Assembly (NCBI RefSeq): GCF_002278035.1
Contig: NZ_CP022604.1
Coordinates: 2,155,501-2,219,500, forward strand
From: Ochrobactrum quorumnocens
Lineage (GTDB): Bacteria > Pseudomonadota > Alphaproteobacteria > Rhizobiales > Rhizobiaceae
Direction: 5' to 3'
DNA: 64,000 nt
Every line of letters starts with the position of its first letter. Position 1 is the first letter of the stretch. The position numbers were made by a program, and so were the translations under genes. Shown here in pieces: positions 1-64,000 of the stretch. A model generated the notes under the pieces. That model did not search any database and was not told the origin of the DNA. It saw only the letters and a program-made list of their open reading frames with translations.

Positions 1-1
1 T

Positions 2-1219
2 CCCTTGTTTTCTTCCAATCCCGACAGCTACATCTCGCTCGGGCTCAATCTGCGCGAAATCTTCGAAGTCAGTGATGCGCCGGCATTCGGAACCGTGCGC
101 GCGAATCCCGGGGACTCCTACTGGTTGCAGCGCGCACAGTTCCATATCGATGTTCACCTGAATGAAAACTGGCAATTATTCACACAGTTCGAGGATGTAC
201 GTGCGTTCAACAAGACGGTAGTCGGTCCCAATGACGCGAACCGATTTGACCTTCGTCAAGCCTTCATCGGTTATACGCAGGAGACCGACGCGGGAACGTT
301 CAGGGCAAGGGTTGGCCGTCAGGACTTTGCGTTCGACCTGGAACGGTTCGTTTCGACGCGCGATGGGCCGAATGTCCGTCAGTCGTTCGATGCGGTCTGG
401 GCCGGGTGGGAGACGGATGCATGGCGCTTCTATGGACTTGTCAGCAGACCTGTCCAGTATCGCGATGACCGCCCTTTCGATGATCGATCGAGTGGCGATG
501 CAATGTTCAGCGGAGCTCGTGTGGAATGGCAGCTGTCGCCGGATATCGAGGCCTCCGCGTATTATGCACTTTATCAGCGCAAGGACGCCACCTTTCTCAC
601 CGCGTCGGGTGAGGAGGACAGGCATATTCTCAATATCCGGACGGCTGGCAAATATGCCGGTTTCGACTGGGACGCGGAAGCGATGGGACAGGTCGGCAAG
701 GTCGGCTCGGCTGATATTCTAGCCTGGGCCGTAGGCGCGAGGACCGGATACACGTTCGAGGATATTACCTGGTCGCCGCGGATTGGTCTGCAGTTCGACG
801 TGGCGTCGGGCGACAGTGATGCGGGCGACGACACGCTCGGCACTTTCAATCCGCTGTTTCCGAACGGCTTTTATTTCTCGCTCGGCGGTCATACCGGATA
901 CGCCAACCTCGTCCACATCAAACCATCGGTCACCGTTCAGCCGACAGAAGACCTGACCTTGATGGCCGGGGTCGGACTGCTCTGGCGACAAACGACTGAT
1001 GACGCCGTCTACACCCTGCCAAGCATTCCCGTGTCCGGCACGGCGGGTCAGGGGTCGGCATGGACAGGAGCCTATTTGCAGGTCAGGGCGGACTACCGTT
1101 TCACCCCCGTTCTCACGGGATCGCTGGAGGCCGTCCATTATCAAGTCGGCTCGGCGCTTCGCGACGCCGGAGGCAGTGACAGCAACTATGTTCGAGCGGA
1201 ATTGAAATACTCATGGTAG
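2..1219 (+). CDS. Alginate-export-family outer membrane beta-barrel protein (5' partial)
   Basis: The reading frame is open to the left edge of the window, so the start and the signal peptide lie outside; the TTG at 5 is not a credible start. The product is rich in alternating polar/aromatic strands (for example WRFYGLVSRPVQYRDDR near residue 140) and ends in KYSW, a terminal aromatic residue typical of proteins inserted by the BAM complex. This pattern matches the AlgE-like alginate-export porins, which form outer-membrane barrels for sugars or small solutes; the substrate here is unknown. A fragment very similar to bases 420-485 reappears at 6951-7015, so a second copy once existed nearby. 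Confidence 0.8.
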   Translation, partial: PLFSSNPDSYISLGLNLREIFEVSDAPAFGTVRANPGDSYWLQRAQFHIDVHLNENWQLFTQFEDVRAFNKTVVGPNDANRFDLRQAFIGYTQETDAGTFRARVGRQDFAFDLERFVSTRDGPNVRQSFDAVWAGWETDAWRFYGLVSRPVQYRDDRPFDDRSSGDAMFSGARVEWQLSPDIEASAYYALYQRKDATFLTASGEEDRHILNIRTAGKYAGFDWDAEAMGQVGKVGSADILAWAVGARTGYTFEDITWSPRIGLQFDVASGDSDAGDDTLGTFNPLFPNGFYFSLGGHTGYANLVHIKPSVTVQPTEDLTLMAGVGLLWRQTTDDAVYTLPSIPVSGTAGQGSAWTGAYLQVRADYRFTPVLTGSLEAVHYQVGSALRDAGGSDSNYVRAELKYSW

Positions 1220-1367
1220 CGAACGCACAACTCTACGCACCAACGCCGCCTTTCGCCGTGCCGAACACTGAGGGACGATAGATCGGTCGTCTGATATGCA
1301 AGACGCGGTGCTGCACGATGAGGAAAGCCGGATAGGCATTCTTGGGCCGATATCGCAGCACCCATTC

Positions 1368-1784
1368 TCAGGACGCCGGTTGAAACAACTCGACCAGCAT
1401 CCTCTCATTGTCCCGGATGTAAGCGAAACGATCGCCGGAATTGTTGGGAACGGAGGTTGGCGGTATAACGATTTCAACACCCTTGGCCGCCAGCGCGGCT
1501 ATGGTCTCTTCCAGTTCATCAACATTGAGCGCGAAATGGTTGACGCCACCGCGTTTCAGGAGTGTTTCGATGTCTTCGCGCTCGCTTGCCATCGGCGTAG
1601 CACCTTCGACTTGAAAGATTTCGAGCCTAGCTTGGCCGCGGACGAGCATGGCCACCTGCGCGCCAGGCACGATGAAACTGTACTGGTGCTCGAATCCAAG
1701 CTTATCACGATACCAGTCAAGGCTAGCCCGCAGGTCATTGACGACGACACCGACATGATGAAGGCGATGGACGATATCTACCAT
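1368..1784 (-). CDS. VOC (glyoxalase/bleomycin-resistance fold) family protein
   Basis: This 138-residue protein begins HRLHHVGVVVNDLRASLDWY, the classic first beta-alpha-beta unit of the vicinal-oxygen-chelate fold. It has the metal-ligand His near residue 9, a second His in GGVNHFALNV and a Glu in MLVELFQP near the C terminus. Those three residues form the usual divalent-metal site, so the protein is probably an active metal-dependent lyase, epimerase or dioxygenase of methylmalonyl-CoA-epimerase type. The substrate cannot be told. It is transcribed away from the TetR gene at 2111, which may control it. Confidence 0.8.
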   Translation of the reverse strand: MVDIVHRLHHVGVVVNDLRASLDWYRDKLGFEHQYSFIVPGAQVAMLVRGQARLEIFQVEGATPMASEREDIETLLKRGGVNHFALNVDELEETIAALAAKGVEIVIPPTSVPNNSGDRFAYIRDNERMLVELFQPAS

Positions 1785-2079
1785 GTGATTTCCTGAGTTT
1801 TATTTTTATCGCTCCGGATTTGGTTCGAGATACCACCGCTGTTATAGCTGCGGCTGTAAGTGCCCTCCGGGAAATGGCCGCCTTCATTAGAATTTCATGG
1901 CGTGGAGGTTAGTACTGCATCGGCGAGCAGCATAGTCTCCCCGAATGCGAAACGTTGTTGCAAAACGTGGAACGGCAGGCCGATCAAGGATGTCATGGCA
2001 GCTCTAACGCGCGGCCTCGGCTAGCCGCTCGCGCAGGCGCCGGGCGAAAAGGCTTCGTCCATCTCCTTGACCAAAGTGA

Positions 2080-2113
2080 CACTTAGTGCCAAACAATGGG
2101 TTGGCACTAAGTG
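2080..2113. promoter_or_regulatory. Perfect 13-bp inverted repeat, probable TetR operator
   Basis: Bases 2080-2092 (CACTTAGTGCCAA) are exactly reverse-complementary to 2101-2113, with an 8-bp centre. The repeat overlaps the GTG at 2111 of the TetR-family gene and lies between two divergent genes, as expected for an autoregulatory operator. The rest of the 1785-2110 gap shows nothing else I recognise. Confidence 0.7.
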
Positions 2114-2743
2114 ACAGAAGGATATCAGAGTTTGGCAAAGATCGAGAAAGGGCGACTTGAGGTCGCACGTCACGCGGCCGAGTTGTTCTGGAAATACGGC
2201 GTCGAGAAGACGAGTGGCGACGCGATTGCCGCCGCATCGGGGCTCTCGAAGCGAACGGTCTGGCGCTATTTCCGATCGAAGGAAGCCTGTATCGAGCCGC
2301 TCTTCATGGTTACGGGGCTGCGCTTCATCGAATTGTTGCGCACCTGGCCGCGCGAGTTCTCGATCGAGGTCTACCTGCGCGATACGCTGGGCTCGATGCT
2401 GAAGACAGAGCAGGAAATCCGCGACGGCGTAGCCGTGGCGCGGCTGATCTCCCGCCTGAAAACCGAACCGGCGATCCGCACCGCCTATCTGATGGCGAGC
2501 GCGCAAGCAGAAGACGAGTTCGTCGCGATCGTTGCCGAGCGCGCCGGGCGCACGTCCGAGGATTTCGACGTCAAGCTCTGCGCTGCGGCCGCAATGGCCG
2601 CCGTGCGCGTTGTCGATGAAGACATATGCACTGCCACGTTCACCCATGGCCGCTACTTCGAACACCATGAAGTCTGCGACCGGTTGGCCGCTGCCATTCG
2701 CGCAGCAAGCACCCTGCCGATCTGCGATCCGGTCGCTCGCTAA
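2111..2743 (+). CDS. TetR/AcrR-family transcriptional regulator
   Basis: The N terminus carries the TetR helix-turn-helix: EVARHAAELFWKYGVEKTS, then AIAAASGLSKRTVWRYFRSK. It is followed by a long helical ligand/dimer domain, giving about 210 residues, normal for the family. Two starts are possible. GTG at 2111 lies inside the palindrome at 2080-2113. TTG at 2132 is preceded by AGAAGGA at a good distance and would leave the operator upstream. The gene is divergent from the VOC gene and followed 39 bp later by the prolyl oligopeptidase gene, so it may repress either or both. The ligand is unknown. Confidence 0.85.
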   Translation: MTEGYQSLAKIEKGRLEVARHAAELFWKYGVEKTSGDAIAAASGLSKRTVWRYFRSKEACIEPLFMVTGLRFIELLRTWPREFSIEVYLRDTLGSMLKTEQEIRDGVAVARLISRLKTEPAIRTAYLMASAQAEDEFVAIVAERAGRTSEDFDVKLCAAAAMAAVRVVDEDICTATFTHGRYFEHHEVCDRLAAAIRAASTLPICDPVAR

Positions 2744-2782
2744 ACTGGTCGGCCAGTCCCTTCGCTCCATAAGGAACCAAAA

Positions 2783-4840
2783 ATGATCTATCCCGAAACC
2801 CGACGCATCGACACGACGGAAGAGCATTTTGGCACAACGATTGCCGATCCCTACCGGTGGCTGGAAGGCGATGCGCGCAGTCACCCCGAGGTCGCGGAGT
2901 GGGTGCAGGCGCAAGACGAGCTGGCGCGAACACATCTGGCCAGGCTGCCGGGCCGAAAAACCTTCCGGCAGCGGCTGGCGGCGCTCTTCGAGCATGCCTG
3001 CCTGACCGCCCCGATCAAGCGTGGAGACCGCTATTTCTTCACCCGCAATCCCGGCCTCGACGACCAGGCGGTTCTCGTCATGCGCGAAGGGGCGGACGGC
3101 CCGGAACATGTCCTCGTGGATCCGAACACGTGGGCCGAGGACGGCGCGGCGGCCCTGGCAGAATGGGCCGTCAGCGAAGACGGACGTCATGTTGCCTTTG
3201 CCCGCCAGGAGGGCGGCACCGACTGGCGTACGATCGGGGTTCTCGATGTAGAGAGTGGAAACACCCTTGCCGACGAAATCGCATGGGCGCGCTTCACCGC
3301 CATCGCCTGGGCACATGACGGATCCGGGTTCTTCTACTCCCGTTTTCCAGAGCCGCCTGCGGCGAACGGATTCGAAGCGCCGGTCACCGGGCACGCCATT
3401 TATTTCCACACACTCGGCGCGGCGCAGGCTGACGACCGCCTCGTTTACGCGGCAGCGGAAGGTCAGCTCCTCATACAGACGGTCAGCGTGACAGCGGACG
3501 GGCGTTATGTCGTGATCTATTCGACTCCCGGCGCGGGCAGCAACACACTGTCGATCATTGACCTACACGACCCGACGTGGACGCCGCGCCCTGTCATCGA
3601 GACCCAGGGGCATAACTGGTTCGTAGCCGGAAATCAGGGGAACAGGTTCTTCGTGGTGACGGACCAAGGGGCGGAGCGCGGCAGGATCGTCACTTTCGAC
3701 CTCGCTGAGGCCGAACTGCGCATCGTCGATCTCGTCCAAGAGCGAAACGACGCCACGCTGAACGATGCATCCCTCCTCGGCGGGAGGCTTCTCGTCACCT
3801 ATCTCGTCCATGCCAAGACCGAGATCCGCCGTTATATGCCCGACGGCACGCCCGATGGGACGGCCGAGCTTCCGGGCATTGGCAGTGCGGGCGGTTTTCA
3901 CGGACGTCCGGACGACGACGACGCCTTCTTCGTCTTCACCGGTTACGACGCTCCAATGACGATCTACCGCTACGATGTCACCAACCGACAGCTCGAAGTC
4001 TGGGCCCAACCGGAGGTCGCGATCGATCTCGGCCGCATCACCGTCGAACAGCACTTCTATCAATCGAAAGACGGCACACGCATTCCGATGTTCGTTGTGC
4101 GCCGGGCAGACGTTCAGGCGCCGGTACCGACGATCCTTTACGGTTATGGCGGCTACGGCATCAGCATGATCCCTTATTATTCGCCGCCCGTCCTCGCATG
4201 GGTGGAAGCGGGCGGCGCCTACGCCGTCGCCAATCTGCGCGGCGGCGGGGAATACGGCAAAGCATGGCACGACGCTGGGCGGCTCGCGAACAAGCAGAAC
4301 GTCTTCAACGACTTCATCGCCGCCGCCGAATATCTGAAGAGCAAAGGCATCGCCGCTGCCGAGGGCCTCGCAATCCAAGGCGAATCCAATGGCGGCCTAT
4401 TGGTCGCGGCCGTGACCAACCAGCGACCGGACCTTTTCGCCGCGGTCCTTCCAGGTGTCGGCGTCATGGACATGCTGCGCTTCGCCCGTTTCACAGGCGG
4501 ACAGTTCTGGATCGGGGACTACGGCGATCCACGGAAGGAAGCCGACTTCCGTAACCTCCTGTCCTATTCGCCCTATCACACGATCCGCTCGGACACACCC
4601 TATCCGGCGATCCTGGTCACGACGGCTGATACCGACGACCGCGTCGTGCCGGCCCACAGCTTCAAATATGTTGCGGCACTTCAGGCCGCGAGCCTCGGCG
4701 ACAAGCCGCGGATCCTGCGGGTCGACAAGCGGGCCGGCCACGGTGCCGGGAAACCCACCAACAAGGCAATCGACGAGATCGCCGACCTTTGGGCGTTCGT
4801 CGCCCACTGGACCGGCCTCGACGCTACGACGACGGATTGA
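2783..4840 (+). CDS. Prolyl oligopeptidase (S9A serine peptidase)
   Basis: This 685-residue protein has the two-part architecture of prolyl oligopeptidase: an N-terminal seven-bladed propeller that limits access, and a C-terminal alpha/beta-hydrolase domain that cleaves small peptides after proline. The catalytic triad is visible as Ser535 in GESNGG, Asp618 in TDDRVVP and His653 in RAGHGAGKP. There is no signal peptide, so it should be cytosolic. The length is close to the family norm. The C terminus is related to a broken minus-strand fragment at 6682-6870. It lies just downstream of the TetR gene, in the same direction. Confidence 0.9.
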   Translation: MIYPETRRIDTTEEHFGTTIADPYRWLEGDARSHPEVAEWVQAQDELARTHLARLPGRKTFRQRLAALFEHACLTAPIKRGDRYFFTRNPGLDDQAVLVMREGADGPEHVLVDPNTWAEDGAAALAEWAVSEDGRHVAFARQEGGTDWRTIGVLDVESGNTLADEIAWARFTAIAWAHDGSGFFYSRFPEPPAANGFEAPVTGHAIYFHTLGAAQADDRLVYAAAEGQLLIQTVSVTADGRYVVIYSTPGAGSNTLSIIDLHDPTWTPRPVIETQGHNWFVAGNQGNRFFVVTDQGAERGRIVTFDLAEAELRIVDLVQERNDATLNDASLLGGRLLVTYLVHAKTEIRRYMPDGTPDGTAELPGIGSAGGFHGRPDDDDAFFVFTGYDAPMTIYRYDVTNRQLEVWAQPEVAIDLGRITVEQHFYQSKDGTRIPMFVVRRADVQAPVPTILYGYGGYGISMIPYYSPPVLAWVEAGGAYAVANLRGGGEYGKAWHDAGRLANKQNVFNDFIAAAEYLKSKGIAAAEGLAIQGESNGGLLVAAVTNQRPDLFAAVLPGVGVMDMLRFARFTGGQFWIGDYGDPRKEADFRNLLSYSPYHTIRSDTPYPAILVTTADTDDRVVPAHSFKYVAALQAASLGDKPRILRVDKRAGHGAGKPTNKAIDEIADLWAFVAHWTGLDATTTD

Positions 4841-5049
4841 CCGCTTGGCCGACAATCCATCATCGTCAGCGAGGCCGGTTATCGAACAGGCGCTCTCCAG
4901 ATAGCCGACAGGTGCCACCAAGGGCCGGACCGTAGGCCCGAGCCTGCATCAAGGTAAGATTGCAACCCCAGCAATCTGGCCTTTCACGAACGCAAACGCC
5001 GGAACCCGTCCAGGTCGAGGCGTTTTAGCGACTGTCCGTCGACAGGCCG

Positions 5050-5089
5050 TAGGCAAACCAGAAAAGAAATAGGCAAACCAGAAAAGAAA
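5050..5089 (+). repeat. Two tandem copies of a 20-bp A-rich repeat
   Basis: TAGGCAAACCAGAAAAGAAA occurs at 5050-5069 and again, identically, at 5070-5089. It ends 9 bp before the ATG of the homoserine dehydrogenase-like gene, so the second copy forms its purine-rich ribosome-binding region. It looks like a recent slippage duplication. The rest of the 4841-5098 gap shows nothing else recognisable. Confidence 0.85.
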
Positions 5090-5098
5090 GAAGACTAT

Positions 5099-6127
5099 AT
5101 GCGGGTTTTCAACATCACGATTGCAGGTTTCGGAGGCGTGGGACGTGCCACGGCGAAGCTGCTTCTGTCCCGGCGCGAGCGCTATCGGAAGGTCTACGGA
5201 GCCGATGTTCGCCTGGTCGCCGTCTGCGGATCGCGATCCGGTCTATCCGACCCCGGCGGCCTGGAAGCTGAGCGGCTGGATACGCTTGCGGCAGGGCTTT
5301 CTGGACCGGACTTCGTGGCGGCAAGCGGCGCCGACATTCTGATCGAGGCGGGACCAAGTGATTTCCGCACCGGCGGCCCGGGACTGGCCTATATCCGCTC
5401 GGCTCTCGCCGCCGGGCGCGACACGATCGTAATATCGAAGGGTGCGCTGGTCCATAGCGGAAAACAGTTGCGTGAGCTCGCAACAGGCTCGGGTGCGATG
5501 CTGAAGTTCAGCGGCGCAGCAGCCGCCGCCCTGCCGACGATCGATCTCGTCGATTACAGCCTGAAGGGCTGCGAAGTGCTCGAAATCGAGGGTATCCTGA
5601 ACGCCACGACCAATTTCCTGCTCGACGCTATGACGACGAAAGGCCTCGGCTTCGATGCGGCCCTGCAGGAGGCGCAGAAAGGCGGTTTCGCCGAAGCCGA
5701 TCCGCGCAACGACACCGAAGGCTGGGATACCGCCTGCAAGCTCTTGATCCTCGCCAATTTTGGGCTCGGCGCCGACCTAACGATGGACGAGCTTGCCGTC
5801 GAAGGCATCCAGTCGGTCACCGGAGATCGTATCGAAGCGTGGCGAGCGGAAGGTGTGGTTCCGAAACTCGTCGGCAGCCTGACGCGCATTGACGGCAAAT
5901 TCCGCGCCGCGGTCGGAATCAGGACCTATCCGCTTTCAGACCCACTTGCGAATGTTCGGGGAAAGGACAAGGCAATCCGTATCACCACCGACGCGATGGG
6001 CGATACGATCGCGATCGGATCCGGCAAGGAGCCCCTCGCCACCGCAGCAGCTGCGCTGAAAGATCTCGAGCACATTCTGTCTGCGAGGGTAGCCGTCCCG
6101 GTATCGATTTCGGAGCCCTCGTCATGA
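5099..6127 (+). CDS. Homoserine dehydrogenase-like oxidoreductase
   Basis: The protein opens with an NAD(P)-binding Rossmann motif (ITIAGFGGVGRATAKLL). It continues with the homoserine-dehydrogenase catalytic domain, including IEGILNATTNFLL, GGFAEADPRNDTEGWDTACK and a Lys in ISKGALV. It would reduce aspartate semialdehyde to homoserine with NAD(P)H, or act on a related semialdehyde. At 342 residues it lacks the C-terminal ACT domain of the biosynthetic enzyme, so it belongs to the short unregulated class and may serve catabolism. It overlaps the downstream cupin gene by ATGA and is probably co-transcribed with it. Confidence 0.85.
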   Translation: MRVFNITIAGFGGVGRATAKLLLSRRERYRKVYGADVRLVAVCGSRSGLSDPGGLEAERLDTLAAGLSGPDFVAASGADILIEAGPSDFRTGGPGLAYIRSALAAGRDTIVISKGALVHSGKQLRELATGSGAMLKFSGAAAAALPTIDLVDYSLKGCEVLEIEGILNATTNFLLDAMTTKGLGFDAALQEAQKGGFAEADPRNDTEGWDTACKLLILANFGLGADLTMDELAVEGIQSVTGDRIEAWRAEGVVPKLVGSLTRIDGKFRAAVGIRTYPLSDPLANVRGKDKAIRITTDAMGDTIAIGSGKEPLATAAAALKDLEHILSARVAVPVSISEPSS

Positions 6128-6579
6128 CTGAACTTCCAAGGGATGTAACGCCATCCGCTCGCGAGATCATCGAGGCGCTCGGCCTCAAGCCGCACCCGGA
6201 AGGCGGCTGGTACGCCGAGACTTTCCGCGACGAGTCGGCGGCCCCTCGTGGCTATTCTACCGCAATCTACTACCTGCTCGAAGCCGGACAGCGCTCGCAC
6301 TGGCACCGCGTCAAGGACGCGACGGAGATCTGGCATTTCCATGCCGGTGATGCGCTGGCTCTCACCCTTTCGCCCGATGGGCGCGACATGATCCCTCATC
6401 GCCTCGGCGCTAACCTTACCGCCGGCGAACGGCCGCAGCTCGTCGTTCCCGCGGGATGGTGGCAGACGGCGGAACCCCTCGGGGCTTGGACCCTAGTCGG
6501 ATGCACCGTCGCGCCGGGCTTCTTGTTCGAACAGTTCGAAATGGCACCACAGGGATGGACACCCCGGCGAGATGTTTAG
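6124..6579 (+). CDS. DUF985-family cupin
   Basis: This 151-residue protein begins EIIEALGLKPHPEGGWYAETFRD and carries SHWHRVKDATEIWHFHAGD, the signature of the single-domain DUF985 (Cupin_5) family. The His residues in HWH and WHFH line a beta-barrel pocket. The biochemical role of the family is not established. The start overlaps the stop of the homoserine dehydrogenase gene by 4 bp, so the two are translationally coupled. A hairpin follows at 6603-6623. Confidence 0.85.
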   Translation: MTELPRDVTPSAREIIEALGLKPHPEGGWYAETFRDESAAPRGYSTAIYYLLEAGQRSHWHRVKDATEIWHFHAGDALALTLSPDGRDMIPHRLGANLTAGERPQLVVPAGWWQTAEPLGAWTLVGCTVAPGFLFEQFEMAPQGWTPRRDV

Positions 6580-6602
6580 GTAACACCAAGCTTGGCTTCA
6601 CA

Positions 6603-6623
6603 AACCCGCCTGGAAGGCGGGTT
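6603..6623 (+). terminator. Hairpin ending the dehydrogenase/cupin operon
   Basis: AACCCGCC and GGCGGGTT form an 8-bp perfect stem with a 5-nt loop, 23 bp after the cupin stop. The following TCATTTAC is only weakly T-rich, so it is a probable rather than a certain intrinsic terminator. Confidence 0.6.
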
Positions 6624-6681
6624 CATTTACGACTTGAGCGTCTTGTTTGTATCAATCCGGCTGACGGACTTTCAATTTGGT

Positions 6682-6870
6682 CTATTGCTCGGCGAACGCC
6701 CACTGCTCAGCGAACTCCTTGATGGCCTTGCTCGTCGGTTTGCCGCCCCGCGACCGGTACGGGTCTCGACACGCAACAGATGCGGGCGATCACCGATGTC
6801 TGTGGCCAGCAGCGCAGCGACAAACGCCCGCCTTTGCGAGATGCCGCTGGCGGATTTGAGCAAAAGAACA
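6682..6870 (-). pseudogene. C-terminal fragment of a prolyl oligopeptidase gene, frameshifted
   Basis: On the minus strand one frame reads FVAALLATDIGDRPHLLRVE followed by TRTGRGA. A shifted frame then continues GKPTSKAIKEFAEQW and ends at a TAG at 6682-6684. This matches the end of the intact enzyme at 2783-4840 (AALQAASLGDKPRILRVDKR, GHGAGKP). The catalytic His is lost (GRG in place of GHG) and a one-base shift separates the two parts. Nothing of the upstream three-quarters of the gene is present. Confidence 0.75.
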
Positions 6871-6950
6871 TCCGGATCACCCAAAGGCAAATCGGCAATG
6901 CGTTGAGCGCCGCGCCTGAGATCATCATAACCGTCCAGTACACCTTGAGG

Positions 6951-7015
6951 CATGGCGCTTCTACGGGCTGGTCAGCCGACCTGTTAAGTATCGCGATGAC
7001 CACCGTTCGATGATC
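6951..7015 (+). pseudogene. Fragment of an alginate-export-type barrel gene
   Basis: These 65 bases read HAWRFYGLVSRPVKYRDD-like in one frame. By eye they match bases 420-485 of the barrel gene at the window start over almost their whole length, with about ten substitutions and a one-base deletion near the end. No further homology is visible on either side. The remaining bases of the 6580-7138 gap, between the hairpin, the peptidase remnant, this fragment and the SDR gene, contain nothing else I recognise. Confidence 0.7.
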
Positions 7016-7138
7016 CGCGGTCATCTGATGCGGAAGCATGCACCTTAGCTTGCTTTTTCCGGACGGCAATTTAGGCTCCGATCATCCAAGGTTGGAGGCG
7101 AGGGTTCGCCCCCTTAGCCCAAGGAAGACCGGGCGCAG

Positions 7139-7879
7139 TCAGGCTATCGCGCCCCCATCGGCGGTCAGAATGGCACCCGTAATCAGGTTCGCAGCAGGAC
7201 TTGCGAGAAAGACCACAGCGTTCGCGATTTCGCGTGGCTCGCCGAAACGCCCCAGCGACGTGAGGCTCCGCTGGAAGTCGGCGGCCGCGCCGTCCGCCGG
7301 ATTTGCATCGGTATTCACCGATCCGGGCTGCACCAGGTTTACGGTAATGCCGTTCGGACCAAGTTCGCGCGACAGCCCGCGGGTGAAAGAGGTGAGCGCT
7401 GCCTTGGACATCGCATAAGCCGTTACGCCCGGGAATGGAACCCGCTCACCGAGACCCGATCCGATGGAGATGATACGCCCGCCGGCGGAAAGATGCGGAA
7501 TGACAGCCTTCGCGAACAGCACTGGCGCTCGCACGTTGACGTCCATCAAGGTTTGATAGTCGGCTACATCGAGGTCAACGATCATTCCGGAGTGGCCGAT
7601 CGCCGCGCTGTTGACGAGGATATCGAGACCACCAAGTGCCGTGATGGCATCGCTGGCTGCACGCGTGATCGCCTCAGGATTGGCACTATCGGCTTGAATA
7701 ACAACCGCGCGACGCCCCGCATCTTCAATGGACTTGGCCACCGTGGCAGCTTTTTCAGCCGAGCGCTGGTACGTAAACGCCACGTCAGCGCCGTTCTCGG
7801 CGAGAGCCAATGCGATCGCGGCACCGATGCCTCGCGACCCTCCGGTTACCAATGCACGTTTCCCGTTCAGATCAATCAT
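7139..7879 (-). CDS. SDR-family NAD(P)-dependent oxidoreductase
   Basis: This is a 246-residue classical short-chain dehydrogenase/reductase. The cofactor glycine motif TGGSRGIG is at residues 12-19, NSAA at 90-93, the catalytic Ser lies in ISIGSG near 138-141, and Tyr155-Lys159 sits in YAMSK. The end, ITGAILTADGGAIA, is typical of the 3-oxoacyl-ACP-reductase-like branch. The substrate is unknown; it acts on a carbonyl or alcohol in the cytosol. It stands alone on the minus strand. Confidence 0.9.
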   Translation of the reverse strand: MIDLNGKRALVTGGSRGIGAAIALALAENGADVAFTYQRSAEKAATVAKSIEDAGRRAVVIQADSANPEAITRAASDAITALGGLDILVNSAAIGHSGMIVDLDVADYQTLMDVNVRAPVLFAKAVIPHLSAGGRIISIGSGLGERVPFPGVTAYAMSKAALTSFTRGLSRELGPNGITVNLVQPGSVNTDANPADGAAADFQRSLTSLGRFGEPREIANAVVFLASPAANLITGAILTADGGAIA

Positions 7880-8048
7880 GTGTTCTTCCTTTTCTACGTA
7901 GTCGACCCAGGCCGCGATGGTTCTTACAAGATGCGAAAGACGCTCGACCGCCTGTCCCGCTAACTTAATGTTCTCCGTTAACGACGCTTAGTCTCAAGAC
8001 CTGCTGAACTGTGTTGCAAGATGCGGAACGTCCGGCGACGCCTTGGCG

Positions 8049-8882
8049 TCAAACCCGCAGCGCACGGAGCAGACCTTCGAGGTTTCGCTCACCGTCCCTG
8101 GTCTGTGCTCCTGCCTTAAGCCCGCCTCGAATGAGTTTTTCGGCCGCCGGGCGCGCGAACAATCCCGCCCAGGCGTCGTGCTCGCGACTAAAGCCCTCCC
8201 GCAAGTCTGCGGGTGGCACCGCCTTTTTGGCGGCGGCGATGACGCCTTCTGGTAAAGCGGCGATGTTGCCTGCCAACCGGTCGACGAAGCTATCGAGTTC
8301 CGAGGCCCGCAGCGCCCGGTTGATCCAGCCATAGCGTTCCGCCGTCGCCGCATCGATAAGATCGGCGCCGAGGATCACTTCGAGAGCCCGGCCGCGTGTC
8401 ATCCGGCTGGACAGATATTGCATGGCCCCGCCGCCGGGCGTGATGCCCATCAACGCCTCGCATTGGGCAAGCCCTGCCCGCCCCTCTGCTGCGAACGCCA
8501 TGTCGGCCGCTGCGACGAACTCCGCGCCGCCGCCGCGCGCCAGCCCGGCGAGCTTGACGATCGTCACCTGCGGCTGCTCCCGCAGCAGCTCACCGAATGC
8601 CTGGAACGGGTTGAGGCCTTCCGGAGCCTCGCGGGCAATCTCATCGAAGGCATGCGGCTCGTCGATCAAAGTCATGTCGACATGAGCAATGAAGAATTCC
8701 GGGTCCGCGCTCTGGAAAACCAGCACGCGCGTGTCGGGATCATCGCGAACGGAGAGAAGAAAACGGCGTATCTCACTCATCAAGGGGACATCGAGAACGT
8801 TGACCGGAGGATTGTCGATGGTAATCGTCGCGATGCCTTCCGATTTGGAAATTCGAAGCCGGCTGAAAGCTGTGTCTGTCAT
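8049..8882 (-). CDS. Enoyl-CoA hydratase/isomerase (crotonase) family protein
   Basis: The chosen ATG gives a 277-residue protein starting MTDTAFSRLRISKSEG; the frame stays open upstream but without homology. Crotonase features are TITIDNPPVNVLDVPLM, the oxyanion-hole region AGLARGGGAEFVAAADM and the LMGITPGGGAM segment. These proteins bind acyl-CoA thioesters and catalyse hydration, isomerisation or related chemistry; the exact substrate is not evident. The usual acidic catalytic residues are not obvious in the aligned positions. It is divergent from an HxlR regulator at 9009, which probably controls it. Confidence 0.8.
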   Translation of the reverse strand: MTDTAFSRLRISKSEGIATITIDNPPVNVLDVPLMSEIRRFLLSVRDDPDTRVLVFQSADPEFFIAHVDMTLIDEPHAFDEIAREAPEGLNPFQAFGELLREQPQVTIVKLAGLARGGGAEFVAAADMAFAAEGRAGLAQCEALMGITPGGGAMQYLSSRMTRGRALEVILGADLIDAATAERYGWINRALRASELDSFVDRLAGNIAALPEGVIAAAKKAVPPADLREGFSREHDAWAGLFARPAAEKLIRGGLKAGAQTRDGERNLEGLLRALRV

Positions 8883-8941
8883 ATGTAAAGTCTCTGTTCT
8901 TCGGGAAACTCTGGTGCCGGTGTTTTGCACCATTGACCATA

Positions 8942-8960
8942 AAGTATTCATCGGATACTT
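8942..8960. promoter_or_regulatory. Short dyad, candidate HxlR operator
   Basis: AAGTAT (8942-8947) and ATACTT (8955-8960) form an inverted repeat with a 7-bp centre, midway between the divergent crotonase and HxlR genes. HxlR-type regulators commonly bind such GTAT/ATAC dyads. Confidence 0.5.
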
Positions 8961-9008
8961 AGCGTCAATTACGCACCTGAAGCATCCCAGGGATGCCGGA
9001 GGATACCG

Positions 9009-9395
9009 ATGGATGAACCAACAAGTGAAAATGACCCGGTTTACCGTGCCGACTGCCCGAGCCGGGTGATCCTCGACCAGATAGCCGACAAGTGGTCGAT
9101 GATGGTGCTGGCGGTGCTCAGCAAGCCCCGTCGCTTCAATGCGATCAAACGCCGCCTCGATGGCGTCACCCAGCGCGTGTTGACGCAGACGCTGCGCAAA
9201 CTGGAACGCAACGGGATGGTGACGCGCAGGGTTCTGGACGGGCGCGTGCTCGGCGTCGAATATGCGCTGACACCGCTCGGCCGATCGCTGCAAGGACCGT
9301 TCTCGATCCTGTTCGACTGGACCGTCGAGAACATTGACGTGATCCAGGACTGTCAGCGCAGCTATGACGCGCGCGAAGATCAGGCAACAGTCTGA
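9009..9395 (+). CDS. HxlR-family transcriptional regulator
   Basis: This 128-residue winged-helix protein has the HxlR signature: DCPSRVILDQIADKWSMMVL, RFNAIKRRLDGVTQRVLTQT, then LERNGMVTRRV and YALTPLGRSL. A Cys at residue 16, just ahead of the first helix, is the position used for redox or electrophile sensing in several members, so thiol-based control is plausible here. It is divergent from the crotonase gene, with a short dyad at 8942-8960 between them. Confidence 0.88.
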   Translation: MDEPTSENDPVYRADCPSRVILDQIADKWSMMVLAVLSKPRRFNAIKRRLDGVTQRVLTQTLRKLERNGMVTRRVLDGRVLGVEYALTPLGRSLQGPFSILFDWTVENIDVIQDCQRSYDAREDQATV

Positions 9396-9559
9396 ACCGA
9401 GGACAGCGCGATCAGGACGCTCATCTGATCTCGAACGTGGTCATTCGTCACTTTGACAATATGTGGACGATCCACGTCGAAGGCAGTACGGAAGTGCCGA
9501 TTTCTCTCAGCACTTCCCTCGGATGAGACCTCCACTCAGATCTTTCTGAGTCTGAGAAT

Positions 9560-10171
9560 TTATGATGCAACCATTCCGCCAGCGATCAGCGACACAAAGA
9601 CCTCGACAGCTTCGCCCTGGCACAAAATCTGACGTACCACAGCAGACGAAAGCGCTTCTCCCGCACCGACGAACCCAATGCAACGCTTCTCCAGATCCCC
9701 TGCCGATAGAGTATCGAAGGGCTTAAGGACTGTGGCGAACATCTGAACCGAATTGTCGAGCAATTCCTGAAATACGACGGCTTTTTCCTCACTTCCGGTT
9801 AAGGCTGCGCCGACGGTATGAAATTCATCCGTCATGTCAGCAGCGCAACGGATGTAGGCTTCCGCCAGCAGATGAATGGTTTCCTCTAGGCTCCGCGCAC
9901 CCGCTGCCATCGCAGTTCGAAATGCCCTCACCCGCTCGTCATCAATCCACCGGTAAAGCTCGATGAGTAGACCAGAACGGGTACCGAAATGTTCGTACAC
10001 CACCGGTTTGGAGATTCCGGCACGGGAGGCGAGATTGCCCAGCGTCAGACGGTCTGCACCTTCTTCGCGGACGATCAGCAATGCAGTATAGAGCAGTTGC
10101 CGTCGTCTCTCTCCTTTCGAAAGCCTACGTGATGAGGTCTGTATGGCAACGTGATTGGAAATACCTGTCAT
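9560..10171 (-). CDS. TetR/AcrR-family transcriptional regulator
   Basis: The N-terminal HTH is GNLASRAGISKPVVYEHFGTR, with a helical ligand domain behind it. I chose the ATG at 10171 over the one at 10207: AAGGA sits 7 bp upstream of it, and both palindromes at 10190-10224 then lie in the promoter instead of the coding region. The product is about 203 residues. It is divergent from the saccharopine-dehydrogenase-like gene at 10250, its likely target. Confidence 0.87.
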   Translation of the reverse strand: MTGISNHVAIQTSSRRLSKGERRRQLLYTALLIVREEGADRLTLGNLASRAGISKPVVYEHFGTRSGLLIELYRWIDDERVRAFRTAMAAGARSLEETIHLLAEAYIRCAADMTDEFHTVGAALTGSEEKAVVFQELLDNSVQMFATVLKPFDTLSAGDLEKRCIGFVGAGEALSSAVVRQILCQGEAVEVFVSLIAGGMVAS

Positions 10172-10189
10172 TGTCGGGTCCTTGCAAAA

Positions 10190-10224
10190 CCTACTTTTAG
10201 TAGGCATAAACTACCATTGGTAGG
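10190..10224. promoter_or_regulatory. Paired TetR operators between divergent genes
   Basis: Two dyads stand side by side: CCTACTTTTAGTAGG (10190-10204) and CTACCATTGGTAG (10211-10223). They share the half-site CTAC/GTAG with centres 20 bp apart, about two helical turns, which suits two dimers on one face of the DNA. They separate the TetR gene from the gene at 10250. Confidence 0.75.
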
Positions 10225-10249
10225 TTATACCAAGTAAGGATATACGACA

Positions 10250-11257
10250 ATGATTTCCCATCCTATTCTCCTGCTGGGTGGCACGGGCGCGATCGGACGT
10301 CTGACTGCCCGCGCGCTTCGCTCCGTTTACCCCGATGTTCCTTTATTGATCGGTGGGCGCGATCTGCTCAAAAGCCGCAACGCCGCAAGCGAGATCGGGC
10401 AAGCAGAGGGCGTGGTGATTGACGCGTGTGCTGACGATCTCGGTCTCGGTGATCGCGAGGTCAGCGCCGTCGCGATTTTTTACGCTGACGAACGATTGGC
10501 CAGCCTGCGCTTCGCTCAAAGCCGAAGGATACCGCATCTGGGCATTTCCTCAGGCGTCTATGAAATTGCTCCTGAAGTTGCGACCTATATGCACGCGCCG
10601 GACGCCGCGGCAGTCGTCCTCGGCTATGAATGGCTGGTCGGCGCCACAACCGTCGCCACATTCACATGCGCAAAAGCATTTGCACGACTTCACGAGATCA
10701 CGATCGGTGCCCTTGTCGATGAGCAGGACGGTGGCGGCCCGGCCGTCGCCGAGGATTTCGAGCGATTGAACCGTATGATGCCGGCCGCCCTCACCCGTCG
10801 TGACGGCAGCTATGTCTGGCGTGGTGAAGATGATGCCAAAGCCGAGTTCCATGCGATCGATGGTACCAAAATAATTGGGACAGGCTTTTCGTCTGTTGAT
10901 GTTGCCGGCCTGGCCGCAGCAACCGGAGCGCCGAATGTTCAGTTCAACATTGCGACCGGCGTCAGTTCGTCCCGTCGTCGGGGCAAACCCAAATCGACGG
11001 AAATCATCATCGAACTGGCTGGCGGGGATCACGACGGACAGCCGCTTCGCACCCGCCATGCGGTGTTTCATCCGGACGGCGCCGCTTCCTTGACTGCACT
11101 GGGCGTTAGCATGATCCTTGAACGACTGATCGGGCTGGACGGTAACAGGCCGACCCTAGCAGGGCTGTATTTCCCTTTTCAAGTTCTTGATCACACCACC
11201 TATCTATCTCGGTTGCATGCGGAAGGCGGCAGCATTATCCCTCTGGACGCCGATTGA
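10250..11257 (+). CDS. Saccharopine dehydrogenase-like NAD(P)-binding protein
   Basis: The 335-residue protein begins with a Rossmann motif, ILLLGGTGAIGRLTARAL, and has the layout of the saccharopine dehydrogenase N-terminal domain family. The substrate is unknown. AAGGA lies 9 bp before the ATG. The gene faces away from the TetR gene across two operator-like dyads, so it is probably induced when that repressor is released. No membrane segment or signal peptide is visible. Confidence 0.75.
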   Translation: MISHPILLLGGTGAIGRLTARALRSVYPDVPLLIGGRDLLKSRNAASEIGQAEGVVIDACADDLGLGDREVSAVAIFYADERLASLRFAQSRRIPHLGISSGVYEIAPEVATYMHAPDAAAVVLGYEWLVGATTVATFTCAKAFARLHEITIGALVDEQDGGGPAVAEDFERLNRMMPAALTRRDGSYVWRGEDDAKAEFHAIDGTKIIGTGFSSVDVAGLAAATGAPNVQFNIATGVSSSRRRGKPKSTEIIIELAGGDHDGQPLRTRHAVFHPDGAASLTALGVSMILERLIGLDGNRPTLAGLYFPFQVLDHTTYLSRLHAEGGSIIPLDAD

Positions 11258-11358
11258 CATAATTGGCGGACCGGAGAACAACCTGATCCAGCAGCAGGTA
11301 AACGCACGGTTTTTCCTTGATTGCCGTTACATCGCCTGGCACGTAGTCCTGCGATAAG

Positions 11359-11472
11359 GTGGAGGGCGCACTCGATCCTGCCGATGAAGGCCTTTACGGC
11401 TACGCCGTGGATCCCGAACGGGCAAAAGCACTCTGGCAAAAGAGCGAAGAATTGGTCGGAGAGCGTTTTTGA
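11359..11472 (+). pseudogene. C-terminal fragment of an SDR-type gene
   Basis: This frame reads LDPADEGLYGYAVDPERAKA followed by LWQKSEELVGERF and a stop. That is the conserved tail of a branch of short-chain dehydrogenases that end in LWxLSExLVG. No Rossmann motif or catalytic Tyr-Lys lies upstream: the frame closes almost at once, so only the 3' end survives. The rest of the 11258-11641 gap holds a hairpin at 11622-11641 and nothing else I recognise. Confidence 0.55.
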
Positions 11473-11621
11473 CGTTGAATGGATCGCTGTTACGTTCGGA
11501 CGCATTCCGAAAAGCACGCAACGGTTTTCGGTAAAGTACACGCAACGCAAAAATCAGAGCGCCACTCTCATATTCATGAAAGCTTGGCACTTGCCCTGCG
11601 ATCGTCGTGATATCCGCAAAA

Positions 11622-11641
11622 GACCCGGCCCAATCCGGGTC
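11622..11641 (-). terminator. Intrinsic terminator of the first LysR gene
   Basis: GACCCGG and CCGGGTC pair with a 6-nt loop, and on the minus strand the hairpin is followed by TTTT. It starts directly at the stop codon of the LysR gene at 11642. Confidence 0.7.
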
Positions 11642-12529
11642 CTAGTTTTCACGATCCGTCGAAAAGTCTTCAAAACACTCGATTAGAATCTCGGTGAGCA
11701 CCCGTATTTTGCGTGCAGGGTGCTGCCCCGGCGGCCGGATCACATAGATGCCAAGTTTGGGCGGCGGATAGCGTGTCATGACCGGGACCAACGCGCCGGA
11801 AGCCAGATGCTCCCTGATCAATTCTTCAGGAAGACCGGCAAGGCCAATTCCCGCAAGTGCTGCGGCCACAAGAGCCACGGCGTTATCGGCTTTGAAGCGG
11901 CCTTGCGGCTTCAAAGTGATGATCTTATCCCCATCCATCGCCAGCCATGTTTCGGTTCCCTGCATGACAACTTCATGCGTGAGGAATTCCTCTGGCGTCT
12001 CGGGTGAGCCGTGCTTTTTGATGTAGTCCGGCGTTGCAACGTACCTGGCGGAGGTCCAGCCGACACGTCTTGCAAGCATATTCGAGTCGGCAAGATGACC
12101 GACCCTTATCGCGCAGTCGAACCCTTCTGCGATCAGGTCAACAAACCGATCAGTATAGCTGGCCTGAATGTGCAACTCCGGATGGCGCTGTGCCAAGGAT
12201 GCGAGCACCGGCGCGAAGTGCGTCGGACCGAATGTAAGCGGAGCTGCTACTCTTAGCCGACCGCGAAGATCGCCGGCGGGCGATATCGTCTCCTTGGCAA
12301 TGTCGATCTCGGCGCAGACTTTTGCGGCGTGCTCCCGAAAGGTGATCCCAGCCTCCGTGAGCGCGGCGCCGCGCGTCGTGCGAGCGAGCAACTGCACACC
12401 CAATTCCTTTTCAAGCCGAATAAGCCGCCGGCTGACCATCGACTTCGAGATGCCGAGCCGCCGCGAGGCGGGGGAAACCCCGCCAGTATCAGCAACTTCC
12501 ACGAAGGTCCGCAGGTCTTCGATGTCCAA
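11642..12529 (-). CDS. LysR-family transcriptional regulator (twin of the one at 14707)
   Basis: I chose the TTG at 12529, preceded by AGGA 8 bp upstream, because it aligns exactly with the ATG of the paralogue at 14707 (both read MDIEDL.TFVEVAD). The frame extends further upstream without homology. The N-terminal winged HTH (VSPASRRLGISKSMVSRRLI) is followed by the periplasmic-binding-protein-like effector domain. The two paralogues agree at most positions over 295 residues. This copy is divergent from the isochorismatase-like gene at 12756, the usual LysR arrangement. A copy of the 44-bp motif lies between them (12613-12656). Confidence 0.87.
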   Translation of the reverse strand: MDIEDLRTFVEVADTGGVSPASRRLGISKSMVSRRLIRLEKELGVQLLARTTRGAALTEAGITFREHAAKVCAEIDIAKETISPAGDLRGRLRVAAPLTFGPTHFAPVLASLAQRHPELHIQASYTDRFVDLIAEGFDCAIRVGHLADSNMLARRVGWTSARYVATPDYIKKHGSPETPEEFLTHEVVMQGTETWLAMDGDKIITLKPQGRFKADNAVALVAAALAGIGLAGLPEELIREHLASGALVPVMTRYPPPKLGIYVIRPPGQHPARKIRVLTEILIECFEDFSTDREN

Positions 12530-12612
12530 ATCAACGTTCCTGTATTCACGACAGATTAGCGCTCGAATCGTTCCGATCGTACCACAGATAGAAATACAGG
12601 TTTTGACTTTAG

Positions 12613-12656
12613 CGTTCCTCGTTTCGCGACACAGCTCTACACGATCGGGCGCTACC
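12613..12656 (+). promoter_or_regulatory. 44-bp promoter-like motif, copy A
   Basis: CGTTCC, 8 bp, CGACACAGCT, 10 bp, GGGCGCTACC. The same arrangement with identical spacing occurs at 26249, 29958 (minus) and 30284. It ends 100 bp before the isochorismatase-like gene. CGACAC and GCTACC are 18 bp apart and could act as -35 and -10. Confidence 0.65.
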
Positions 12657-12755
12657 GCATCACAAATGAAAATGACACTGTCGATCAAGGCGTCATCGCA
12701 AGCGGTGTGAGCCTACCGATTAACCCACGCCTCAACAGCAACAAAGGATGCTTCC

Positions 12756-13418
12756 ATGACCTTTCGTAACGGCCTTGATTCACTTCTTCGCCCCGAAGAC
12801 TCGGTCCTCGTTCTGATCGACCACCAGCCCTACCAGCTCGCGAACCTGAACAGCCACGATCCGCAAGCCGTGGTCAACAGCACGACCGCGCTGGCGAAGC
12901 TGGCAAAAGCCTTCGACGTTCCGACTATTCTTACCAGCGTGATCGCGGATCGCGGTGGACTTCTATTCAAGCAGATTACGGATGTATTTCCGGACCAGGA
13001 GGTCATCGATCGCACCTGGGTAAACACCTGGCAGGACGAGAATGTTGTGAATGTTGTTAAGGCGACCGGTCGCAAGCAATTGATTATTGCCGGCCTGTGG
13101 ACAGAAGTCTGCGTCGCAATGCCTGTCATCCAGGCGGCCGGCGAAGGCTGGGACGTGACCGTAATCACCGACGCGTCGGGCGGAATTTCGAAGGAGTCCC
13201 ACGAAGTTGCTGTCCAGCGTATGATCGCGGCCGGTGCAAACCCGATGACCGTGATGGCGCTCGCCGGCGAATGGCAGCGCGATTGGGCGCGCACCGGGCA
13301 TGTGGAACAGCTGACCGAGATTCTCATCCAGCACTTCGCTGGCAGCGGCATCGCCTATCTCTGGGAACAGCAACTCCTCAACACGCCCGTAAAGGCAGCC
13401 AGCAAGGCCGGTTTGTAA
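12756..13418 (+). CDS. Isochorismatase-family cysteine hydrolase (YcaC-like)
   Basis: This 220-residue alpha/beta protein has the isochorismatase-like fold. The catalytic Asp22 is in LVLIDHQ and the nucleophile Cys119 is in AGLWTEVCVAMPV. The stretch TDASGGISKESHEVAVQRM matches the YcaC-like branch, cytosolic oligomeric hydrolases of unknown natural substrate. It is divergent from a LysR regulator and followed by a luciferase-like gene on the same strand. An imperfect long hairpin lies just after its stop. Confidence 0.87.
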   Translation: MTFRNGLDSLLRPEDSVLVLIDHQPYQLANLNSHDPQAVVNSTTALAKLAKAFDVPTILTSVIADRGGLLFKQITDVFPDQEVIDRTWVNTWQDENVVNVVKATGRKQLIIAGLWTEVCVAMPVIQAAGEGWDVTVITDASGGISKESHEVAVQRMIAAGANPMTVMALAGEWQRDWARTGHVEQLTEILIQHFAGSGIAYLWEQQLLNTPVKAASKAGL

Positions 13419-13426
13419 AAGCTGAC

Positions 13427-13490
13427 CGGGATGGCGGAATCTCGAGTTGATGTCGCCGCAAAGATCCTCAGGTTGAGCCTCGCCATCCCG
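13427..13490. repeat. 10-bp inverted repeat with a 44-bp loop
   Basis: CGGGATGGCG (13427-13436) and CGCCATCCCG (13481-13490) are perfectly complementary, just after the isochorismatase-like stop. No T-run follows, so its role is open. The remainder of the gap to 13637 shows nothing else. Confidence 0.5.
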
Positions 13491-13637
13491 ATTCTAGCAT
13501 GCTCACGCTTGGCCCAGCCATGCACCGACGCGAAAGAGGCGTCTTCGACCACCGCGACGGTGAATATCTGACGACGGAAATGAAACTGGCGTGGTGGCGC
13601 CGGCAACAAACCCCGATAAAACTTGGAAGGACCAAGC

Positions 13638-14675
13638 ATGGAAATAGGTATCGACAGTTTTGCCGCGATCCTTCCTGATCCGACGACCGGAAAGCTCCCT
13701 TTGGCAACCGACCGCATCGCCGATCTTCTTGAGGAAGTGGAGGTCGCCGACAGGGTCGGGCTGGACGTATTCGGTATCGGCGAGCATCACCGGGCCGAAT
13801 TCCTCGATTCCGCACCAGCGATCATACTTGCCGCAGCAGCGGCGCGCACCAGCCAGATTAGATTAACGAGCGCGGTAACCGTTCTGAGCGCCGCCGACCC
13901 GGTGCGGGTCTTTCAGGAGTTCGCAACCCTCGATCTGATTTCCAAAGGCCGGGCGGAGCTCGTTGTCGGCCGAGGTTCCTTCGTGGAAGCCTATCCGCTA
14001 TTCGGTCTGGACACACGCGACTATGACGATCTTTTCGCGGAAAAGCTCGACCTGCTCCTGAAGCTTGGCGAGACAAGCAATCCCGTCTGGGAGGGGCAAT
14101 TCCGCCCGGCGTTGAACGGCCAGGGGGTCTTTCCGAGGCCTCACCAATCGCGACTGCCTCTATGGATCGGCGTTGGCGGCACGCCGCAATCATTCGCGCG
14201 TGCCGGCGCGCTCGGCCTTCCGCTGATGGTGGCGATCATTGGAGGAACATTTGAACGGTTTCGCCCGCTCGTCGATCTCTATCGCGAGTCCGGCTTGCGC
14301 GCGGGGCACGGTCCCGAGAAGCTCAAGGTGGGCGTTCATGCCATGGGCTTCGTCGGCGAGACCGACGCGGCGGCAAGGGACGCCTTCTTCCCGGGCTGGG
14401 CGCATCTGACGACCAAGGTCGGACGCGAACGTGGCTGGTCGCCCCCAACGCGTCAGCAGTTCGAAGACATGGCGGGGCCCCACGGCGCTTTCCTGATCGG
14501 CGCCCCGACAACGGTTGCCGAGAAGATGCTTCGGGCCAGCAAGGTGCTCGGTGGTATTTCTCGCATCACATTTCAGATGAGCACCGCCTCTCTGGAAACG
14601 GTGGCAATGAAACGCTCGATCGAACTTCTCGGCACCGAAGTGGCGCCAATCGTGAGGGCTGCTGGAAAGATCTGA
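13638..14675 (+). CDS. LLM-class flavin-dependent oxidoreductase
   Basis: I chose the ATG at 13638, with GGAAGGA 6 bp upstream, over an upstream TTG. The protein (about 345 residues) is a luciferase-like monooxygenase with a TIM barrel that uses reduced flavin. Typical segments are DRVGLDVFGIGEHHR, TSAVTVLSAADPVRVFQEFA and RAELVVGRGSF. It would oxidise a small organic substrate that cannot be named from sequence. It lies between the isochorismatase-like gene and the second LysR gene, so the two LysR copies bracket a small catabolic unit. Confidence 0.87.
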   Translation: MEIGIDSFAAILPDPTTGKLPLATDRIADLLEEVEVADRVGLDVFGIGEHHRAEFLDSAPAIILAAAAARTSQIRLTSAVTVLSAADPVRVFQEFATLDLISKGRAELVVGRGSFVEAYPLFGLDTRDYDDLFAEKLDLLLKLGETSNPVWEGQFRPALNGQGVFPRPHQSRLPLWIGVGGTPQSFARAGALGLPLMVAIIGGTFERFRPLVDLYRESGLRAGHGPEKLKVGVHAMGFVGETDAAARDAFFPGWAHLTTKVGRERGWSPPTRQQFEDMAGPHGAFLIGAPTTVAEKMLRASKVLGGISRITFQMSTASLETVAMKRSIELLGTEVAPIVRAAGKI

Positions 14676-14706
14676 TCGGGAAACGAATTCGAACCGGGGT
14701 GACCAT

Positions 14707-15597
14707 ATGGATATCGAGGATCTGCAGACATTTGTCGAAGTAGCTGACGCCGGGGGCGTTTCTCCCGCGGCACGTCGACTGGGGATATCCAAGTCGATGG
14801 TCAGCCGGCGCCTCATCCGTCTCGAGGAAGCTTTGGGTATCCAGCTTCTTGCACGAACGACCCGCGGTGCTGCGCTGACGGAAGCCGGTGTTACCTTTCG
14901 TGAATATGCTGCAAAGGTATGCGCCGAAATCGATGCGGCAAGGGAGATTATCCTGCCAGCCGGCAATCTTCGTGGACGCTTGCGGGTCGCCGTGCCACTG
15001 ACATCGGGGCCAGTACATTTTGCCCCAGTGCTTTCTGAGATGGCGCGGCTCCATCCAGAGCTGCAATTACAGGCTGACTACAGTGATCGCTTCGTGGATC
15101 TGATCGCAGAGGGATTTGATTGTGCAATCCGGGTTGGTGCACTGCGCGATTCGAACCTGATCGCGAGGCGAGTTGGTCAGATTTATGGGCAGTTGGTCGC
15201 AAGCCCTGACTATATCAAGAAGCATGGCTCACCGGCAGCACCGGATGAGATCAGCTCTCACCAGGCTTTGGTGGGGGCTGAAACGTGGCGGTTCATGGAT
15301 GGAGACAAAATCGTCACCGTGCAGCCGCAAGGACGGTTCAAAACCGAGAACGGAATGGCACTTGCCAATGCAGCCGCGGCCGGACTTGGCCTTGCATGGC
15401 TTCCCGACTGTGTCACGCAACATTATCTTGCGTCCGGTGCGCTCGTACCGGTTATGAGCAAATATCCCCTGCCGGTCGGCAATGTCCACGTCGTGCGCCC
15501 ACCAAGTCCGCATCCGTCGCAAAAGGTGCGCATACTTTCCGAATTGCTGATCAAATCGTTTGAGAAAAATGCACCTGTTTGGAGTGCTGGGACATGA
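14707..15597 (+). CDS. LysR-family transcriptional regulator (twin of the one at 11642)
   Basis: This 296-residue LysR protein begins MDIEDLQTFVEVADAGG and has the HTH VSPAARRLGISKSMVSRRLI, nearly identical to the regulator at 11642. The effector domain also matches closely (DRFVDLIAEGFDCAIRVG in both). The gene follows the luciferase-like gene by 31 bp on the same strand and is probably co-transcribed with it. The effector is unknown. The intergenic stretch 15598-15886 after it shows no recognisable feature. Confidence 0.87.
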   Translation: MDIEDLQTFVEVADAGGVSPAARRLGISKSMVSRRLIRLEEALGIQLLARTTRGAALTEAGVTFREYAAKVCAEIDAAREIILPAGNLRGRLRVAVPLTSGPVHFAPVLSEMARLHPELQLQADYSDRFVDLIAEGFDCAIRVGALRDSNLIARRVGQIYGQLVASPDYIKKHGSPAAPDEISSHQALVGAETWRFMDGDKIVTVQPQGRFKTENGMALANAAAAGLGLAWLPDCVTQHYLASGALVPVMSKYPLPVGNVHVVRPPSPHPSQKVRILSELLIKSFEKNAPVWSAGT

Positions 15598-15886
15598 CGA
15601 CCTTCATTCGCAAGCTTCTCACATTTCGAACTGGCTTGTCGCGACAGACTACGGCTTCCAACCCAAAACTGAACGGCGGGCCTACGCCACGACGTCGAGG
15701 AGATGCTCCGTATGGTCCGGGCGCCGCGCCCGCAGCCCGTCGGTCAGGACTGATCCAATGAAGTGACAAGAACATCTGCGTGCCGATAATCGACCAGAGA
15801 ATGCTTCAACGACGATCGCTCACCATCGGGAAGATGGTGGCAACCCGGTCCTCCCATCCGGAAACCTAAGAAAAGGAAAGAAAACC

Positions 15887-16729
15887 ATGACGGCAATTAC
15901 GACGCAGGACGGCACCCGGATCTTCTACAAGGACTGGGGTTCGAAAGACGCGCAGCCCATCATGTTCCATCACGGCTGGCCGCTCAGCGCGGACGACTGG
16001 GACAACCAGATGCTGTTCTTCCTCGGCAAGGGCTACCGCGTCATCGCGCATGACCGGCGCGGTCATGGTCGCTCGGACCAGACCGATACAGGCAATGACA
16101 TGGACACATATGCGTCCGACGTCGCGGAGCTGGCCCGGGAACTCGATCTGAAGGACGCGGTTCACGTCGGGCACTCGACCGGTGGCGGTGAGGTGATCCG
16201 TTATGTCGCTCGCAGCCAGCCTGGTCGAGTGTCGAAGGCCGTGCTGATCGGCGCGGTACCGCCGATCATGCTGGCGACACCGCGTTATCCCGGCGGCCTG
16301 CCAATGCAGGTGTTCGACGGATTTCGCGAGGCGCTCCTGCGCAACCGCGCACAGTTCTTCCTCGATGTCCCGACTGGCCCCTTCTACGGCTTCAACCGCG
16401 AAGGTGCCGAAGTAAGCGAGGGGTTGATCCGCAACTGGTGGCGGCAAGGCATGATGGGCGGTGCAAAAGCCCACTACGACTGCATCTCCGCCTTCTCGGA
16501 GACGGATTTCACCGAGGACCTGAAAGCCGTTTCGCAGCCGGTTCTGCTGATGCACGGCGAAGACGATCAGGTGGTGCCGATCGACGCTTCGGCCCGCAAG
16601 GCGATCAACCTGCTGCCGAACGGCACGCTGAAGACCTATCCCGGCCTGTCGCACGGCCTGTTCGCCACACATCCCGAACTGATCAATGCCGATCTGCTGG
16701 CCTTCATCGAAGGCCGCGACAAGGCTTGA
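15887..16729 (+). CDS. Alpha/beta hydrolase, non-haem chloroperoxidase type
   Basis: This 280-residue protein has HHGWP at residues 28-32 (oxyanion region), the nucleophile elbow GHSTGG with Ser97, an Asp in HGEDDQVVP and a His in LSHGLFA, which together give a complete triad. The series matches cofactor-free haloperoxidase/arylesterase enzymes, which hydrolyse esters and can carry out peracid-dependent halogenation. There is no signal peptide. A strong purine-rich ribosome site (AAGGAAAG) precedes the ATG. Confidence 0.88.
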
Positions 16730-16841
16730 GCGAGGTGGCGGACACCCTGCCGGACTTCGCTTCCAACTATCGATCACGGCGGACGGCTTATCATCCGCCG
16801 CCCTTTGATCATGACCAACGCAAAGCAGGAAAGGTACGTGG

Positions 16842-18587
16842 ATGGCTGAAGTGAGCCTGGGGCAAACGATTGGACCGGCAGTTGTCCTGATGGGAGCGGC
16901 TGTTGTCGCTGTGCCATTGTTCCGCCGGCTGGGGCTCGGATCGGTGCTCGGCTACTTCGCCGCTGGCGTTCTCGTCGGGCCATCGGTGCTGGGGTTGTTC
17001 ACCGATACCCAATCCATCCTCCATTTTTCCGAGCTTGGCGTGGTGATGTTCCTGTTCGTGATCGGACTGGAGCTGCGCCCGAACAAATTATGGGCGATGC
17101 GGGCCCAGATTTTCGGGCTGGGCCTTGTCCAGGTCGTCGCCGCGACGGCAGCACTCGCGCTTGCGGGCGCGGTGTTCTTCGGCCTCTCTGCGACCGTCGC
17201 TTTCATCGCAGGAGCGGGCTTTGTCTTATCCTCGACCGCCGTGATAATGTCTGTGCTGCAGGACCGCGGGGAGCTTTCGAGCGCAGAGGGACAGAAGTCG
17301 GTCGCTATCCTGTTGTTTGAGGATCTGATGATCGTACCGCTGCTGGCGGTGGTCGCCTTCCTCTCGCCGCTATCGCATAGACAGGCAGAATGGACTGACG
17401 CCTTCGTGGCCGTTGCGGCGCTGCTCTTGCTTTTGGGCATTTCGCGCTGGGGCCTCAATCCGTTCTTCGCCTTGCTGGCACGTGCCCGCACCCGCGAAGT
17501 GCTGACGGCAGGAGCGCTGCTCGTCGTTCTCGGTGCAGCTCTGCTGATGGATGTCGCTGGATTGTCGATGGCGATGGGCGCGTTCTTTGCCGGGGTGATG
17601 CTCTCAAGCTCGAGCTACCGGCATCAGATCGAAAGCGATATTGAGCCGTTTCGCGGCTTGCTGATGGGACTGTTCTTCCTCGCGGTCGGCATGTCTCTGG
17701 ACCTTTCGATCGTTGCGGCCGAATGGCCGTTTCTGCTGGCCCTGCTGGGCGCGTTCACGGTCGCGAAAGGTGCCGTGGTCTATGCAGTCGCGCGTCTGTT
17801 CGGAGGCTCCAACCACCAGGCCCTGCATCGCACATCCATGTTTCTCCAGGGTGGCGAATTTGCCTTCGTCCTTTATGCGGCAGCGACGTCGGGCGGCGTG
17901 ATCGATACGCGGGAGAACGCACTGTTTGCCACTGTGGTGATTCTGTCCATGGTGCTGACCCCGCTGCTCACGATAGCGACCGACCTTCTGCTTCGTACGG
18001 AAGAGTCGATGGATGGCGTCGATCCCGCCCACGATCTCAAGGGGCGGGTCCTTGTCATCGGGTTCGGACGCTTCGGTCAGATCGCGTCACAGATACCTCT
18101 GTCGCAGGGAGTGGAGCTTTCTGTCATCGACAGGGACCCTGACCGCATCCGCGATGCCGGGCGATATGGCTTCAAAGTCTTCTTCGGCGACGGGACTCGA
18201 CTCGACACGCTGCGACACTCCGGTGCGGAGAAAGCCGACGCAATCATGATCTGTATAGACGACCCGAAGGCCGCGATGAAGATCGTGGAACTGGCGCAAC
18301 ACGAATTCACCCAGGCGAAGCTTCTTGTCCGCAGCTACGATCGTGGACACGCGATAGATCTGATCCGCGCCGGCGTCGATTACCAGATCCGCGAAACAGT
18401 CGAATCCGCTTACCTGATGGGAGCCGAAAGTTTGCGGGCCTTGGGCTACGGAAAAGCCGATATTGAAGATGCCACCACCGACATTCGTCGCCGCGACGCC
18501 GAGCGCCTGTCCGAGCAGGTCCACGGGGACATCATGTCGGGCAGCAACCGGCTGCTCCTTCAACCCGTGCGAAAGCCGCTTCTCTGA
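16842..18587 (+). CDS. Kef-type monovalent cation:proton antiporter (CPA2) with TrkA-N domain
   Basis: The first 390 residues form about 12 hydrophobic segments of the Na+/H+-exchanger fold, with the conserved GYFAAGVLVGPS, GVVMFLFVIGLELRP and LQGGEFAFVL. The rest is a cytosolic TrkA-N/RCK domain (VLVIGFGRFGQIASQI, then VIDRDPDR and FFGDGTR), which binds a nucleotide and gates the transporter. The 581-residue layout is that of KefB/KefC, potassium efflux systems opened by glutathione conjugates. A glutathione S-transferase gene follows 109 bp downstream, which supports a role in electrophile defence. Confidence 0.9.
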   Translation: MAEVSLGQTIGPAVVLMGAAVVAVPLFRRLGLGSVLGYFAAGVLVGPSVLGLFTDTQSILHFSELGVVMFLFVIGLELRPNKLWAMRAQIFGLGLVQVVAATAALALAGAVFFGLSATVAFIAGAGFVLSSTAVIMSVLQDRGELSSAEGQKSVAILLFEDLMIVPLLAVVAFLSPLSHRQAEWTDAFVAVAALLLLLGISRWGLNPFFALLARARTREVLTAGALLVVLGAALLMDVAGLSMAMGAFFAGVMLSSSSYRHQIESDIEPFRGLLMGLFFLAVGMSLDLSIVAAEWPFLLALLGAFTVAKGAVVYAVARLFGGSNHQALHRTSMFLQGGEFAFVLYAAATSGGVIDTRENALFATVVILSMVLTPLLTIATDLLLRTEESMDGVDPAHDLKGRVLVIGFGRFGQIASQIPLSQGVELSVIDRDPDRIRDAGRYGFKVFFGDGTRLDTLRHSGAEKADAIMICIDDPKAAMKIVELAQHEFTQAKLLVRSYDRGHAIDLIRAGVDYQIRETVESAYLMGAESLRALGYGKADIEDATTDIRRRDAERLSEQVHGDIMSGSNRLLLQPVRKPLL

Positions 18588-18696
18588 TGATCAAGCCTTT
18601 TTGCAAAAGCACAAATCGCTGTGACCGCCTCTGCTGAGAATCTTCTCCGCCTCGTCACAACTCCCGTAGAAATCGAAGAACGAGATAGGACAAATT

Positions 18697-19341
18697 ATGC
18701 CTACACTCTACTATGCCATGGGCGCGTGCTCGCTGGCGCCGCATATCGCACTCGAATGGATCGGCGCACCCTACGAGGCGGTCAGGGTGCAGTACGGTTC
18801 CAGGGAGCTTCTTGCGGTCAATCCGGCCGGGGCGGTGCCGACGCTCCGCGAGGATGACGGCTGGCTCCTGACACAGGCCGGTGCGATCCTCGACTATCTG
18901 GCGCACAAACACCCCGATGCCGGCCTTGCCGGCGGGGATAGCCTACGCGCCAGAGCCGAAGCGCATCGCTGGTCCGCCTTCTTCACTTCGGACGTTCATG
19001 CGGCCTTCTGGCCGATCTTCATGCCTTTCCGCTACACGAGCGACGAAAGTGAAAGTGCCCGGCAGGCGGCGGTCGAAGCCGGATACAAACTGGTCGCGAA
19101 GCAGTTAAGCATCCTCGACCGCCACTTGGATGGGCGAGAATATATCCTGAATGGCGCGCGCTCGATGATAGACGCCTATTCCTTCCCGATGATCCGCTGG
19201 GCGCTGAAGCTTCTGCCGGGAGGATTGGAAGGATATCCGAACGTGCTGGCACTTCATGACAGGTTGGCGGGCGATCCGGCCGTGCAGAAGGTCCTCGCGT
19301 GTGAGGCGGAAGGCTCACCGCGAAAGGTTGAGCGGGAATGA
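18697..19341 (+). CDS. Glutathione S-transferase (beta-class-like)
   Basis: This 214-residue protein begins with the thioredoxin-fold strand LYYAMGACSLAPHIALEW; Cys11 is in the position of the active-site Cys of bacterial beta-class enzymes. It continues with NPAGAVPTLREDDG and LTQAGAILDYLA. The helical C-terminal domain contains SMIDAYSFPMIRW. It conjugates glutathione to electrophiles in the cytosol. The upstream Kef-type antiporter responds to such conjugates in known systems, so the pair may be a functional unit. Confidence 0.88.
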   Translation: MPTLYYAMGACSLAPHIALEWIGAPYEAVRVQYGSRELLAVNPAGAVPTLREDDGWLLTQAGAILDYLAHKHPDAGLAGGDSLRARAEAHRWSAFFTSDVHAAFWPIFMPFRYTSDESESARQAAVEAGYKLVAKQLSILDRHLDGREYILNGARSMIDAYSFPMIRWALKLLPGGLEGYPNVLALHDRLAGDPAVQKVLACEAEGSPRKVERE

Positions 19342-19436
19342 TGGCCGGCATGCAGAGCGCCGACAGCCGAGTTGGCAAACCAGTAGTGGCGCCGGTTTAG
19401 CTTCACATCGCCGATACCATGCCAGGCAAAACTTTG

Positions 19437-19498
19437 GGAACTACGCGACAATGTCACTGGTCGCCAACGTAACGCTGGTAACGGCGTCTCGTAGTTCC
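19437..19498. repeat. 62-bp imperfect inverted repeat
   Basis: Bases 19437-19449 (GGAACTACGCGAC) pair with 19486-19498 at 12 of 13 positions around a 36-bp centre. It lies in the 291-bp gap between the transferase and RidA genes. No T-run follows. It may be an operator or the ends of a tiny repeat element; nothing else is recognisable in this gap. Confidence 0.5.
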
Positions 19499-19632
19499 GT
19501 TGGTAACAAGCGGACGCTGAACTCACGTCGGCAGGTGAAGACCCGATCAATACAGAAAAGCGTTGGCGGAATCGTTTGAGTAACTCCGCTGCGCTCCTCA
19601 AGATTTTGAACCTTTGAAAATGGAGAAACACA

Positions 19633-20034
19633 ATGGAAAAGCCTGAATTCATCGTCGTGCCGGGCTTCGGCGAAAAGTTTCGTGAAAACCTGCACTTCTC
19701 GAACGCTGTCAAGATCGGAAACCGGGTCGAGACCTCCGGCCAGGGAGGTTGGAACGACGATCTGGAGATCCCCGAGGCGATCGATGAAGAGATCGCCGCC
19801 GCATTCCGAAATATCGAACTGATCTTGGCGAAGGCCGGCGCGAAATGGTCGCACGTCGTTCACGTCAACACCTACCATGTCGGCGGTTTTCCTCCGATCG
19901 TCAACGAGACGATCGTCAAGCTGTACCGCCAGTACATGCCGGACCACGCACCGATCTGGACGCAGGTGGGCGTCGAGGCGCTGGGCCTGCCGACGATGCG
20001 GTTCGAGATCCGTGTCACCGCCATCATTCATTGA
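19633..20034 (+). CDS. RidA/YjgF-family protein
   Basis: This 133-residue protein has the RidA fold: VETSGQGGWNDDLEIPEAID, then FRNIELILAKAGAKWSHVVH and the C-terminal LGLPTMRFEIRVTAI. Trimers of this family deaminate reactive enamines and imines. The classic catalytic Arg is represented by the Arg of RFEIRV, so activity is plausible but not certain for this subgroup. An ATG with GGAG upstream supports the start. It is followed directly by a broken hydrolase fragment. Confidence 0.87.
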   Translation: MEKPEFIVVPGFGEKFRENLHFSNAVKIGNRVETSGQGGWNDDLEIPEAIDEEIAAAFRNIELILAKAGAKWSHVVHVNTYHVGGFPPIVNETIVKLYRQYMPDHAPIWTQVGVEALGLPTMRFEIRVTAIIH

Positions 20035-20175
20035 TCCTGCAGCTTCCAAGCGCGACCTTCCCAACGCAGAGGTCAATCTACTCGATGCCGGACATTTCGC
20101 GCTGGAGACCCATGCCCACGAGATCGCGCCCTGATCCGCGATTTCCTCGGCCGCGTTCTGCCCGATAGAAAGTAG
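20035..20175 (+). pseudogene. C-terminal fragment of an alpha/beta hydrolase gene, frameshifted
   Basis: One frame reads KRDLPNAEVNLLDAGHFALE followed by THAHEIAP and a stop. After a one-base shift the tail LIRDFLGRVLPDRK continues to a TAG at 20173-20175. This is the conserved end of epoxide-hydrolase-like proteins, including the catalytic His in DAGHFALE. The remainder of the gene is absent. Confidence 0.65.
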
Positions 20176-20260
20176 GGCCACGGATACGCTCGATCTCAGA
20201 GAGCTAAATGCCGACCTAGTGGGTTAGCGAGACGCATGAATGGATTGGGAGAAATCTCTT

Positions 20261-21325
20261 ATGGTAGACAGTCGGAAACCAGCTGGGTCACAGGGCGTCC
20301 GCGTAGACGAACGCGTAATACCCGTCCCCGCCTCAATAAGCACCGAGGCGCAGGTAATGTTGCACGCCGCCGTACGCGAGGGAGCGCCACTCAACGCACT
20401 CTTTGCAACACCATCACCACAAGATCATGAGGCATGGCGGCAGATGCAGATCGCTGCCGACAGGTATTACGCAGAAACTCTTCCGGAGGCTGCGAAGGAA
20501 ACGAAAGGAAATCTCGAAACGCTACATTTCGGCACAACCACGGCCCATGTAGCGACACCGGAAAATATTAGACTTGCGGACTGCGTTCTTATCGATCTGC
20601 ATGGCGGCGCGCTTGTTTTTGGCGGCGGCGATTCCTGTCGGGAAAGTGCGCGAATACATGCAGAGCGGCACGGTATGATCTGCTACGGTATCGACTATCG
20701 CATGCCACCAGATCACCCCTATCCCGCCGCCCTCAGCGACTGCATCGTAACCTACAGGCACCTGATCCAGCGCTATGGCGCAAACCGTGTCGTGTTTAGC
20801 GGTCGCTCGGCCGGCGGTAACTTGGCGATGGCTGCTATTATGAGGGCACGGGACGAAGGCCTGCCTTTTCCGGCCGGCGTCGTGCTCCTTTCCCCGGAAG
20901 TGGACCTCACTGAATCGGGCGACAGCTTTCAGACCAACCGGACGATCGACGTCATCCTGCCGAGTTCGCTGATGTCGCATAACCTGCTCTACGCAAACGG
21001 AGCGGACTTGTCTCATCCCTACCTGTCTCCACTTTTCGGGGAAATAGCGGCCGATTTTCCGCCGACTTTCCTGCAAAGTGGAACCCGCGATCTGTTCCTT
21101 TCCAATGCAGTGAGATTTCATCGCAAGCTGAGACGTGCGGGCGTTCCAGCAGAACTGCATGTTTTCGAGACAATGCCGCATGGCGGCTTTGGAGGCGCCC
21201 CGGAAGATCAGGAACTCACAGAGGAAATCGTTCGTTTTGTCACCGGCTGCCTGGCGAAGTCGTCACCCAGCTTTGCGTCGAAAGTCCCGAATGCATATCA
21301 AACCGGGGCACGACAGGGAAAATGA
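20261..21325 (+). CDS. HSL-family alpha/beta hydrolase (esterase)
   Basis: I chose ATG 20261, with GGAG 9 bp upstream; an in-frame ATG at 20240 is the alternative. The product (354 residues) has the HGG oxyanion motif (DLHGGALVFGGG), the nucleophile elbow FSGRSAGGNLAM, an Asp in SGTRDLFLSN and a His in MPHGGFGG. That triad and layout mark the hormone-sensitive-lipase-like esterases, which cleave short acyl esters. No signal peptide is seen, so it should be cytosolic. Confidence 0.87.
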   Translation: MVDSRKPAGSQGVRVDERVIPVPASISTEAQVMLHAAVREGAPLNALFATPSPQDHEAWRQMQIAADRYYAETLPEAAKETKGNLETLHFGTTTAHVATPENIRLADCVLIDLHGGALVFGGGDSCRESARIHAERHGMICYGIDYRMPPDHPYPAALSDCIVTYRHLIQRYGANRVVFSGRSAGGNLAMAAIMRARDEGLPFPAGVVLLSPEVDLTESGDSFQTNRTIDVILPSSLMSHNLLYANGADLSHPYLSPLFGEIAADFPPTFLQSGTRDLFLSNAVRFHRKLRRAGVPAELHVFETMPHGGFGGAPEDQELTEEIVRFVTGCLAKSSPSFASKVPNAYQTGARQGK

Positions 21326-21416
21326 GACGTATCGGTATTGGGGCATTACAGCTCGGCGGTAAGAGGTTCCACTTCACTGATTCAGGCGCACCTTCCCACG
21401 TTGCGGGAACACCAGC

Positions 21417-22091
21417 ATGAGGATACTTTTGGTCGAGGACGAGGCGGAGTTCGCCAAAGCAATGCGCGGCGCGCTTGAACGCGACCGTTTCGTGGTCGAC
21501 TGGGTGACAAGCATTTCGCTTGCCAGTGAAGCATCCCAGTCGCGCGTGCATGAGCTTGTCCTGCTCGATCGCACATTGCCCGACGGCGACGGCCTTAGCC
21601 TTGTTCGACAGCTGCGGGTAGATAATCCGGGCGTGCCTATCATTGTGTTGAGCGCTCGTGGGGAACTGAACGACCGCGTTGCCGGGCTTGATGATGGCGC
21701 CGACGATTACCTGGTGAAGCCTTTCGACCTGGAGGAAATGCTTGCTCGCATCCGGGCCGTGCAGCGCCGCCCGAACGAACTTGCACCAGACGAGATCGTC
21801 GTCGGTGACATCGTATTCGACATGGCCTTTGGCGAAGCACGGGTTCGCGCAACGCAGTTGGTACTGCAAAGGCGTGAAGTTGCAGTGCTCACTGCGTTGA
21901 TTCGGCGTCGCGGACGCGTTGTCCTGCGCGAGACGCTTGAGGAATCAGTCTACGGCTTCGACGACGCTATCCAGTCGAACACACTCGATTCTCATATCTC
22001 ACGCTTGCGTCGAAAATTCAACGAAGCAGGCGCCGGCGTCGAGATTCATACGGTAAGAGGAGTGGGCTATTTGCTCAGGGCAAAGGATTGA
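21417..22091 (+). CDS. OmpR-family response regulator
   Basis: This 224-residue protein has an N-terminal receiver with the acidic pair in LVEDEAEF, phospho-acceptor Asp51 in LVLLDRTLPDGDG and the conserved Lys in DDYLVKPF. It ends with an OmpR/PhoB winged helix (TLDSHISRLRRKF, HTVRGVGYLL). It would bind DNA when phosphorylated. Its TGA overlaps the TTG start of the histidine kinase gene by 4 bp, so the two are coupled partners. Confidence 0.93.
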   Translation: MRILLVEDEAEFAKAMRGALERDRFVVDWVTSISLASEASQSRVHELVLLDRTLPDGDGLSLVRQLRVDNPGVPIIVLSARGELNDRVAGLDDGADDYLVKPFDLEEMLARIRAVQRRPNELAPDEIVVGDIVFDMAFGEARVRATQLVLQRREVAVLTALIRRRGRVVLRETLEESVYGFDDAIQSNTLDSHISRLRRKFNEAGAGVEIHTVRGVGYLLRAKD

Positions 22092-23410
22092 AGCGCCGTC
22101 AGCCATCATTGAAGACGCGCCTCGTCGCCAGGCAGTTGATCCTCCAGTTTCTGACGATCGCGGTCGCCGCCATCGGATTCATCATCTTTTTCGTCAATTC
22201 GGCTCTTGACGGGATGTATGTCGAGGAGGCTGTCGTAAAAGTTGCGGCAAACTCGATCGTCCGGTATGCGGCCGGAGACCCAATAGTGGAAGTGACCTCC
22301 GAGCTGGCGAAACTTCGAGAGGAATCGCCGGATCTCTGGTTCGCGGCCCGGCTTAGCGACGGCAGTGTGGTTGCCTTCGGCCAGGTGCCGGCGGAGTACG
22401 CTCCCCTCATTCCCCACCTCGACAAACTGTCTTCGGCAGACATGCGCGGGCAGTTCGAGCCCTTCACCCTTTCCGTCCTGGTTCGACAGGAATCCGGCCC
22501 CGCAGGCGATATGAAAATCATTGCGCATGGTCGGGTCCAACCCTTCACAGCGCTCATCACCATTGCATCCAATATCGTAGCGACTGCCATTTTCCTCGCC
22601 CTGGCTCTCGTCTCCATCGTCGCGACGCCCTTGATCGTCAAGCGCGCCTTGGCCGGTGTCATAAAAACTGCGGAGGAAGCAGAGCGGATCGACGCCGGAC
22701 GTCGCGGCATCCGTCTTTCGGCAGACAAGGTTCCACGCGAGATCAGCCCGCTCGTCCGCGCTGTCAATGAAGCTTTCGACCGTCTCGATGAAGGTTATGA
22801 TCGTCAGCACCGTTTCATCGCGTCGGCCGCGCACGAGCTGCGCACGCCGATCGCGATATTGAGAATGAAGATCGACGCCGCGACCGACAAGGGTCTGCGA
22901 TTGCTCTTGCCGGACGTATCACGGCTTGCGACGCTGTCCGAGCAACTTCTTGATCTTCATAGATTGGACAATGGCGCACCGAGCGACCGGCTCGACGTGG
23001 TTGCGCTCGCCCGCAGTGTCGCTGCGGATCTGGCGCCGGTGCTCGTTTCGTCGGGCAAGGCAATCGAGGTGATTGTTGAACAGCCCGGAATGATCATGGG
23101 CAATACCGGTTCGATAGAACGCGCGCTCACAAATCTCATCCAGAATGCTGTCGAGCATGGCGGGGACGAGGTGATAGTGCGAGTTAACGGCCCCTCCGTG
23201 GAAGTGGAGGATAACGGTCCCGGCATACCGGGCGAAGAACACGAACGGGTGCTTGAACCCTTTCACCGGCTAAGGCCGCGTTCTTCCGGTGCTGGCCTGG
23301 GTCTCAATCTGGTCAAACAGGTCGTGGATCACCATGGCGGCCGCATCACAATCGCAGAGGCCCCCAGCGGCGGGGCGATCGTACGGTTAGAGTTCACTGC
23401 GGTGTCGTAA
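22088..23410 (+). CDS. Membrane-bound sensor histidine kinase
   Basis: The TTG at 22088 overlaps the response regulator stop (TTGA). Two membrane segments, at about residues 17-37 and 155-180, enclose a roughly 115-residue periplasmic sensor. HAMP-like and DHp regions follow, with the phospho-accepting His249 in ASAAHELRTPIAI. The ATPase carries the N box NLIQNAVEHGG, G1 VEDNGPGIP and G2 GAGLGLNLVKQVV. The 440-residue size is typical of QseC/TctE-like kinases. The signal is unknown. The downstream protease and beta-lactamase genes are candidate targets. Confidence 0.92.
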   Translation: MKRRQPSLKTRLVARQLILQFLTIAVAAIGFIIFFVNSALDGMYVEEAVVKVAANSIVRYAAGDPIVEVTSELAKLREESPDLWFAARLSDGSVVAFGQVPAEYAPLIPHLDKLSSADMRGQFEPFTLSVLVRQESGPAGDMKIIAHGRVQPFTALITIASNIVATAIFLALALVSIVATPLIVKRALAGVIKTAEEAERIDAGRRGIRLSADKVPREISPLVRAVNEAFDRLDEGYDRQHRFIASAAHELRTPIAILRMKIDAATDKGLRLLLPDVSRLATLSEQLLDLHRLDNGAPSDRLDVVALARSVAADLAPVLVSSGKAIEVIVEQPGMIMGNTGSIERALTNLIQNAVEHGGDEVIVRVNGPSVEVEDNGPGIPGEEHERVLEPFHRLRPRSSGAGLGLNLVKQVVDHHGGRITIAEAPSGGAIVRLEFTAVS

Positions 23411-23561
23411 CCGCGGCCGAGCCAATGTTGGCGCAATGTTTCCCTGCGCATCTACACGGACGGATCGCGACGCCGGGCTGCCTGCATCCATCCTCGTGGT
23501 CTTGCGCGTTTGCAGTGAGCTACGACCGCGAGGCGCCGCCTTGTTATACTTGAGGTTGATA

Positions 23562-24248
23562 ATGATCACAGATGATCGATGGCAACGACCCGGCTGGCCA
23601 GAAATACTGATAGGGCTCGTCGCATACGCAGTGCTTCTTGTTTCGTTCGGCCTGCTAATGGGACTTCTACCCAGCAACGATCCCGTTGTCCTAGGAGTTG
23701 TCGGCTCGACGGCAGGAGGTTTCGTCGGCGTCGGTGCTTTCACCGCAGCATATAGCCTGCGGATACGGAATCTGCGCTCCTTCGGGTTCCGACCGGTCTC
23801 ACCTCGCTGGCTCCTGATCGCGACTGGAGTCGGAATCATCGGATACGGTATCAACCTGATCATACAGTTCGCATACCTGGCCTGGTTTGGGAGCAGTGAT
23901 CCTCAAGGCATCCTGCATGCGGCCGCGCGTGGTGGACCCTTACCGTTTCTCTTGTCTTTCCTGGGCGGCGCCATCTTCACGCCCTTTGGCGAGGAAATCC
24001 TGTTCAGAGGTGTCGTTGCGAATGCAGTCAACCGCTACGGCGCGTTTGCCGGCATCGTTCTGAGCGCGATCATATTCGGACTCGCGCACGGCGTCGGCGT
24101 GATCCTGCCCGTCGCGATCATGGTCGGTATTTTATCTGCTATCCTTTTCCGGGCAACCGGATCGGTCTGGCCCTGTGTCATCCTGCATTGCGTCTATAAC
24201 GGCGCCAATAGTTTTGCATCGGCCATGAGATTTTCGCCAATGCAGTAA
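23562..24248 (+). CDS. CPBP-family intramembrane metalloprotease
   Basis: I chose the ATG at 23562 (MITDDRWQRPGW) with GAGG upstream; the frame extends further 5' without homology. The 228-residue protein has several membrane segments. The ABI/CPBP motifs are EExxxR in GEEILFRGVVANAV, the His in FGLAHG and a later His in VILHCVYNG. These are the glutamate and histidine residues of the proposed metal/catalytic site of CAAX-processing-like proteases. It lies between a two-component system and a beta-lactamase gene. Confidence 0.85.
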   Translation: MITDDRWQRPGWPEILIGLVAYAVLLVSFGLLMGLLPSNDPVVLGVVGSTAGGFVGVGAFTAAYSLRIRNLRSFGFRPVSPRWLLIATGVGIIGYGINLIIQFAYLAWFGSSDPQGILHAAARGGPLPFLLSFLGGAIFTPFGEEILFRGVVANAVNRYGAFAGIVLSAIIFGLAHGVGVILPVAIMVGILSAILFRATGSVWPCVILHCVYNGANSFASAMRFSPMQ

Positions 24249-24364
24249 AGTGAAAGCCCTTTGGTCGCTGCAATCACCCGCAGCAGCGGCCATGGCTGAA
24301 CGGGAAGCGAATTCTCTCAGCAATGCCGACTGCGCGGGTCCTCTCAGCCATAGGGAAAATCAGT

Positions 24365-25513
24365 TTGAACAGACGTTATCTCCTTTCGTTCGCGCTTGCG
24401 CTCGGTGCCGTGCCGTTGGACCCCGGATCTGCTGCTGAGACAGCAATTGAGCAGAAAGCGAAGGATATTTTCGCCTCCACGGTCAGGGAGTACAAAATTC
24501 CAGGACTCGTGGTCGGAGCGACCCAGAACGGCCGGCATAGTTTTTATAGCTATGGTTTTGCATCGCTGGCGGATCAGCGGCCCGTCAGCCCCGACACGAT
24601 TTTCGAATTGGGATCGGTCAGCAAGCTTTTTACCGCGACCTTGGCGGCGATCGCGGAGCAGAAAGGTGAGCTATCGCTCGACGATACGGTTGCAAAACAC
24701 CTTTGCTCGAATACGTGCCGGATCGGCGACGACATAACGCTAATGGATCTGGCCACCCATCACTCAGGTGGCCTGCCCCTCCAGGTGCCCGACGAGGTGG
24801 ACCACGTCGATAAGATGGCTGCGTGGCTGAAAATCTGGAAACCGACGCAGCCTGGAGCGCGCAGCTACTCCAACGTCAGCATCGGCATGCTCGGACATAT
24901 TACTTCCAAGTCCATGGGCATGACATACGAGAACACCCTGAAGGCTGAGCTTTTGACCGGACTTGGCCTGTCGAACACCTGGATCACGGTCTCGAATGAG
25001 GCGATCGCCGATTACGCCTATGGTTATGACAAGACCGACCAGGCCATTCGCGTCAATCCGGGCGTTCTCGACGCGGAAGCCTATGGCATCAAATCAACCG
25101 CTCGCGACATGCTGACGTTCCTTGATGCACAACTCGGTCAGCGGGAGGTTCCGGCGGATATCAAGACAGCGATTGCCCGCACACATGAAGGTCAGTTCCG
25201 GACTGCCTACTTCACGCAGGACATGATCTGGGAACAGTACGAATGGCCTGTCGATGAGAAAAAGCTTATATCGGGCAATGCTCCAGACTTCATTCTGAAC
25301 CCTCAACGGGAAGATAGGATCGTGCCCGCTCTGCCACCCCAAAAGCAGGTTCTTCTAAACAAGACGGGATCGACGAACGGTTTCGGCGCATATGTCGCCT
25401 TTCTCCCGGACAAGGATCTGGGTGTCGTCGTGCTGGCGAACCGCAACTATCCCAATGAAGCACGTGTTAAAGCCACTTACGCACTCATCAACGCCTTGGT
25501 GTCTCAAGAGTAA
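24365..25513 (+). CDS. ampC: Class C (AmpC-type) serine beta-lactamase
   Basis: The three active-site motifs are present in order: S-V-S-K in FELGSVSKLFTAT, Y-S-N in ARSYSNVSIGML and K-T-G in LLNKTGSTNGFGAYVAF. The class C segment HHSGGLPLQVP is also visible. With a TTG start at 24365 (AGGG upstream) the product begins with a short basic stretch and a hydrophobic signal peptide ending near GSAAE, so it would be exported to the periplasm. ATG 24323 is the alternative start. At about 382 residues the length fits AmpC. No ampR-like LysR gene is adjacent; a two-component system lies upstream instead. The resistance spectrum cannot be inferred. A related class C esterase is less likely given all three motifs. 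Confidence 0.85.
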   Translation: MNRRYLLSFALALGAVPLDPGSAAETAIEQKAKDIFASTVREYKIPGLVVGATQNGRHSFYSYGFASLADQRPVSPDTIFELGSVSKLFTATLAAIAEQKGELSLDDTVAKHLCSNTCRIGDDITLMDLATHHSGGLPLQVPDEVDHVDKMAAWLKIWKPTQPGARSYSNVSIGMLGHITSKSMGMTYENTLKAELLTGLGLSNTWITVSNEAIADYAYGYDKTDQAIRVNPGVLDAEAYGIKSTARDMLTFLDAQLGQREVPADIKTAIARTHEGQFRTAYFTQDMIWEQYEWPVDEKKLISGNAPDFILNPQREDRIVPALPPQKQVLLNKTGSTNGFGAYVAFLPDKDLGVVVLANRNYPNEARVKATYALINALVSQE

Positions 25514-25820
25514 AAAGCTTGCTGCAGAGAATTGGGCTAATCTTCACGCCGCTTCCGTTCAACGGCGTGTTTCAAGGTACGTGCAGTAATTGCACTGATG
25601 TCAGAAACGTCGACACCGGGACGTTCCGGTTCGCGAAGCGCGCACTGGGCTCCAGGTGGCGACCGGATTGTTCCCGGAGGATTTTCCACAGTCAAACAAT
25701 GTTGCCGCAATCTTCTCCTGCTCTTTGGGGTTTGGGCTGGTTATGCCGACTGAGGGGGACGTCGCTCGCTTGCGTCGCGCTTTGACCGCCAGCGCTCATT
25801 CTCGAAAGGAGATCAACAGA
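25514..25820. other. Intergenic stretch without recognised gene
   Basis: I see no convincing coding region or repeat between the beta-lactamase stop and the lipoprotein start. An open frame that runs into the lipoprotein gene from 25656 has no recognisable protein character and is treated as non-coding. Confidence 0.5.
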
Positions 25821-26153
25821 ATGCTACAACGTCCTTCCGCCGAACGTCGTCGGTCTGCGATAACCATATTCTCCATCGCCCTGCTCGGCCTTGCTGTAAC
25901 AGGGTGCGTGTCAGCCGAAGAGCGGCAGTACAGGGACGCGGACACCTGCCAGAGCTTTGGGGCGGCCTATGGGTCTCGCGCTTATACGAACTGCATGCTG
26001 GAACAACGGGCGCGGCGCGACAATGCGCAACGGGAGTCGCTCGAGCGGACCCGCTTGACACAGGAGATTGCGAGAAACGCCCAAGTGGCGACTGATCGCG
26101 CGCGCTGGGACCGCTGCAGGCGCGACCCTGACCGCCGCGAGTGCCGGCGATAG
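25821..26153 (+). CDS. Small secreted lipoprotein
   Basis: AAGGAG stands 9 bp before the ATG at 25821. The 110-residue product has a basic start, a hydrophobic segment and a lipobox (LAVTGC), so it should be lipid-anchored in the envelope. The mature part carries DADTCQSFGAAYGSRAYTNC, a two-Cys pattern seen in small rhizobial lipoproteins of unknown role, followed by an Arg-rich, charged helical tail (RRDNAQRESLERTR). No function is known to me. Confidence 0.78.
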   Translation: MLQRPSAERRRSAITIFSIALLGLAVTGCVSAEERQYRDADTCQSFGAAYGSRAYTNCMLEQRARRDNAQRESLERTRLTQEIARNAQVATDRARWDRCRRDPDRRECRR

Positions 26154-26167
26154 GACCAGCCCCTGCG

Positions 26168-26195
26168 GCTGCGCGATGCACGTGCATCGCGCAGC
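26168..26195. repeat. 28-bp perfect palindrome
   Basis: The arms are 14 bp each with no spacer (centre GCACGTGC), 14 bp after the lipoprotein stop. A T-run is missing, so it is a candidate transcription end or cruciform rather than a clear terminator. Confidence 0.7.
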
Positions 26196-26248
26196 AAACT
26201 GAATAAACGCGCGCGCTGCCACTACGTGTTTGCGGATGCAAAGTGTAG

Positions 26249-26292
26249 CGTTCCCGACTCAGCGACACAGCTCATCATGAAAAAGGGCTACC
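26249..26292 (+). promoter_or_regulatory. 44-bp promoter-like motif, copy B
   Basis: CGTTCC, 8 bp, CGACACAGCT, 10 bp, AAGGGCTACC, with the same spacing as the copies at 12613, 29958 (minus) and 30284. It lies 226 bp before the exported hydrolase gene. The remainder of the 26154-26517 gap holds only the palindrome at 26168. Confidence 0.65.
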
Positions 26293-26517
26293 GAAACACC
26301 TGCAGGAACAATAAGAATCGTGCCACCACGGCAGTAACGAATTGAACGAAGACTGCTGGTAACGCCGTCGGTCCGCCGTGATCGTTGAGACTGCTTAGCC
26401 TTATCTGTCCGCCGATGTCGACTAAAAGGGAGCCGAGCCGTCTCCGACACACGTTTCTCCGCGTCGCGGATTAGACGCATGAAAATTCACAAAAACAGAT
26501 ATGAATAGGAAGTGATC

Positions 26518-27285
26518 ATGCTCAAGCTTGCTGCAACGGTTGCTATTGCGACCTCCCTTCTATCCGGCACCGCTATCGCTCAACCGGTCAAGCCCACTAT
26601 CGTCCTGGTTCATGGTGCATTTGCTGACTCGTCAAGCTGGAATGGCGTCATCGTCAACCTCCAAAAGGACGGCTATAAGACGGTCGCTGTAGCCAACCCG
26701 TTGCGAAGTGTATCAAATGATGCGGGTCTCGTGTCCGACGTCGTCGGAAGCATCGAGGGCCCGGTGGTGCTCGTTGGTCATTCCTATGGAGGCCAAATTA
26801 TCTCCAACGCTGCGAATGGGCACGACAACGTCAAGTCACTCGTCTATGTGGCTGCCTTCGCACCGGATTCTGGCGAATCTGCATCCGATCTGGCGGGCAG
26901 GTTCCCCGGCGGCACGCTTGGGGAAGCGCTTGCTGCTCCCATCAAGCTCACTGACGGTGGCGTCGATCTCTCCATCGACCAGACCAAGTTCCGCGACCAG
27001 TTCGCGCACGACGTTCCGCCAGATGCCTCGGCACTAATGGCTGTCGGCCAGCGGCCAATCACTGAAGCGGCCCTGACGGACAAGTCCGGTGAACCGGCTT
27101 GGAAAACGCTGCCGTCGTACTTCGTCTATGGCGACAGCGACAAAAATATCCCGGCCAAGGCACTTGGCTTCATGGCAGAGCGTGCAGGCTCCAGGCAGAC
27201 GGTCGTGGTCGAGGGGGCATCGCATGTTGTGATGGTCTCGCACCCGAAGATTGTGGCAGACCTGATCGAAGAGGCTGCGAAATAA
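26518..27285 (+). CDS. Exported alpha/beta hydrolase
   Basis: I chose ATG 26518 with AGGA 7 bp upstream. A Sec signal peptide (LAATVAIATSLLSGTAIAQ, cleavage after AIA) precedes a compact alpha/beta hydrolase domain with LVHGAFADSSSWNG, the nucleophile elbow VGHSYGG (Ser89) and a C-terminal His in GASHVVMVSHP. It resembles the plant salicylate-esterase-like bacterial hydrolases that act on small esters or amides. It should be periplasmic. Confidence 0.85.
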   Translation: MLKLAATVAIATSLLSGTAIAQPVKPTIVLVHGAFADSSSWNGVIVNLQKDGYKTVAVANPLRSVSNDAGLVSDVVGSIEGPVVLVGHSYGGQIISNAANGHDNVKSLVYVAAFAPDSGESASDLAGRFPGGTLGEALAAPIKLTDGGVDLSIDQTKFRDQFAHDVPPDASALMAVGQRPITEAALTDKSGEPAWKTLPSYFVYGDSDKNIPAKALGFMAERAGSRQTVVVEGASHVVMVSHPKIVADLIEEAAK

Positions 27286-27391
27286 TCCGGCATTCGGCCG
27301 ATATCGGACCACCGTTGCGCGTGTCTTCACCCGCGGAACGATACCCAACCAGATCCAAATCGGGTCGAATACTGAACCGGGGAGTGTCACA

Positions 27392-28357
27392 TTGAAAGCT
27401 ATCACAGTTTCGAAGACAGGCGCAGAAACTCACCTCGTCCTTGCCGAACATACAGAACCTGGGGCCGCACCGGACGAGGCAATCGTCGCGGTTCGCGCGT
27501 TCTCCCTGAACAACGGCGAGGTTCGCGGTGCACTCAATGAAGGTAGCGATGGCGATCGACCCGGATGGGATTTGTCCGGTGTAGTACAGACCGCGCCGGA
27601 AGGATCCGGTTTCCACCCAGGTGATCGCGTGGTAGGCTTGGTATGGAGCGGTGGCTGGGCGGAACGTGTCGCCGTGCCGACGAGCCGACTTGCCAAAATT
27701 CCCGACGACGTCAGCTTTGAAGCGGCCTCGACCCTCCCTGTCGCAGGCTTGACTGCGGCCATAGCGCTGCGGAAGAAGGCGATTGGTCCGGGAAGCCGCG
27801 TTCTCGTCACGGCGGCCACGGGTGGTGTCGGCATTTATGCGATCCAGCTCGCAGCGGCTGCAGGTGCCCACGTGACGGCCTTCACGCGGGATGGCTCGAC
27901 AGCGGAATTCCTGCGCAGCCTTGGCGCGAACGATATCGCGGTCGGCGTTGAGGCCGGCGAAAAGAGTGCGCCCTACGACCTCATTTTGGAGGGCGTTGGA
28001 GGCTCGCTTCTGGGCAATGCGCTGATGTGGCTGGCATCGCGCGGTGTCTGCGTTCTTTTCGGGGATGCTTCGGAGGATAGGCTCACGACCTTTGACGCCC
28101 GTCGCTTCCGCCTTCAGGCCGGCGGAGCATTCGGCGGTACGGTTCTCTACGGTTTCTTTCTCCTCGAGGAGTTGTACCGGCCGGACTGTGCGGCCGACGG
28201 GTCGGCCATTCTTGCCGACCTTGCGCGGCGGCTGTCCGATGGAAGTCTGCGTCCGGTTATCGGAAAGACTGCACCTTGGGTCGACACCGATGCGACAGCC
28301 CGCAAACTTCTGAAAAGAAAGTTCGCGGGAAAGGCCGTCCTTACAGTGGGCGGATGA
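27392..28357 (+). CDS. MDR-family zinc-free oxidoreductase (quinone oxidoreductase-like)
   Basis: The TTG at 27392 has GGGGAG 7 bp upstream. The 321-residue protein is a medium-chain dehydrogenase/reductase with the GroES-like N domain (RPGWDLSGVV, GDRVVGLVWSGGWAERVAVP) and a nucleotide-binding domain (VLVTAATGGVGIYAIQLA). The zinc-ligand Cys residues of alcohol dehydrogenases are missing, as in NADPH:quinone reductases. It probably reduces quinones or enones with NADPH. Confidence 0.87.
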   Translation: MKAITVSKTGAETHLVLAEHTEPGAAPDEAIVAVRAFSLNNGEVRGALNEGSDGDRPGWDLSGVVQTAPEGSGFHPGDRVVGLVWSGGWAERVAVPTSRLAKIPDDVSFEAASTLPVAGLTAAIALRKKAIGPGSRVLVTAATGGVGIYAIQLAAAAGAHVTAFTRDGSTAEFLRSLGANDIAVGVEAGEKSAPYDLILEGVGGSLLGNALMWLASRGVCVLFGDASEDRLTTFDARRFRLQAGGAFGGTVLYGFFLLEELYRPDCAADGSAILADLARRLSDGSLRPVIGKTAPWVDTDATARKLLKRKFAGKAVLTVGG

Positions 28358-28373
28358 GGAAAAGCCTCGGGAC

Positions 28374-28780
28374 TTAATTGCTCTCCGGTAGGCGTGCGAT
28401 CACCTTGATCTCGTAATCGAACCCGGCCAGCCAGTTTACTCCGACGACAGTCCAGTTGGGATAGGGCGGCTTGGTGAAAATCCTCCGCCTGACTTCCATG
28501 ATCGTTGCGAACTGGCTCTCCGGATCTGTATGGAACGTCGTGACATCCACGAGATCGTCGAACGTGCAGCCTACGGCATCGAGTGCAGCCTTCAGATTGT
28601 CGAAGGCCATTTCAACCTGACGTTCGAAATCAGGTTCGGGTGTTCCATCGCTGCGGCTGCCGAGTAGCGATGTTCTTCGTAAATAGCATGCCTGTTGACC
28701 GGAAAGATGACCCGGGGTTTTGTCACTTCTCGTTCCCACTTAATTGTTGTCGATGGGTATGCTAGCCACTCTGGTATCAC
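28374..28780 (-). pseudogene. RidA-family gene disrupted by an internal deletion
   Basis: From 28780 the minus strand reads YPSTTIKWEREVTKPRVIFP, then NRHAIYEEHRYSAA. A different frame continues GSRSDGTPEPDFERQVEMAF and on to WLAGFDYEIKVIARLPESN. In intact relatives a beta-strand of about 13 residues (of the kind RSGDLLFVSGQV) joins these two parts. Here it is missing and the frames no longer agree, so a deletion of roughly 38-40 bases has inactivated the gene. A short open frame from 28739 covers only the second part. Confidence 0.75.
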
Positions 28781-28795
28781 ATTCGATCACTTCAG

Positions 28796-29731
28796 CTATT
28801 CGGGCAGCGGGATGAACTCGGTCTCATCGCCGGGCGGTAGACGAAAGCGACCATGCTCCCAGTCACCCTTTCGCCAGGCCTCTTTCGCGGCATCGATCTT
28901 CTCCTGCGACGAAGCGACGAAGTTCCACGAGATATAGCGCGGTCCATTCATTGTCTCGCCGCCGAGCACCATAAGGCGCGCGCCAGTCTCGCCTGCTGTC
29001 AGACTGATCCGATCGCCGGGACGGAACACCATCATTTGGCCAGCAGCAAACGGAGTTCCGGCGATCAGGATGCTGCCCTCAACGACATAGACGCCGCGAT
29101 CTTCGTGATCGTCGGGCAGCGGCAGCTTTGCATCGGCGGATAGAATGATATCGGCATAGAAGGTCTCAGTGAAGGTCTTGACTGGAGCCCGCGCGCCCCA
29201 AGCAGAGCCGATGATCAGCCGGACCTGCTTGCCTTCATCCTCGATGACCGGCAGCGCCTCGCGACCGTGATGTTCGAAACTGGCCGCAGTGTCTTCCGCA
29301 TGATCTGGTAGCGCAACCCAAGTCTGGATTCCGAAAGCGGTGCGGGGACGGCTGCGCATCTCCTCGCTGGTGCGTTCGGAATGCGTGACGCCATTACCGG
29401 CGATCATCCAGTTTACCTCACCGGGGTAGACCATCTGGTCGGCGCCGGTGCTATCGCGATGATGAAATGCGCCCTCATAAAGATAGGTCACGGTCGCCAG
29501 CCCGATATGCGGATGCGGACGTACGTCGATGCCACCGCCGGTCAGGAACTCCGCCGGTCCCACCTGATCAAAGAAGATGAAGGGGCCAACCATCTGCCGT
29601 TTCGGGGCGGGTAATGCCCGGCGCACTTCGAAACCGCCGAGATCGCGGGTGCGCGGGATGATGAGGGTTTCAATAGCGTCCAGGCTGACGGCTTCGGGGC
29701 ATTCGGGGTTCTGCGTAGGGTTCCAGCTCAT
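28796..29731 (-). CDS. Pirin-family cupin protein
   Basis: This 311-residue bicupin carries the pirin metal-site motifs: RPHPHIGLATVTYLYEG, later NWMIAGNGVTHSER with another His, and a Glu just beyond it. Bacterial pirins bind Fe(II) and some degrade quercetin; others interact with enzymes or regulators. The C-terminal end (VASSQEKIDAAKEAWRKGDW) is also typical. The 44-bp motif on the same strand ends 184 bp upstream of its ATG. Confidence 0.9.
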   Translation of the reverse strand: MSWNPTQNPECPEAVSLDAIETLIIPRTRDLGGFEVRRALPAPKRQMVGPFIFFDQVGPAEFLTGGGIDVRPHPHIGLATVTYLYEGAFHHRDSTGADQMVYPGEVNWMIAGNGVTHSERTSEEMRSRPRTAFGIQTWVALPDHAEDTAASFEHHGREALPVIEDEGKQVRLIIGSAWGARAPVKTFTETFYADIILSADAKLPLPDDHEDRGVYVVEGSILIAGTPFAAGQMMVFRPGDRISLTAGETGARLMVLGGETMNGPRYISWNFVASSQEKIDAAKEAWRKGDWEHGRFRLPPGDETEFIPLPE

Positions 29732-29914
29732 GTCACGTTCCTCCGCTCATACTGGTCATAAAGGCCGCCTCAGGTGGCGGACGATCTGCTGTTGGTCGCC
29801 GATATGAAGGAATTCGGCAGTTCCTGATCCAGCGCGTCGGCCTTGGTAACACGCGCGTGCTGGCACGGCCTTCGGCAGTACTTCAAAGGACACTGACATT
29901 TATATTTATGGTAT

Positions 29915-29958
29915 GGTAGCGCCCGTTTATGTGAAGCTGTGTCGCACTATGAGGAACG
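29915..29958 (-). promoter_or_regulatory. 44-bp promoter-like motif, copy D
   Basis: Read on the minus strand: CGTTCC, 8 bp, CGACACAGCT, 10 bp, GGGCGCTACC. Its last 10 bases are identical to copy A. It points towards the pirin gene, whose start is 184 bp downstream. Confidence 0.65.
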
Positions 29959-30283
29959 GCGATATCCGCATAGATGATCTCGAGAGCATTTGAGAAATGC
30001 CTCCGATGTTGGCGGAGTTACTCTACGGCGGCTCGACTTCGCGGCCGCGACAGCGCCGTCAATCCAAGACAGTGAAATCCTTGCTTACCACTGTTTGGGG
30101 CGACCGGATGAATGTCTCCCTCGATGAGGTCTTCAGATCCTATCGATGTCGTACACAGCATCTTGATACCGGCGGCTCACCCGAGCCTGAACGTCATGAC
30201 GAGGAACCGCCCATGCCGTCTCTGGTGGCAAAGCCAAGCCATTGCTCCGTCACGGGTCGCTAATTCATCGACATCGACGCGCA

Positions 30284-30327
30284 CGTTCCGATTTCTGTGA
30301 CACAGCTGAACACATCCTGGGGCTAGG
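30284..30327 (+). promoter_or_regulatory. 44-bp promoter-like motif, copy C
   Basis: CGTTCC, 8 bp, TGACACAGCT, 10 bp, TGGGGCTAGG. It keeps the spacing of the other copies with a slightly weaker last block. It points to the 30328-30921 stretch, which has no recognisable gene. Confidence 0.55.
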
Positions 30328-30921
30328 ATCAGGCAATCTTCAGCCCGACATTGGTTAAGTCGCCCTACAGCAGACGAATTGAAACTGGAATTCGTCTTAG
30401 CCTGAACAGGGTACAGCGCCTGGCAGTTGCAGAGAGGATAACATGCATGGGTTGGAACTCCGCGATAGAACTGGGATGCCCCGATGAGGTCGGGCAGGTC
30501 ATCGTCTCGACCGGCATATGGATCGCGACACTCCCCGGCGAGCGTTACGATAAACAGGGCGGCGGCAACGCGATCGGCCTTGCCGTCCTGATCGCCCTTT
30601 CGAAGTGCAGCGCCGACGGACTGGAGGACGATGCATCCTACGCCGCGGGGGCCAAGAGCACACAATCCCCAGTCTGCCTGCCCGTAGTCGGCATCTACGC
30701 CAGCCTCATTGCCCTGTTTGCAGACCCGGAAAATGAACGGTCGGGGGCATCACGGGAGAAGGGTCGGAAGCTGATCACCATCGCGACGCGCGATGGCCCA
30801 GGCGGCCCGCCATCCTACAGCATTCCCTTTAAACGGGTCCATCACGACGATACGCTGGGATGGAGAACTCGCAAAATGAACCGCTCCAGCAGAAGGGCCA
30901 TAACGCGGGGAGTCGAAGTGT
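30328..30921. other. 594-bp stretch without recognisable gene
   Basis: Open frames exist on both strands: plus 30351-30935 overlaps the LysR start, minus 30177-30665 runs the other way. Neither translation has a recognisable domain, a credible ribosome site or normal composition. It may be a decayed gene, since a promoter-like motif precedes it. The stretch 29732-30283 upstream likewise shows only motif D and a small GCATTT/AAATGC hairpin at 29986-30000. Confidence 0.4.
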
Positions 30922-31872
30922 TTGCTCAGACATGACTGCAACCCTGAAATCCAACTCCGACAGCTTCACTATGTGATCGCGGCGGCCGAGCATGGCAGCT
31001 TCCGACAGGCGGCGCTCGCAGTCGGAGTACAGGAGTCCGCGATCAGCCGCCGGATCCGCGATCTGGAGGACCAGGCTGGCGCGGCTCTTTTCATCCGCTG
31101 TCCGCGCGGCGTGTCGCTCACCGAAGCCGGAAAGAAATTCCTGACGCATGCGCGCAGAGCAATTAACGAGATCGACCTCGCCTTGAAGGAGGTGGGCGCG
31201 GCTGGCCGCGCCGAGAAGGGTGTGCTGAGGATCGGTATATTCACCTCGCTCGCGTCGGGGTTTATCGCTGAGCTGCTCCAGCGCTACCGCGAGCAAAATC
31301 CCGGCATCCGTTCGACTTTCGTCGAGGGCGCGCCTGCCGACCACGTGGTGGCCGTACGGCGACACGAGATCGACGTCGCCTTTCTGACCGGACATGCTGA
31401 AGTGCCGAGCTGCGAGGTGACGCGGCTATGGTGTGAGAGGGTATTCGTCGTGCTTTCGGAGACGCACGAACTGGCAGCAAAAGATCGGATCGAATGGACC
31501 GATCTACGCGGGCGGCACTTCATCGTGAGCGAGGCCGAGCCCGGTCCAGAGATCCACGACTATCTCGTGAAGCATCTCGCGGAGCTCGGCCATCGTCCGA
31601 GTATCGAGCGGTACCCGATCTACAACAGAGACACGCTGATGCAGATGGTGGCGCTTGCTGAAGGGATCACGCTGACCAGTGAGGCGACGACGGGAACGAT
31701 GTTTCCAGGCGTGACCTATCGGTTGCTCGAGGCGGATGCAATTCCATTCTGCGCGGTCTGGTCATCGCGTAACGACAATCCCGCGCTACGTAGGATGCTG
31801 AGCCTCGCCAAGAGCCTGTCGAAGAAGCGCTTCGCAACGCAGCCGATCACTCTTCCTGACGGTCGGGCGTGA
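30922..31872 (+). CDS. LysR-family transcriptional regulator beside the trb operon
   Basis: This 316-residue LysR protein starts at a TTG: IQLRQLHYVIAAAEHGSFRQ, the HTH ALAVGVQESAISRRIRDLED, then an effector domain (LRIGIFTSLASGFIAELLQR). It is not a close relative of the twin LysR proteins at 11642 and 14707. It converges on the DUF2274 gene and overlaps its end by 26 bp. A LysR gene at this place, next to DUF2274-trbI, is common in related conjugative elements, so it is probably part of the backbone and may regulate transfer or cargo. Confidence 0.85.
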   Translation: MLRHDCNPEIQLRQLHYVIAAAEHGSFRQAALAVGVQESAISRRIRDLEDQAGAALFIRCPRGVSLTEAGKKFLTHARRAINEIDLALKEVGAAGRAEKGVLRIGIFTSLASGFIAELLQRYREQNPGIRSTFVEGAPADHVVAVRRHEIDVAFLTGHAEVPSCEVTRLWCERVFVVLSETHELAAKDRIEWTDLRGRHFIVSEAEPGPEIHDYLVKHLAELGHRPSIERYPIYNRDTLMQMVALAEGITLTSEATTGTMFPGVTYRLLEADAIPFCAVWSSRNDNPALRRMLSLAKSLSKKRFATQPITLPDGRA

Positions 31873-32083
31873 CCGAACGCCGGGCTTTGGCGAAACCGCG
31901 ATCCGTCTCGACGAAGCGCTCTAGCATAGGCACGATCAGGCGGACCGGCTCAATGGGTTGGGTCCCCGCTTCGGCGAGCAACCGGCCGTATTCGACAAGA
32001 TCGCGATGGAGCGGCGCGGGCAGCTCCACCGCCACCTTGACGGGCTTGTCGTCGGCGATCGGTCCAAGTTTCAGCTTTGCCAT
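31847..32083 (-). CDS. DUF2274-domain protein at the end of the trb operon
   Basis: The 78-residue product (MAKLKLGPIADDKPVKVAVE, then LPAPLHRDLVEYGRLLAEAG) matches the short DUF2274 family found next to trbI in alphaproteobacterial elements. It resembles a small ribbon-helix-helix-like protein, but no role is established. It begins 2 bp after trbI and is the last gene of the operon. Confidence 0.8.
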   Translation of the reverse strand: MAKLKLGPIADDKPVKVAVELPAPLHRDLVEYGRLLAEAGTQPIEPVRLIVPMLERFVETDRGFAKARRSVTPDRQEE

Positions 32084-32085
32084 AG

Positions 32086-33243
32086 TCAGCCTCTGTAGGG
32101 TTCGAGGATGAGATCGCGCGTGACGATGACGCGGACCGGGAAGCCCGGCCGGATGGTCAACGTCGGCGCGACCTGCAATTGGCGCCTGACAATCTGCTGA
32201 CCGGCGTCGTTGATGGTGTCCTGTGTGCCGTCGCGGATAGCGCGGACCAGGCGGTCCTCATCGCTGACCGCCAGTTCCGTGCCAACCGCGAGCAGCGTGG
32301 AGAGACCGGCCGCTTTGGCGAGATCCCACCAGTGATAATCGACCCCATCCTCAAGACCAGCGTATCCTTGCGTGTCGGCGCCCGGCTGGCGTTCGAGGAC
32401 GATGGAGCGGCCGTTCGGGAAGATCAGCCGGTTCCAGACCAACAGCGCTCGTCTCTGCCCGAACTGCACGTTGTTATCGTACTGGCCGATAATCCGGGTG
32501 CCCTGCGGGATCAGAAGCAATCTTCCGGTCGGGCTGTCATAGATGTTTTCCGTCACCTGCGCCGTGATCTGGCCAGGCAGATCGGAACGGATGCCGGTGA
32601 TAAGCGCGGCGGGGATCACCGCCCCGGCTTGGAGGATAAACGGCGAAGCCGGAGCCATGACGCGATCCGTCGCCGTAGTCCGGCGATCGACTGGCGCATT
32701 GAGAAACGCAAGCTGCCGATCCTGCGCGGTCTGCTGTCCGGGTTGCCCGGCCAAGCCGGCAAGATCGAAGCCGGGAACATTCGGCATGGTTGAGCCGCCG
32801 GGTGTAGTCGCCGTCGAGCCAGGTTGGGTCTGAAAGAAGACGCGGCTGGTCCGCGCAGCTTCTTCCTCGGCCTGGCGGCGCTGCTCCGCCTCATCGACGG
32901 TGGTTGTCGTGATCGTCGGCGGAACGACGGGCTGGCCCCGGTTCTGAGCGTCGAGGATCGGCCGCCCGAGATCTCCGGGCAGCGGCGGGCCGAGGACAGG
33001 CCCGGTGTAGTCGCGCGGCAAACCGGCAAGGCCATCTGCCGTCTGGCGGTTGTTGGTCGAGTAAAGTTCCTCTCCGCCCTGGCCTCCATTGCGGGTCTGG
33101 AGAGCGTAAATCAGCGCGCCGCCGATCCCGACGAGGCCGACGGCTGCGACGCTTGCCAGCACCTTTCGCGAAAGGCGGGTGACGCGTGGCGCCTCGGCGC
33201 GAAGGCGCATGGTAGCTGCATTGTCGGTATTGTCCTCACTCAT
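32086..33243 (-). CDS. trbI: TrbI/VirB10 mating-pair-formation protein
   Basis: The 385-residue product has a short cytosolic N terminus and one membrane segment (VLASVAAVGLVGIGGALIYA). A Pro/Gln-rich periplasmic linker follows, then the conserved VirB10 beta-barrel C domain (GAVIPAALITGIRSDLPGQI, then LIPQGTRIIGQYDN). VirB10 spans both membranes and links ATPase energy to the outer-membrane pore of the type IV secretion channel. Its start overlaps the trbG stop (ATGA). Confidence 0.93.
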   Translation of the reverse strand: MSEDNTDNAATMRLRAEAPRVTRLSRKVLASVAAVGLVGIGGALIYALQTRNGGQGGEELYSTNNRQTADGLAGLPRDYTGPVLGPPLPGDLGRPILDAQNRGQPVVPPTITTTTVDEAEQRRQAEEEAARTSRVFFQTQPGSTATTPGGSTMPNVPGFDLAGLAGQPGQQTAQDRQLAFLNAPVDRRTTATDRVMAPASPFILQAGAVIPAALITGIRSDLPGQITAQVTENIYDSPTGRLLLIPQGTRIIGQYDNNVQFGQRRALLVWNRLIFPNGRSIVLERQPGADTQGYAGLEDGVDYHWWDLAKAAGLSTLLAVGTELAVSDEDRLVRAIRDGTQDTINDAGQQIVRRQLQVAPTLTIRPGFPVRVIVTRDLILEPYRG

Positions 33244-34226
33244 GATGCGGGCCTCCCATCGGTGCGGACGATCCTGACGACCTGCTGTTTGTCGCCGCTG
33301 CCAAGGCGAAGCTCGGCAGCGCCGAAGAGGCGATCGACGATCAGGATGTGCTGATGAATACGGCTGTTGACGAGTTGGGCTTCGCCCTCCGGACCGATGA
33401 CGAAGATCGGCGGCATTTCGCCCTGGATGATCCCGCCCGGAAACTCGACGTAGACCCTGCGACCGTCGTCATAGACGGAGACTGGTTTCCAGGGCGGGTT
33501 CCCACCGGTCAAACGGTATCGGTAGTTGCGCGCCGCAACGGCCGGGATGACCGGGGTTGCCGGAATGCTCTGGCCTTGACCGGCGCGCGGCCGCGGATAG
33601 GACCAGGAGACGGACGGCATATAGGGCTTCGCGCCGGAACGCAGCTCGATCATGTAAACGCGCCGGTCGGTGGTCACGACGAGATTGGTCGTGATGTCCG
33701 GCCGAGACGGCTTCACGAGGATATGGACGCGGCGGGTCGTGCCGCTGCCGCTCTCGGTGTCACCGATAATCCAGCGGGCGGTGTCGCCGGCTGCAATCGG
33801 CCCGGCGCCGGTCAGCGATTCGCCGGGTTCCAGCGCGATATCGGTGATCTGCCCGGGAGCTGCATAGACCTGATAGAGCGCGCCTTCCGACCAGGGATAT
33901 ATCTGGATTGCATTGAAGTAGCCCTCCCGGCGCGGCTGCACGCGAGCGGCAGCGTTGGCGTTCTCGACGCGAGCGACTGGTGTGCTGCCCGCAGTGCCGC
34001 CCTTTGCCGGCGTCCAGGCCGGAGGGATGTGGATCGGACGGGGCCGATCGTCCGTCGCCGATACGGGAACGGCCGGCAAAGCCGGAACATGTCGATCGTA
34101 GCTGATCTCTGGCGGCTTCTGCGGCGTGGCGCAGCCCGCCAACGTGGAGGCGGAAAGCAGCAGAACCGGAAGCGCGGATTTACGGAAAACCGCAAAGGCG
34201 GGTTTGCGGATCATCGGCCGGTTCAT
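33240..34226 (-). CDS. trbG: TrbG/VirB9 mating-pair-formation lipoprotein
   Basis: I chose ATG 34226, which overlaps the trbF stop by 4 bp, rather than the longer frame. The N terminus is a lipoprotein signal (VLLLSASTLAGC), placing it in the outer membrane or periplasm. The VirB9/CagX domain follows, with HILVKPSRPDITTNLVVTTD, VYMIELRSGAKPYM and YVEFPGGI. It forms the outer-membrane core ring with TrbI. The product is 328 residues, the usual size. Confidence 0.92.
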   Translation of the reverse strand: MNRPMIRKPAFAVFRKSALPVLLLSASTLAGCATPQKPPEISYDRHVPALPAVPVSATDDRPRPIHIPPAWTPAKGGTAGSTPVARVENANAAARVQPRREGYFNAIQIYPWSEGALYQVYAAPGQITDIALEPGESLTGAGPIAAGDTARWIIGDTESGSGTTRRVHILVKPSRPDITTNLVVTTDRRVYMIELRSGAKPYMPSVSWSYPRPRAGQGQSIPATPVIPAVAARNYRYRLTGGNPPWKPVSVYDDGRRVYVEFPGGIIQGEMPPIFVIGPEGEAQLVNSRIHQHILIVDRLFGAAELRLGSGDKQQVVRIVRTDGRPAS

Positions 34227-34912
34227 TGGCTCAACTCCCGCGACCAGTTGATCGCATTGATATAAATTCCGAGCGGGTTGACCTTCAGCCGCTCCGCATC
34301 GCGCGGTGGCTGGATGACGATGGTCAGGATCGCGGTCCATCGCTCTGTCACGCCGAGCTGTCCGTTCTCAAAATGCCGTTCCGTCCACGCCACGCGAAAG
34401 CTGTCCGGAGAGGCGCGGATGACGCTGGAAACCTCGACGGCGATCTGCTGCTTGCCGACCTTCGTGAAGGGATCGTTGGCGCGGGCATAGTCGTTGAGGG
34501 CAGCCGCACCGCGATCGGTCGTCCATTCATAGGCCCTGAGCCAGTTCTGCCGGACGATGATCGGATCGGCCGGAATGCTTCTCGTCTGCTCGATGAAGCG
34601 TGCGAGATGCCAGGCGATCTGCGGATCGGTCGGACGGTAGTCGGCAGCGGCAGGGGCAATGGTCTGGGCCTGACCCAGATTGTCTACCTGAACCACCCAG
34701 GGAACCACTGTCCCGCGAGCGGACTGATAGACTAATGCGGACGCGAAGCCGGCTGAGAGGATCAGCGAGCCGAAGGCCATGTAGCGCCAGTTCTTCGCCT
34801 GGACGCGGGCGGAGCCGAGGCGTTCGTCCCAGACCTGTGCGGCCTTCTGGTAAGGCGTTTCCGGTTGAGGTGTCTTGCCGTAATGCACGGCCGGGCGTTT
34901 GAAGAGATTCAT
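34223..34912 (-). CDS. trbF: TrbF/VirB8 mating-pair-formation protein
   Basis: This 229-residue bitopic protein has a cytosolic N terminus (TPYQKAAQVWDERLGSARVQ), one membrane segment (MAFGSLILSAGFASALVY) and a periplasmic VirB8-like domain ending RLKVNPLGIYINAINWSREL. VirB8 proteins nucleate assembly of the secretion channel. It overlaps trbL and trbG by 4 bp on either side. Confidence 0.92.
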   Translation of the reverse strand: MNLFKRPAVHYGKTPQPETPYQKAAQVWDERLGSARVQAKNWRYMAFGSLILSAGFASALVYQSARGTVVPWVVQVDNLGQAQTIAPAAADYRPTDPQIAWHLARFIEQTRSIPADPIIVRQNWLRAYEWTTDRGAAALNDYARANDPFTKVGKQQIAVEVSSVIRASPDSFRVAWTERHFENGQLGVTERWTAILTIVIQPPRDAERLKVNPLGIYINAINWSRELSQ

Positions 34913-36258
34913 GAACGGTCACTTTCGGAGAGATTGACGGATGCGCCGGACCCATGGCTGTCGCCCGAGCGGACGGCATGGGCGGCAGCGCTGACGCCAT
35001 GGGAGACGTGGCTGCCGCGCTTCATGCGCTGCACCCAGGCCGGCGGCTGGTCGGGGGTGGCTGCGGGAGCGACGGAAGCGGGATCGGCTTCGCCGCCACC
35101 CGCGCCGGACGAGAAAGAGCCACCTGTGGCGCTGACGCCTGCTCGCGCGCCGTCGGAGAAGCTGGATTTCATGCTCTCGGACGCACGGGAGGCGGCACGG
35201 CGCAACGGGGAAACGGAGGCCGATCCGGCGGCGCGCGCTACGCCTCCGAGGCCGGACGCGCCCGACTGTCCCATAGAGCCCAATGTGTAGGCCGACGATG
35301 CCGCGCCGGCCGCCGCAGCGCCACCACGCGCGGCAGCGGCGCCGCCGGAAAGAAGAGCGGCTCCGCCCTTCGCGGCCATCACCGCGCCGCCACCGGCGGC
35401 AAGTGCTGCGCCCCCGACAGCAAGGCCGGTGCCAACCGCGGCGCCTGCGCCAAGCTGTGGACCGCCGCTGACCAAACCAGAGGCGATGCCGGGACCGAAG
35501 ATGCCGAGGCCGACGAGCGAAAGCGCGGCGAGCACGATGGCCATCGCGTCGTCGATGCTCGGGGTCTGCCCGCCGAAGCCCTGTGTAAACTGGCTGAACA
35601 ATGTCGAGCCGATGCCGACGATGACGGCGAGGACCAGCACCTTGATGCCGCTGGAGATCACGTTGCCAAGCACGCGCTCGGCCATGAAGGCGGTTTTGCC
35701 GAACAGGCCAAACGGGATCAGGACGAAGCCGGCCAGCGTCGACAACTTGAACTCGATCAGAGTCACGAAGAGCTGGATCGCCAGAATGAAGAAGGCGAGG
35801 ATGACCAGCGCCCAGGCAAAGAGCAGGCAGACGATCTGGATCAGGTTCTCGAAGACTGCGATCCAGCCCATCAGGGGCGAGATCGCGTCAAGCAGAGGAC
35901 GCGCCGCATCGAGGCCGGTCTGTGCCACCTTGCCGGGACGCAGCAGATCCTGAGCCGTAAAGCCTGTACCGGCGGCCTTTAGTCCGAGACCGGAGAAGCT
36001 GTCGAAGACGATCTTCGCCAGATTGTTCCAGTTGGAAATCAGGTAGGCAAAGACCCCGACAAACAGGGTCTTTTTCACCAGCCTCGCGATGATGTCGTCG
36101 TCGGCGCCCCAGCTCCAGAAGAGAGCGGCCAGCGTCACGTCGATGACGATCAGCGTGGTGGCGACAAACGCCACCTCGCCGCCGAGCAGACCGAATCCGC
36201 TGTCGATATAGCGGGTGAAGGTTCCGAGGAATGTGTCGATGACGCCCGAGCCGCCCAT
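34909..36258 (-). CDS. trbL: TrbL/VirB6 polytopic inner-membrane protein
   Basis: The first 290 of 449 residues contain about six hydrophobic segments (VAFVATTLIVIDVTLAALFW, LVILAFFILAIQLFVTLIEF and others). A Gly/Ala/Ser-rich cytoplasmic or periplasmic tail of low complexity follows. This is the layout of TrbL, the inner-membrane channel component through which the transferred strand passes. It starts 3 bp after the TrbK-like gene. Confidence 0.92.
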   Translation of the reverse strand: MGGSGVIDTFLGTFTRYIDSGFGLLGGEVAFVATTLIVIDVTLAALFWSWGADDDIIARLVKKTLFVGVFAYLISNWNNLAKIVFDSFSGLGLKAAGTGFTAQDLLRPGKVAQTGLDAARPLLDAISPLMGWIAVFENLIQIVCLLFAWALVILAFFILAIQLFVTLIEFKLSTLAGFVLIPFGLFGKTAFMAERVLGNVISSGIKVLVLAVIVGIGSTLFSQFTQGFGGQTPSIDDAMAIVLAALSLVGLGIFGPGIASGLVSGGPQLGAGAAVGTGLAVGGAALAAGGGAVMAAKGGAALLSGGAAAARGGAAAAGAASSAYTLGSMGQSGASGLGGVARAAGSASVSPLRRAASRASESMKSSFSDGARAGVSATGGSFSSGAGGGEADPASVAPAATPDQPPAWVQRMKRGSHVSHGVSAAAHAVRSGDSHGSGASVNLSESDRS

Positions 36259-36261
36259 GGT

Positions 36262-36549
36262 TCATCGCCCTTCGCTGGGGGCCGGTGACGCTGGCGCGGG
36301 GGACGGACGCAGGAAACGGTCGCGCGTTTCCGCCCAGACGCGCAGGCATTCGGCGTCGTTCGCGGCCTGTTGCCCAAGCTGCTGGCACCGGCGCTGCCCC
36401 TCGCGCAGCGGATCATGCGGAGGTTCGATGATGCGCGTGGAGAACTCCTCTTTCGGCTCCTCCTTTCGGGTTAGTTCGACGACCGCCGCCGTGATGGCGA
36501 CGGCGACGAACACGACAGCGCCCAGCCGGGCCAACATCTTACCGTCCAT
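36262..36549 (-). CDS. TrbK-alt-type entry-exclusion protein
   Basis: The ATG at 36549 gives a 95-residue protein with one N-terminal membrane segment (ARLGAVVFVAVAITAAVVEL) and a charged tail containing RCQQLGQQAANDAECLRVWA with two Cys residues. This is the alternative TrbK pattern found between trbJ and trbL in such operons. It is thought to block mating with cells that already hold the element. It lacks a lipobox, so the anchor is the membrane segment. Confidence 0.8.
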   Translation of the reverse strand: MDGKMLARLGAVVFVAVAITAAVVELTRKEEPKEEFSTRIIEPPHDPLREGQRRCQQLGQQAANDAECLRVWAETRDRFLRPSPAPASPAPSEGR

Positions 36550-36559
36550 AAGCCCGCCC

Positions 36560-37324
36560 TCAGTTGCCGTTGAACATCTGCGCATTGCCCGGCTGGTAGC
36601 CTGAACCCGGCGTCAGGAAGCGGCGGCGCTGCTCCCGCCCCTGCTCGGCCGCAGCCGTGCGCTCGGCTTCGGTCAGCGCGCCGGCACGCCCATTGGCGGC
36701 AAGCAACGCCACCAGATCGGAGAGCTGCTGCGACTGGAGTGCGAGCAGTTGGTTGCCAGCCTGCGTTGCCTGAAGTGCGCCGGTCGCGCCCTGGCTTTGG
36801 CTCACCAGTTCACTCATCTGCGTGCGGTTGGTGTCGATGTTGCCGACGACACCCGCCTGGACGCGCATGGCGTCCTGCAGGCCGCCGACCGTGTTCTGCC
36901 AGCGCGAGCGCGCGTCGGAGACGAGTTGCTGGTCCGTGGCCGACATGGAGACGTTGCCGTATTGCTGCTGGAACGCCTGGTCGATCCGCTGCACATCGAA
37001 GGCGATGTTCTGCGCCTCGCTCAGAAGCTGCTTCGTGCGCTGGACATTCTGCAGAAGCTGCTGGAGCGAGGAGAACGGCAGGCTCGCAAGATTGCGGGCT
37101 TGGTTCATCAGCATCGTGGCCTCATTCTGAAGAGAGGTGATCTGGTGGTTGATCTGCTCCAGCGTGCGCGCGGCAGTCAGGACGTTCTGCGCGTAGTTGG
37201 AAGGATCGTAGACAATCTTCCACGCATAGGCGGGCGCGGTCGCGAACGGCGAGATCGCAAGCGGCATGGCAAGCATGGTCGCCGCGAGAACAGCGGAGTA
37301 TTTACGAAGTCGACGGATGCTCAT
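36560..37324 (-). CDS. trbJ: TrbJ mating-pair-formation protein (VirB5-like)
   Basis: I chose ATG 37324, which overlaps the trbE stop. A signal peptide (LAATMLAMPLAISPFATAPA) precedes a largely alpha-helical Gln-rich protein of about 230 mature residues (TARTLEQINHQITSLQNEAT). TrbJ is the periplasmic, pilus-associated VirB5-like component. The longer frame upstream is read inside trbE and is not used. Confidence 0.9.
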   Translation of the reverse strand: MSIRRLRKYSAVLAATMLAMPLAISPFATAPAYAWKIVYDPSNYAQNVLTAARTLEQINHQITSLQNEATMLMNQARNLASLPFSSLQQLLQNVQRTKQLLSEAQNIAFDVQRIDQAFQQQYGNVSMSATDQQLVSDARSRWQNTVGGLQDAMRVQAGVVGNIDTNRTQMSELVSQSQGATGALQATQAGNQLLALQSQQLSDLVALLAANGRAGALTEAERTAAAEQGREQRRRFLTPGSGYQPGNAQMFNGN

Positions 37325-39777
37325 GGCTGAAGCTCCTTTTCGGGTTGGGGGACGAGTGTTTGGACATTGGGAAGGAGATCGACGGCCCAACCGACCTCGC
37401 GGGCGTTGAGCCACGCGGTCAGGAAACCGTCGCGGCCATGCTCGGCGAAGATCTGGTCGATCAGCGTTTGATCGGATTTCGAGGATGCAGCGCAGAGCGC
37501 GAGACCGACTTCGGACAGGCCGAGCTCGAACAGACGATTGCCGCGGCGTGACTGACAGTAGTAGTCCCGCTTTGGCGTCGCCCGCGCGAGGATCTCGATC
37601 TGGCGATCATTGAGACCGAACCGGCGATAGATCGCCGTGATCTGTGGCTCGATCGCGCGCTCGTTCGGCAGGAGCAGTCGCGTCGGGCAGCTTTCGATGA
37701 TGGCCGGAGCAATGTCGGAATTGTCGATGTCGGAAAGCGACTGCGTGGCGAAGATGACGCTGGCGTTCTTCTTGCGGAGCGTCTTCAGCCATTCGCGGAG
37801 CTGGCCGGCGAAGCCTTCGTCGTCGAGCACCAGCCAGCCCTCGTCGATGATGAGCAGCGTCGGCCGCCCATCGAGCCTGTCGCCGATGCGATGGAAGAGA
37901 TAGGCGAGCACAGCCGGGGCTGCGCCCGTCCCGACCAGCCCCTCGATCTCGAATGCCTGTACGTCCGCCGAGCCGAGATGTTCAGCTTCGGCATCCAGCA
38001 GCCGACCGTAAGGACCGCCGACACAGTAAGGCCGGAGCGCCTGCTTGAGATCGTTGGACTGAAGAAGAACGCTGAGGCCAGTGATCGTGCGCTCGCCGAC
38101 CGGCGCCGAGGCAAGCGAGGTGAGCGCCGTCCAGATATGCTCCTTTGCCTCCGGCGTGATCTTGATGCCTTCGTGCATCAGGATCGCGACGATCCAGTCG
38201 GCGGCCCAGGCGCGTTCATAGGTATCGTGAATGCGGGCCAACGGCTGGAGCGATACCGAGGCGTCCGATCCTTCGGTCAGTCCGCCGCCGAGATCGTGCC
38301 AGTCGCCGCCCATGGCGAGCGCGGCGGCACGGATCGAGCCGCCGAAGTCGAAGGCGAAGACCTGGCTGCGGAGGTACCGGCGGAACTGCAAAGCGATGAG
38401 CGCGAGCAGCACGGATTTGCCCGCGCCCGTCGGGCCGACAACGAGCGTGTGGCCGACATCGCCGACATGCAAAGACAACCGGAACGGGGTCGAACCTTCG
38501 GTTCTGCCGTAAAGCAGCGGGGGCGCATCGAAGTGTTCGTCCCGTTCCGGCCCCGCCCACACGGCAGAGAGGGGGATCATGTGGGCGAGATTGAGCGTCG
38601 AGATCGGCGGCTGTCGCACATTGGCGTAGACATGGCCGGGCAGACTGCCGAGCCAGGCATCGACGGCGTTCACCGTCTCGATCATGGCCGTGAAGTCGCG
38701 GCCCTGGATGACCTTCTCGACCAGCCGCAGTTTTTCATCGGCGATGCGCGGGTCGGCGTCCCAGACCGTGATGGTCGCGGTGACATAGGCCATGCCGGCG
38801 ACATCCGCGCCGAGTTCCTGCAAGGCCATGTCCGCGTCGGCTGCCTTGTTCGCGGCGTCAGTGTCCACGAGCACCGATTGCTCGTTGGTCATCACCTCCT
38901 TGAGGATCGCGGCAATCGACTTTCGCTTGGCGAACCACTGCCGCCTGATTTTGGCCAGCAGCTTCGTCGCGTCGGTCTTGTCGAGCAGGATCGCGCGCGT
39001 CGACCAGCGATACGGGAAAGCCAGCCGGTTCAGGTCGTCAAGCAGGCCCGGCGTGGTCGCCGTCGGGAAGCCGACGATGGTCAGCACACGCAGATTCTGG
39101 TCGCCAAGACGCGGCTCCAGACCGCCGGTAAGCGCCTGGTCGGTGAGCAGCGCGTCGAGATAGACCGGCGTTTCCGGCACACGGACACGGTGGCGTTTTG
39201 TCGACACGCAGGAATGCAGGTAGGTCAGCGTCTCGCTGTCATCGAGCCAACCGCAGGAGGGCATGAAGCCATCGAGCAGCGCCAGCACGCGATCGGTGCG
39301 GTCGGTGAAGGCGCGCAGGATTTCGTGCGGGTCGACGCCCGAGCGCTCCCGGCCTTCGTAAAGCCAGGACTCGGTGCGCGCGGCTTCCTCGGCCGGCGGA
39401 AGAAACAGGAATGTCAGAAAATAACTCGATACGAAATGCGCGCCGGCTTCTTCGAAATCGGCCTTGCGTTCGGCATCGACCAAAGCCGACGCGGGATCGG
39501 GAAAGATGTTGTCGGGATAGGTGGCGGCCTCGTACCGTTGCGCCTCGACGAAAATGCTCCAGCCCAGGCCAAGGCGGCGGAAAGCGTTATTGATGCGGCT
39601 CGCAACGGCAACCAGCTCGGCCGCGACGGAGGAATCCAGATCTGGACCCCGAAAGCGGGCCGTGCGCTGGAAAGAGCCATCCTTGTTCAGCACGATGCCG
39701 GGAGCGACCAGAGCGACCCAGGGCAGATAGTCGGCAAGGCGGGCGGCGGAGCGGCGGTATTCGGCGAGATTCATCAT
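37321..39777 (-). CDS. trbE: TrbE/VirB4 conjugal transfer ATPase
   Basis: The tandem ATG at 39777/39774 gives about 818 residues starting MMNLAEYRRSAARLADYLPW; an upstream extension overlapping trbD is a shadow. The Walker A motif GPTGAGKS lies near residue 450, Walker B (TLLIIDEGWLVLDDE) further on, and the VirB4 motif FATQSLSDIDNSDIAPAIIE after it. It is the inner-membrane-associated ATPase that powers pilus assembly and DNA transfer. Confidence 0.94.
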   Translation of the reverse strand: MMNLAEYRRSAARLADYLPWVALVAPGIVLNKDGSFQRTARFRGPDLDSSVAAELVAVASRINNAFRRLGLGWSIFVEAQRYEAATYPDNIFPDPASALVDAERKADFEEAGAHFVSSYFLTFLFLPPAEEAARTESWLYEGRERSGVDPHEILRAFTDRTDRVLALLDGFMPSCGWLDDSETLTYLHSCVSTKRHRVRVPETPVYLDALLTDQALTGGLEPRLGDQNLRVLTIVGFPTATTPGLLDDLNRLAFPYRWSTRAILLDKTDATKLLAKIRRQWFAKRKSIAAILKEVMTNEQSVLVDTDAANKAADADMALQELGADVAGMAYVTATITVWDADPRIADEKLRLVEKVIQGRDFTAMIETVNAVDAWLGSLPGHVYANVRQPPISTLNLAHMIPLSAVWAGPERDEHFDAPPLLYGRTEGSTPFRLSLHVGDVGHTLVVGPTGAGKSVLLALIALQFRRYLRSQVFAFDFGGSIRAAALAMGGDWHDLGGGLTEGSDASVSLQPLARIHDTYERAWAADWIVAILMHEGIKITPEAKEHIWTALTSLASAPVGERTITGLSVLLQSNDLKQALRPYCVGGPYGRLLDAEAEHLGSADVQAFEIEGLVGTGAAPAVLAYLFHRIGDRLDGRPTLLIIDEGWLVLDDEGFAGQLREWLKTLRKKNASVIFATQSLSDIDNSDIAPAIIESCPTRLLLPNERAIEPQITAIYRRFGLNDRQIEILARATPKRDYYCQSRRGNRLFELGLSEVGLALCAASSKSDQTLIDQIFAEHGRDGFLTAWLNAREVGWAVDLLPNVQTLVPQPEKELQP

Positions 39778-39788
39778 GATCGCGCTCC

Positions 39789-40070
39789 TCACACCGCCAG
39801 GAAAGCCGGAATGCGCAGATGCCTGCGCCCGACCTCGACAAAGAGCGGATCGCGACGGGCCGCCCAGACGGCCACGAAATGACCGATCGCCCAAATGGCG
39901 AGGCCGACGAGCCAGAGGCGCAGGCCGAGGCCCACGGCCCCGGCCAGCGTGCCGTTCATGATCGCGATGGAACGCGGCGCGCCGCCGAGCAGGATGTGCT
40001 CGGTCAAGGCGCGATGGACAGGCACCGTAAACCCCGGCACCGCGTCGAGTTGTTCGAGGACGGCCGCCAT
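39789..40070 (-). CDS. trbD: TrbD/VirB3 conjugal transfer protein
   Basis: This 93-residue protein has the VirB3 signature VPVHRALTEHILLGGAPRSI followed by two close hydrophobic segments (TLAGAVGLGLRLWLVGLAIW). It sits in the inner membrane with TrbE. The start abuts the trbC stop with a 1-bp overlap. Confidence 0.9.
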   Translation of the reverse strand: MAAVLEQLDAVPGFTVPVHRALTEHILLGGAPRSIAIMNGTLAGAVGLGLRLWLVGLAIWAIGHFVAVWAARRDPLFVEVGRRHLRIPAFLAV

Positions 40071-40480
40071 CAGACAAGCACCCCGCCGCCGAAGCTGAAG
40101 AAGCTGAGGAAGAACGAGCTGGCCGCGAAGGCGATCGACAGACCGAATACGATCTGGATCAGGCGGCGGAAGCCGCCGCTTGTGTCGCCGAAGGCGAGCG
40201 CCAGGCCGGTGGCGATGATGATGATCACCGCCACAATCTTGGCCACCGGCCCCTCAATCGACTGGAGTATCTGCTGAAGCGGCTGCTCCCACGGCATGGA
40301 GGAGCCGGAGGCATGGGCTGGCGGCGTGGCGGCCAGCATCATGATGGTGAAGAGCGCGGTCGAACTGGCGAGACGCTTATAGCTGCCACGCATGATCGAG
40401 CCGGCGGGCAGCTCCGGGTCAACGGGCACCGTGGACAGGACGGGCGGATTGGACACATTCGGAATGACGGGCGAATTCAT
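40070..40480 (-). CDS. trbC: TrbC/VirB2 pilin
   Basis: The 136-residue precursor has a long N-terminal leader ending near TPPAHASGSS. Two hydrophobic helices follow (VAKIVAVIIIIATGLALAFG and FGLSIAFAASSFFLSFFSF) around a short basic loop. That is the usual layout of VirB2/TrbC pilins, processed by the TraF-type peptidase encoded at 50234. It overlaps trbB by 4 bp. Confidence 0.9.
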   Translation of the reverse strand: MNSPVIPNVSNPPVLSTVPVDPELPAGSIMRGSYKRLASSTALFTIMMLAATPPAHASGSSMPWEQPLQQILQSIEGPVAKIVAVIIIIATGLALAFGDTSGGFRRLIQIVFGLSIAFAASSFFLSFFSFGGGVLV

Positions 40481-41460
40481 TCAGCTTCTCCATTCGAGGT
40501 GGTTGCGGGGGTGATGCGGTAGTCGCCGGTGGCGGGATCGATGCCGTCGACGCGCGCGATCTCGGCCAGCCGTCGGGACGAGCCGCGCCCAGAGAGGACG
40601 GCGATGAGATCGATGGTCTCGGCGATCAGCGCGCGCGGGACGGTGACGACGGCTTCCTGGATGAGTTGCTCAAGACGGCGTAGGGCGCCGATGCCGGAGC
40701 CGGCATGGATTGTGCCGATGCCGCCCGGGTGGCCGGTGCCCCAGGCTTTGAGGAGGTCGAGAGCTTCCGCACCTCGTACCTCCCCGATGGGGATGCGGTC
40801 GGGCCTCAGGCGAAGCGATGAGCGAACAAGGTCGGAGAGCGTGGCAACGCCATCCTTGGTCCGCATGGCGACGAGGTTCGGCGCTGCGCATTGCAGCTCG
40901 CGGGTATCCTCGATGATGACGACACGATCTGCTGTCTTCGCCACCTCGGCGAGCAGCGCGTTGGTCAGCGTTGTCTTGCCGGTGGAAGTGCCCCCAGCGA
41001 CGAGTATGTTGGCGCGGGACTGGACCGCTGCGCGCAGCTTCACTGCCTGATCGGCCGTCATGATGTCGGCGGCCACATAATCGTCGAGCGTGAAGACCGC
41101 GACAGCCGGCTTGCGAATAGCGAAGGCGGGTGACGCTACGACTGGTGGAAGCAGGCCCTCAAAACGCTCACCTGTTTCCGGCAACTCGGCCGAGACGCGC
41201 GGCGAGCGGGCGTGGACCTCCGCACCGACATGGTGCGCGACCAGACGCACGATGCGCTCGCCATCGGCGGCCGTCATCGTCTCGCCGGTGTCGGCCAGCC
41301 CTTCGGAAAGCCGATCCACCCAGATGCGCCCATCGGGGTTCAGCATCACCTCGACCACGGCCGGGTCTTCCAGAAACCGCGCGATTGCCGCTCCGAGCGC
41401 GGTGCGCAGCATGCGCGCTCCGCGCTGGATCGCTTCCTGTCTGTGGTGGGTGGATGCCAT
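40477..41460 (-). CDS. trbB: TrbB/VirB11 secretion ATPase
   Basis: This 327-residue hexameric traffic ATPase has Walker A GGTSTGKT at residues 156-163. The Asp box follows in [12 protein letters not shown], then Walker B-like [18 protein letters not shown] and the His box [15 protein letters not shown]. It starts the trb operon. In related elements the copG-type gene lies directly upstream, but here 3.2 kb of other genes intervene. Confidence 0.94.
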
Positions 41461-41463
41461 GTT

Positions 41464-41516
41464 GTCCCCGTTTCTCGTGGGGACGCAACAGATGATCCCC
41501 GGATCGGGGATTATTA
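41464..41516 (-). promoter_or_regulatory. Promoter/leader with two dyads ahead of trbB
   Basis: On the minus strand TAATAAT is followed by the dyad ATCCCCG-N3-CGGGGAT (41495-41511). A second stem, GTCCCC/GGGGAC (41464-41469 with 41479-41484), then encloses the region just before the trbB ATG. The set suggests a promoter with an operator, and a hairpin that could mask the ribosome site. The rest of the 41461-41818 gap has nothing else I recognise. Confidence 0.5.
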
Positions 41517-41818
41517 AAAGAGCCCGGAATCAGGCCGATTCAACAAGTTTCGGTCGTAGTAGTAGTGTAGCGTGCAAATACAGGAGAACGGCGGAGAGGG
41601 CCTCATATTGACGGATTACTTGCTGCGATTGTTCGCCGATTGCGCGTGAAAATCCGGTCGGCGATTCGGCGATCCTTACAAAGGCGACGAGGGGGGGAAA
41701 CCAGTAAGGCTTCTTGTGGGAAGGGGAGTGGCGAAAGCTTCCATCGGCGAGAGTCGTTCCCCCGAGAGGCGATGGAGTCCGGTATCGGCCCTATCGAGCG
41801 TCTTCTTGGCAGTCGCGG

Positions 41819-42454
41819 CTATTTCGACTTCGCCGCGCCATAACGCAGGCCATCCAGCAGCAGCATGAGCATTCGTTCGGTGTGCGCCGGCCCATCCTCC
41901 CCTGAAGCCACGGCGAGGTTTCCGATCGCGCGCAGCAGATCGTAGGGCGCAATGTCAGCTCGGACTTCTCCCGCAGCGGCAGCAGCATTCAGCAGCATCG
42001 ACAGAGCCGGTTCAAATCGGCTTCGGAAATAGTCCGGCAAGGTGGCGAATGCCGGATCGCCGGAATGGAGCGCCGCGGCCAACCCCTGTTTGGTAGCGAG
42101 GAAGCGCGTGTAGCGCTTCAACCAAGCTGCCAGAGCATCGGCTGGCCCATGCTCAGCGGCAAGCATCGCCGCCGCACCGGCGCAGGCATCAACCTCCCGG
42201 CGAAACACCGCAGCCACCAGATCGGCACGTGTCGGGAAACGGCGGTAGAGCGTACCCAGCCCAACGCCCGCCTGCGTCGCAATCTCCCGGATGGGCGCAT
42301 CCACCCCCGAACGGGCGAACACGATCTTGGCCGCTTCCAAAACGGCTTCCTCGTTTCTGCGAGCATCAGCACGCATTCGCGGTGCGGGTGCTTCGGCATC
42401 GCCAAGAGCCGGTGACGCGGCCTCGCCTGCATTCCGGAGTTCAGTCGACAACAT
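41819..42454 (-). CDS. TetR/AcrR-family regulator of the inserted cargo
   Basis: I chose ATG 42454 (AGAGGGA 8 bp upstream), because an ATG at 42484 would lie inside the operator. The 211-residue product has the HTH REIATQAGVGLGTLYRRFPT and a C-terminal helical domain. It is divergent from the hydrolase gene at 42548, with paired operators between. The TetR-hydrolase-SDR unit sits inside the conjugation operon, between trbB and the copG-like gene. Confidence 0.88.
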   Translation of the reverse strand: MLSTELRNAGEAASPALGDAEAPAPRMRADARRNEEAVLEAAKIVFARSGVDAPIREIATQAGVGLGTLYRRFPTRADLVAAVFRREVDACAGAAAMLAAEHGPADALAAWLKRYTRFLATKQGLAAALHSGDPAFATLPDYFRSRFEPALSMLLNAAAAAGEVRADIAPYDLLRAIGNLAVASGEDGPAHTERMLMLLLDGLRYGAAKSK

Positions 42455-42476
42455 TTTTGCGATCCCTCTTGATAAA

Positions 42477-42520
42477 CGGATCAATGATCCGTATTTATAG
42501 TATAACGGATCATTGATCCG
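42477..42520. promoter_or_regulatory. Paired TetR operators flanking an AT-rich promoter
   Basis: CGGATCAATGATCCG (42477-42491) and its exact reverse complement CGGATCATTGATCCG (42506-42520) enclose TATTTATAGTATAA. Each arm is itself a near-perfect dyad, so two TetR dimers could bind across the divergent promoters. Confidence 0.8.
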
Positions 42521-42547
42521 GTTTCCAGTTCGGAGGTTCGCAGTCTC

Positions 42548-43486
42548 ATGTCCAACCCGTTCGCAGAAACCCGCGCGCGCACTGCCGGATTACCCGCCGT
42601 TGTTTCCATCTCTCCCATTACCTTACTGTCACCGGGACGAGGCGTTGATCTGCACGTTCGGGTTTCCTTACCGATCTCAGGCCACACGCTGCCCGTCATC
42701 ATCTTCTCGCACGGCAATGGCCAGTCGTTTCACGCCTATGGCCCCCTTGCCGATTATTGGGCAGCGCATGGTTTCGCCGTAATCCAGCCGACACATCTGG
42801 ATTCGCGGATGGTCGGCCTTGCCGCGAACGATCCTCGCCGCCCCCAATTCTGGCGCTTTCGTGAGCAAGACCTAGCCACCGTCCTCGACGGGCTTGATCG
42901 CATAGAGAACGAAGCATCGCTGATCCGGGGGCGGCTCGACCACTCTCGTATCGCGGTTGCCGGCCATTCATGGGGCGCCCAGACCGCCAGTACCTTGCTT
43001 GGCACCACCCATCCCGATCCCGACGACGGATCGATGGTCAATAGGAAGGACAACCGCGTGAAAGCGGGCGTGCTGCTGGCGCCGCCAGGTAGAGGCAATG
43101 GCCTGACCGAATATGCGGCCCATACCTACCCATTCATGTATCCAGATTTCTCGACCATGACGGCGCCGACCTTGGTCATCGTCGGCGACCGCGATGTCGG
43201 CAGACTTTCGACACATGGCGCCGAGTGGTGGCGTGATGCATACGATTTGAGCCCCTCACCCAAGGTATTATTTACGGCCTTTGGCGGCGAGCATGCTCTT
43301 GGCGGCATCCCCGGCTACGAGGCACGCGAGACGACGGACGAACGGCCGCAGCGGGTCGCCGCGATCCAGCGTCTTTCCACCGCCTTCCTCCGCAGCGCGC
43401 TCTATCCCGGCGATCCCGCATTTTCCGAAACGGTCGCGACACTGGCAGCCGATGCCGCGCCGGAAGGCAGCGTCGAGACGAAGTAA
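42548..43486 (+). CDS. Alpha/beta hydrolase, chlorophyllase/dienelactone-hydrolase-like
   Basis: This 312-residue protein has FSHGNGQSFHAYGPLADYWA at the oxyanion strand, the nucleophile elbow VAGHSWGAQTAS, an Asp in VGDRDVG and a His in GGEHALGG, giving a plausible triad. There is no signal peptide. It probably hydrolyses an ester or lactone. It is followed 88 bp later by the SDR gene on the same strand, and both are likely under the divergent TetR gene. Confidence 0.82.
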   Translation: MSNPFAETRARTAGLPAVVSISPITLLSPGRGVDLHVRVSLPISGHTLPVIIFSHGNGQSFHAYGPLADYWAAHGFAVIQPTHLDSRMVGLAANDPRRPQFWRFREQDLATVLDGLDRIENEASLIRGRLDHSRIAVAGHSWGAQTASTLLGTTHPDPDDGSMVNRKDNRVKAGVLLAPPGRGNGLTEYAAHTYPFMYPDFSTMTAPTLVIVGDRDVGRLSTHGAEWWRDAYDLSPSPKVLFTAFGGEHALGGIPGYEARETTDERPQRVAAIQRLSTAFLRSALYPGDPAFSETVATLAADAAPEGSVETK

Positions 43487-43574
43487 TCGGACACGCCTGT
43501 TCCCACTCCCGCGTAACCCGCGTCCATCCCCATCCGCGGCCGCGCTACGCCATCACCACAAACAGGAGTTTTGC

Positions 43575-44321
43575 ATGAACACGATTCTCATCACCGGCAC
43601 CTCGTCCGGCTTCGGGCTTGAGACTGCCCGCTATTTCCTTGATCGCGACTGGACCGTCATTGCCACAATGCGCACGCCTCGTGAGGATGTGCTGCCAGCA
43701 TCCGAACGTCTGCGCGTCGTTGCACTCGATGTGACCGACGCTGCCAGCATCACCAGTGCTCTGGATAAAGCAGGGCCGATCGACGCCCTCGTCAACAACG
43801 CCGGTGCCGGTCTGATGGGTGCGCTGGAAGGCGTGTCGATCGACGCAACGCGCCAGCTTTTCGAGCTGAACACGTTCGGCACCATGGCGATGACGCGAGC
43901 CGCACTGCCCGGCTTCCGGGTGCAAGGGTCGGGCGTGATCGTCAACGTGTCGTCCGCCGTGACGCTCAAGCCGTTGCCGCTGCTGTCCGCCTACACGGCC
44001 AGCAAGGCAGCCGTAGAGGTATTCAGCGAAAACCTCGCTTTGGAAGTGGAGCCCTTCGGTGTGCGTGTGCGGCTGGTCGTCCCCGGCCGCGCGCCGGAAA
44101 CGCCCTTTAGCGCGACCGCCCGTGCCCGCTCGCAGAACGGCATACCCGAAGCCTATGCTGCGTGGGCCAGACAGGTGTTCTCCGCAGCGCCGCAGCTCGT
44201 CGAAATCACCACCGCAAGTGACGTGGCGGAAGCGGTCTGGCAGGCCGTGACCGATGCGTCTTCTCCGTTTCGCATCCCGGCCGGCGCGGACGCCGTAACG
44301 CTTGCCGCGCAGGTCGCGTAA
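43575..44321 (+). CDS. SDR-family oxidoreductase
   Basis: The ATG at 43575 has AGGAG upstream; the frame also opens 5' of it inside the hydrolase gene, without homology. The 248-residue classical SDR has TGTSSGFG at residues 7-14, NNAG at 74-77, the Ser region NVSSAVT at 124-130 and Tyr140-Lys144 in YTASK. The substrate is unknown. Its place after the hydrolase suggests a two-step conversion: release of an alcohol or acid, then oxidation or reduction. Confidence 0.88.
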   Translation: MNTILITGTSSGFGLETARYFLDRDWTVIATMRTPREDVLPASERLRVVALDVTDAASITSALDKAGPIDALVNNAGAGLMGALEGVSIDATRQLFELNTFGTMAMTRAALPGFRVQGSGVIVNVSSAVTLKPLPLLSAYTASKAAVEVFSENLALEVEPFGVRVRLVVPGRAPETPFSATARARSQNGIPEAYAAWARQVFSAAPQLVEITTASDVAEAVWQAVTDASSPFRIPAGADAVTLAAQVA

Positions 44322-44651
44322 TAACCGACCTCGGCCCCTTCACCGGTCGGATCGTTCGCCGCAACGTGGCCGCTCCGATCGGAAGATTCGAATGAGGCGG
44401 TGCCTTCCGAGCTGCGAGCGTACTACTTGAACGACACCGCTTGCCCAACACCTGTTCCCGAATGCTTTTTGGAGAATCGGCCGATGCGCATGGTGTTGAG
44501 ACTTTCGGAAACGCTGCGAAACAACCGGTTTGAAGCCGGAAGCCGCCATTGCACCTGCCTCGCATCGAGATGCCCCTCGCCCAGATATGGCTCAAACCTT
44601 ATTTTGGCGGTATGCGACTCCGATCCGGTTTTAGGAGAATGCACGAAGAGA
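44322..44651. other. Gap between cargo and the copG-like gene, no recognised gene
   Basis: The sequence holds a CCGACC/GGTCGG dyad just after the SDR stop, which may end transcription. Open frames on both strands in this gap have no recognisable domain. This is the right-hand junction of the cargo block; I see no insertion-sequence ends or target duplication by eye. Confidence 0.45.
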
Positions 44652-45086
44652 TCATTCACGCGCGTCGGGACCAGCCACATCTTCGGAAATCTCCTGACGC
44701 AGCTTCGGCCCCTGCGCCAGACGACGGCCGAGGGCCGTGATGAACGCCTCATAACGCTCGCTGGCCTTGGCACGCGCTGCCTGCGCTGCCGGCTCGGGCA
44801 AGGCTGGCGTCGTAAGAAGCCATGAGCGGATGAACACCGCAAGGGTCTCGACGGCGATGCCGACGTCCCGTTCCAGGCGCGTCATGCGGCGGTCGATCTG
44901 GTCGAGGCGTTTGGCAACCACCGCCTCGCGTCGCTCCGCATCGTCCGGCGAGAGGAACGACGCGATGGCCGCCTCCGCGATCATAGACTGCGACTGGTCG
45001 CGGCGCGCGGCGAAATCCGCCAGTACCTTCTCGACGTCGGGGTCGAGATAGATCGTCGTCTTTATCTTCTTTCGGCGAGTGGTCAT
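44652..45086 (-). CDS. CopG/ribbon-helix-helix protein upstream of the trb genes
   Basis: The 144-residue protein begins TTRRKKIKTTIYLDPDVEKV followed by LADFAARRDQSQSMIAEAAI, a ribbon-helix-helix DNA-binding N terminus. A helical C-terminal half with a hydrophobic stretch (VETLAVFIRSWLLTTPAL) follows. It lies 5 bp after traG and in related elements directly precedes trbB. It probably regulates transfer genes or assists the relaxosome. Confidence 0.82.
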   Translation of the reverse strand: MTTRRKKIKTTIYLDPDVEKVLADFAARRDQSQSMIAEAAIASFLSPDDAERREAVVAKRLDQIDRRMTRLERDVGIAVETLAVFIRSWLLTTPALPEPAAQAARAKASERYEAFITALGRRLAQGPKLRQEISEDVAGPDARE

Positions 45087-45091
45087 GGCGC

Positions 45092-47077
45092 CTACAGCTC
45101 CATGCCGTCATTCGGATCGAGCGAGACCTGCCGCGCGACACCCTGCATCTGGCGGAGCATGCGCCGGTTGCGAATTGCCTCCTCATCAATATCATCCGGC
45201 GGCTCGATCTCGAACTCATTCTCGATCGGCGCCTTCTTCTTTACCGGCTTTACCCGGTGCAGTTCGTGCTGCAGCCGCCGTTCGGATTCGGTCGGATCCT
45301 CGTCGTCGGATCGGCCTGCCGGCTGCGCATCGAGCGCTTCCGGCCGCGCCGGGATCGGCAGGCTACTCCAGTCGTCCGGGCGAACCTGATCCGGGCGCTT
45401 CAGGTCGGGCGGCGACAGCAGGCGCTCACGGAAACGGGCATCCTCATAGTAGCGGGCCTTCTTGGCCCGGATCGGCGGAATGCCGGCAACCATGACGATC
45501 TCGTCGGTGGGCGGAAGCTGCATGATCTCGCCCGGCGTGAGCAACTGGCGGGCGGTTTCCGAGCGGGACACCATCAGGTGGCCGAGCCAGGGCGACAGAC
45601 GGTGCCCGGCATAGTTTTTCATGGCCTTCATCTCGGTGGCCGTCCCGAGGGCGTCCGAGACGCGCCTGGCCGTCCGCTCGTCGTTCGTCGCGAAGCTCAC
45701 GCGAACATGGCAGTTGTCGAGGATCGAATTGTTCGGCCCATAGGCTTTCTCGATCTGGTTCAGCGATTGCGCGATCAGGAAGCTCTTCAACCCATACCCC
45801 GCCATGAAGGCCAGAGCGGTCTCGAAGAAGTCGAGGCGGCCGAGCGCGGGAAACTCGTCGAGCATGAGGAGGAGACGATGGCGCCCGGTCTTCGCCTGGA
45901 GCTCTTCGGTCAGGCGACGGCCGATCTGATTGAGCAGCAGGCGGATCAGCGGCTTGGTCCGGTTGATGTCGCTGGGCGGCACGACGAGGTAGAGCGTCGT
46001 CGGATGCTCGCCGCCGACGATGTCGCTGATCCGCCAGTCGCAACGGCGCGTGACCTCCGCGACCACTGGATCGCGATAGAGGCCGAGAAACGACATGGCG
46101 GTGGAGAGAACGCCGGATCGCTCGTTGTCGGATTTGTTGAGCAGCTCGCGCGCGGCACTCGCGACGACAGGGTGGGGGCCGACCTCGCCCAGATGCGCCG
46201 TCTTCATCATGGCGCGCAGCGTCGACTCCACCGGGCGCTTCGGGTCGGAAAGGAAGTTCGCCACGCCGGCGAGCGTTTTTTCCGGCTCGGCATAGAGGAC
46301 ATGAAGGATCGCGCCGACGAGAAGCGAGTGGCTGGTTTTTTCCCAGTGATTCCTCTTGTCCAACGACCCTTCGGGATCGACCAGGATGTCAGCGATGTTC
46401 TGGACATCGCGCACCTCCCATTCGCCGCGGCGGACCTCGAGCAGCGGATTGTAGGCGGAGGATTTTGGGTTGGTCGGGTCGAACAGCAGTACGCGCCCGT
46501 GGCGCGAACGGAAGCCGGATGTGAGCTGCCAGTTCTCGCCCTTGATATCATGCACGATGGCCGAGCCCGGCCATGTCAGAAGTGAGGGCACAACCAATCC
46601 GACACCCTTGCCCGATCGCGTCGGCGCAAAGCACAGCACATGCTCCGGCCCGTCATGACGCAGATATTCGCGTTCGTATCGGCCCAGCACCGCACCATCG
46701 GGATCGAGCAGACCGGCAGCCTCGATCTCGGGCTTCTCTGCCCAGCGGGCCGAACCATAGGTGGCGACGTTCTTCTGTTCGCGCGCCCGCCAGACCGACA
46801 TGCCGATAGCTACCGCGATGGCGATGAACCCGCCTGATGCCGCGATGATACCGCCGGTAGCGAAGATACCCGGCGCATAGGCGTCGTAAAAATACCACCA
46901 CCACATGATGGCTGCCGGAAAGTAGATCGGCACGCCCAACAGCGTGAACCACGGCTCGCCGAGCTGCGCCTGATAGCCGAGGCTCCAGGCGACATACTGC
47001 GTCGCGCCCCAGGTGGTGGTGAGGACGATGAGGAACACGATCAGGATCTGTCCCCAGAGGATCTTGGTGCCTGACAT
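45092..47077 (-). CDS. traG: TraG/VirD4 type IV coupling protein
   Basis: This 661-residue ATPase starts with membrane segments (ILIVFLIVLTTTWGATQYVA, VPIYFPAAIMWWWYFYDAYA, IIAASGGFIAIAVAIGMSVW). Walker A APTRSGKGVG spans residues 151-160, and Walker B sits in LLLMLDEFPALG. VirD4 proteins bind the relaxase-bound strand and pass it to the Trb channel. The gene is 24 bp from the relaxase gene, on the same strand. Confidence 0.94.
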   Translation of the reverse strand: MSGTKILWGQILIVFLIVLTTTWGATQYVAWSLGYQAQLGEPWFTLLGVPIYFPAAIMWWWYFYDAYAPGIFATGGIIAASGGFIAIAVAIGMSVWRAREQKNVATYGSARWAEKPEIEAAGLLDPDGAVLGRYEREYLRHDGPEHVLCFAPTRSGKGVGLVVPSLLTWPGSAIVHDIKGENWQLTSGFRSRHGRVLLFDPTNPKSSAYNPLLEVRRGEWEVRDVQNIADILVDPEGSLDKRNHWEKTSHSLLVGAILHVLYAEPEKTLAGVANFLSDPKRPVESTLRAMMKTAHLGEVGPHPVVASAARELLNKSDNERSGVLSTAMSFLGLYRDPVVAEVTRRCDWRISDIVGGEHPTTLYLVVPPSDINRTKPLIRLLLNQIGRRLTEELQAKTGRHRLLLMLDEFPALGRLDFFETALAFMAGYGLKSFLIAQSLNQIEKAYGPNNSILDNCHVRVSFATNDERTARRVSDALGTATEMKAMKNYAGHRLSPWLGHLMVSRSETARQLLTPGEIMQLPPTDEIVMVAGIPPIRAKKARYYEDARFRERLLSPPDLKRPDQVRPDDWSSLPIPARPEALDAQPAGRSDDEDPTESERRLQHELHRVKPVKKKAPIENEFEIEPPDDIDEEAIRNRRMLRQMQGVARQVSLDPNDGMEL

Positions 47078-47101
47078 GGCGAGGCTCCTTTCTGACGAGC
47101 G

Positions 47102-48841
47102 TTAGAGACCGAGCCCCCGCTTGCGGCCGAAGTCCCAGTCGATGCCGCCGTCGTCGCGGGCGACGCCGGAGACGTGGCGACCGATCTGCTTTTCGAGAGA
47201 CGGCGACCAGGGAACGAGCTGGAAGCCGAGGCCGTCGTCGATCATGGCGAACCGGCCGGAAGCGAGCGCGAGGCGCTGGCGATAGGAACCGGCGACATAT
47301 TCGCCGCCGCCGGCTTGGTTGAATGACAGGCCGGTCTCCGCGGCGAGCTTTTCGCCCAGCGCACCGACCTCGCGCTGGCGAAGCGTGTTGAGCAGCCGCC
47401 GGGCGAAGACGACACGCCCGCCCTGCCACTCGGCTAGACCCTCACCGATGAGGTGCTCGGCCCGTTGGTCAAGAGCCTGCTGCACCTCGGCGCCGAAGCC
47501 GCCTTCCGAGAGGGCTATCGGTTCGCGAGCAACGGCTTGGCGATCGAGCCAGGTCGCACCCGTTGCGTCGACCTGCGCGTGGATATCCAGATCGGAGCGG
47601 ACGGCGAGCGCGACGCGGCGCTGGCCTTGCGCATCCTCGTAGGCGCGCAGCTCGACGATCGAGCCCGGCGGGCTGTCGCCGGCAGCGTCCATAGGCGGTA
47701 GCTTGATGTGATGGGTGCGCCCGTCCACGCCGTCGACCACGGCATAGGCCGTCCCCTTCAGCTCGTCATCGAGACCGCGTTCGAGCAGGCGGCCGACGAC
47801 GGGCACGTCGAGGCTTTCGCCGGCCAGGACATAGCTCGCCGAGCCGCGCTCGATGCCGCGTTCGGTGAGCGTGTGGTGCATGCGCTTGATGATGTCACCG
47901 CGCTCGCCGAGTTCGCGCAGGACACTCTCCCCCTCGGGCCTGATGAACCATTGCGAATGGCCGACCTGTCCGGCGACGCCGAGAATTTCCAGCGTCCGCA
48001 GCCGGCCGACCTTCAAGGCGTGGAATTCGTCCGGCTGTCGGTCGGCGCGCGGCGCGAGGTCGATGATGCCGGACTTGCCCGCGTCGCGGACGAGTTGCCG
48101 GTCAAGCTGCGTCCAGCGCTCCGTCTCGATCTGGCTCTCGAGGGTGCGGCGGATATCGAGATCGGTGCGCGGTCCCAACTCCTGGGTGATGAGCTCGCGC
48201 GCCCGGTCGCGCATGCCCTCCTTGATGTAGTCGCGCGAGATCACGAGGTCCTGGCCGTCGTCCCTCACGCCCCGCACGATCAGGTGGACATGCGGATGCT
48301 CGGTGTTCCAGTGATCGACGGCCACCCAGTCGAGCTTCGTGCCGAGATCCTTTTCCATCTGGCCGACGTGATCACGAGTGAAGGATCTGAGATCGGCCAT
48401 GTCGGGCGCGTCGTCGGGCGAGACGATGAAGCGGAAATGGTGCCGGTCATCACCACAGCGCTCTGCGAAGGCGCGGGCATCCGCATTCTCCGTTCCCGGC
48501 CCGAACAGCCGCGCCTTCTCCCCATCACGGGTCACGCCGTCGCGGCGCAGATAATCGAGATGGGTTCCGAGCGGTGCGGACCGGGGGGAGTGGCGGACCA
48601 CACGCGCCTTCACGACGGCGCCGCGGGTGCGCGACGTGATGAGGCGGTTGGCCTGAATGCTGGCGCGCTGGCCACGCCCGAAGCGTGAGCGATTGCCAGA
48701 GGTGACGCGGCCGGAGCGCGAGACGCCGCCGCCTGCCTTCTTCGCTGCGGCGAGCGCCTGCGCAACGAAAGGCCGGCTCTGTTGCGCGCGGGTCGATCGG
48801 ATGCGCCCCGGACGGATGCGGAACTCGTGGTCATCGGACAT
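47102..48841 (-). CDS. MOBP-type relaxase with DUF3363 region (RlxS/VirD2-like)
   Basis: I chose ATG 48841; a GTG at 48856 is possible. The protein (about 579 residues) starts with a basic segment. A candidate catalytic Tyr lies in GTHLDYLRRDGVTRDG, and the metal-binding His cluster is in VDHWNTEHPHVHLIVRGVRD. The C-terminal two-thirds is the DUF3363 region. It nicks oriT, stays bound to the 5' end and leads the strand into the recipient. The candidate oriT lies immediately upstream. Confidence 0.92.
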   Translation of the reverse strand: MSDDHEFRIRPGRIRSTRAQQSRPFVAQALAAAKKAGGGVSRSGRVTSGNRSRFGRGQRASIQANRLITSRTRGAVVKARVVRHSPRSAPLGTHLDYLRRDGVTRDGEKARLFGPGTENADARAFAERCGDDRHHFRFIVSPDDAPDMADLRSFTRDHVGQMEKDLGTKLDWVAVDHWNTEHPHVHLIVRGVRDDGQDLVISRDYIKEGMRDRARELITQELGPRTDLDIRRTLESQIETERWTQLDRQLVRDAGKSGIIDLAPRADRQPDEFHALKVGRLRTLEILGVAGQVGHSQWFIRPEGESVLRELGERGDIIKRMHHTLTERGIERGSASYVLAGESLDVPVVGRLLERGLDDELKGTAYAVVDGVDGRTHHIKLPPMDAAGDSPPGSIVELRAYEDAQGQRRVALAVRSDLDIHAQVDATGATWLDRQAVAREPIALSEGGFGAEVQQALDQRAEHLIGEGLAEWQGGRVVFARRLLNTLRQREVGALGEKLAAETGLSFNQAGGGEYVAGSYRQRLALASGRFAMIDDGLGFQLVPWSPSLEKQIGRHVSGVARDDGGIDWDFGRKRGLGL

Positions 48842-48852
48842 GACGTGACCCC

Positions 48853-49060
48853 GCACGGTGCAAAAAGGACCAGAAAATCAGGAAGATGGGCGCGGAGCGC
48901 ACGGTGCGCGAAGGCGCTGCACGGTGCGGAACGCGCCAAAAATATGAACAAAAACAACCGCCCGACCGAAGCGCACCGTGCGCCCTTTTATCCTGCCATC
49001 GTTCGGTTGCTGCGCCTGCCGCCACCCACGGCGCTCTCCAGAACACGCCAGCGCACGGTG
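48853..49060. other. oriT: Candidate origin of transfer (oriT)
   Basis: The 243-bp gap upstream of the relaxase gene contains TATCCTGC at 48991-48998, the core of the IncP-type nic site (nick expected between 48997 and 48998 on this strand). A 13-bp dyad, GCGCACCGTGCGC, stands 5 bp to its left (48973-48985). The block GCACGGTGC occurs at 48853, 48898 (inside a second 13-bp dyad at 48897-48909) and 48919, inverted at 48975, and partially at 49053. Between them lies an AT-rich run (48938-48957). This is the layout of a MOBP oriT. Confidence 0.8.
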
Positions 49061-49084
49061 GGATGCGAATTGCCGCCGAGCCGC

Positions 49085-49852
49085 TCATGGCCGGCCTCCG
49101 GTGGCATTCCGAGCGACGAACAGCCCGTCCGGCTGTGCCGCGATAAGCATCTGCGGTGTCGCCGTGACGGGTGAACGGGCGTCGCCCGGCGAGCGATCCG
49201 GAGACGCGGAATTGACGGGTGAAGCGCCGTCATCGCGCCCGACGAAGATTGCCGCCTCGCGCCAGTCGAGCGGCCGGGCGATCGCCGAACCGCTCTTCGA
49301 AGGGCGCTCGCCGCGCAGCGCGGGCGCGAGCGAAGCGACGTAAGCCCGCGTCTCGGCGGGCAGCGGACGACCCTTCGAGCGATGTTCGTCATAGCGCGCA
49401 GGCCCCGCGTTGTAGGCCCCGAGCATGGCGGCGATGTCGCCATAGCGATCCCACATCTCGCGCAGGTACGCCGTGCCCGCGAGGATGTTATCGCGCGGAT
49501 CATAAGGATTGCGGCCGAGGCCGTAGCGGACGCGAAGCTCGGCCCATGTGTCCGGCATGACCTGCATCAAACCCATCGCGCCCGCCGAGGAGACGGCGCG
49601 CACATCGCCCGCGCTCTCGGCGCGCATGACGGAGATGATCCATGCAGGCGGAATGCCGAAGCGGCGCGATGCCTCGGCGATATGCGCGGCATGTGGATGC
49701 CCAGCCGCGGCACGCACCGGCGACGAGACTTGCGCCAGAGCCGTCGGCGGTGCGGCTGCGGCGAAGATCAGGCCGGAAAGAAGAAAGAGGAGCGCGGAGC
49801 GCCGGACGGCGGAAGTGCGTCCGGCGGGCGCGCGGTCTCGGGGCGCCACCAT
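49085..49852 (-). CDS. VirB1-like lytic transglycosylase
   Basis: A signal peptide (ALLFLLSGLIFAAAAPPTAL) precedes an SLT domain. The catalytic Glu is in ISVMRAESAGDVRAVSSAGA, with the motifs GLMQVMPDTWAELR and NILAGTAYLREMWDRYG, and AYNAGPARY at the end. It opens peptidoglycan locally so the mating channel can cross it. Its ATG follows the DUF736 stop directly (TGA then ATG). The C-terminal 60 residues are Pro/Ser-rich and look disordered. Confidence 0.9.
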   Translation of the reverse strand: MVAPRDRAPAGRTSAVRRSALLFLLSGLIFAAAAPPTALAQVSSPVRAAAGHPHAAHIAEASRRFGIPPAWIISVMRAESAGDVRAVSSAGAMGLMQVMPDTWAELRVRYGLGRNPYDPRDNILAGTAYLREMWDRYGDIAAMLGAYNAGPARYDEHRSKGRPLPAETRAYVASLAPALRGERPSKSGSAIARPLDWREAAIFVGRDDGASPVNSASPDRSPGDARSPVTATPQMLIAAQPDGLFVARNATGGRP

Positions 49853-50188
49853 TCAGTCCTCCTGCCGCTTCTTGGGAGGCTGGACGGTGTTCAACACCCA
49901 GGCGGAACCGTCGTCGCCGGTGCGGAAGAGATTTGCGCGAAACGTGCCGCCGAGAAGCGGGCTGTAGATCGTGACAGAGACGAACTCGCCGGCGCGCTCG
50001 CCGACATGCGTCCAGCCCGCACCGATGTCGAGGCCGTCTTCGTCACCGAGCAGGACGCGGTATTTCGGGGCGTTCTCAGTCTCCGAGGGTTCGGCAGGAA
50101 CGAGGGTCATTTCCTCTTTGATGCCGAGCGTCCGGAACTCGCCTTCAAAGCCGGTTTCCGTGCGCGTGAACTGTCCGATCTGGGCCAT
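49853..50188 (-). CDS. DUF736-family protein
   Basis: The 111-residue product (MAQIGQFTRTETGFEGEFRT, with AGEFVSVTIYSPLLGGTFRA near the end) matches DUF736, small soluble proteins encoded between the transglycosylase and traF in these elements. No activity is established. It is in step with its neighbours on the minus strand, 45 bp from traF. Confidence 0.88.
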   Translation of the reverse strand: MAQIGQFTRTETGFEGEFRTLGIKEEMTLVPAEPSETENAPKYRVLLGDEDGLDIGAGWTHVGERAGEFVSVTIYSPLLGGTFRANLFRTGDDGSAWVLNTVQPPKKRQED

Positions 50189-50233
50189 GGTCGTGGTCTC
50201 CTATGCTGCGGTGGGGTGGCGAAGGGCGCGCGC

Positions 50234-50779
50234 TCACCGCGTCGGCGCGCGCCAGACAAAGTGGCCGTCGCCGTCCTCGTCGGTGAAAAGCGGGGTGGCC
50301 CGGCCGATCACCGCCGCGGCGGGGAATGGGCCGAAGTAGCGACCGTCGAGGCTGTCGGCGGCCTCGAGGTTCATGAGGAAAAGTTCGTCGCCGGCGATGA
50401 CACGGCAGCCCCGCCAGACCGGCAGGTCGCGGCCAGGGCTGTCGCGGTCGCGGGCCTCGCCAAGCGGAACGTCGTCGACCGTGACGGCGCGGCCGTTGCG
50501 GCATACGCGCTGACCCGGCAGGCCAACGACGTGCTTGAGGATCGGCACGTCGCGGGCGACATAGCCGCGTTCGACCATGAAGGAGGCGAACGGCTTCGGC
50601 GCCATGACGGCGACGAGATCCGGCACTTCGATCCGCTCGGCCGGCGATATCGTGTAGAAGCCGATCGGCGCGCTCGCCGTCGCATTCCAGATGAGTTTCA
50701 GCGGCACCGGCATGGCGCCGGCCGCGGCGATGCCGAGCACGGCGACGGATGTCGCCGCGAGATAGCCGAGCCGCGTCAT
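50234..50779 (-). CDS. traF: TraF-type S26 signal peptidase
   Basis: This 181-residue protein has an N-terminal membrane segment (LGYLAATSVAVLGIAAAGAM). The catalytic Ser36 is in NATASAPIGFY and Lys82 in VPILKHVVGLPGQRV. These are the Ser/Lys dyad of S26 peptidases such as TraF of RP4, which matures the TrbC pilin by cyclisation. The substrate here is probably the TrbC protein at 40070. The start overlaps the DUF2840 stop by 4 bp. Confidence 0.9.
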   Translation of the reverse strand: MTRLGYLAATSVAVLGIAAAGAMPVPLKLIWNATASAPIGFYTISPAERIEVPDLVAVMAPKPFASFMVERGYVARDVPILKHVVGLPGQRVCRNGRAVTVDDVPLGEARDRDSPGRDLPVWRGCRVIAGDELFLMNLEAADSLDGRYFGPFPAAAVIGRATPLFTDEDGDGHFVWRAPTR

Positions 50780-51294
50780 CGTCCGAACTCCCGCCGTCGG
50801 AGCCAGGCTTGGTGGCGCTCGGCCGTGTACGGGCGCGGCGTCTCGCCGGCATTCATCCAGTGCGCGACGTGCCGCCAGTGATCGGGATCGGCGTCGGCGG
50901 GATCGATGCCGAGGGCCTCGATGCCGTCGACATGGCGAAGCACGTCCTCGACCTTGGGCCAGCTTTCGACCTTCAGCAGGATTTCGCCGCCAGGACGCAC
51001 GAAGGGCAGCGTCTGGAACGGCTCGCCGCGATCGACCGCGCGGACGATGTCCAGGCGCGAGATGATCGTTCCGTACTCGTTCGCTGCCCAGCGAACGAGG
51101 CAGAAGACCGTGCCGGGCGCGAAGCCGACCACCCTGTGCCGGCGGTCGAGTTTCTGCTCGTAGCTTTCGCGGCCGAACCTGATCCAGTTCTCGATGCGCT
51201 TTTCGATCCAGGTGAGCTCGACGAGCGTGGTGAAAGCGGCGGGACCGTCCGGCAACAGACGACCGCCGATGCGGAGCGCCGCATTGCCGGTCAT
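50776..51294 (-). CDS. DUF2840-family protein
   Basis: This 172-residue protein contains LTWIEKRIENWIRFGRESYE, VVGFAPGTVFCLVRWAANEY and YGTIISRLDIVRAV, matching DUF2840, which is found beside traF in alphaproteobacterial conjugative elements. There is no signal peptide and the function is unknown. It overlaps both neighbours by ATGA. Confidence 0.85.
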   Translation of the reverse strand: MTGNAALRIGGRLLPDGPAAFTTLVELTWIEKRIENWIRFGRESYEQKLDRRHRVVGFAPGTVFCLVRWAANEYGTIISRLDIVRAVDRGEPFQTLPFVRPGGEILLKVESWPKVEDVLRHVDGIEALGIDPADADPDHWRHVAHWMNAGETPRPYTAERHQAWLRRREFGR

Positions 51295-51545
51295 GGTGTA
51301 TCTCCTTGGGTGTCGGGGAATTCGCGCTCGAGCAGCTCGCGCAGCATGTCGGCGACGGTGACGCCGCGGCTGAAGGCGGCGATCTTGATCCGGCCGCGGA
51401 GCTCAGGTGTAATGTCGATGGTGAGCCGGGCCGTGAAGGTCACGGCTGCACCATTGCGTGGCGGAGGCGTGTCGCCTGCCTTGATCCAGCCGTCCGGATC
51501 GGCAGGACGTTGCGCGAACCCGCGCTTTTCGGCGGGGGCCGTCAT
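51291..51545 (-). CDS. Ribbon-helix-helix-like protein downstream of parA
   Basis: The 84-residue product ends in AAVTFTARLTIDITPELRGR followed by IKIAAFSRGVTVADMLRELL, a beta-strand plus two helices of the RHH fold. The N terminus (DPDGWIKAGDTPPP) is a short extension. Because it is coupled to parA, rep and a methyltransferase gene, it could be the DNA-binding partner in partition, but it could equally be a transfer regulator. Confidence 0.75.
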   Translation of the reverse strand: MTAPAEKRGFAQRPADPDGWIKAGDTPPPRNGAAVTFTARLTIDITPELRGRIKIAAFSRGVTVADMLRELLEREFPDTQGDTP

Positions 51546-52300
51546 GACGCGCCTCCGTCATGGAACGGCAGCACGGTGGCGATGCGGTCGCGGGCGCGGT
51601 CGGCCATCGTGGGGTCTATCTCGCAGCCGATATAGCGGCGGCCAGAGAGCCGGCAGGCTTCGCCCGCGGAGCCGGAGCCGGCGAACCAATCGCCGATCAG
51701 GCCGCCTTCCGGGCAGCTCGTGCGGATCAGGATTTCGAGGAGCGCCGACGGCTTTTCAGTCGGGTGGATCGCGCGGCCGTGGCAGTTGCGCAGGTAGATG
51801 ACCGAGCGCATGAGGCGCGGCCCGCCGTCGTGGCTGACATAGTGGCCAGCGTCGATCTGGCCGGTATGGGGCGGACGCTGCTTGCGCCGCACGGTGCGGG
51901 CCGTCGCGTCGGGCGTGGTTTGTGGGTCGTTGTAGATCGCGCGCCATGGCGTCTCGGCGGGGTAGAATTGAACGGCCAGTTCATGCACCCGCTTGAAGCG
52001 GTCCGCATGGAAGCCGGTGCCGTTCTGCTTCTCCCAGACGATCTCCTGGGCGAGCCGCAGGCCGGCGTCGGCGAAGCGGTCGGCGGTTGCCATGAAGCTG
52101 CGCAGCGAACCGAAGACCCACATCGAGCCGGTCGGGGCAAGCGCGCCGCGCGCGAGCGCCAGCCAGCCCTCGACGCGGCGATCCCAGGCGAGCGATGTCT
52201 CCCCGTAAGGGGGATCGGCGAGGATCATGTCGAACGGGCCCCGCGCCGGCATGCGATCGCGGCAGTCTCCGGACAATATGATTTCGGGGAGAACCGTCAT
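51542..52300 (-). CDS. Solitary adenine/cytosine-N4 DNA methyltransferase
   Basis: The catalytic motif DPPY is at residues 29-32 and the AdoMet motif GDWFAGSGSAGEACRLSGR lies near the C terminus, with the target-recognition region between, which is the order of beta-class enzymes. It is 252 residues long. No restriction gene is near, so it is an orphan methylase: it may protect the element from host restriction or mark it for replication control. It overlaps parA and the RHH gene by 4 bp each. Confidence 0.9.
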   Translation of the reverse strand: MTVLPEIILSGDCRDRMPARGPFDMILADPPYGETSLAWDRRVEGWLALARGALAPTGSMWVFGSLRSFMATADRFADAGLRLAQEIVWEKQNGTGFHADRFKRVHELAVQFYPAETPWRAIYNDPQTTPDATARTVRRKQRPPHTGQIDAGHYVSHDGGPRLMRSVIYLRNCHGRAIHPTEKPSALLEILIRTSCPEGGLIGDWFAGSGSAGEACRLSGRRYIGCEIDPTMADRARDRIATVLPFHDGGAS

Positions 52301-52950
52301 GTCGCGGTCCTCCCGATGCCGAGACGCTCGACCTCGGCCGCCAGTGCCGCGATCTCGCGCGCGGCGGGCGAACGCCGGTCGATGTCTGACGCGAGCCGCC
52401 CGGTCTGCGCGGCGTCGGCGAAGACGACGCGCTGGCCGATCGTTGTGGCGAGCACTGGCGGATCGTGATCAGCCAGGGTCTCGGCCGTCTCGCGAGCGAT
52501 GACGGTGCGGGCGCCGCAGCTGTTCAGCACGAAACGGGCGGTGAGCTGGGGCCGGTAGATGCGCGCCTCCGCCAGGAGCGCCAGCATCTCGGCGGAGGCC
52601 CAGCCGTCGAGCGGTGACGGCTGCACCGGGATCAGCACGAGGTCGGCGGCGAGCAGCGCGGAGCGCATGAGGCCGGCGACACGCGGCGGGCCATCGATGA
52701 CAACGTGATCGACGTCTCGCGCGAGTTCGGGTGCCTCGCGATGCAGCGTGTCGCGTGCCAGGCCGACGACGCCAAAGGCGCGTGGCAGGTTCTCGCGCGA
52801 GCGCTGCTGCGACCAGTCGAGCGCCGAGCCCTGCGGGTCGGCGTCGATCAGGGTCACGCGCTTGCCGCGCATCGCCAGTTCGCCGGCGAGATGCAGCGCG
52901 AGCGTCGTCTTACCGACGCCGCCTTTCTGGTTGAGAAGCGCGACGATCAT
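52297..52950 (-). CDS. parA: ParA-family partition ATPase
   Basis: This 217-residue protein has the deviant Walker A motif QKGGVGKTTLA at residues 8-18, LIDADPQGSALDWSQQR and VVIDGPPR. It lacks an N-terminal HTH, so it is a small type Ib-like ParA. With a DNA-binding partner it segregates or stabilises the circular form of the element. It overlaps the rep gene by 4 bp. Confidence 0.92.
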   Translation of the reverse strand: MIVALLNQKGGVGKTTLALHLAGELAMRGKRVTLIDADPQGSALDWSQQRSRENLPRAFGVVGLARDTLHREAPELARDVDHVVIDGPPRVAGLMRSALLAADLVLIPVQPSPLDGWASAEMLALLAEARIYRPQLTARFVLNSCGARTVIARETAETLADHDPPVLATTIGQRVVFADAAQTGRLASDIDRRSPAAREIAALAAEVERLGIGRTAT

Positions 52951-54128
52951 CGGCGTCCTCCCGGTGGATCGAGAGGAAGACGGGACGTATCGGGATCAGT
53001 GGATGGAGAGGCCCCACCGGGGCGGCTTGTAGCCGTCTGTGGCGGCTCGGCTGGCGCGCTTGGCGCGCTCTTCCTGGCGGTAGCGCTGAGGCTTCTCGCG
53101 GCGTCGCGGATGAGGTTTTCCACATCGCGCGCGCGCGCTTTAAGGTTAGAGTCTTTGTTAGACTCTAAGTTAAGGGCGCGATTTCGTGTGGAGTTTCCGT
53201 GCGTTAAACCCTGTTTGGGTTCCTGATAGCACGAGCCTCGGGTTCCCGATAGCACGATAGTCCGGGTTCCCGATAGCACGAGGCTATCCACAGGTTGTCC
53301 ACAGGCCGGAGACGGCTCGAAGGCGAGCAGCAGGCGCCCACCGATCTCGGCTTCGAGAAAGAGCCTGTAGCCGGGCAGCGGCTGACGCCGGATGATGTCG
53401 CGCAGCTCGAAGGCGAAGCGTTTGAACGGCGACAGGCTGCCGGATTTCTGGTGAAGGTGACGGAAGTCGAAGCGCCATCCATCGCGCTGGCGGCCGCCGT
53501 GCTTGCGCACCAGGCGGTAAAGCCAGCGGTCTAGGCCGCCGGTCAGATCGAAATAGGTCCGGTCGATCGTGAGCACGAGCGCGTCATCGAGGACGGCCTG
53601 GTAGAACCAGTCCGGCACGATCAGCTCGATGCCCTCGGGGCGGCCGTTGCGGTCAGTGCGTTCCTGCCACTCGTTGATCCACGAGAAGCGATGACGGCGG
53701 CCTTCGGCAGGCTGTCGGATCGAGGTGGAAACAGTGGTCGATTGCAGGCGGTCGAGGGCGGCTTTCAGGCGCTGATAGTCGCGCGAGCTGGTGCCCCGGC
53801 CGACATAGGTGAGGATTTCGTAGGGCGTGGCGGCCATCAGCCGCGAGGTGCGAAGCCCGTTATCGCGGGCTTCGACGATCTGGCTCGCCGCCCAGATCAG
53901 GATGTCGGCGTCCCAGATCGTGGCCATGCCATGATCGGGGACCGCCTCGACCCGGATCGTCACGTTGCCGGCGACGAAATCGATCGGAGCAACGCGATGG
54001 GTCTTGGATAGGGAGAAGAAGGGATAGGCCATGAGATCCTGCGCGTCTCGTGGCGCGAAGTCGCCGGGAAGCGCGCGGAACAGATCGAGCTGCCCGCGCT
54101 CCGAAAGGGATCGACGCCGCACCGCCAT
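52947..54128 (-). CDS. repA: RepA-type replication initiator (RPA family)
   Basis: This 393-residue protein matches the replication-initiator-protein-A family: DLMAYPFFSLSKTHRVAPID, IWDADILIWAASQIVEARDN, then YVGRGTSSRDYQRLKAALDR and DRWLYRLVRKHGGRQRDGWR. The core ends near residue 280. The C-terminal tail is low in complexity because its codons contain the iterons at 53217-53281. It should initiate replication of the excised element or plasmid by binding these repeats. It is co-transcribed with parA. Confidence 0.9.
   Translation of the reverse strand: MAVRRRSLSERGQLDLFRALPGDFAPRDAQDLMAYPFFSLSKTHRVAPIDFVAGNVTIRVEAVPDHGMATIWDADILIWAASQIVEARDNGLRTSRLMAATPYEILTYVGRGTSSRDYQRLKAALDRLQSTTVSTSIRQPAEGRRHRFSWINEWQERTDRNGRPEGIELIVPDWFYQAVLDDALVLTIDRTYFDLTGGLDRWLYRLVRKHGGRQRDGWRFDFRHLHQKSGSLSPFKRFAFELRDIIRRQPLPGYRLFLEAEIGGRLLLAFEPSPACGQPVDSLVLSGTRTIVLSGTRGSCYQEPKQGLTHGNSTRNRALNLESNKDSNLKARARDVENLIRDAARSLSATARKSAPSAPAEPPQTATSRPGGASPSTDPDTSRLPLDPPGGRR
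53217..53303. other. oriV: Iterons and DnaA-box-like sites within repA (candidate oriV)
   Basis: GGGTTCCYGATAGCACGA occurs three times at 53217-53234, 53240-53257 and 53264-53281, a 23-24 bp period. Two DnaA-box-like nonamers follow, CTATCCACA (53284-53292) and TTGTCCACA (53295-53303), each one base from TTATCCACA. The array lies in the 3' third of the rep coding region and changes no reading frame. Confidence 0.75.
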
Positions 54129-54146
54129 GAAGAAAGCCGGCCGCGG

Positions 54147-54428
54147 TCAGCGTGCGTAGCGGCCGAGCTGCGGCCCGGAGTGAATGACGTGGCGCTTCGC
54201 CGGCAGCACGGAGCCGCGCGGATCAGATGTCGACGTCACCGCGCCGCGAGCGGCCCAGGTTTCGAGATCGTCGATGGCATAGACGACGCGGCCGCCGAGC
54301 TTGCGATAGGCCGGGCCTGTTCCGTAGGTCCGGTGCTTTTCGAGGGTGCGCGCCGAAAGGCTGAGAAACTCGGCGGCTTCCTTGGTGCGCAGGAAGCGCG
54401 GCGGGAGAACGACGGGATCATGTGGCAT
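54147..54428 (-). CDS. AlpA/excisionase-like helix-turn-helix protein
   Basis: The 93-residue product contains PPRFLRTKEAAEFLSLSART, LEKHRTYGTGPAYRKLGGRV and VYAIDDLETWA, the winged-helix layout of AlpA, MerR-like excisionases and recombination directionality factors. It lies 141 bp downstream of the DUF6499/DUF2285 pair and 18 bp upstream of rep. In ICEMlSymR7A the frameshifted activator switches on a gene of this kind to trigger excision, so a directionality-factor role is a good guess. Confidence 0.82.
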   Translation of the reverse strand: MPHDPVVLPPRFLRTKEAAEFLSLSARTLEKHRTYGTGPAYRKLGGRVVYAIDDLETWAARGAVTSTSDPRGSVLPAKRHVIHSGPQLGRYAR

Positions 54429-54569
54429 GGATCGAGCCTCCGTGGTGTCGGTGAGAGCCGTCGCGGATCAGCGGCGGACAACGACCACGGTGGCGGAGGA
54501 GAGCCGGCGAGTTGCAGGGCGAAGTTAGGGGGCATCAAATTCGCCCGCCACAAAGGGGGCGAGACCGCG

Positions 54570-55226
54570 CTAGGGTCGTCGGCGATGACGAAGGAGTTTT
54601 CGATATCCGCCCGCGATCATGGCTTTAGCATCGCGCAGAAGGGTCTTGATCTTGTGACGGGCCTCCGACGCCTGCCATGCGTCGCGGTCGAGACGATCGA
54701 TACTGAAGATGACCTCGGCGATTTCCTGCTGCGTCGCGCCGGCCCGGTATCCGTCAAAGGCACGCAGCATTCGGCGCTGGCGGGAGCGCATCTGTCGCGT
54801 CAGCCGCGTGTCGGGGGGAATGGCCCGGCCGTGCAAAGCCGAGAGAAGGCGATACACGGCTTCGATCCGGTCGAAGCCCTCAATGCCGAGAGGGATCGCG
54901 GCAACAGAAGGCGTGTGCCCGTCAATGGCGCGGTCAATGATCTGGAGCGATTGCCCGTTCGCGAGACCGAAGCGAAACGCCGCGTCGTCATCTGCCAATG
55001 GCGGATCGCGTCGCCATGGTTCGGGGAAAACGCTTGAGATGCGTGAGCCAAGATCAAGCGGCGCCTCGGTCAGCACGATAATGCTTGTATCCTCCTGCGG
55101 GAGCCAGAAAACCGGAGCTTCCGGCGGCGGTATCAGGGGATCGACCGGGAAATCGCAACCCCCACCGCTGTCGGATTCGCTCGGTCGGTGGTTCGGGCAC
55201 TTCGCGAGCGGAGGCCGAAGCCTCAA
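54570..55226 (-). CDS. DUF2285-domain C-terminal half of an FseA-like activator
   Basis: The frame encodes VDPLIPPPEAPVFWLPQEDT, then a C-terminal DUF2285 helix-turn-helix-like domain (DTRLTRQMRSRQRRMLRAFD, GATQQEIAEVIFSIDRLDRD, HKIKTLLRDAKAMIAGGYRK). Its first 27 codons are only a shadow of the overlapping DUF6499 gene and show no homology. The two halves of the usual single protein join at 55143-55152, where a +1 shift from the DUF6499 frame gives RWGLRFP-VDPLIPPP and a 256-residue fusion. It probably has no start of its own. Confidence 0.8.
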   Translation of the reverse strand: MRLRPPLAKCPNHRPSESDSGGGCDFPVDPLIPPPEAPVFWLPQEDTSIIVLTEAPLDLGSRISSVFPEPWRRDPPLADDDAAFRFGLANGQSLQIIDRAIDGHTPSVAAIPLGIEGFDRIEAVYRLLSALHGRAIPPDTRLTRQMRSRQRRMLRAFDGYRAGATQQEIAEVIFSIDRLDRDAWQASEARHKIKTLLRDAKAMIAGGYRKLLRHRRRP

Positions 55227-55341
55227 AATCCGCGTCGTAGGCGTCGTTACGGCGGAGCCATTCCCAAGCCAGATCGGACGCGGTCAGCTTATCCAGATGG
55301 TCATATTCCGAAGAACGCCAGGTCGATGCATCAGGTGTCAT
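55054..55341 (-). CDS. DUF6499 N-terminal half of an FseA-like activator
   Basis: From ATG 55341 the product reads MTPDASTWRSSEYDHLDKLT, ASDLAWEWLRRNDAYDADFE and ERIRQRWGLRFP, the conserved DUF6499 region. After that the frame runs through meaningless sequence to a stop at 55054. The overlap with the DUF2285 frame and the loss of homology exactly at TTT-CCC-GGT point to a regulated +1 frameshift that joins the halves. The short product may be made most of the time. Confidence 0.8.
   Translation of the reverse strand: MTPDASTWRSSEYDHLDKLTASDLAWEWLRRNDAYDADFEASASAREVPEPPTERIRQRWGLRFPGRSPDTAAGSSGFLAPAGGYKHYRADRGAA
55143..55152 (-). promoter_or_regulatory. Candidate +1 programmed ribosomal frameshift site
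   Basis: In the DUF6499 frame the codons are CGA-TTT-CCC-GGT; slipping one base from CCC to CCG gives GTC-GAT-CCC, the DUF2285 frame. Homology to one-piece relatives switches frame exactly here. In ICEMlSymR7A the equivalent msi172/msi171 pair is joined by +1 frameshifting into FseA. A sequencing error or simple mutation is the alternative. Confidence 0.65.
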
Positions 55342-55451
55342 CGCCGATACTCCCAAGTATCTGTCTAAGTCTTTGGGAAGATCACGATTCCCGTTTGGGT
55401 TGATCTGCGGAAGTCAGTCGCGCCTCAACAGGTGATGCGCCCTGCGCATCA

Positions 55452-55730
55452 CTATAGAGGCCCGCGCTGGCTTTCACGAACCAGTTGGCGATAGCCGTGT
55501 TCGGTCATCCAGCGGGCACGTGCGAGATGTGCATCATGAATCGAGCGGCAGCGCTTGGGATCGCGGTCGGGGTCAAGGCCAAAGAGGACATGAACCGCCT
55601 CGCGCCAGTCTGCGCCATCGCGGTCGGCATCGAGCAGCCGCATGTAGAGTTTCATGTGCTCGCGATCATAAGATGTAAGCGTTTCGCTGAACGGTGGTTC
55701 GTCCAGAAAGGTGTCTGTCGCCTGTCCCAT
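55452..55730 (-). CDS. Small stand-alone DUF2285 protein (QseM-like candidate)
   Basis: From ATG 55730 (a TTG at 55802 is possible) the product of about 92 residues reads DEPPFSETLTSYDREHMKLY, MRLLDADRDGADWREAVHVL, then FGLDPDRDPKRCRSIHDAHL and ARARWMTEHGYRQLVR, a single DUF2285 domain. In ICEMlSymR7A the antiactivator QseM is a stand-alone DUF2285 protein that blocks FseA and TraR. The adjacency to the DUF6499/DUF2285 pair makes the same role attractive here, but it is inferred. Confidence 0.78.
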   Translation of the reverse strand: MGQATDTFLDEPPFSETLTSYDREHMKLYMRLLDADRDGADWREAVHVLFGLDPDRDPKRCRSIHDAHLARARWMTEHGYRQLVRESQRGPL

Positions 55731-55828
55731 CAAGCCACCATAGTCACGCGCATTACGTTCGTTAACTATCTTACCGCAGGAGATAGACTCTTTTCTTGAC
55801 AAGGATTTGGTAATTTCGGTGTCCCGCC

Positions 55829-56080
55829 CTACCGGCGGGGAGAGTCGATCCTGTCGTGCAGGAGCAACACCCCTTCGCCCTTGTCCGTCGAGAGCAGAAC
55901 GATCCCAGCCGATTCGAGCGTCCGGCGCACCTGATCGCGCGTCGATTCGAACACCTCGAGGCCGTTTTCGGATTCGAGGCGCTTCAATGCGGTCAGTGCT
56001 ACTCGGGCCTTGTCAGCGAGCGTCTCCTGCGTCCAACCCAGCAACGCGCGTGCGGCCCGTGATTGTCGGGCGGTGATCAT
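55829..56080 (-). CDS. XRE-family helix-turn-helix regulator
   Basis: The 83-residue product is a single HTH domain (RQSRAARALLGWTQETLADK, ARVALTALKRLESENG) with a short C-terminal segment. GGAGG lies 9 bp before the ATG. A 17-bp dyad at 56123-56139, upstream of its start, is a likely autoregulatory operator. Genes of this type next to DUF2285 proteins control transfer in related elements. Confidence 0.82.
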   Translation of the reverse strand: MITARQSRAARALLGWTQETLADKARVALTALKRLESENGLEVFESTRDQVRRTLESAGIVLLSTDKGEGVLLLHDRIDSPRR

Positions 56081-56122
56081 GCATGATCACCTCCCACTCG
56101 GACCTACGCGCACTCCAGAACT

Positions 56123-56139
56123 ACGACTATTTTAGTCGT
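56123..56139. promoter_or_regulatory. Perfect dyad, probable XRE operator
   Basis: ACGACTATTTTAGTCGT: two 7-bp arms around TTT, 43 bp upstream of the XRE gene start. No other dyad of this quality is visible in the 56081-56277 gap. Confidence 0.65.
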
Positions 56140-56277
56140 TCTTCACTCTGTTCGCCAGCATGAAATGGCTGATTGGCTGTACAAACAGCTCTTTGAATGA
56201 CGGCTGATTCGGTCGCCGCGAATAGCTGCCGCCCGTCGGGCGGCCGGTGGCCAGATGTTTCCGCCGTGATTAGGCGT

Positions 56278-56304
56278 AAAAACCCGGCGGCTCGCGCCGC
56301 CGGG
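56278..56304 (-). terminator. Intrinsic terminator of ssb
   Basis: CCCGGCGGC/GCCGCCGGG with a 4-nt loop (TCGC), followed on the minus strand by TTTTT, 16 bp after the ssb stop. A near-identical hairpin of opposite orientation is at 57374-57397. Confidence 0.88.
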
Positions 56305-56319
56305 CTTCCGGTTTCCCGC

Positions 56320-56721
56320 TCAGAACGGGATGTCATCGTCGTCGATGAACTTGCCGTCCTCGCTTTCGGTCTGCTTCGCCCGGCTCAGGAAGTCGACCGT
56401 CTCGGCGATGATCTCGCATCCGTAGCGGTCGTTGCCCTGCTGGTCCGTCCACTTCGTGTAGTGAATGCGGCCGCGAACCAGAACCTTCATTCCCTTCTCG
56501 CAATACTCCTGGATCGTCTTGCCGAGGCCGTTGAAGGCGGTGATGCGGTGCCATTCCGTATCCTGGACCCGGTAGCCCCTTTCGTCCCGGACAACCTTGC
56601 CGTCCGAGTAGCGGGGGCGCGAGGTGGCCAGCGTGAAGTGGGTGATTCGGGTGCCGCCCTGGGTGGTGCGGGTTTCGGGGGCCTGACCGATGTTGCCGGC
56701 GAGAATGACGATGTTCTGCAT
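56320..56721 (-). CDS. ssb: Single-stranded DNA-binding protein
   Basis: I chose ATG 56721 with GGAG upstream; the longer frame has no homology. The 133-residue protein has the OB fold (NIVILAGNIGQAPETRTTQG, FTLATSRPRY, DTEWHRITAFNGLGKTIQEY, VLVRGRIHYTKWTDQQGNDR) and the acidic tip DDDDIPF that recruits partner proteins. It coats the transferred or replicating strand. A decayed second copy lies head-to-head at 56966. Confidence 0.92.
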   Translation of the reverse strand: MQNIVILAGNIGQAPETRTTQGGTRITHFTLATSRPRYSDGKVVRDERGYRVQDTEWHRITAFNGLGKTIQEYCEKGMKVLVRGRIHYTKWTDQQGNDRYGCEIIAETVDFLSRAKQTESEDGKFIDDDDIPF

Positions 56722-56965
56722 TGTAAGTCTCCGTTGCTTCTCGGAGGGACCATCCCTCCGACGAGACCCGGCCAAGGCCGTCGGGAGACTCCCGCAACTG
56801 CCGAACCTTTCGGCAGCTTGCCCCTAAGGCCCCAGGTGGGGCGGGCAGTCGCGCTTGCGCGGCAACACGGCTGGGAGCCGCCGGGGTTGCTGGAGGAAAC
56901 AGAACGGACTTAGGGGATCAGTCAGTCGGAGGGATTGGTGCCTTTGAAAGCATGAATACGGGGAC

Positions 56966-57310
56966 GCGCAGCAGAACCATCGTCCTTGCCGGTAACAGCG
57001 ACCAGGCAGGCTCACGGACCTGCGCAGTTCGGGGCGACTCCCGACCTTCTCCCCTTCCGGCCACCCCGCGTCATCTCCCGGACAGGCTGGGCGGGACGAG
57101 AATGGTGCGGCTATCGGGTTCCGAGGCATGGAACAGCACCGTGTCGCCGTTTCGGCGGTGGAAGGCGCGATCCAGACGATTTGCGAAAAGGCATGTGCGG
57201 TTTTTGCGTTCGCATTCACTACAGGAAGTGGAGGTCGCAGCGAGCATTGACAGCCCACGATCCGCGGATCTGGCGCCGATGACCGACATCCTCGGCCGGG
57301 CGAAGTAGAC
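56966..57310 (+). pseudogene. Degenerate ssb copy in opposite orientation
   Basis: The plus strand carries pieces of ssb in several frames: RTIVLAGNSDQAGSRT near the start, YRVPRHGTAP in the middle and DLRKGMCGFCVRIHYRKW later. They align in order with QNIVILAGNIGQAPETRT, GYRVQDTEWH and YCEKGMKVLVRGRIHYTKW of the intact protein. No single frame covers the gene. A matching terminator follows at 57374-57397. The gap 56722-56965 between the two ssb copies shows nothing else. Confidence 0.7.
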
Positions 57311-57373
57311 TGGAGGCGGAGGATGCAAAGCGCAGCGGCGGCGCTACAGCCTTTTGTTGGGGGAACCGGGGTT

Positions 57374-57397
57374 GGCGGCGCGAGCCGCCGGGTTTTT
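57374..57397 (+). terminator. Intrinsic terminator behind the decayed ssb copy
   Basis: GGCGGC/GCCGCC with a GCGA loop, then GGGTTTTT. The sequence matches the minus-strand ssb terminator at 56278-56304 over at least 20 bases, supporting duplication of the whole ssb unit. It also stands 28 bp before the end of the convergent membrane-protein gene. Confidence 0.8.
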
Positions 57398-57424
57398 CAG
57401 TTTGCGCCCGATCGCGCTGCCCGA

Positions 57425-57841
57425 TCAGCGTGAAAACAAGGACACGCCGAGGGCATTCAGATTGATCATTGCCGCGATGCCGATGAACAGGCCGGCGCTG
57501 CCGGAAAGCAAGTAGAGCATCAGGCCGGGATCGATGGCGTTCTTCGCTACGCCGTGGATGAGCGCATATCCGGCGATGACGGCCGGTACGGCAAAGACGG
57601 CGAGAGCGATCAGCCGCAGAGCCGGATTCCTGGCGAAGCCGAGAACTGCGATGACCAGGCCGATCGAAACCAACGCCGCGCCGATGGCGGCCAGTCCCGA
57701 CAGGAGGATGCCACCTCCGGCGCCCCAGGTATATTGGGCAGCGGACAGCCCAACCATGAACGGTAAAGCGTAGATCGCAAGATTGTAGGCAAAGATGCAG
57801 AACGCGATCGTTAAAGAGATGGCGAGCAGGATGAGCGACAT
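57425..57841 (-). CDS. Small polytopic membrane protein
   Basis: ATG 57841 has GGAGG 6 bp upstream. The 138-residue product is nearly all hydrophobic with four probable membrane segments (LILLAISLTIAFCIFAYNLA, GGILLSGLAAIGAALVSIGL, LALAVFAVPAVIAGYALIHG-like, MLYLLSGSAGLFIGIAAMIN). No family is recognised. It occurs at a position where related elements often carry a similar small membrane protein, but a role is unknown. Confidence 0.75.
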   Translation of the reverse strand: MSLILLAISLTIAFCIFAYNLAIYALPFMVGLSAAQYTWGAGGGILLSGLAAIGAALVSIGLVIAVLGFARNPALRLIALAVFAVPAVIAGYALIHGVAKNAIDPGLMLYLLSGSAGLFIGIAAMINLNALGVSLFSR

Positions 57842-58001
57842 GGAAGCCTCCACATGATCGGTTGAGGATCACGACAGGCTGCCTGTAGATACGCTCCGCC
57901 TGCGACTATGCTACTGTTCCGGTTCTGCAAGGATGTTTCATAAGAGCCGTCAACCTCTCCGATAGTCAAGTATTGGCGGCTGGAACAGCCAGAGGCGGCG
58001 C

Positions 58002-58937
58002 TTACGCGCCGCCGTCGAACTTCATGACCGGGATGCCGAGCTTGCGAGCCTTGTCCGCAAGATTCTCCTGAATGCCGGTGCCGGGGAAGACGAGGATACC
58101 GACCGGCAGGACGTCGAGCATCGCGTCGTTGCGCTTGAAGGGCGCGGCCTTGCCGTGCTTCGTCCAGTCGGGCCGGAAGGCGACCTGAGCCACCTTGCGG
58201 CTATCTGCCCAGCGGGAGGCGATCAGTTCAGCGCCCTTCGGCGTGCCGCCGTGCATCAGCACCATGTCGGGGTGTTTTGCATGGACCTGATCGAGCTTTG
58301 CCCAGATCAGGCGGTGATCATTGAAGTCGGCGCCTCCGGTCAAGGCAACCTTGGGACCGGCGGGCAGCATCACCTCGGTCTCGGCCCGGTGTTTCGCGGC
58401 GAGGAAATCGCGGCTGTCGATCATCGCGGCGGTGAGATTGCGATGGTTGACCATCGAGCCGGTACGGGGTCGCCAGGCGCTGCCGGTGTGGTGCTCGAAG
58501 GCTTCCGAGGCGACGTCGCGGAAGAGTTCCATGCTGTTGCGCCGCTCAATCAGGGTCTGACCTTCTGCCGTGAGGCGCTCCAGCTCGACCGACTTCACCT
58601 CGCTGCCGTCCTGTTCACGCTGGAGGCGGCGCTGCGCCTGCTCGTTGTCGTCGAGATCGCGTTCGACCCGGCTCGCGGCGCGGTGAAAGAGATTGACGGT
58701 TCCCCAGAGCAATTCGTCGAGGTCGGGTTCGAGGCGGGTGTCGCCGAGCGTCGCGACGAGGGCGTCGAAGATATCTGCGACAGCGGCGGCGACGGCGTTG
58801 CCCTCCGGGAGCGGCCTCGGATCAGGTTCGTCCTGATATGGCCGCCAGCCATAGAGCTGGAGTTCGGTGAGGAGATGATCGGTGGGGGACGAGGTGTGCA
58901 TCGGCTCGAAGCCTGCATTTTCGTCTTCGTTTGTCAT
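58002..58937 (-). CDS. DUF2493 (SLOG-fold) domain protein
   Basis: ATG 58937 with AAGGA upstream gives 311 residues. The first two-thirds is helical and charged (RVERDLDDNEQAQRRLQREQ). The C-terminal domain is DUF2493: KVALTGGADFNDHRLIWAKL, MVLMHGGTPKGAELIASRWA and LPVGILVFPGTGIQENLADK, a Rossmann-like fold of the SLOG group that binds nucleotides or related ligands. Its role in these elements is unknown. Confidence 0.87.
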   Translation of the reverse strand: MTNEDENAGFEPMHTSSPTDHLLTELQLYGWRPYQDEPDPRPLPEGNAVAAAVADIFDALVATLGDTRLEPDLDELLWGTVNLFHRAASRVERDLDDNEQAQRRLQREQDGSEVKSVELERLTAEGQTLIERRNSMELFRDVASEAFEHHTGSAWRPRTGSMVNHRNLTAAMIDSRDFLAAKHRAETEVMLPAGPKVALTGGADFNDHRLIWAKLDQVHAKHPDMVLMHGGTPKGAELIASRWADSRKVAQVAFRPDWTKHGKAAPFKRNDAMLDVLPVGILVFPGTGIQENLADKARKLGIPVMKFDGGA

Positions 58938-59042
58938 CGGGAGCGTCCTTTGTCTGGAGACCGCGTCCATCGCGGCCTTCGCAGGCGTCGGAAGCCCATG
59001 GGCGGACTGGACTGGCACCCTCGCGCCCTCGCGAGGGCTCCG

Positions 59043-59127
59043 ATGGCCGGGTTCGGGCTATTTTGTCTTTCGCGATGCAAAGGTGGGGCTCGCCCCCGCC
59101 GGCGGAAAATAGCCCGAACGCGGCCAT
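59043..59127. repeat. Long hairpin with 22-bp arms (21 of 22 paired)
   Basis: Bases 59043-59064 and 59106-59127 are complementary except for one position, including 14 uninterrupted bases (GTTCGGGCTATTTT with AAAATAGCCCGAAC). The 41-nt loop contains a smaller GC stem (GGGGC/GCCCC). It sits in the 332-bp gap between the DUF2493 and Toprim genes, which has no credible gene. It could be a structured RNA, a transcription stop or a single-strand replication start. Confidence 0.8.
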
Positions 59128-59269
59128 TGCCTGTCCGGACCGTTTGTGGGCCGATCGCCCTCTCAGAAGGCCGTGGGCGCCGCTCACTCCGACTTCAAAG
59201 GATCTCCCGATAATGAATGGAGACGGCAGGTGGAGACGCCTCGACCGCGCCTTGTTTCCCGCCGATCCC

Positions 59270-60310
59270 TCACCCTTCCACGAAACGGCGGACGTCATCA
59301 GGATGAAGCTGCTCCATCAGGGTCGCCCGGAGGGCGTCGATGCCGCGCCAGCGCAGATCTTCGTTGAAGTCCTCACGCGTGGGCGACACCGAAATCGCCT
59401 CGATCCCGACGCTCCTTGCTCTGGCGACCAGGCTGTCTCTTGCGCCGTCCCCGGCCGGGTCGCGATCTCTGAGGACATAGAGCCTGCGCAGCGTCGCCGG
59501 GAACAGGATGGCAGCGAGGTGAGCCGCGGAGAGCGCCGCCATCATCGGCATGTGGGGCAGAACCTGACGGGGTGACAGCACGGTCTCGATGCCTTCGCCG
59601 GCCGCGAGCACCTCACCGGCAACGCCGAAACGGACGCCGTGGCCGAGAAGGTCGCCCATCGCCCGCCGCGGTGACTCGACCGGCGCCTTGCCCGAACCGT
59701 CCGGGGCAAGCCAGGTGCGGTGGGCGCCGGTCTGGTTGCCGTGAAGATCGGTGACGGAAGCGACGATCGCCGGCCAGATCTCGGTGGGCGAATGCTCGTC
59801 CGGCTTATAGTAGCATCGCGGCTGGTAGCGTAGCGCGGTGGTTCCCGCGAGGGAGGTGATCGCCCGTCCGTTGAGGTAGATTTCCGCGAGTGTGCCGCCG
59901 ATCGGCTGCGACATGGCGAAAAGCCGCCGCGACGCTTCGGGCGAAACAGCGATGTTCGACGTCCTGCCGGTCGGAGTCCTCGTCTTCTTCGGTTCGGGAT
60001 GCGGGAGAGCGAGGAAGCGGCGCGCTTCCTCGGCTACGTCCTTGAAGTCGATGAGGTCGAGCGTTTCGCGGATGACGTCGAGGAGATCGCCATGCTCGCC
60101 GGTCGATGCGTCGGTCCATTTTCCGGCAGCTCCCTTGCCGGATTCCGGCCCGGTCAACCGCACGAACATCGAGCGGCCGGGGCTGTTCTGAACGTTCCCG
60201 ACGACCCAGTATCGTCCAGCGCGGTGGCCGGACGACAGGTAGTGGCGGCATACCGCCTCGGCATTGCGTCCGAGACGGGATGCCAGTTCGGAAGCGTCGT
60301 GACGGGCCAT
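59270..60310 (-). CDS. Toprim-domain primase-like protein
   Basis: ATG 60310 overlaps the preceding stop by one base (TGATG). The 346-residue protein has an N-terminal primase-like region (CRHYLSSGHRAGRYWVVGNV, DASTGEHGDLLDVIRETLDL). A Toprim domain follows with the conserved Glu in AAGEGIETVLSPRQ and the DxD in LYVLRDRDPAGDGARD. It probably primes DNA synthesis on the transferred strand. It is coupled to the large helicase-like gene. Confidence 0.87.
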   Translation of the reverse strand: MARHDASELASRLGRNAEAVCRHYLSSGHRAGRYWVVGNVQNSPGRSMFVRLTGPESGKGAAGKWTDASTGEHGDLLDVIRETLDLIDFKDVAEEARRFLALPHPEPKKTRTPTGRTSNIAVSPEASRRLFAMSQPIGGTLAEIYLNGRAITSLAGTTALRYQPRCYYKPDEHSPTEIWPAIVASVTDLHGNQTGAHRTWLAPDGSGKAPVESPRRAMGDLLGHGVRFGVAGEVLAAGEGIETVLSPRQVLPHMPMMAALSAAHLAAILFPATLRRLYVLRDRDPAGDGARDSLVARARSVGIEAISVSPTREDFNEDLRWRGIDALRATLMEQLHPDDVRRFVEG

Positions 60311-63300
60311 CACGCTGCCTCCTTCTCGCCGATGCGCTCGATCGGCCAGCGGTCGAGCACCCTGGCGAGAACCGCCGGGCCATTGGCATCGATCGGCACG
60401 AACATGCGCAGCTTCCACGAGATGATCTCGTGGAACAGGCCGTAGGCCGTGAGGCTCTCGCGCATCGTGTCGTCGAAGCCGGACAGCTCGATGCGGTACG
60501 CGCCCATGACGCGGACACGGCGAAGCTGAAGTCCTTCAGCGAGGTCGAGGATGGTGCGGCCGTCCATCAGGGCGGTGAACGCATCATCCGGCGTGATCGC
60601 GGCCGCGCCGGTTGCGGTCGCATTCGCGGCCCAGGCAGGCGAGACCTTGCGGCCGATGATGCGCTCGCCATCGTCGGTCTGGAGCCGGTAGACGCGGGTC
60701 GAATCGTTCGGCAACCGCTTCCAGATGGGCAGAAGCAAGCCCGTGACCATGTGAAGCGTCGCATCGGTGAATTCCGGCACGTCGGCGATCTCGGCGTTCC
60801 AGGCCGACGCGAAGGTCTCCCGATCAGCTTCGACCCAATGGGTCTCCCCCATCATCCTCACCGGGATATTGTGCGCCTCCGTCGGCCGGATCAGCCGGAC
60901 GCGGCGCTCGATCTCGCCATCGTCGAGCATGATGCTGCTGGCCGGGATCTGAACGGCAGCGCGCCCCGAGCGCTCGTTGACGAGAAGCTTCGCGCGCGGA
61001 TCGCCGAGTTCGGCCAGCACGGCGTCGAGCGTCACCGGCCGGTTGCGCCTGCGCTCGTTGATCGTCAGCAGGCTGGTTTCCGCACCGGTGCGCGGATGGG
61101 TGTAGATCGTCTGGCGATCGACGACGACGAAGCTTTCCGCGCGCAGCGTTTCCAGCCCGGCGTCATAGGTGCCTGACGCAATCGCACCCTCGATGCGGGC
61201 GGTCAGGAGCTGCTCGAAGGCTGTGAAGAGGATGCCCTGAAGCTCGATGGTGAGCGCGAGCAGCCGGTTGAGAAATGTCGTGATCGGCGGCAGCTCGTCC
61301 TTGATGCCGGTCGAGTCCATCAGCTTCAGACCGGTGGCTTCCTCGAAGCGCTGGAGCGAGCAGCCTTCGACCTTGCCGCGCACCAGCAGCATGTAGAGCT
61401 GGCGGAGAGCGTCGCGGGCGTAGTGGCTCTCCAGATTGTCCTCGGGGCGGAACAGCCCTTGGCCGCCGGTCTGGCGCTGGCCGCGCGTGATCGCGCCCAG
61501 CGTGTCGAGGCGGCGGGCAATGGTGCTGAGAAAGCGCTTTTCCGCCTTCACATTCGTCGAAATCGGCCGGAAGAGCGGCGGCTGCGCCTGATTGGTGCGG
61601 TGCGTTCGGCCGAGCCCCTGAATGGCGGTGTCGGCTTTCCATCCCGCCTCGAGCAGATAGTGGACGCGTAGCCGCGCGTTCTTCGCCGACTTCTCCGCAT
61701 GGTAGCTGCGGCCGGTGCCGCCGGCGTCCGAGAAGATGAGGACGCGCTTCTGGTCGTCCATGAAGGCTTGCGTCTCGGAAAGATTGGCGGCGCCGGTGCG
61801 CGTCTCGACCACGAGCCGATCGATGGTGACGCTGCCGCCGCGCTTGCGCACGATGCGTCGCGACCGGCCCGTCACCTCGGCAACCATATCCGTGCCGAAA
61901 TGCTGGACGAGCTGGTCGAGGGCGCCGGGAACCGGCGGCAAGCTGACGAGCTTTGCGATGAGTGCATCGCGGCGCGAGGCGGCTTCGCGGCTTTCGACCG
62001 GCTGGCCGTCGCGATAGACGGGCCGCGACGACAGGTTGCCCTCGCTATCGGTGAAGGGCTCGTAAAGCTGCACCGGGAAGGAATGGGCAAGATAGTCGAG
62101 AACGTACTCGCGCGGCGTGATGTCGACGCGCACGTCGTTCCACTCCTCGGTCGGCAGTTCCGCCAGCCGCCGTTCCATCAGCGCCTCGCCGGTCGACACG
62201 ATCTGGATGACGGCCGAATGGCCCGCCTCCAGATCGGCAGCAATCGAGCGCAGCAGGGTCGGCGCTTTCATGCTGCACAACAAATGGCCGAAGAAGCGCT
62301 GCTTGGCGCTTTCGAAGGCCGAACGGGCGGCGGATTTCGCCTGCCTGTTCAGCGTGCCGGAGCCGCCTTCGCCGCCGCCGGTGATATTCGCGGCCTGCAT
62401 CGCCGCATCCAGATTGTTATGGATGATGGCAAAGGCGCCGGCATAGGCATCGTAGATGCGGACCTGCTCGGGCGTCAGCTCATGCTCGACCAGTTCGTAT
62501 TCGACGCCGGCGAAGGAGAGCGAGCGGGCGGTGTAGAGGCCAAGGGCGCGAAGATCGCGGGCAAGCACCTCCATCGCCGCCACGCCGCCGGCCTCGATCG
62601 CCTCGACGAACTCGGCGCGGGTGGCGAACGGAAAGTCCTCGCCGCCCCACAGGCCGAGCCGCTGCGCATAAGCGAGATTGTGAACGGTGGTCGCGCCGGT
62701 GGCGGAGACATAGACGACGCGGGCATTCGGAAGCGCGTGCTGGAGGCGCAGGCCGGCGCGGCCCTGCTGCGATGCTGCGACGTCACCGCGTTCTCCCTTG
62801 CCCCCAGCGGCGTTCTGCATGGCATGCGCCTCGTCGAAAACGATCACTCCATCGAAGTCGGAGCCCAACCATTCGACGATTTGCTTGACCCGCAAAACCC
62901 TCTCACCACGGTCATCGGAGCGCAGCGTGGCATAGGTTAAAAATAGGACGCCCTCGCTCAGCGTGATCGGCTTGCCCTGCGGGAACCGCGACAGCGGTGT
63001 GACCAGCAGACGCTCCATGCCGAGCGCACCCCAGTCGCGTTGCGCATCTTCGATCAGCTTGTCGGACTTCGAGATCCAGACCGCCTTGCGTCGTCCCTGA
63101 AGCCAGTTGTCGAGGATGATCGCAGCCGATTCCCGGCCCTTGCCGACGCCGGTGCCGTCGCCGATCATAAAGCCCTGGCGTAGCCGGACGGCATCCTTGG
63201 CGTCCTCAGATACAGCGGTCAGCTTGTCGAGGGTGTCGTCCACCGTCCACGCACCGGCGAGGAAATCAGAATGCGCCTCGCCGGCATAGATCACCGTTTC

Positions 63301-64000
63301 GAGCTGCGCATCGGACAGGAGTTCGACGACGTTCGCCGGCAGCGTCGGGCGATAGCTCGGCTTCGGCGGGGCGACGCTCGCCATGGCCGCCGACTGCACA
63401 AGCTGGGTCGGATGTGCCTGAGCCCCGGAAATCCGGATGGTCTGGAGGCCGTATTCCTCATAGATCGCATCGGAAAGGCGACCGGCATCCGCCGGCTTCC
63501 AGTCGACGGTTTCGTAGTCGAGCGGAGTGCCCTCCGGCTCGGCATGTGCCACGACCGGCGCGGCCCTGGCCGCCCGGTTGACATAGGCGCGGACGGTGCG
63601 AGGTGCAGCCACAGGCACGGAGACGGTCGGATCGACCGGCAGGCGTGCCGGGAGATGCTCGGCTAGCCATCCAAGCAAAGTGGCCACATCCCGCGCGACG
63701 CCCGGCGCGGCTGGGAATATGGACGGGTCTTCCGCCGGCACCTTGTCGATGACGGTCAGGCGCGTCGGAAAGGTCGTGCCGTGCTTCGCGTAGACCGAAC
63801 CGTCGATCGCGGCGGAGAACACAACGCGACCGCGTTCCTGCAGCCGACCATAGGCTGCGGACCAGGCCGGCGCTTCGGGCGCGAAGTTGGCGCCGGTGAC
63901 GGCGACTAGACGGCCGCCGGGAGCAAGGCGCGCGAGCGCCGAGGCGACATGGCGGAAGGCGGCGTCAGCCATCCGGCCTTCAACATTCGCCATGACCGAG
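60310..64000 (-). CDS. Strawberry-notch-like helicase/methylase, 5' partial
   Basis: The frame runs off the right edge. The ATG at 63993 is preceded in frame by Ser-Val, and the first residues (SVMANVEGRMADAAFRHVAS) are those that follow the NPPF methylase motif in full-length relatives, so the N-terminal methylase half is cut. Visible parts: the end of the methylase domain, a helicase core with FMIGDGTGVGKGRESAAIIL (Walker A) and VIVFDEAHAMQNAAGG (DEAH), and GLGRTHRTNQAQPP (motif VI) followed by a long C-terminal domain. Its role in element replication or transfer is unknown. Confidence 0.9.
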   Translation of the reverse strand, partial: SVMANVEGRMADAAFRHVASALARLAPGGRLVAVTGANFAPEAPAWSAAYGRLQERGRVVFSAAIDGSVYAKHGTTFPTRLTVIDKVPAEDPSIFPAAPGVARDVATLLGWLAEHLPARLPVDPTVSVPVAAPRTVRAYVNRAARAAPVVAHAEPEGTPLDYETVDWKPADAGRLSDAIYEEYGLQTIRISGAQAHPTQLVQSAAMASVAPPKPSYRPTLPANVVELLSDAQLETVIYAGEAHSDFLAGAWTVDDTLDKLTAVSEDAKDAVRLRQGFMIGDGTGVGKGRESAAIILDNWLQGRRKAVWISKSDKLIEDAQRDWGALGMERLLVTPLSRFPQGKPITLSEGVLFLTYATLRSDDRGERVLRVKQIVEWLGSDFDGVIVFDEAHAMQNAAGGKGERGDVAASQQGRAGLRLQHALPNARVVYVSATGATTVHNLAYAQRLGLWGGEDFPFATRAEFVEAIEAGGVAAMEVLARDLRALGLYTARSLSFAGVEYELVEHELTPEQVRIYDAYAGAFAIIHNNLDAAMQAANITGGGEGGSGTLNRQAKSAARSAFESAKQRFFGHLLCSMKAPTLLRSIAADLEAGHSAVIQIVSTGEALMERRLAELPTEEWNDVRVDITPREYVLDYLAHSFPVQLYEPFTDSEGNLSSRPVYRDGQPVESREAASRRDALIAKLVSLPPVPGALDQLVQHFGTDMVAEVTGRSRRIVRKRGGSVTIDRLVVETRTGAANLSETQAFMDDQKRVLIFSDAGGTGRSYHAEKSAKNARLRVHYLLEAGWKADTAIQGLGRTHRTNQAQPPLFRPISTNVKAEKRFLSTIARRLDTLGAITRGQRQTGGQGLFRPEDNLESHYARDALRQLYMLLVRGKVEGCSLQRFEEATGLKLMDSTGIKDELPPITTFLNRLLALTIELQGILFTAFEQLLTARIEGAIASGTYDAGLETLRAESFVVVDRQTIYTHPRTGAETSLLTINERRRNRPVTLDAVLAELGDPRAKLLVNERSGRAAVQIPASSIMLDDGEIERRVRLIRPTEAHNIPVRMMGETHWVEADRETFASAWNAEIADVPEFTDATLHMVTGLLLPIWKRLPNDSTRVYRLQTDDGERIIGRKVSPAWAANATATGAAAITPDDAFTALMDGRTILDLAEGLQLRRVRVMGAYRIELSGFDDTMRESLTAYGLFHEIISWKLRMFVPIDANGPAVLARVLDRWPIERIGEKEAA

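What the first reader, a model, noticed from the sequence alone, without database searches (positions are those of the whole stretch)
54570..55341. FseA-like excision activator split across two frames, with a +1 slip site at TTT-CCC-GGT
The DUF6499 frame loses homology exactly at CGA-TTT-CCC, where the DUF2285 frame takes up the rest of the protein after skipping one base. Both halves are well conserved and neither is a sensible protein alone. In ICEMlSymR7A of Mesorhizobium, FseA is made by +1 programmed frameshifting of an overlapping gene pair carrying a DUF2285 domain, and activates the excision gene. Here an AlpA-like gene follows directly and a small DUF2285 protein precedes, so the whole switch appears to be present on an element with a different replication module.
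Basis: partly seen in the sequence, partly recalled or inferred. Interest (0 to 1): 0.85.

Follow-up and report, generated by a model that had tools for sequence, protein, structure and literature searches.

The report
Frameshifted FseA switch on conjugative element
A gene that turns on the transfer of a mobile DNA element is written in two overlapping reading frames and seems to need a programmed ribosome slip to be read; it is a clear new copy of a switch already described in Mesorhizobium, here on an element that seems to be cut in and out by a different type of enzyme.

Summary
On the minus strand a DUF6499 frame (55341-55054) and a DUF2285 frame (to 54570) meet at TGG-GGG-TTG-CGA-TTT-CCC (55164-55147), the second frame being +1. 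188 of 207 loci, the window's among them, share the split; 186 of those 188 have an in-frame TTT followed by C or T at the junction, and the wobble position shifts there by one base. The next codon and the zero-frame stop vary, so the core is TTT-C/T: most simply tRNA-Phe slips from UUU to UUC. A QseM relative (PDB 7uqt, E 2e-19), an RdfS relative (8dgl, E 2.9e-10) and a perfect 6-16-6 FseA box (54518-54545) complete the published switch. This is a known kind: about 61% of 4709 FseA homologues are published as split. The replication genes are those reported for non-symbiosis relatives. What differs: no autoinducer-binding LuxR gene was found on the element, and it appears to end in a tRNA-Met gene beside a large serine recombinase, with no tyrosine integrase found; recombinase relatives lie near fseA elsewhere too. 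The genus is Brucella sensu lato. Translation was not tested.

The parts
55054..55341 (-). fseA part 1: DUF6499 (PF20109) frame, ATG at 55341 behind GGGAG, AWEWLRRN motif; unshifted product 95 aa
55147..55164 (-). +1 shift site TGG-GGG-TTG-CGA-TTT-CCC; slip codon TTT at 55150-55152
54570..55149 (-). fseA part 2 in the +1 frame from the slip on, DUF2285/RovC_DNA-bd (PF10074); the mechanical ORF reaches back to a TTG at 55226
54518..54545 (-). FseA box: GGCGAA-16-TTCGCC inverted repeat, 89 nt in front of the alpA/rdfS ATG; the only match without mismatch in the window
54147..54428 (-). AlpA/RdfS-like winged-helix excisionase (PF12728; PDB 8dgl RdfS E 2.9e-10)
55452..55802 (-). QseM-like lone DUF2285 protein (PDB 7uqt QseM E 2e-19; net charge of residues 33-108 is -3)
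55829..56080 (-). small Xre-type HTH gene next to qseM, in the position of qseC (weak HTH_3 match, 21.7 bits against a cut-off of 23)
52947..54128 (-). RPA replication initiator (PF10134)
52297..52950 (-). ParA partition ATPase (NF041546)
50776..51294 (-). DUF2840 protein
50234..50779 (-). TraF-type S26 peptidase (TIGR02771 94.3 bits, cut-off 100.25)
47102..48856 (-). RlxS-type relaxase (PF03432 and DUF3363)
45092..47077 (-). TraG-type coupling protein (PF02534)
32086..41460 (-). trb mating-pore genes; T2SSE/TrbB-type ATPase, TrbC, TrbE-type, TrbL and TrbI detected, ORFs in between not scanned

Best explanation
This is the fseA gene of an ICE of the ICEMlSymR7A kind. Its mRNA is read from ATG 55341; ribosomes that stay in frame make a 95-residue DUF6499 peptide with an unconserved tail. 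At UUU-C (55152-55149) some ribosomes slip one base forward: tRNA-Phe pairs with UUU, then with the overlapping UUC. They then read the +1 frame and make full FseA. FseA dimers bind the inverted repeat at 54518-54545 and start transcription of the RdfS-like gene and the genes behind it (rep, parA, traF, rlxS); the QseM-like protein holds FseA back by binding DUF6499. Shown by sequence: both domains, +1 register, conserved slip codon, box, QseM and RdfS relatives, gene order. Inferred from the R7A work: the actual slip, DNA binding, activation, antiactivation and excision.
For: Domains. Frames: 188 of 207 loci are +1, 80 of 80 named. In-frame TTT-C/T: 185 of 185 +1 loci with a Trp-Gly anchor, one more of the three without it; 1 of 11 same-frame loci with the anchor. 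Wobble variation moves from codon position 3 (mean entropies 1.17, 1.14, 1.57) to position 1 (1.49, 0.77, 0.54) across the site in 60 distinct sequences. At the site TTT is used in 79 of 79 and CGA in 78 of 79 anchored named loci, although elsewhere in these loci TTT is 20.7% of 2118 Phe and CGA 8.7% of 7900 Arg codons. In 73 of 79 the +1 frame has no ATG, GTG or TTG between its upstream stop and the slip, and in none of 79 is there one with a Shine-Dalgarno-like sequence. FseA box. QseM, RdfS. Gene order in 80 named loci: qseM upstream 80, xre 77, alpA and rpa downstream 74 each, parA 63.
Against: No translation, binding or excision was measured. In the window itself the DUF2285 frame is open upstream to a TTG (55226), so independent initiation is not excluded for this copy, and starts downstream of the slip were not examined. 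The right arm of the box lies 89 nt from the ATG, against 62-67 in the published logo, and the innermost arm position is symmetric in only 30 of 58 distinct regions. No PF03472 gene lies on the element, so the published input (TraR) was not found. The integrase type differs. Two of 188 +1 loci lack TTT (L010 has TGT; L210 carries stops) and 3 loci of 207 are +2.
Confidence: 0.93

Rival explanations
1. The gene is decayed: one extra base broke an ordinary fused gene.
For: 13 of 207 loci are in one frame; reads for this assembly were not available.
Against: 188 of 207 loci share the +1 split and 186 of these the slip codon; purifying selection acts on frame 0 before and on +1 after the site in 60 distinct relatives; 1 of 11 anchored same-frame loci has the TTT.
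Confidence: 0.02
2. Two separate proteins: DUF6499 and DUF2285 are translated independently and work as partners.
For: The window's +1 frame has a TTG at 55226; QseM shows that a DUF2285 domain can bind DUF6499 in trans (PMC10359603, abstract).
Against: 73 of 79 anchored named loci have no start codon in +1 between its upstream stop and the slip and none a Shine-Dalgarno-like one; codons up to the slip are conserved in frame 0 and those right after it in +1; 13 loci are fused.
Confidence: 0.03
3. The base is skipped by slippage of RNA polymerase rather than of the ribosome.
For: T and C runs at the site (TTT-CCC in 85 of 185, TTT-TTT in 4).
Against: In most loci the runs are three bases, and what follows TTT is free (CGC, CGT, CAC and others), whereas the codon register of TTT is kept.
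Confidence: 0.02

Closest known systems
FseA (msi172-msi171) of ICEMlSymR7A, Mesorhizobium japonicum
   Same: DUF6499 + DUF2285 in overlapping frames, +1 shift, WGL codons with a UGGGGG stretch at the slip, FseA box 6-16-6 before rdfS, QseM partner (PMC10359603, passages and section 18)
   Different: here fseA stands directly between qseM and the rdfS-like gene (in R7A the gene numbers suggest that fseA and rdfS lie apart); no PF03472 gene found on the element; box 89 nt from the ATG; rep, parA and DUF2840 between rdfS and traF; serine recombinase instead of IntS
QseM (PDB 7uqt)
   Same: lone DUF2285 with negative net charge, E 2e-19 over 76 residues
   Different: binding to DUF6499 not tested; no TraR target found on the element
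RdfS (PDB 8dgl)
   Same: winged-helix HTH_17 protein, E 2.9e-10, in front of the rep, traF and rlxS genes
   Different: sits on an element whose only detected integrase candidate is a serine recombinase
RovC of Yersinia (PDB 6xz5)
   Same: DUF2285 family by Pfam name
   Different: sequence match below significance (E 0.86)
Tn4371 and the non-symbiosis Mesorhizobium ICEs
   Same: replication initiator (called Rep_3 there, RPA by Pfam here) and DUF2840 between rdfS and traF (PMC8627217, passage)
   Different: 73 of the 79 ICEs and IMEs there carry tyrosine recombinases; [quoted passage not shown]

Membership tests
FseA | N-terminal DUF6499 with AWEFLRRN-like motif | tested here: met
   PF20109 E 3.7e-21, AWEWLRRN
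FseA | C-terminal DUF2285 | tested here: met
   PF10074 E 1.5e-31; net charge +9 over 103 residues
FseA | +1 split with a conserved slip site (about 61% of published homologues) | tested here: met
   (sequence only)
FseA | inverted-repeat FseA box before rdfS | tested here: met
   54518-54545, spacing 16; two arm positions change on both sides together in 12 of 58 distinct regions each, 9 and 8 of 58 are asymmetric there, and the innermost position is symmetric in 30 of 58; distance to the ATG differs
FseA | frameshifted protein activates PrdfS | not testable with these tools
   needs experiment
QseM | lone, negatively charged DUF2285 without DUF6499 | tested here: met
   (net charge of the sequence, not the surface)
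QseM | binds DUF6499 of FseA | not testable with these tools
   needs experiment
QseC | HTH regulator adjacent to qseM | tested here: inconclusive
   Xre-type gene adjacent, below the Pfam cut-off; a relative of it upstream in 77 of 80 named loci, in L248 only at a distance; no comparison with QseC itself
RdfS | sequence relative of RdfS in front of the rep, traF and rlxS genes | tested here: met
RdfS | directs excision | not testable with these tools
   needs experiment
ICEMlSymR7A-type ICE | trb pore, TraG, RlxS, TraF, DUF736 | tested here: met
ICEMlSymR7A-type ICE | TraR (autoinducer-binding LuxR type) on the element | tested here: not met
   the 3 PF03472 hits of the genome lie elsewhere
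ICEMlSymR7A-type ICE | tyrosine integrase | tested here: not met
   the 9 PF00589 hits of the genome lie outside the inferred element; serine recombinase at its right end

The most novel reading that the evidence does not exclude
The FseA frameshift switch and its RdfS-type winged-helix protein control excision of an ICE that is integrated by a large serine recombinase, so a directionality factor of the tyrosine-recombinase type would either help a serine integrase or, on these elements, act only as the transfer activator while another protein directs excision. Either way the switch has been coupled repeatedly to a different excision chemistry.
Probability: 0.25. Interest if true: 0.6.

Novelty: new member of a known kind. 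Interest (0 to 1): 0.35.

Why it matters
It shows by conservation that the split is functional rather than an assembly or annotation error. The comparison narrows the signal to an in-frame TTT followed by C or T, usually with CGA before it, with no sign of a needed stop codon or downstream stem, which makes the slip mechanism directly testable. The serine-recombinase context asks what RdfS does on such elements.

Tried and rejected
Sequencing error and decay. Independent initiation of DUF2285 upstream of the slip. A downstream RNA stem as stimulator: 167 distinct loci, 60 bases each, mean z -0.19, 4% below -2. A stop codon as stimulator: in the 185 anchored +1 loci the zero-frame stop lies 7 to 241 codons after TGG, median 21. 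The SD-like UGGGGG as a strict requirement: GGG in 113 of 167 distinct loci, GGC 28, GGT 20, GGA 6. A tyrosine integrase on the element: none. Structure prediction was not run. The original 2015 report of the FseA frameshift (recalled) is not held, so whether it already places the slip at UUU was not checked. Rows dropped before counts: L285 (no TGGGG anchor, though it reads CGA-TTT-CCC), 6 of the 204 loci with a frame call had no Trp-Gly anchor, and duplicates where 'distinct' is said.

Full report
WHAT IS THERE. The finding lies on the minus strand. An ATG at 55341 behind GGGAG opens a frame that encodes DUF6499 (Pfam PF20109, E 3.7e-21) with the motif AWEWLRRN and ends at 55054; an overlapping frame encodes DUF2285 (PF10074, E 1.5e-31) and ends at 54570. 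The frames meet at TGG-GGG-TTG-CGA-TTT-CCC-GGT (55164-55144). The DUF2285 frame is +1 to the first.

IS IT REAL. PF20109 was sought in 385 genomes of the class (25 with a match), 297 of the family (92) and 297 of the order (61). I examined 207 loci: all 29 rows (window included), all 150 and the best-scoring 29 further ones of the 90 rows (fetched). 188 of 207 have DUF2285 in the +1 frame, 13 in the same frame, 3 in +2, and 3 gave no DUF2285 hit. A scan of named genomes gave 80 loci, all +1; one of its six search patterns spans the slip, so this set leans towards +1, and some of its loci are also in the first set. The published survey (PMC10359603; abstract, passages and section 18 read) gives about 61% split among 4709 homologues; my sample is of one class, mostly of one family, and not comparable one to one. 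Reads of the window's assembly were not available.

THE SLIP SITE. All 185 +1 loci with a Trp-Gly anchor have an in-frame TTT followed by C or T at the junction. Of the three without the anchor, L213 has TTT-C, L010 has TGT and L210 carries stops: 186 of 188. Of 11 same-frame loci with the anchor 1 has TTT-C/T. The next zero-frame codon varies (CCC 85, CGC 51, CGT 13 and twelve others, of 185), and CGA precedes in 113 of 185. The zero-frame stop lies 7 to 241 codons after TGG, and the 60 bases downstream do not fold better than shuffles (167 sequences, mean z -0.19). So what is kept is a codon that tRNA-Phe can leave for UUC or UUU one base on; this is an inference about mechanism, in line with classic +1 slips (recalled). 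In 60 distinct named sequences (79 of 80 loci anchored) the synonymous position jumps by one base across the site: mean entropies by frame-0 codon position are 1.17, 1.14, 1.57 before and 1.49, 0.77, 0.54 after. TTT (79 of 79) and CGA (78 of 79) stand out against 20.7% and 8.7% use elsewhere in the same loci; the loci are related, so the tiny binomial probability printed there is not a fair one.

THE REST OF THE SWITCH. Upstream lie a QseM relative (PDB 7uqt, E 2e-19; net charge -3 against +9 for the DUF2285 of FseA) and a small Xre-type gene in the place of qseC. Downstream lies an RdfS relative (PDB 8dgl, E 2.9e-10). The intergenic stretch holds GGCGAA, 16 bases, TTCGCC at 54518-54545: the arm length and spacing published for the FseA box (PMC10359603, section 18). 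It is the only match without mismatch in 64 kb; with up to two mismatches there are 14 against 7.6 expected, reached by 2 of 100 shuffles. In 58 distinct regions (window included) two arm positions change together on both sides in 12 each, while 9 and 8 are asymmetric there, and the innermost position is symmetric in only 30. The box lies 89 nt from the ATG, not 62-67 as in the published logo. Gene order in the 80 named loci: qseM 80, xre 77, alpA 74, rpa 74, parA 63; some loci end early, and the six without alpA and rpa hits are Paracoccus.

THE ELEMENT. RPA, ParA, DUF2840 and TraF follow, then DUF736, a transglycosylase, RlxS, TraG and trb genes down to 32 kb. PMC8627217 (passages and section 16 read) says that a Rep initiator and DUF2840 between rdfS and traF are on all its ICEs except the symbiosis ICEs and one other, and on Tn4371, so this module is ordinary. 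To the right of the window a large serine recombinase (PF00239, PF07508, PF13408; window coordinates 77687-79345) runs into a tRNA-Met gene at 79302-79378, which is followed by 5S and 23S rRNA. A 12-base core at the tRNA end occurs three times in 284 kb: -24880, -15861 and 79303. In genome G975 the left chromosomal flank (88% identical) and the tRNA gene lie 49 bases apart, an empty site; in G983 about 480 bases lie between them. The ICE is then about 95 kb (-15861 to 79303), with a 9-kb passenger to its left; these edges are inferred. The genome's 9 tyrosine-recombinase hits and 3 PF03472 hits lie outside it. In the family sample 19 of 150 fseA places have a relative of this recombinase within 110 kb, most on contigs too short to tell; on contigs over 1 Mb holding both, 6 of 13 places against 1.4 expected, the window's own included (105 recombinase rows used, the last 24 not).

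HOST. Genome G503, of the window's genus, has a contig of 197,202 bases, the length of the Brucella pseudintermedia contig of locus L235, with the fseA match in the same place. The window is thus Brucella sensu lato; its 5.6 Mb fit the former Ochrobactrum species rather than classic Brucella (recalled); the species was not determined. Because the genus name is shared with listed species the two halves were searched apart and no bench test with this host is proposed.

VERDICT. A new member of a known kind, well supported. As far as my five paper searches show (listings), the copy itself, the narrowed slip core (not checked against the 2015 paper) and the recurrent pairing with serine recombinases are not described there; PMC8627217 reports one serine-type ICE among its elements.

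Noticed in passing
window coordinates 77687-79345 (L100:13687-15345) and tRNA-Met 79302-79378: Large serine recombinase whose reading frame runs into the tRNA-Met gene at the end of an rRNA operon; likely integrase of the ICE. Relatives lie within 110 kb of 19 of 150 fseA places of the family sample.
   Followed up: partly
L110:15559-18458 (window coordinates -24441 to -21542): Short prokaryotic Argonaute beside a TIR-type partner (PADLOC pAgo_I E 2e-207, Aga_TIR E 4.7e-150) in a 9-kb passenger in the same tRNA gene.
   Followed up: no
L100:9052-12438: HerA-type helicase next to a SIR2_2 gene near the right end of the ICE, possibly a defence pair.
   Followed up: no
window 51542-52300: Orphan-type N6/N4 DNA methylase between the parA and DUF2840 genes.
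   Followed up: no
window 56320-56775 and 60310-63993: Element-borne single-strand binding protein upstream of the xre gene, and a helicase of strawberry-notch type whose frame runs past the window's end.
   Followed up: no
L134 and L207: Two fseA loci keep the slip site but have the DUF2285 frame in +2, as if a further indel followed.
   Followed up: no
window coordinates 82001-87000: A run of N in the genome as held, outside the element.
   Followed up: no
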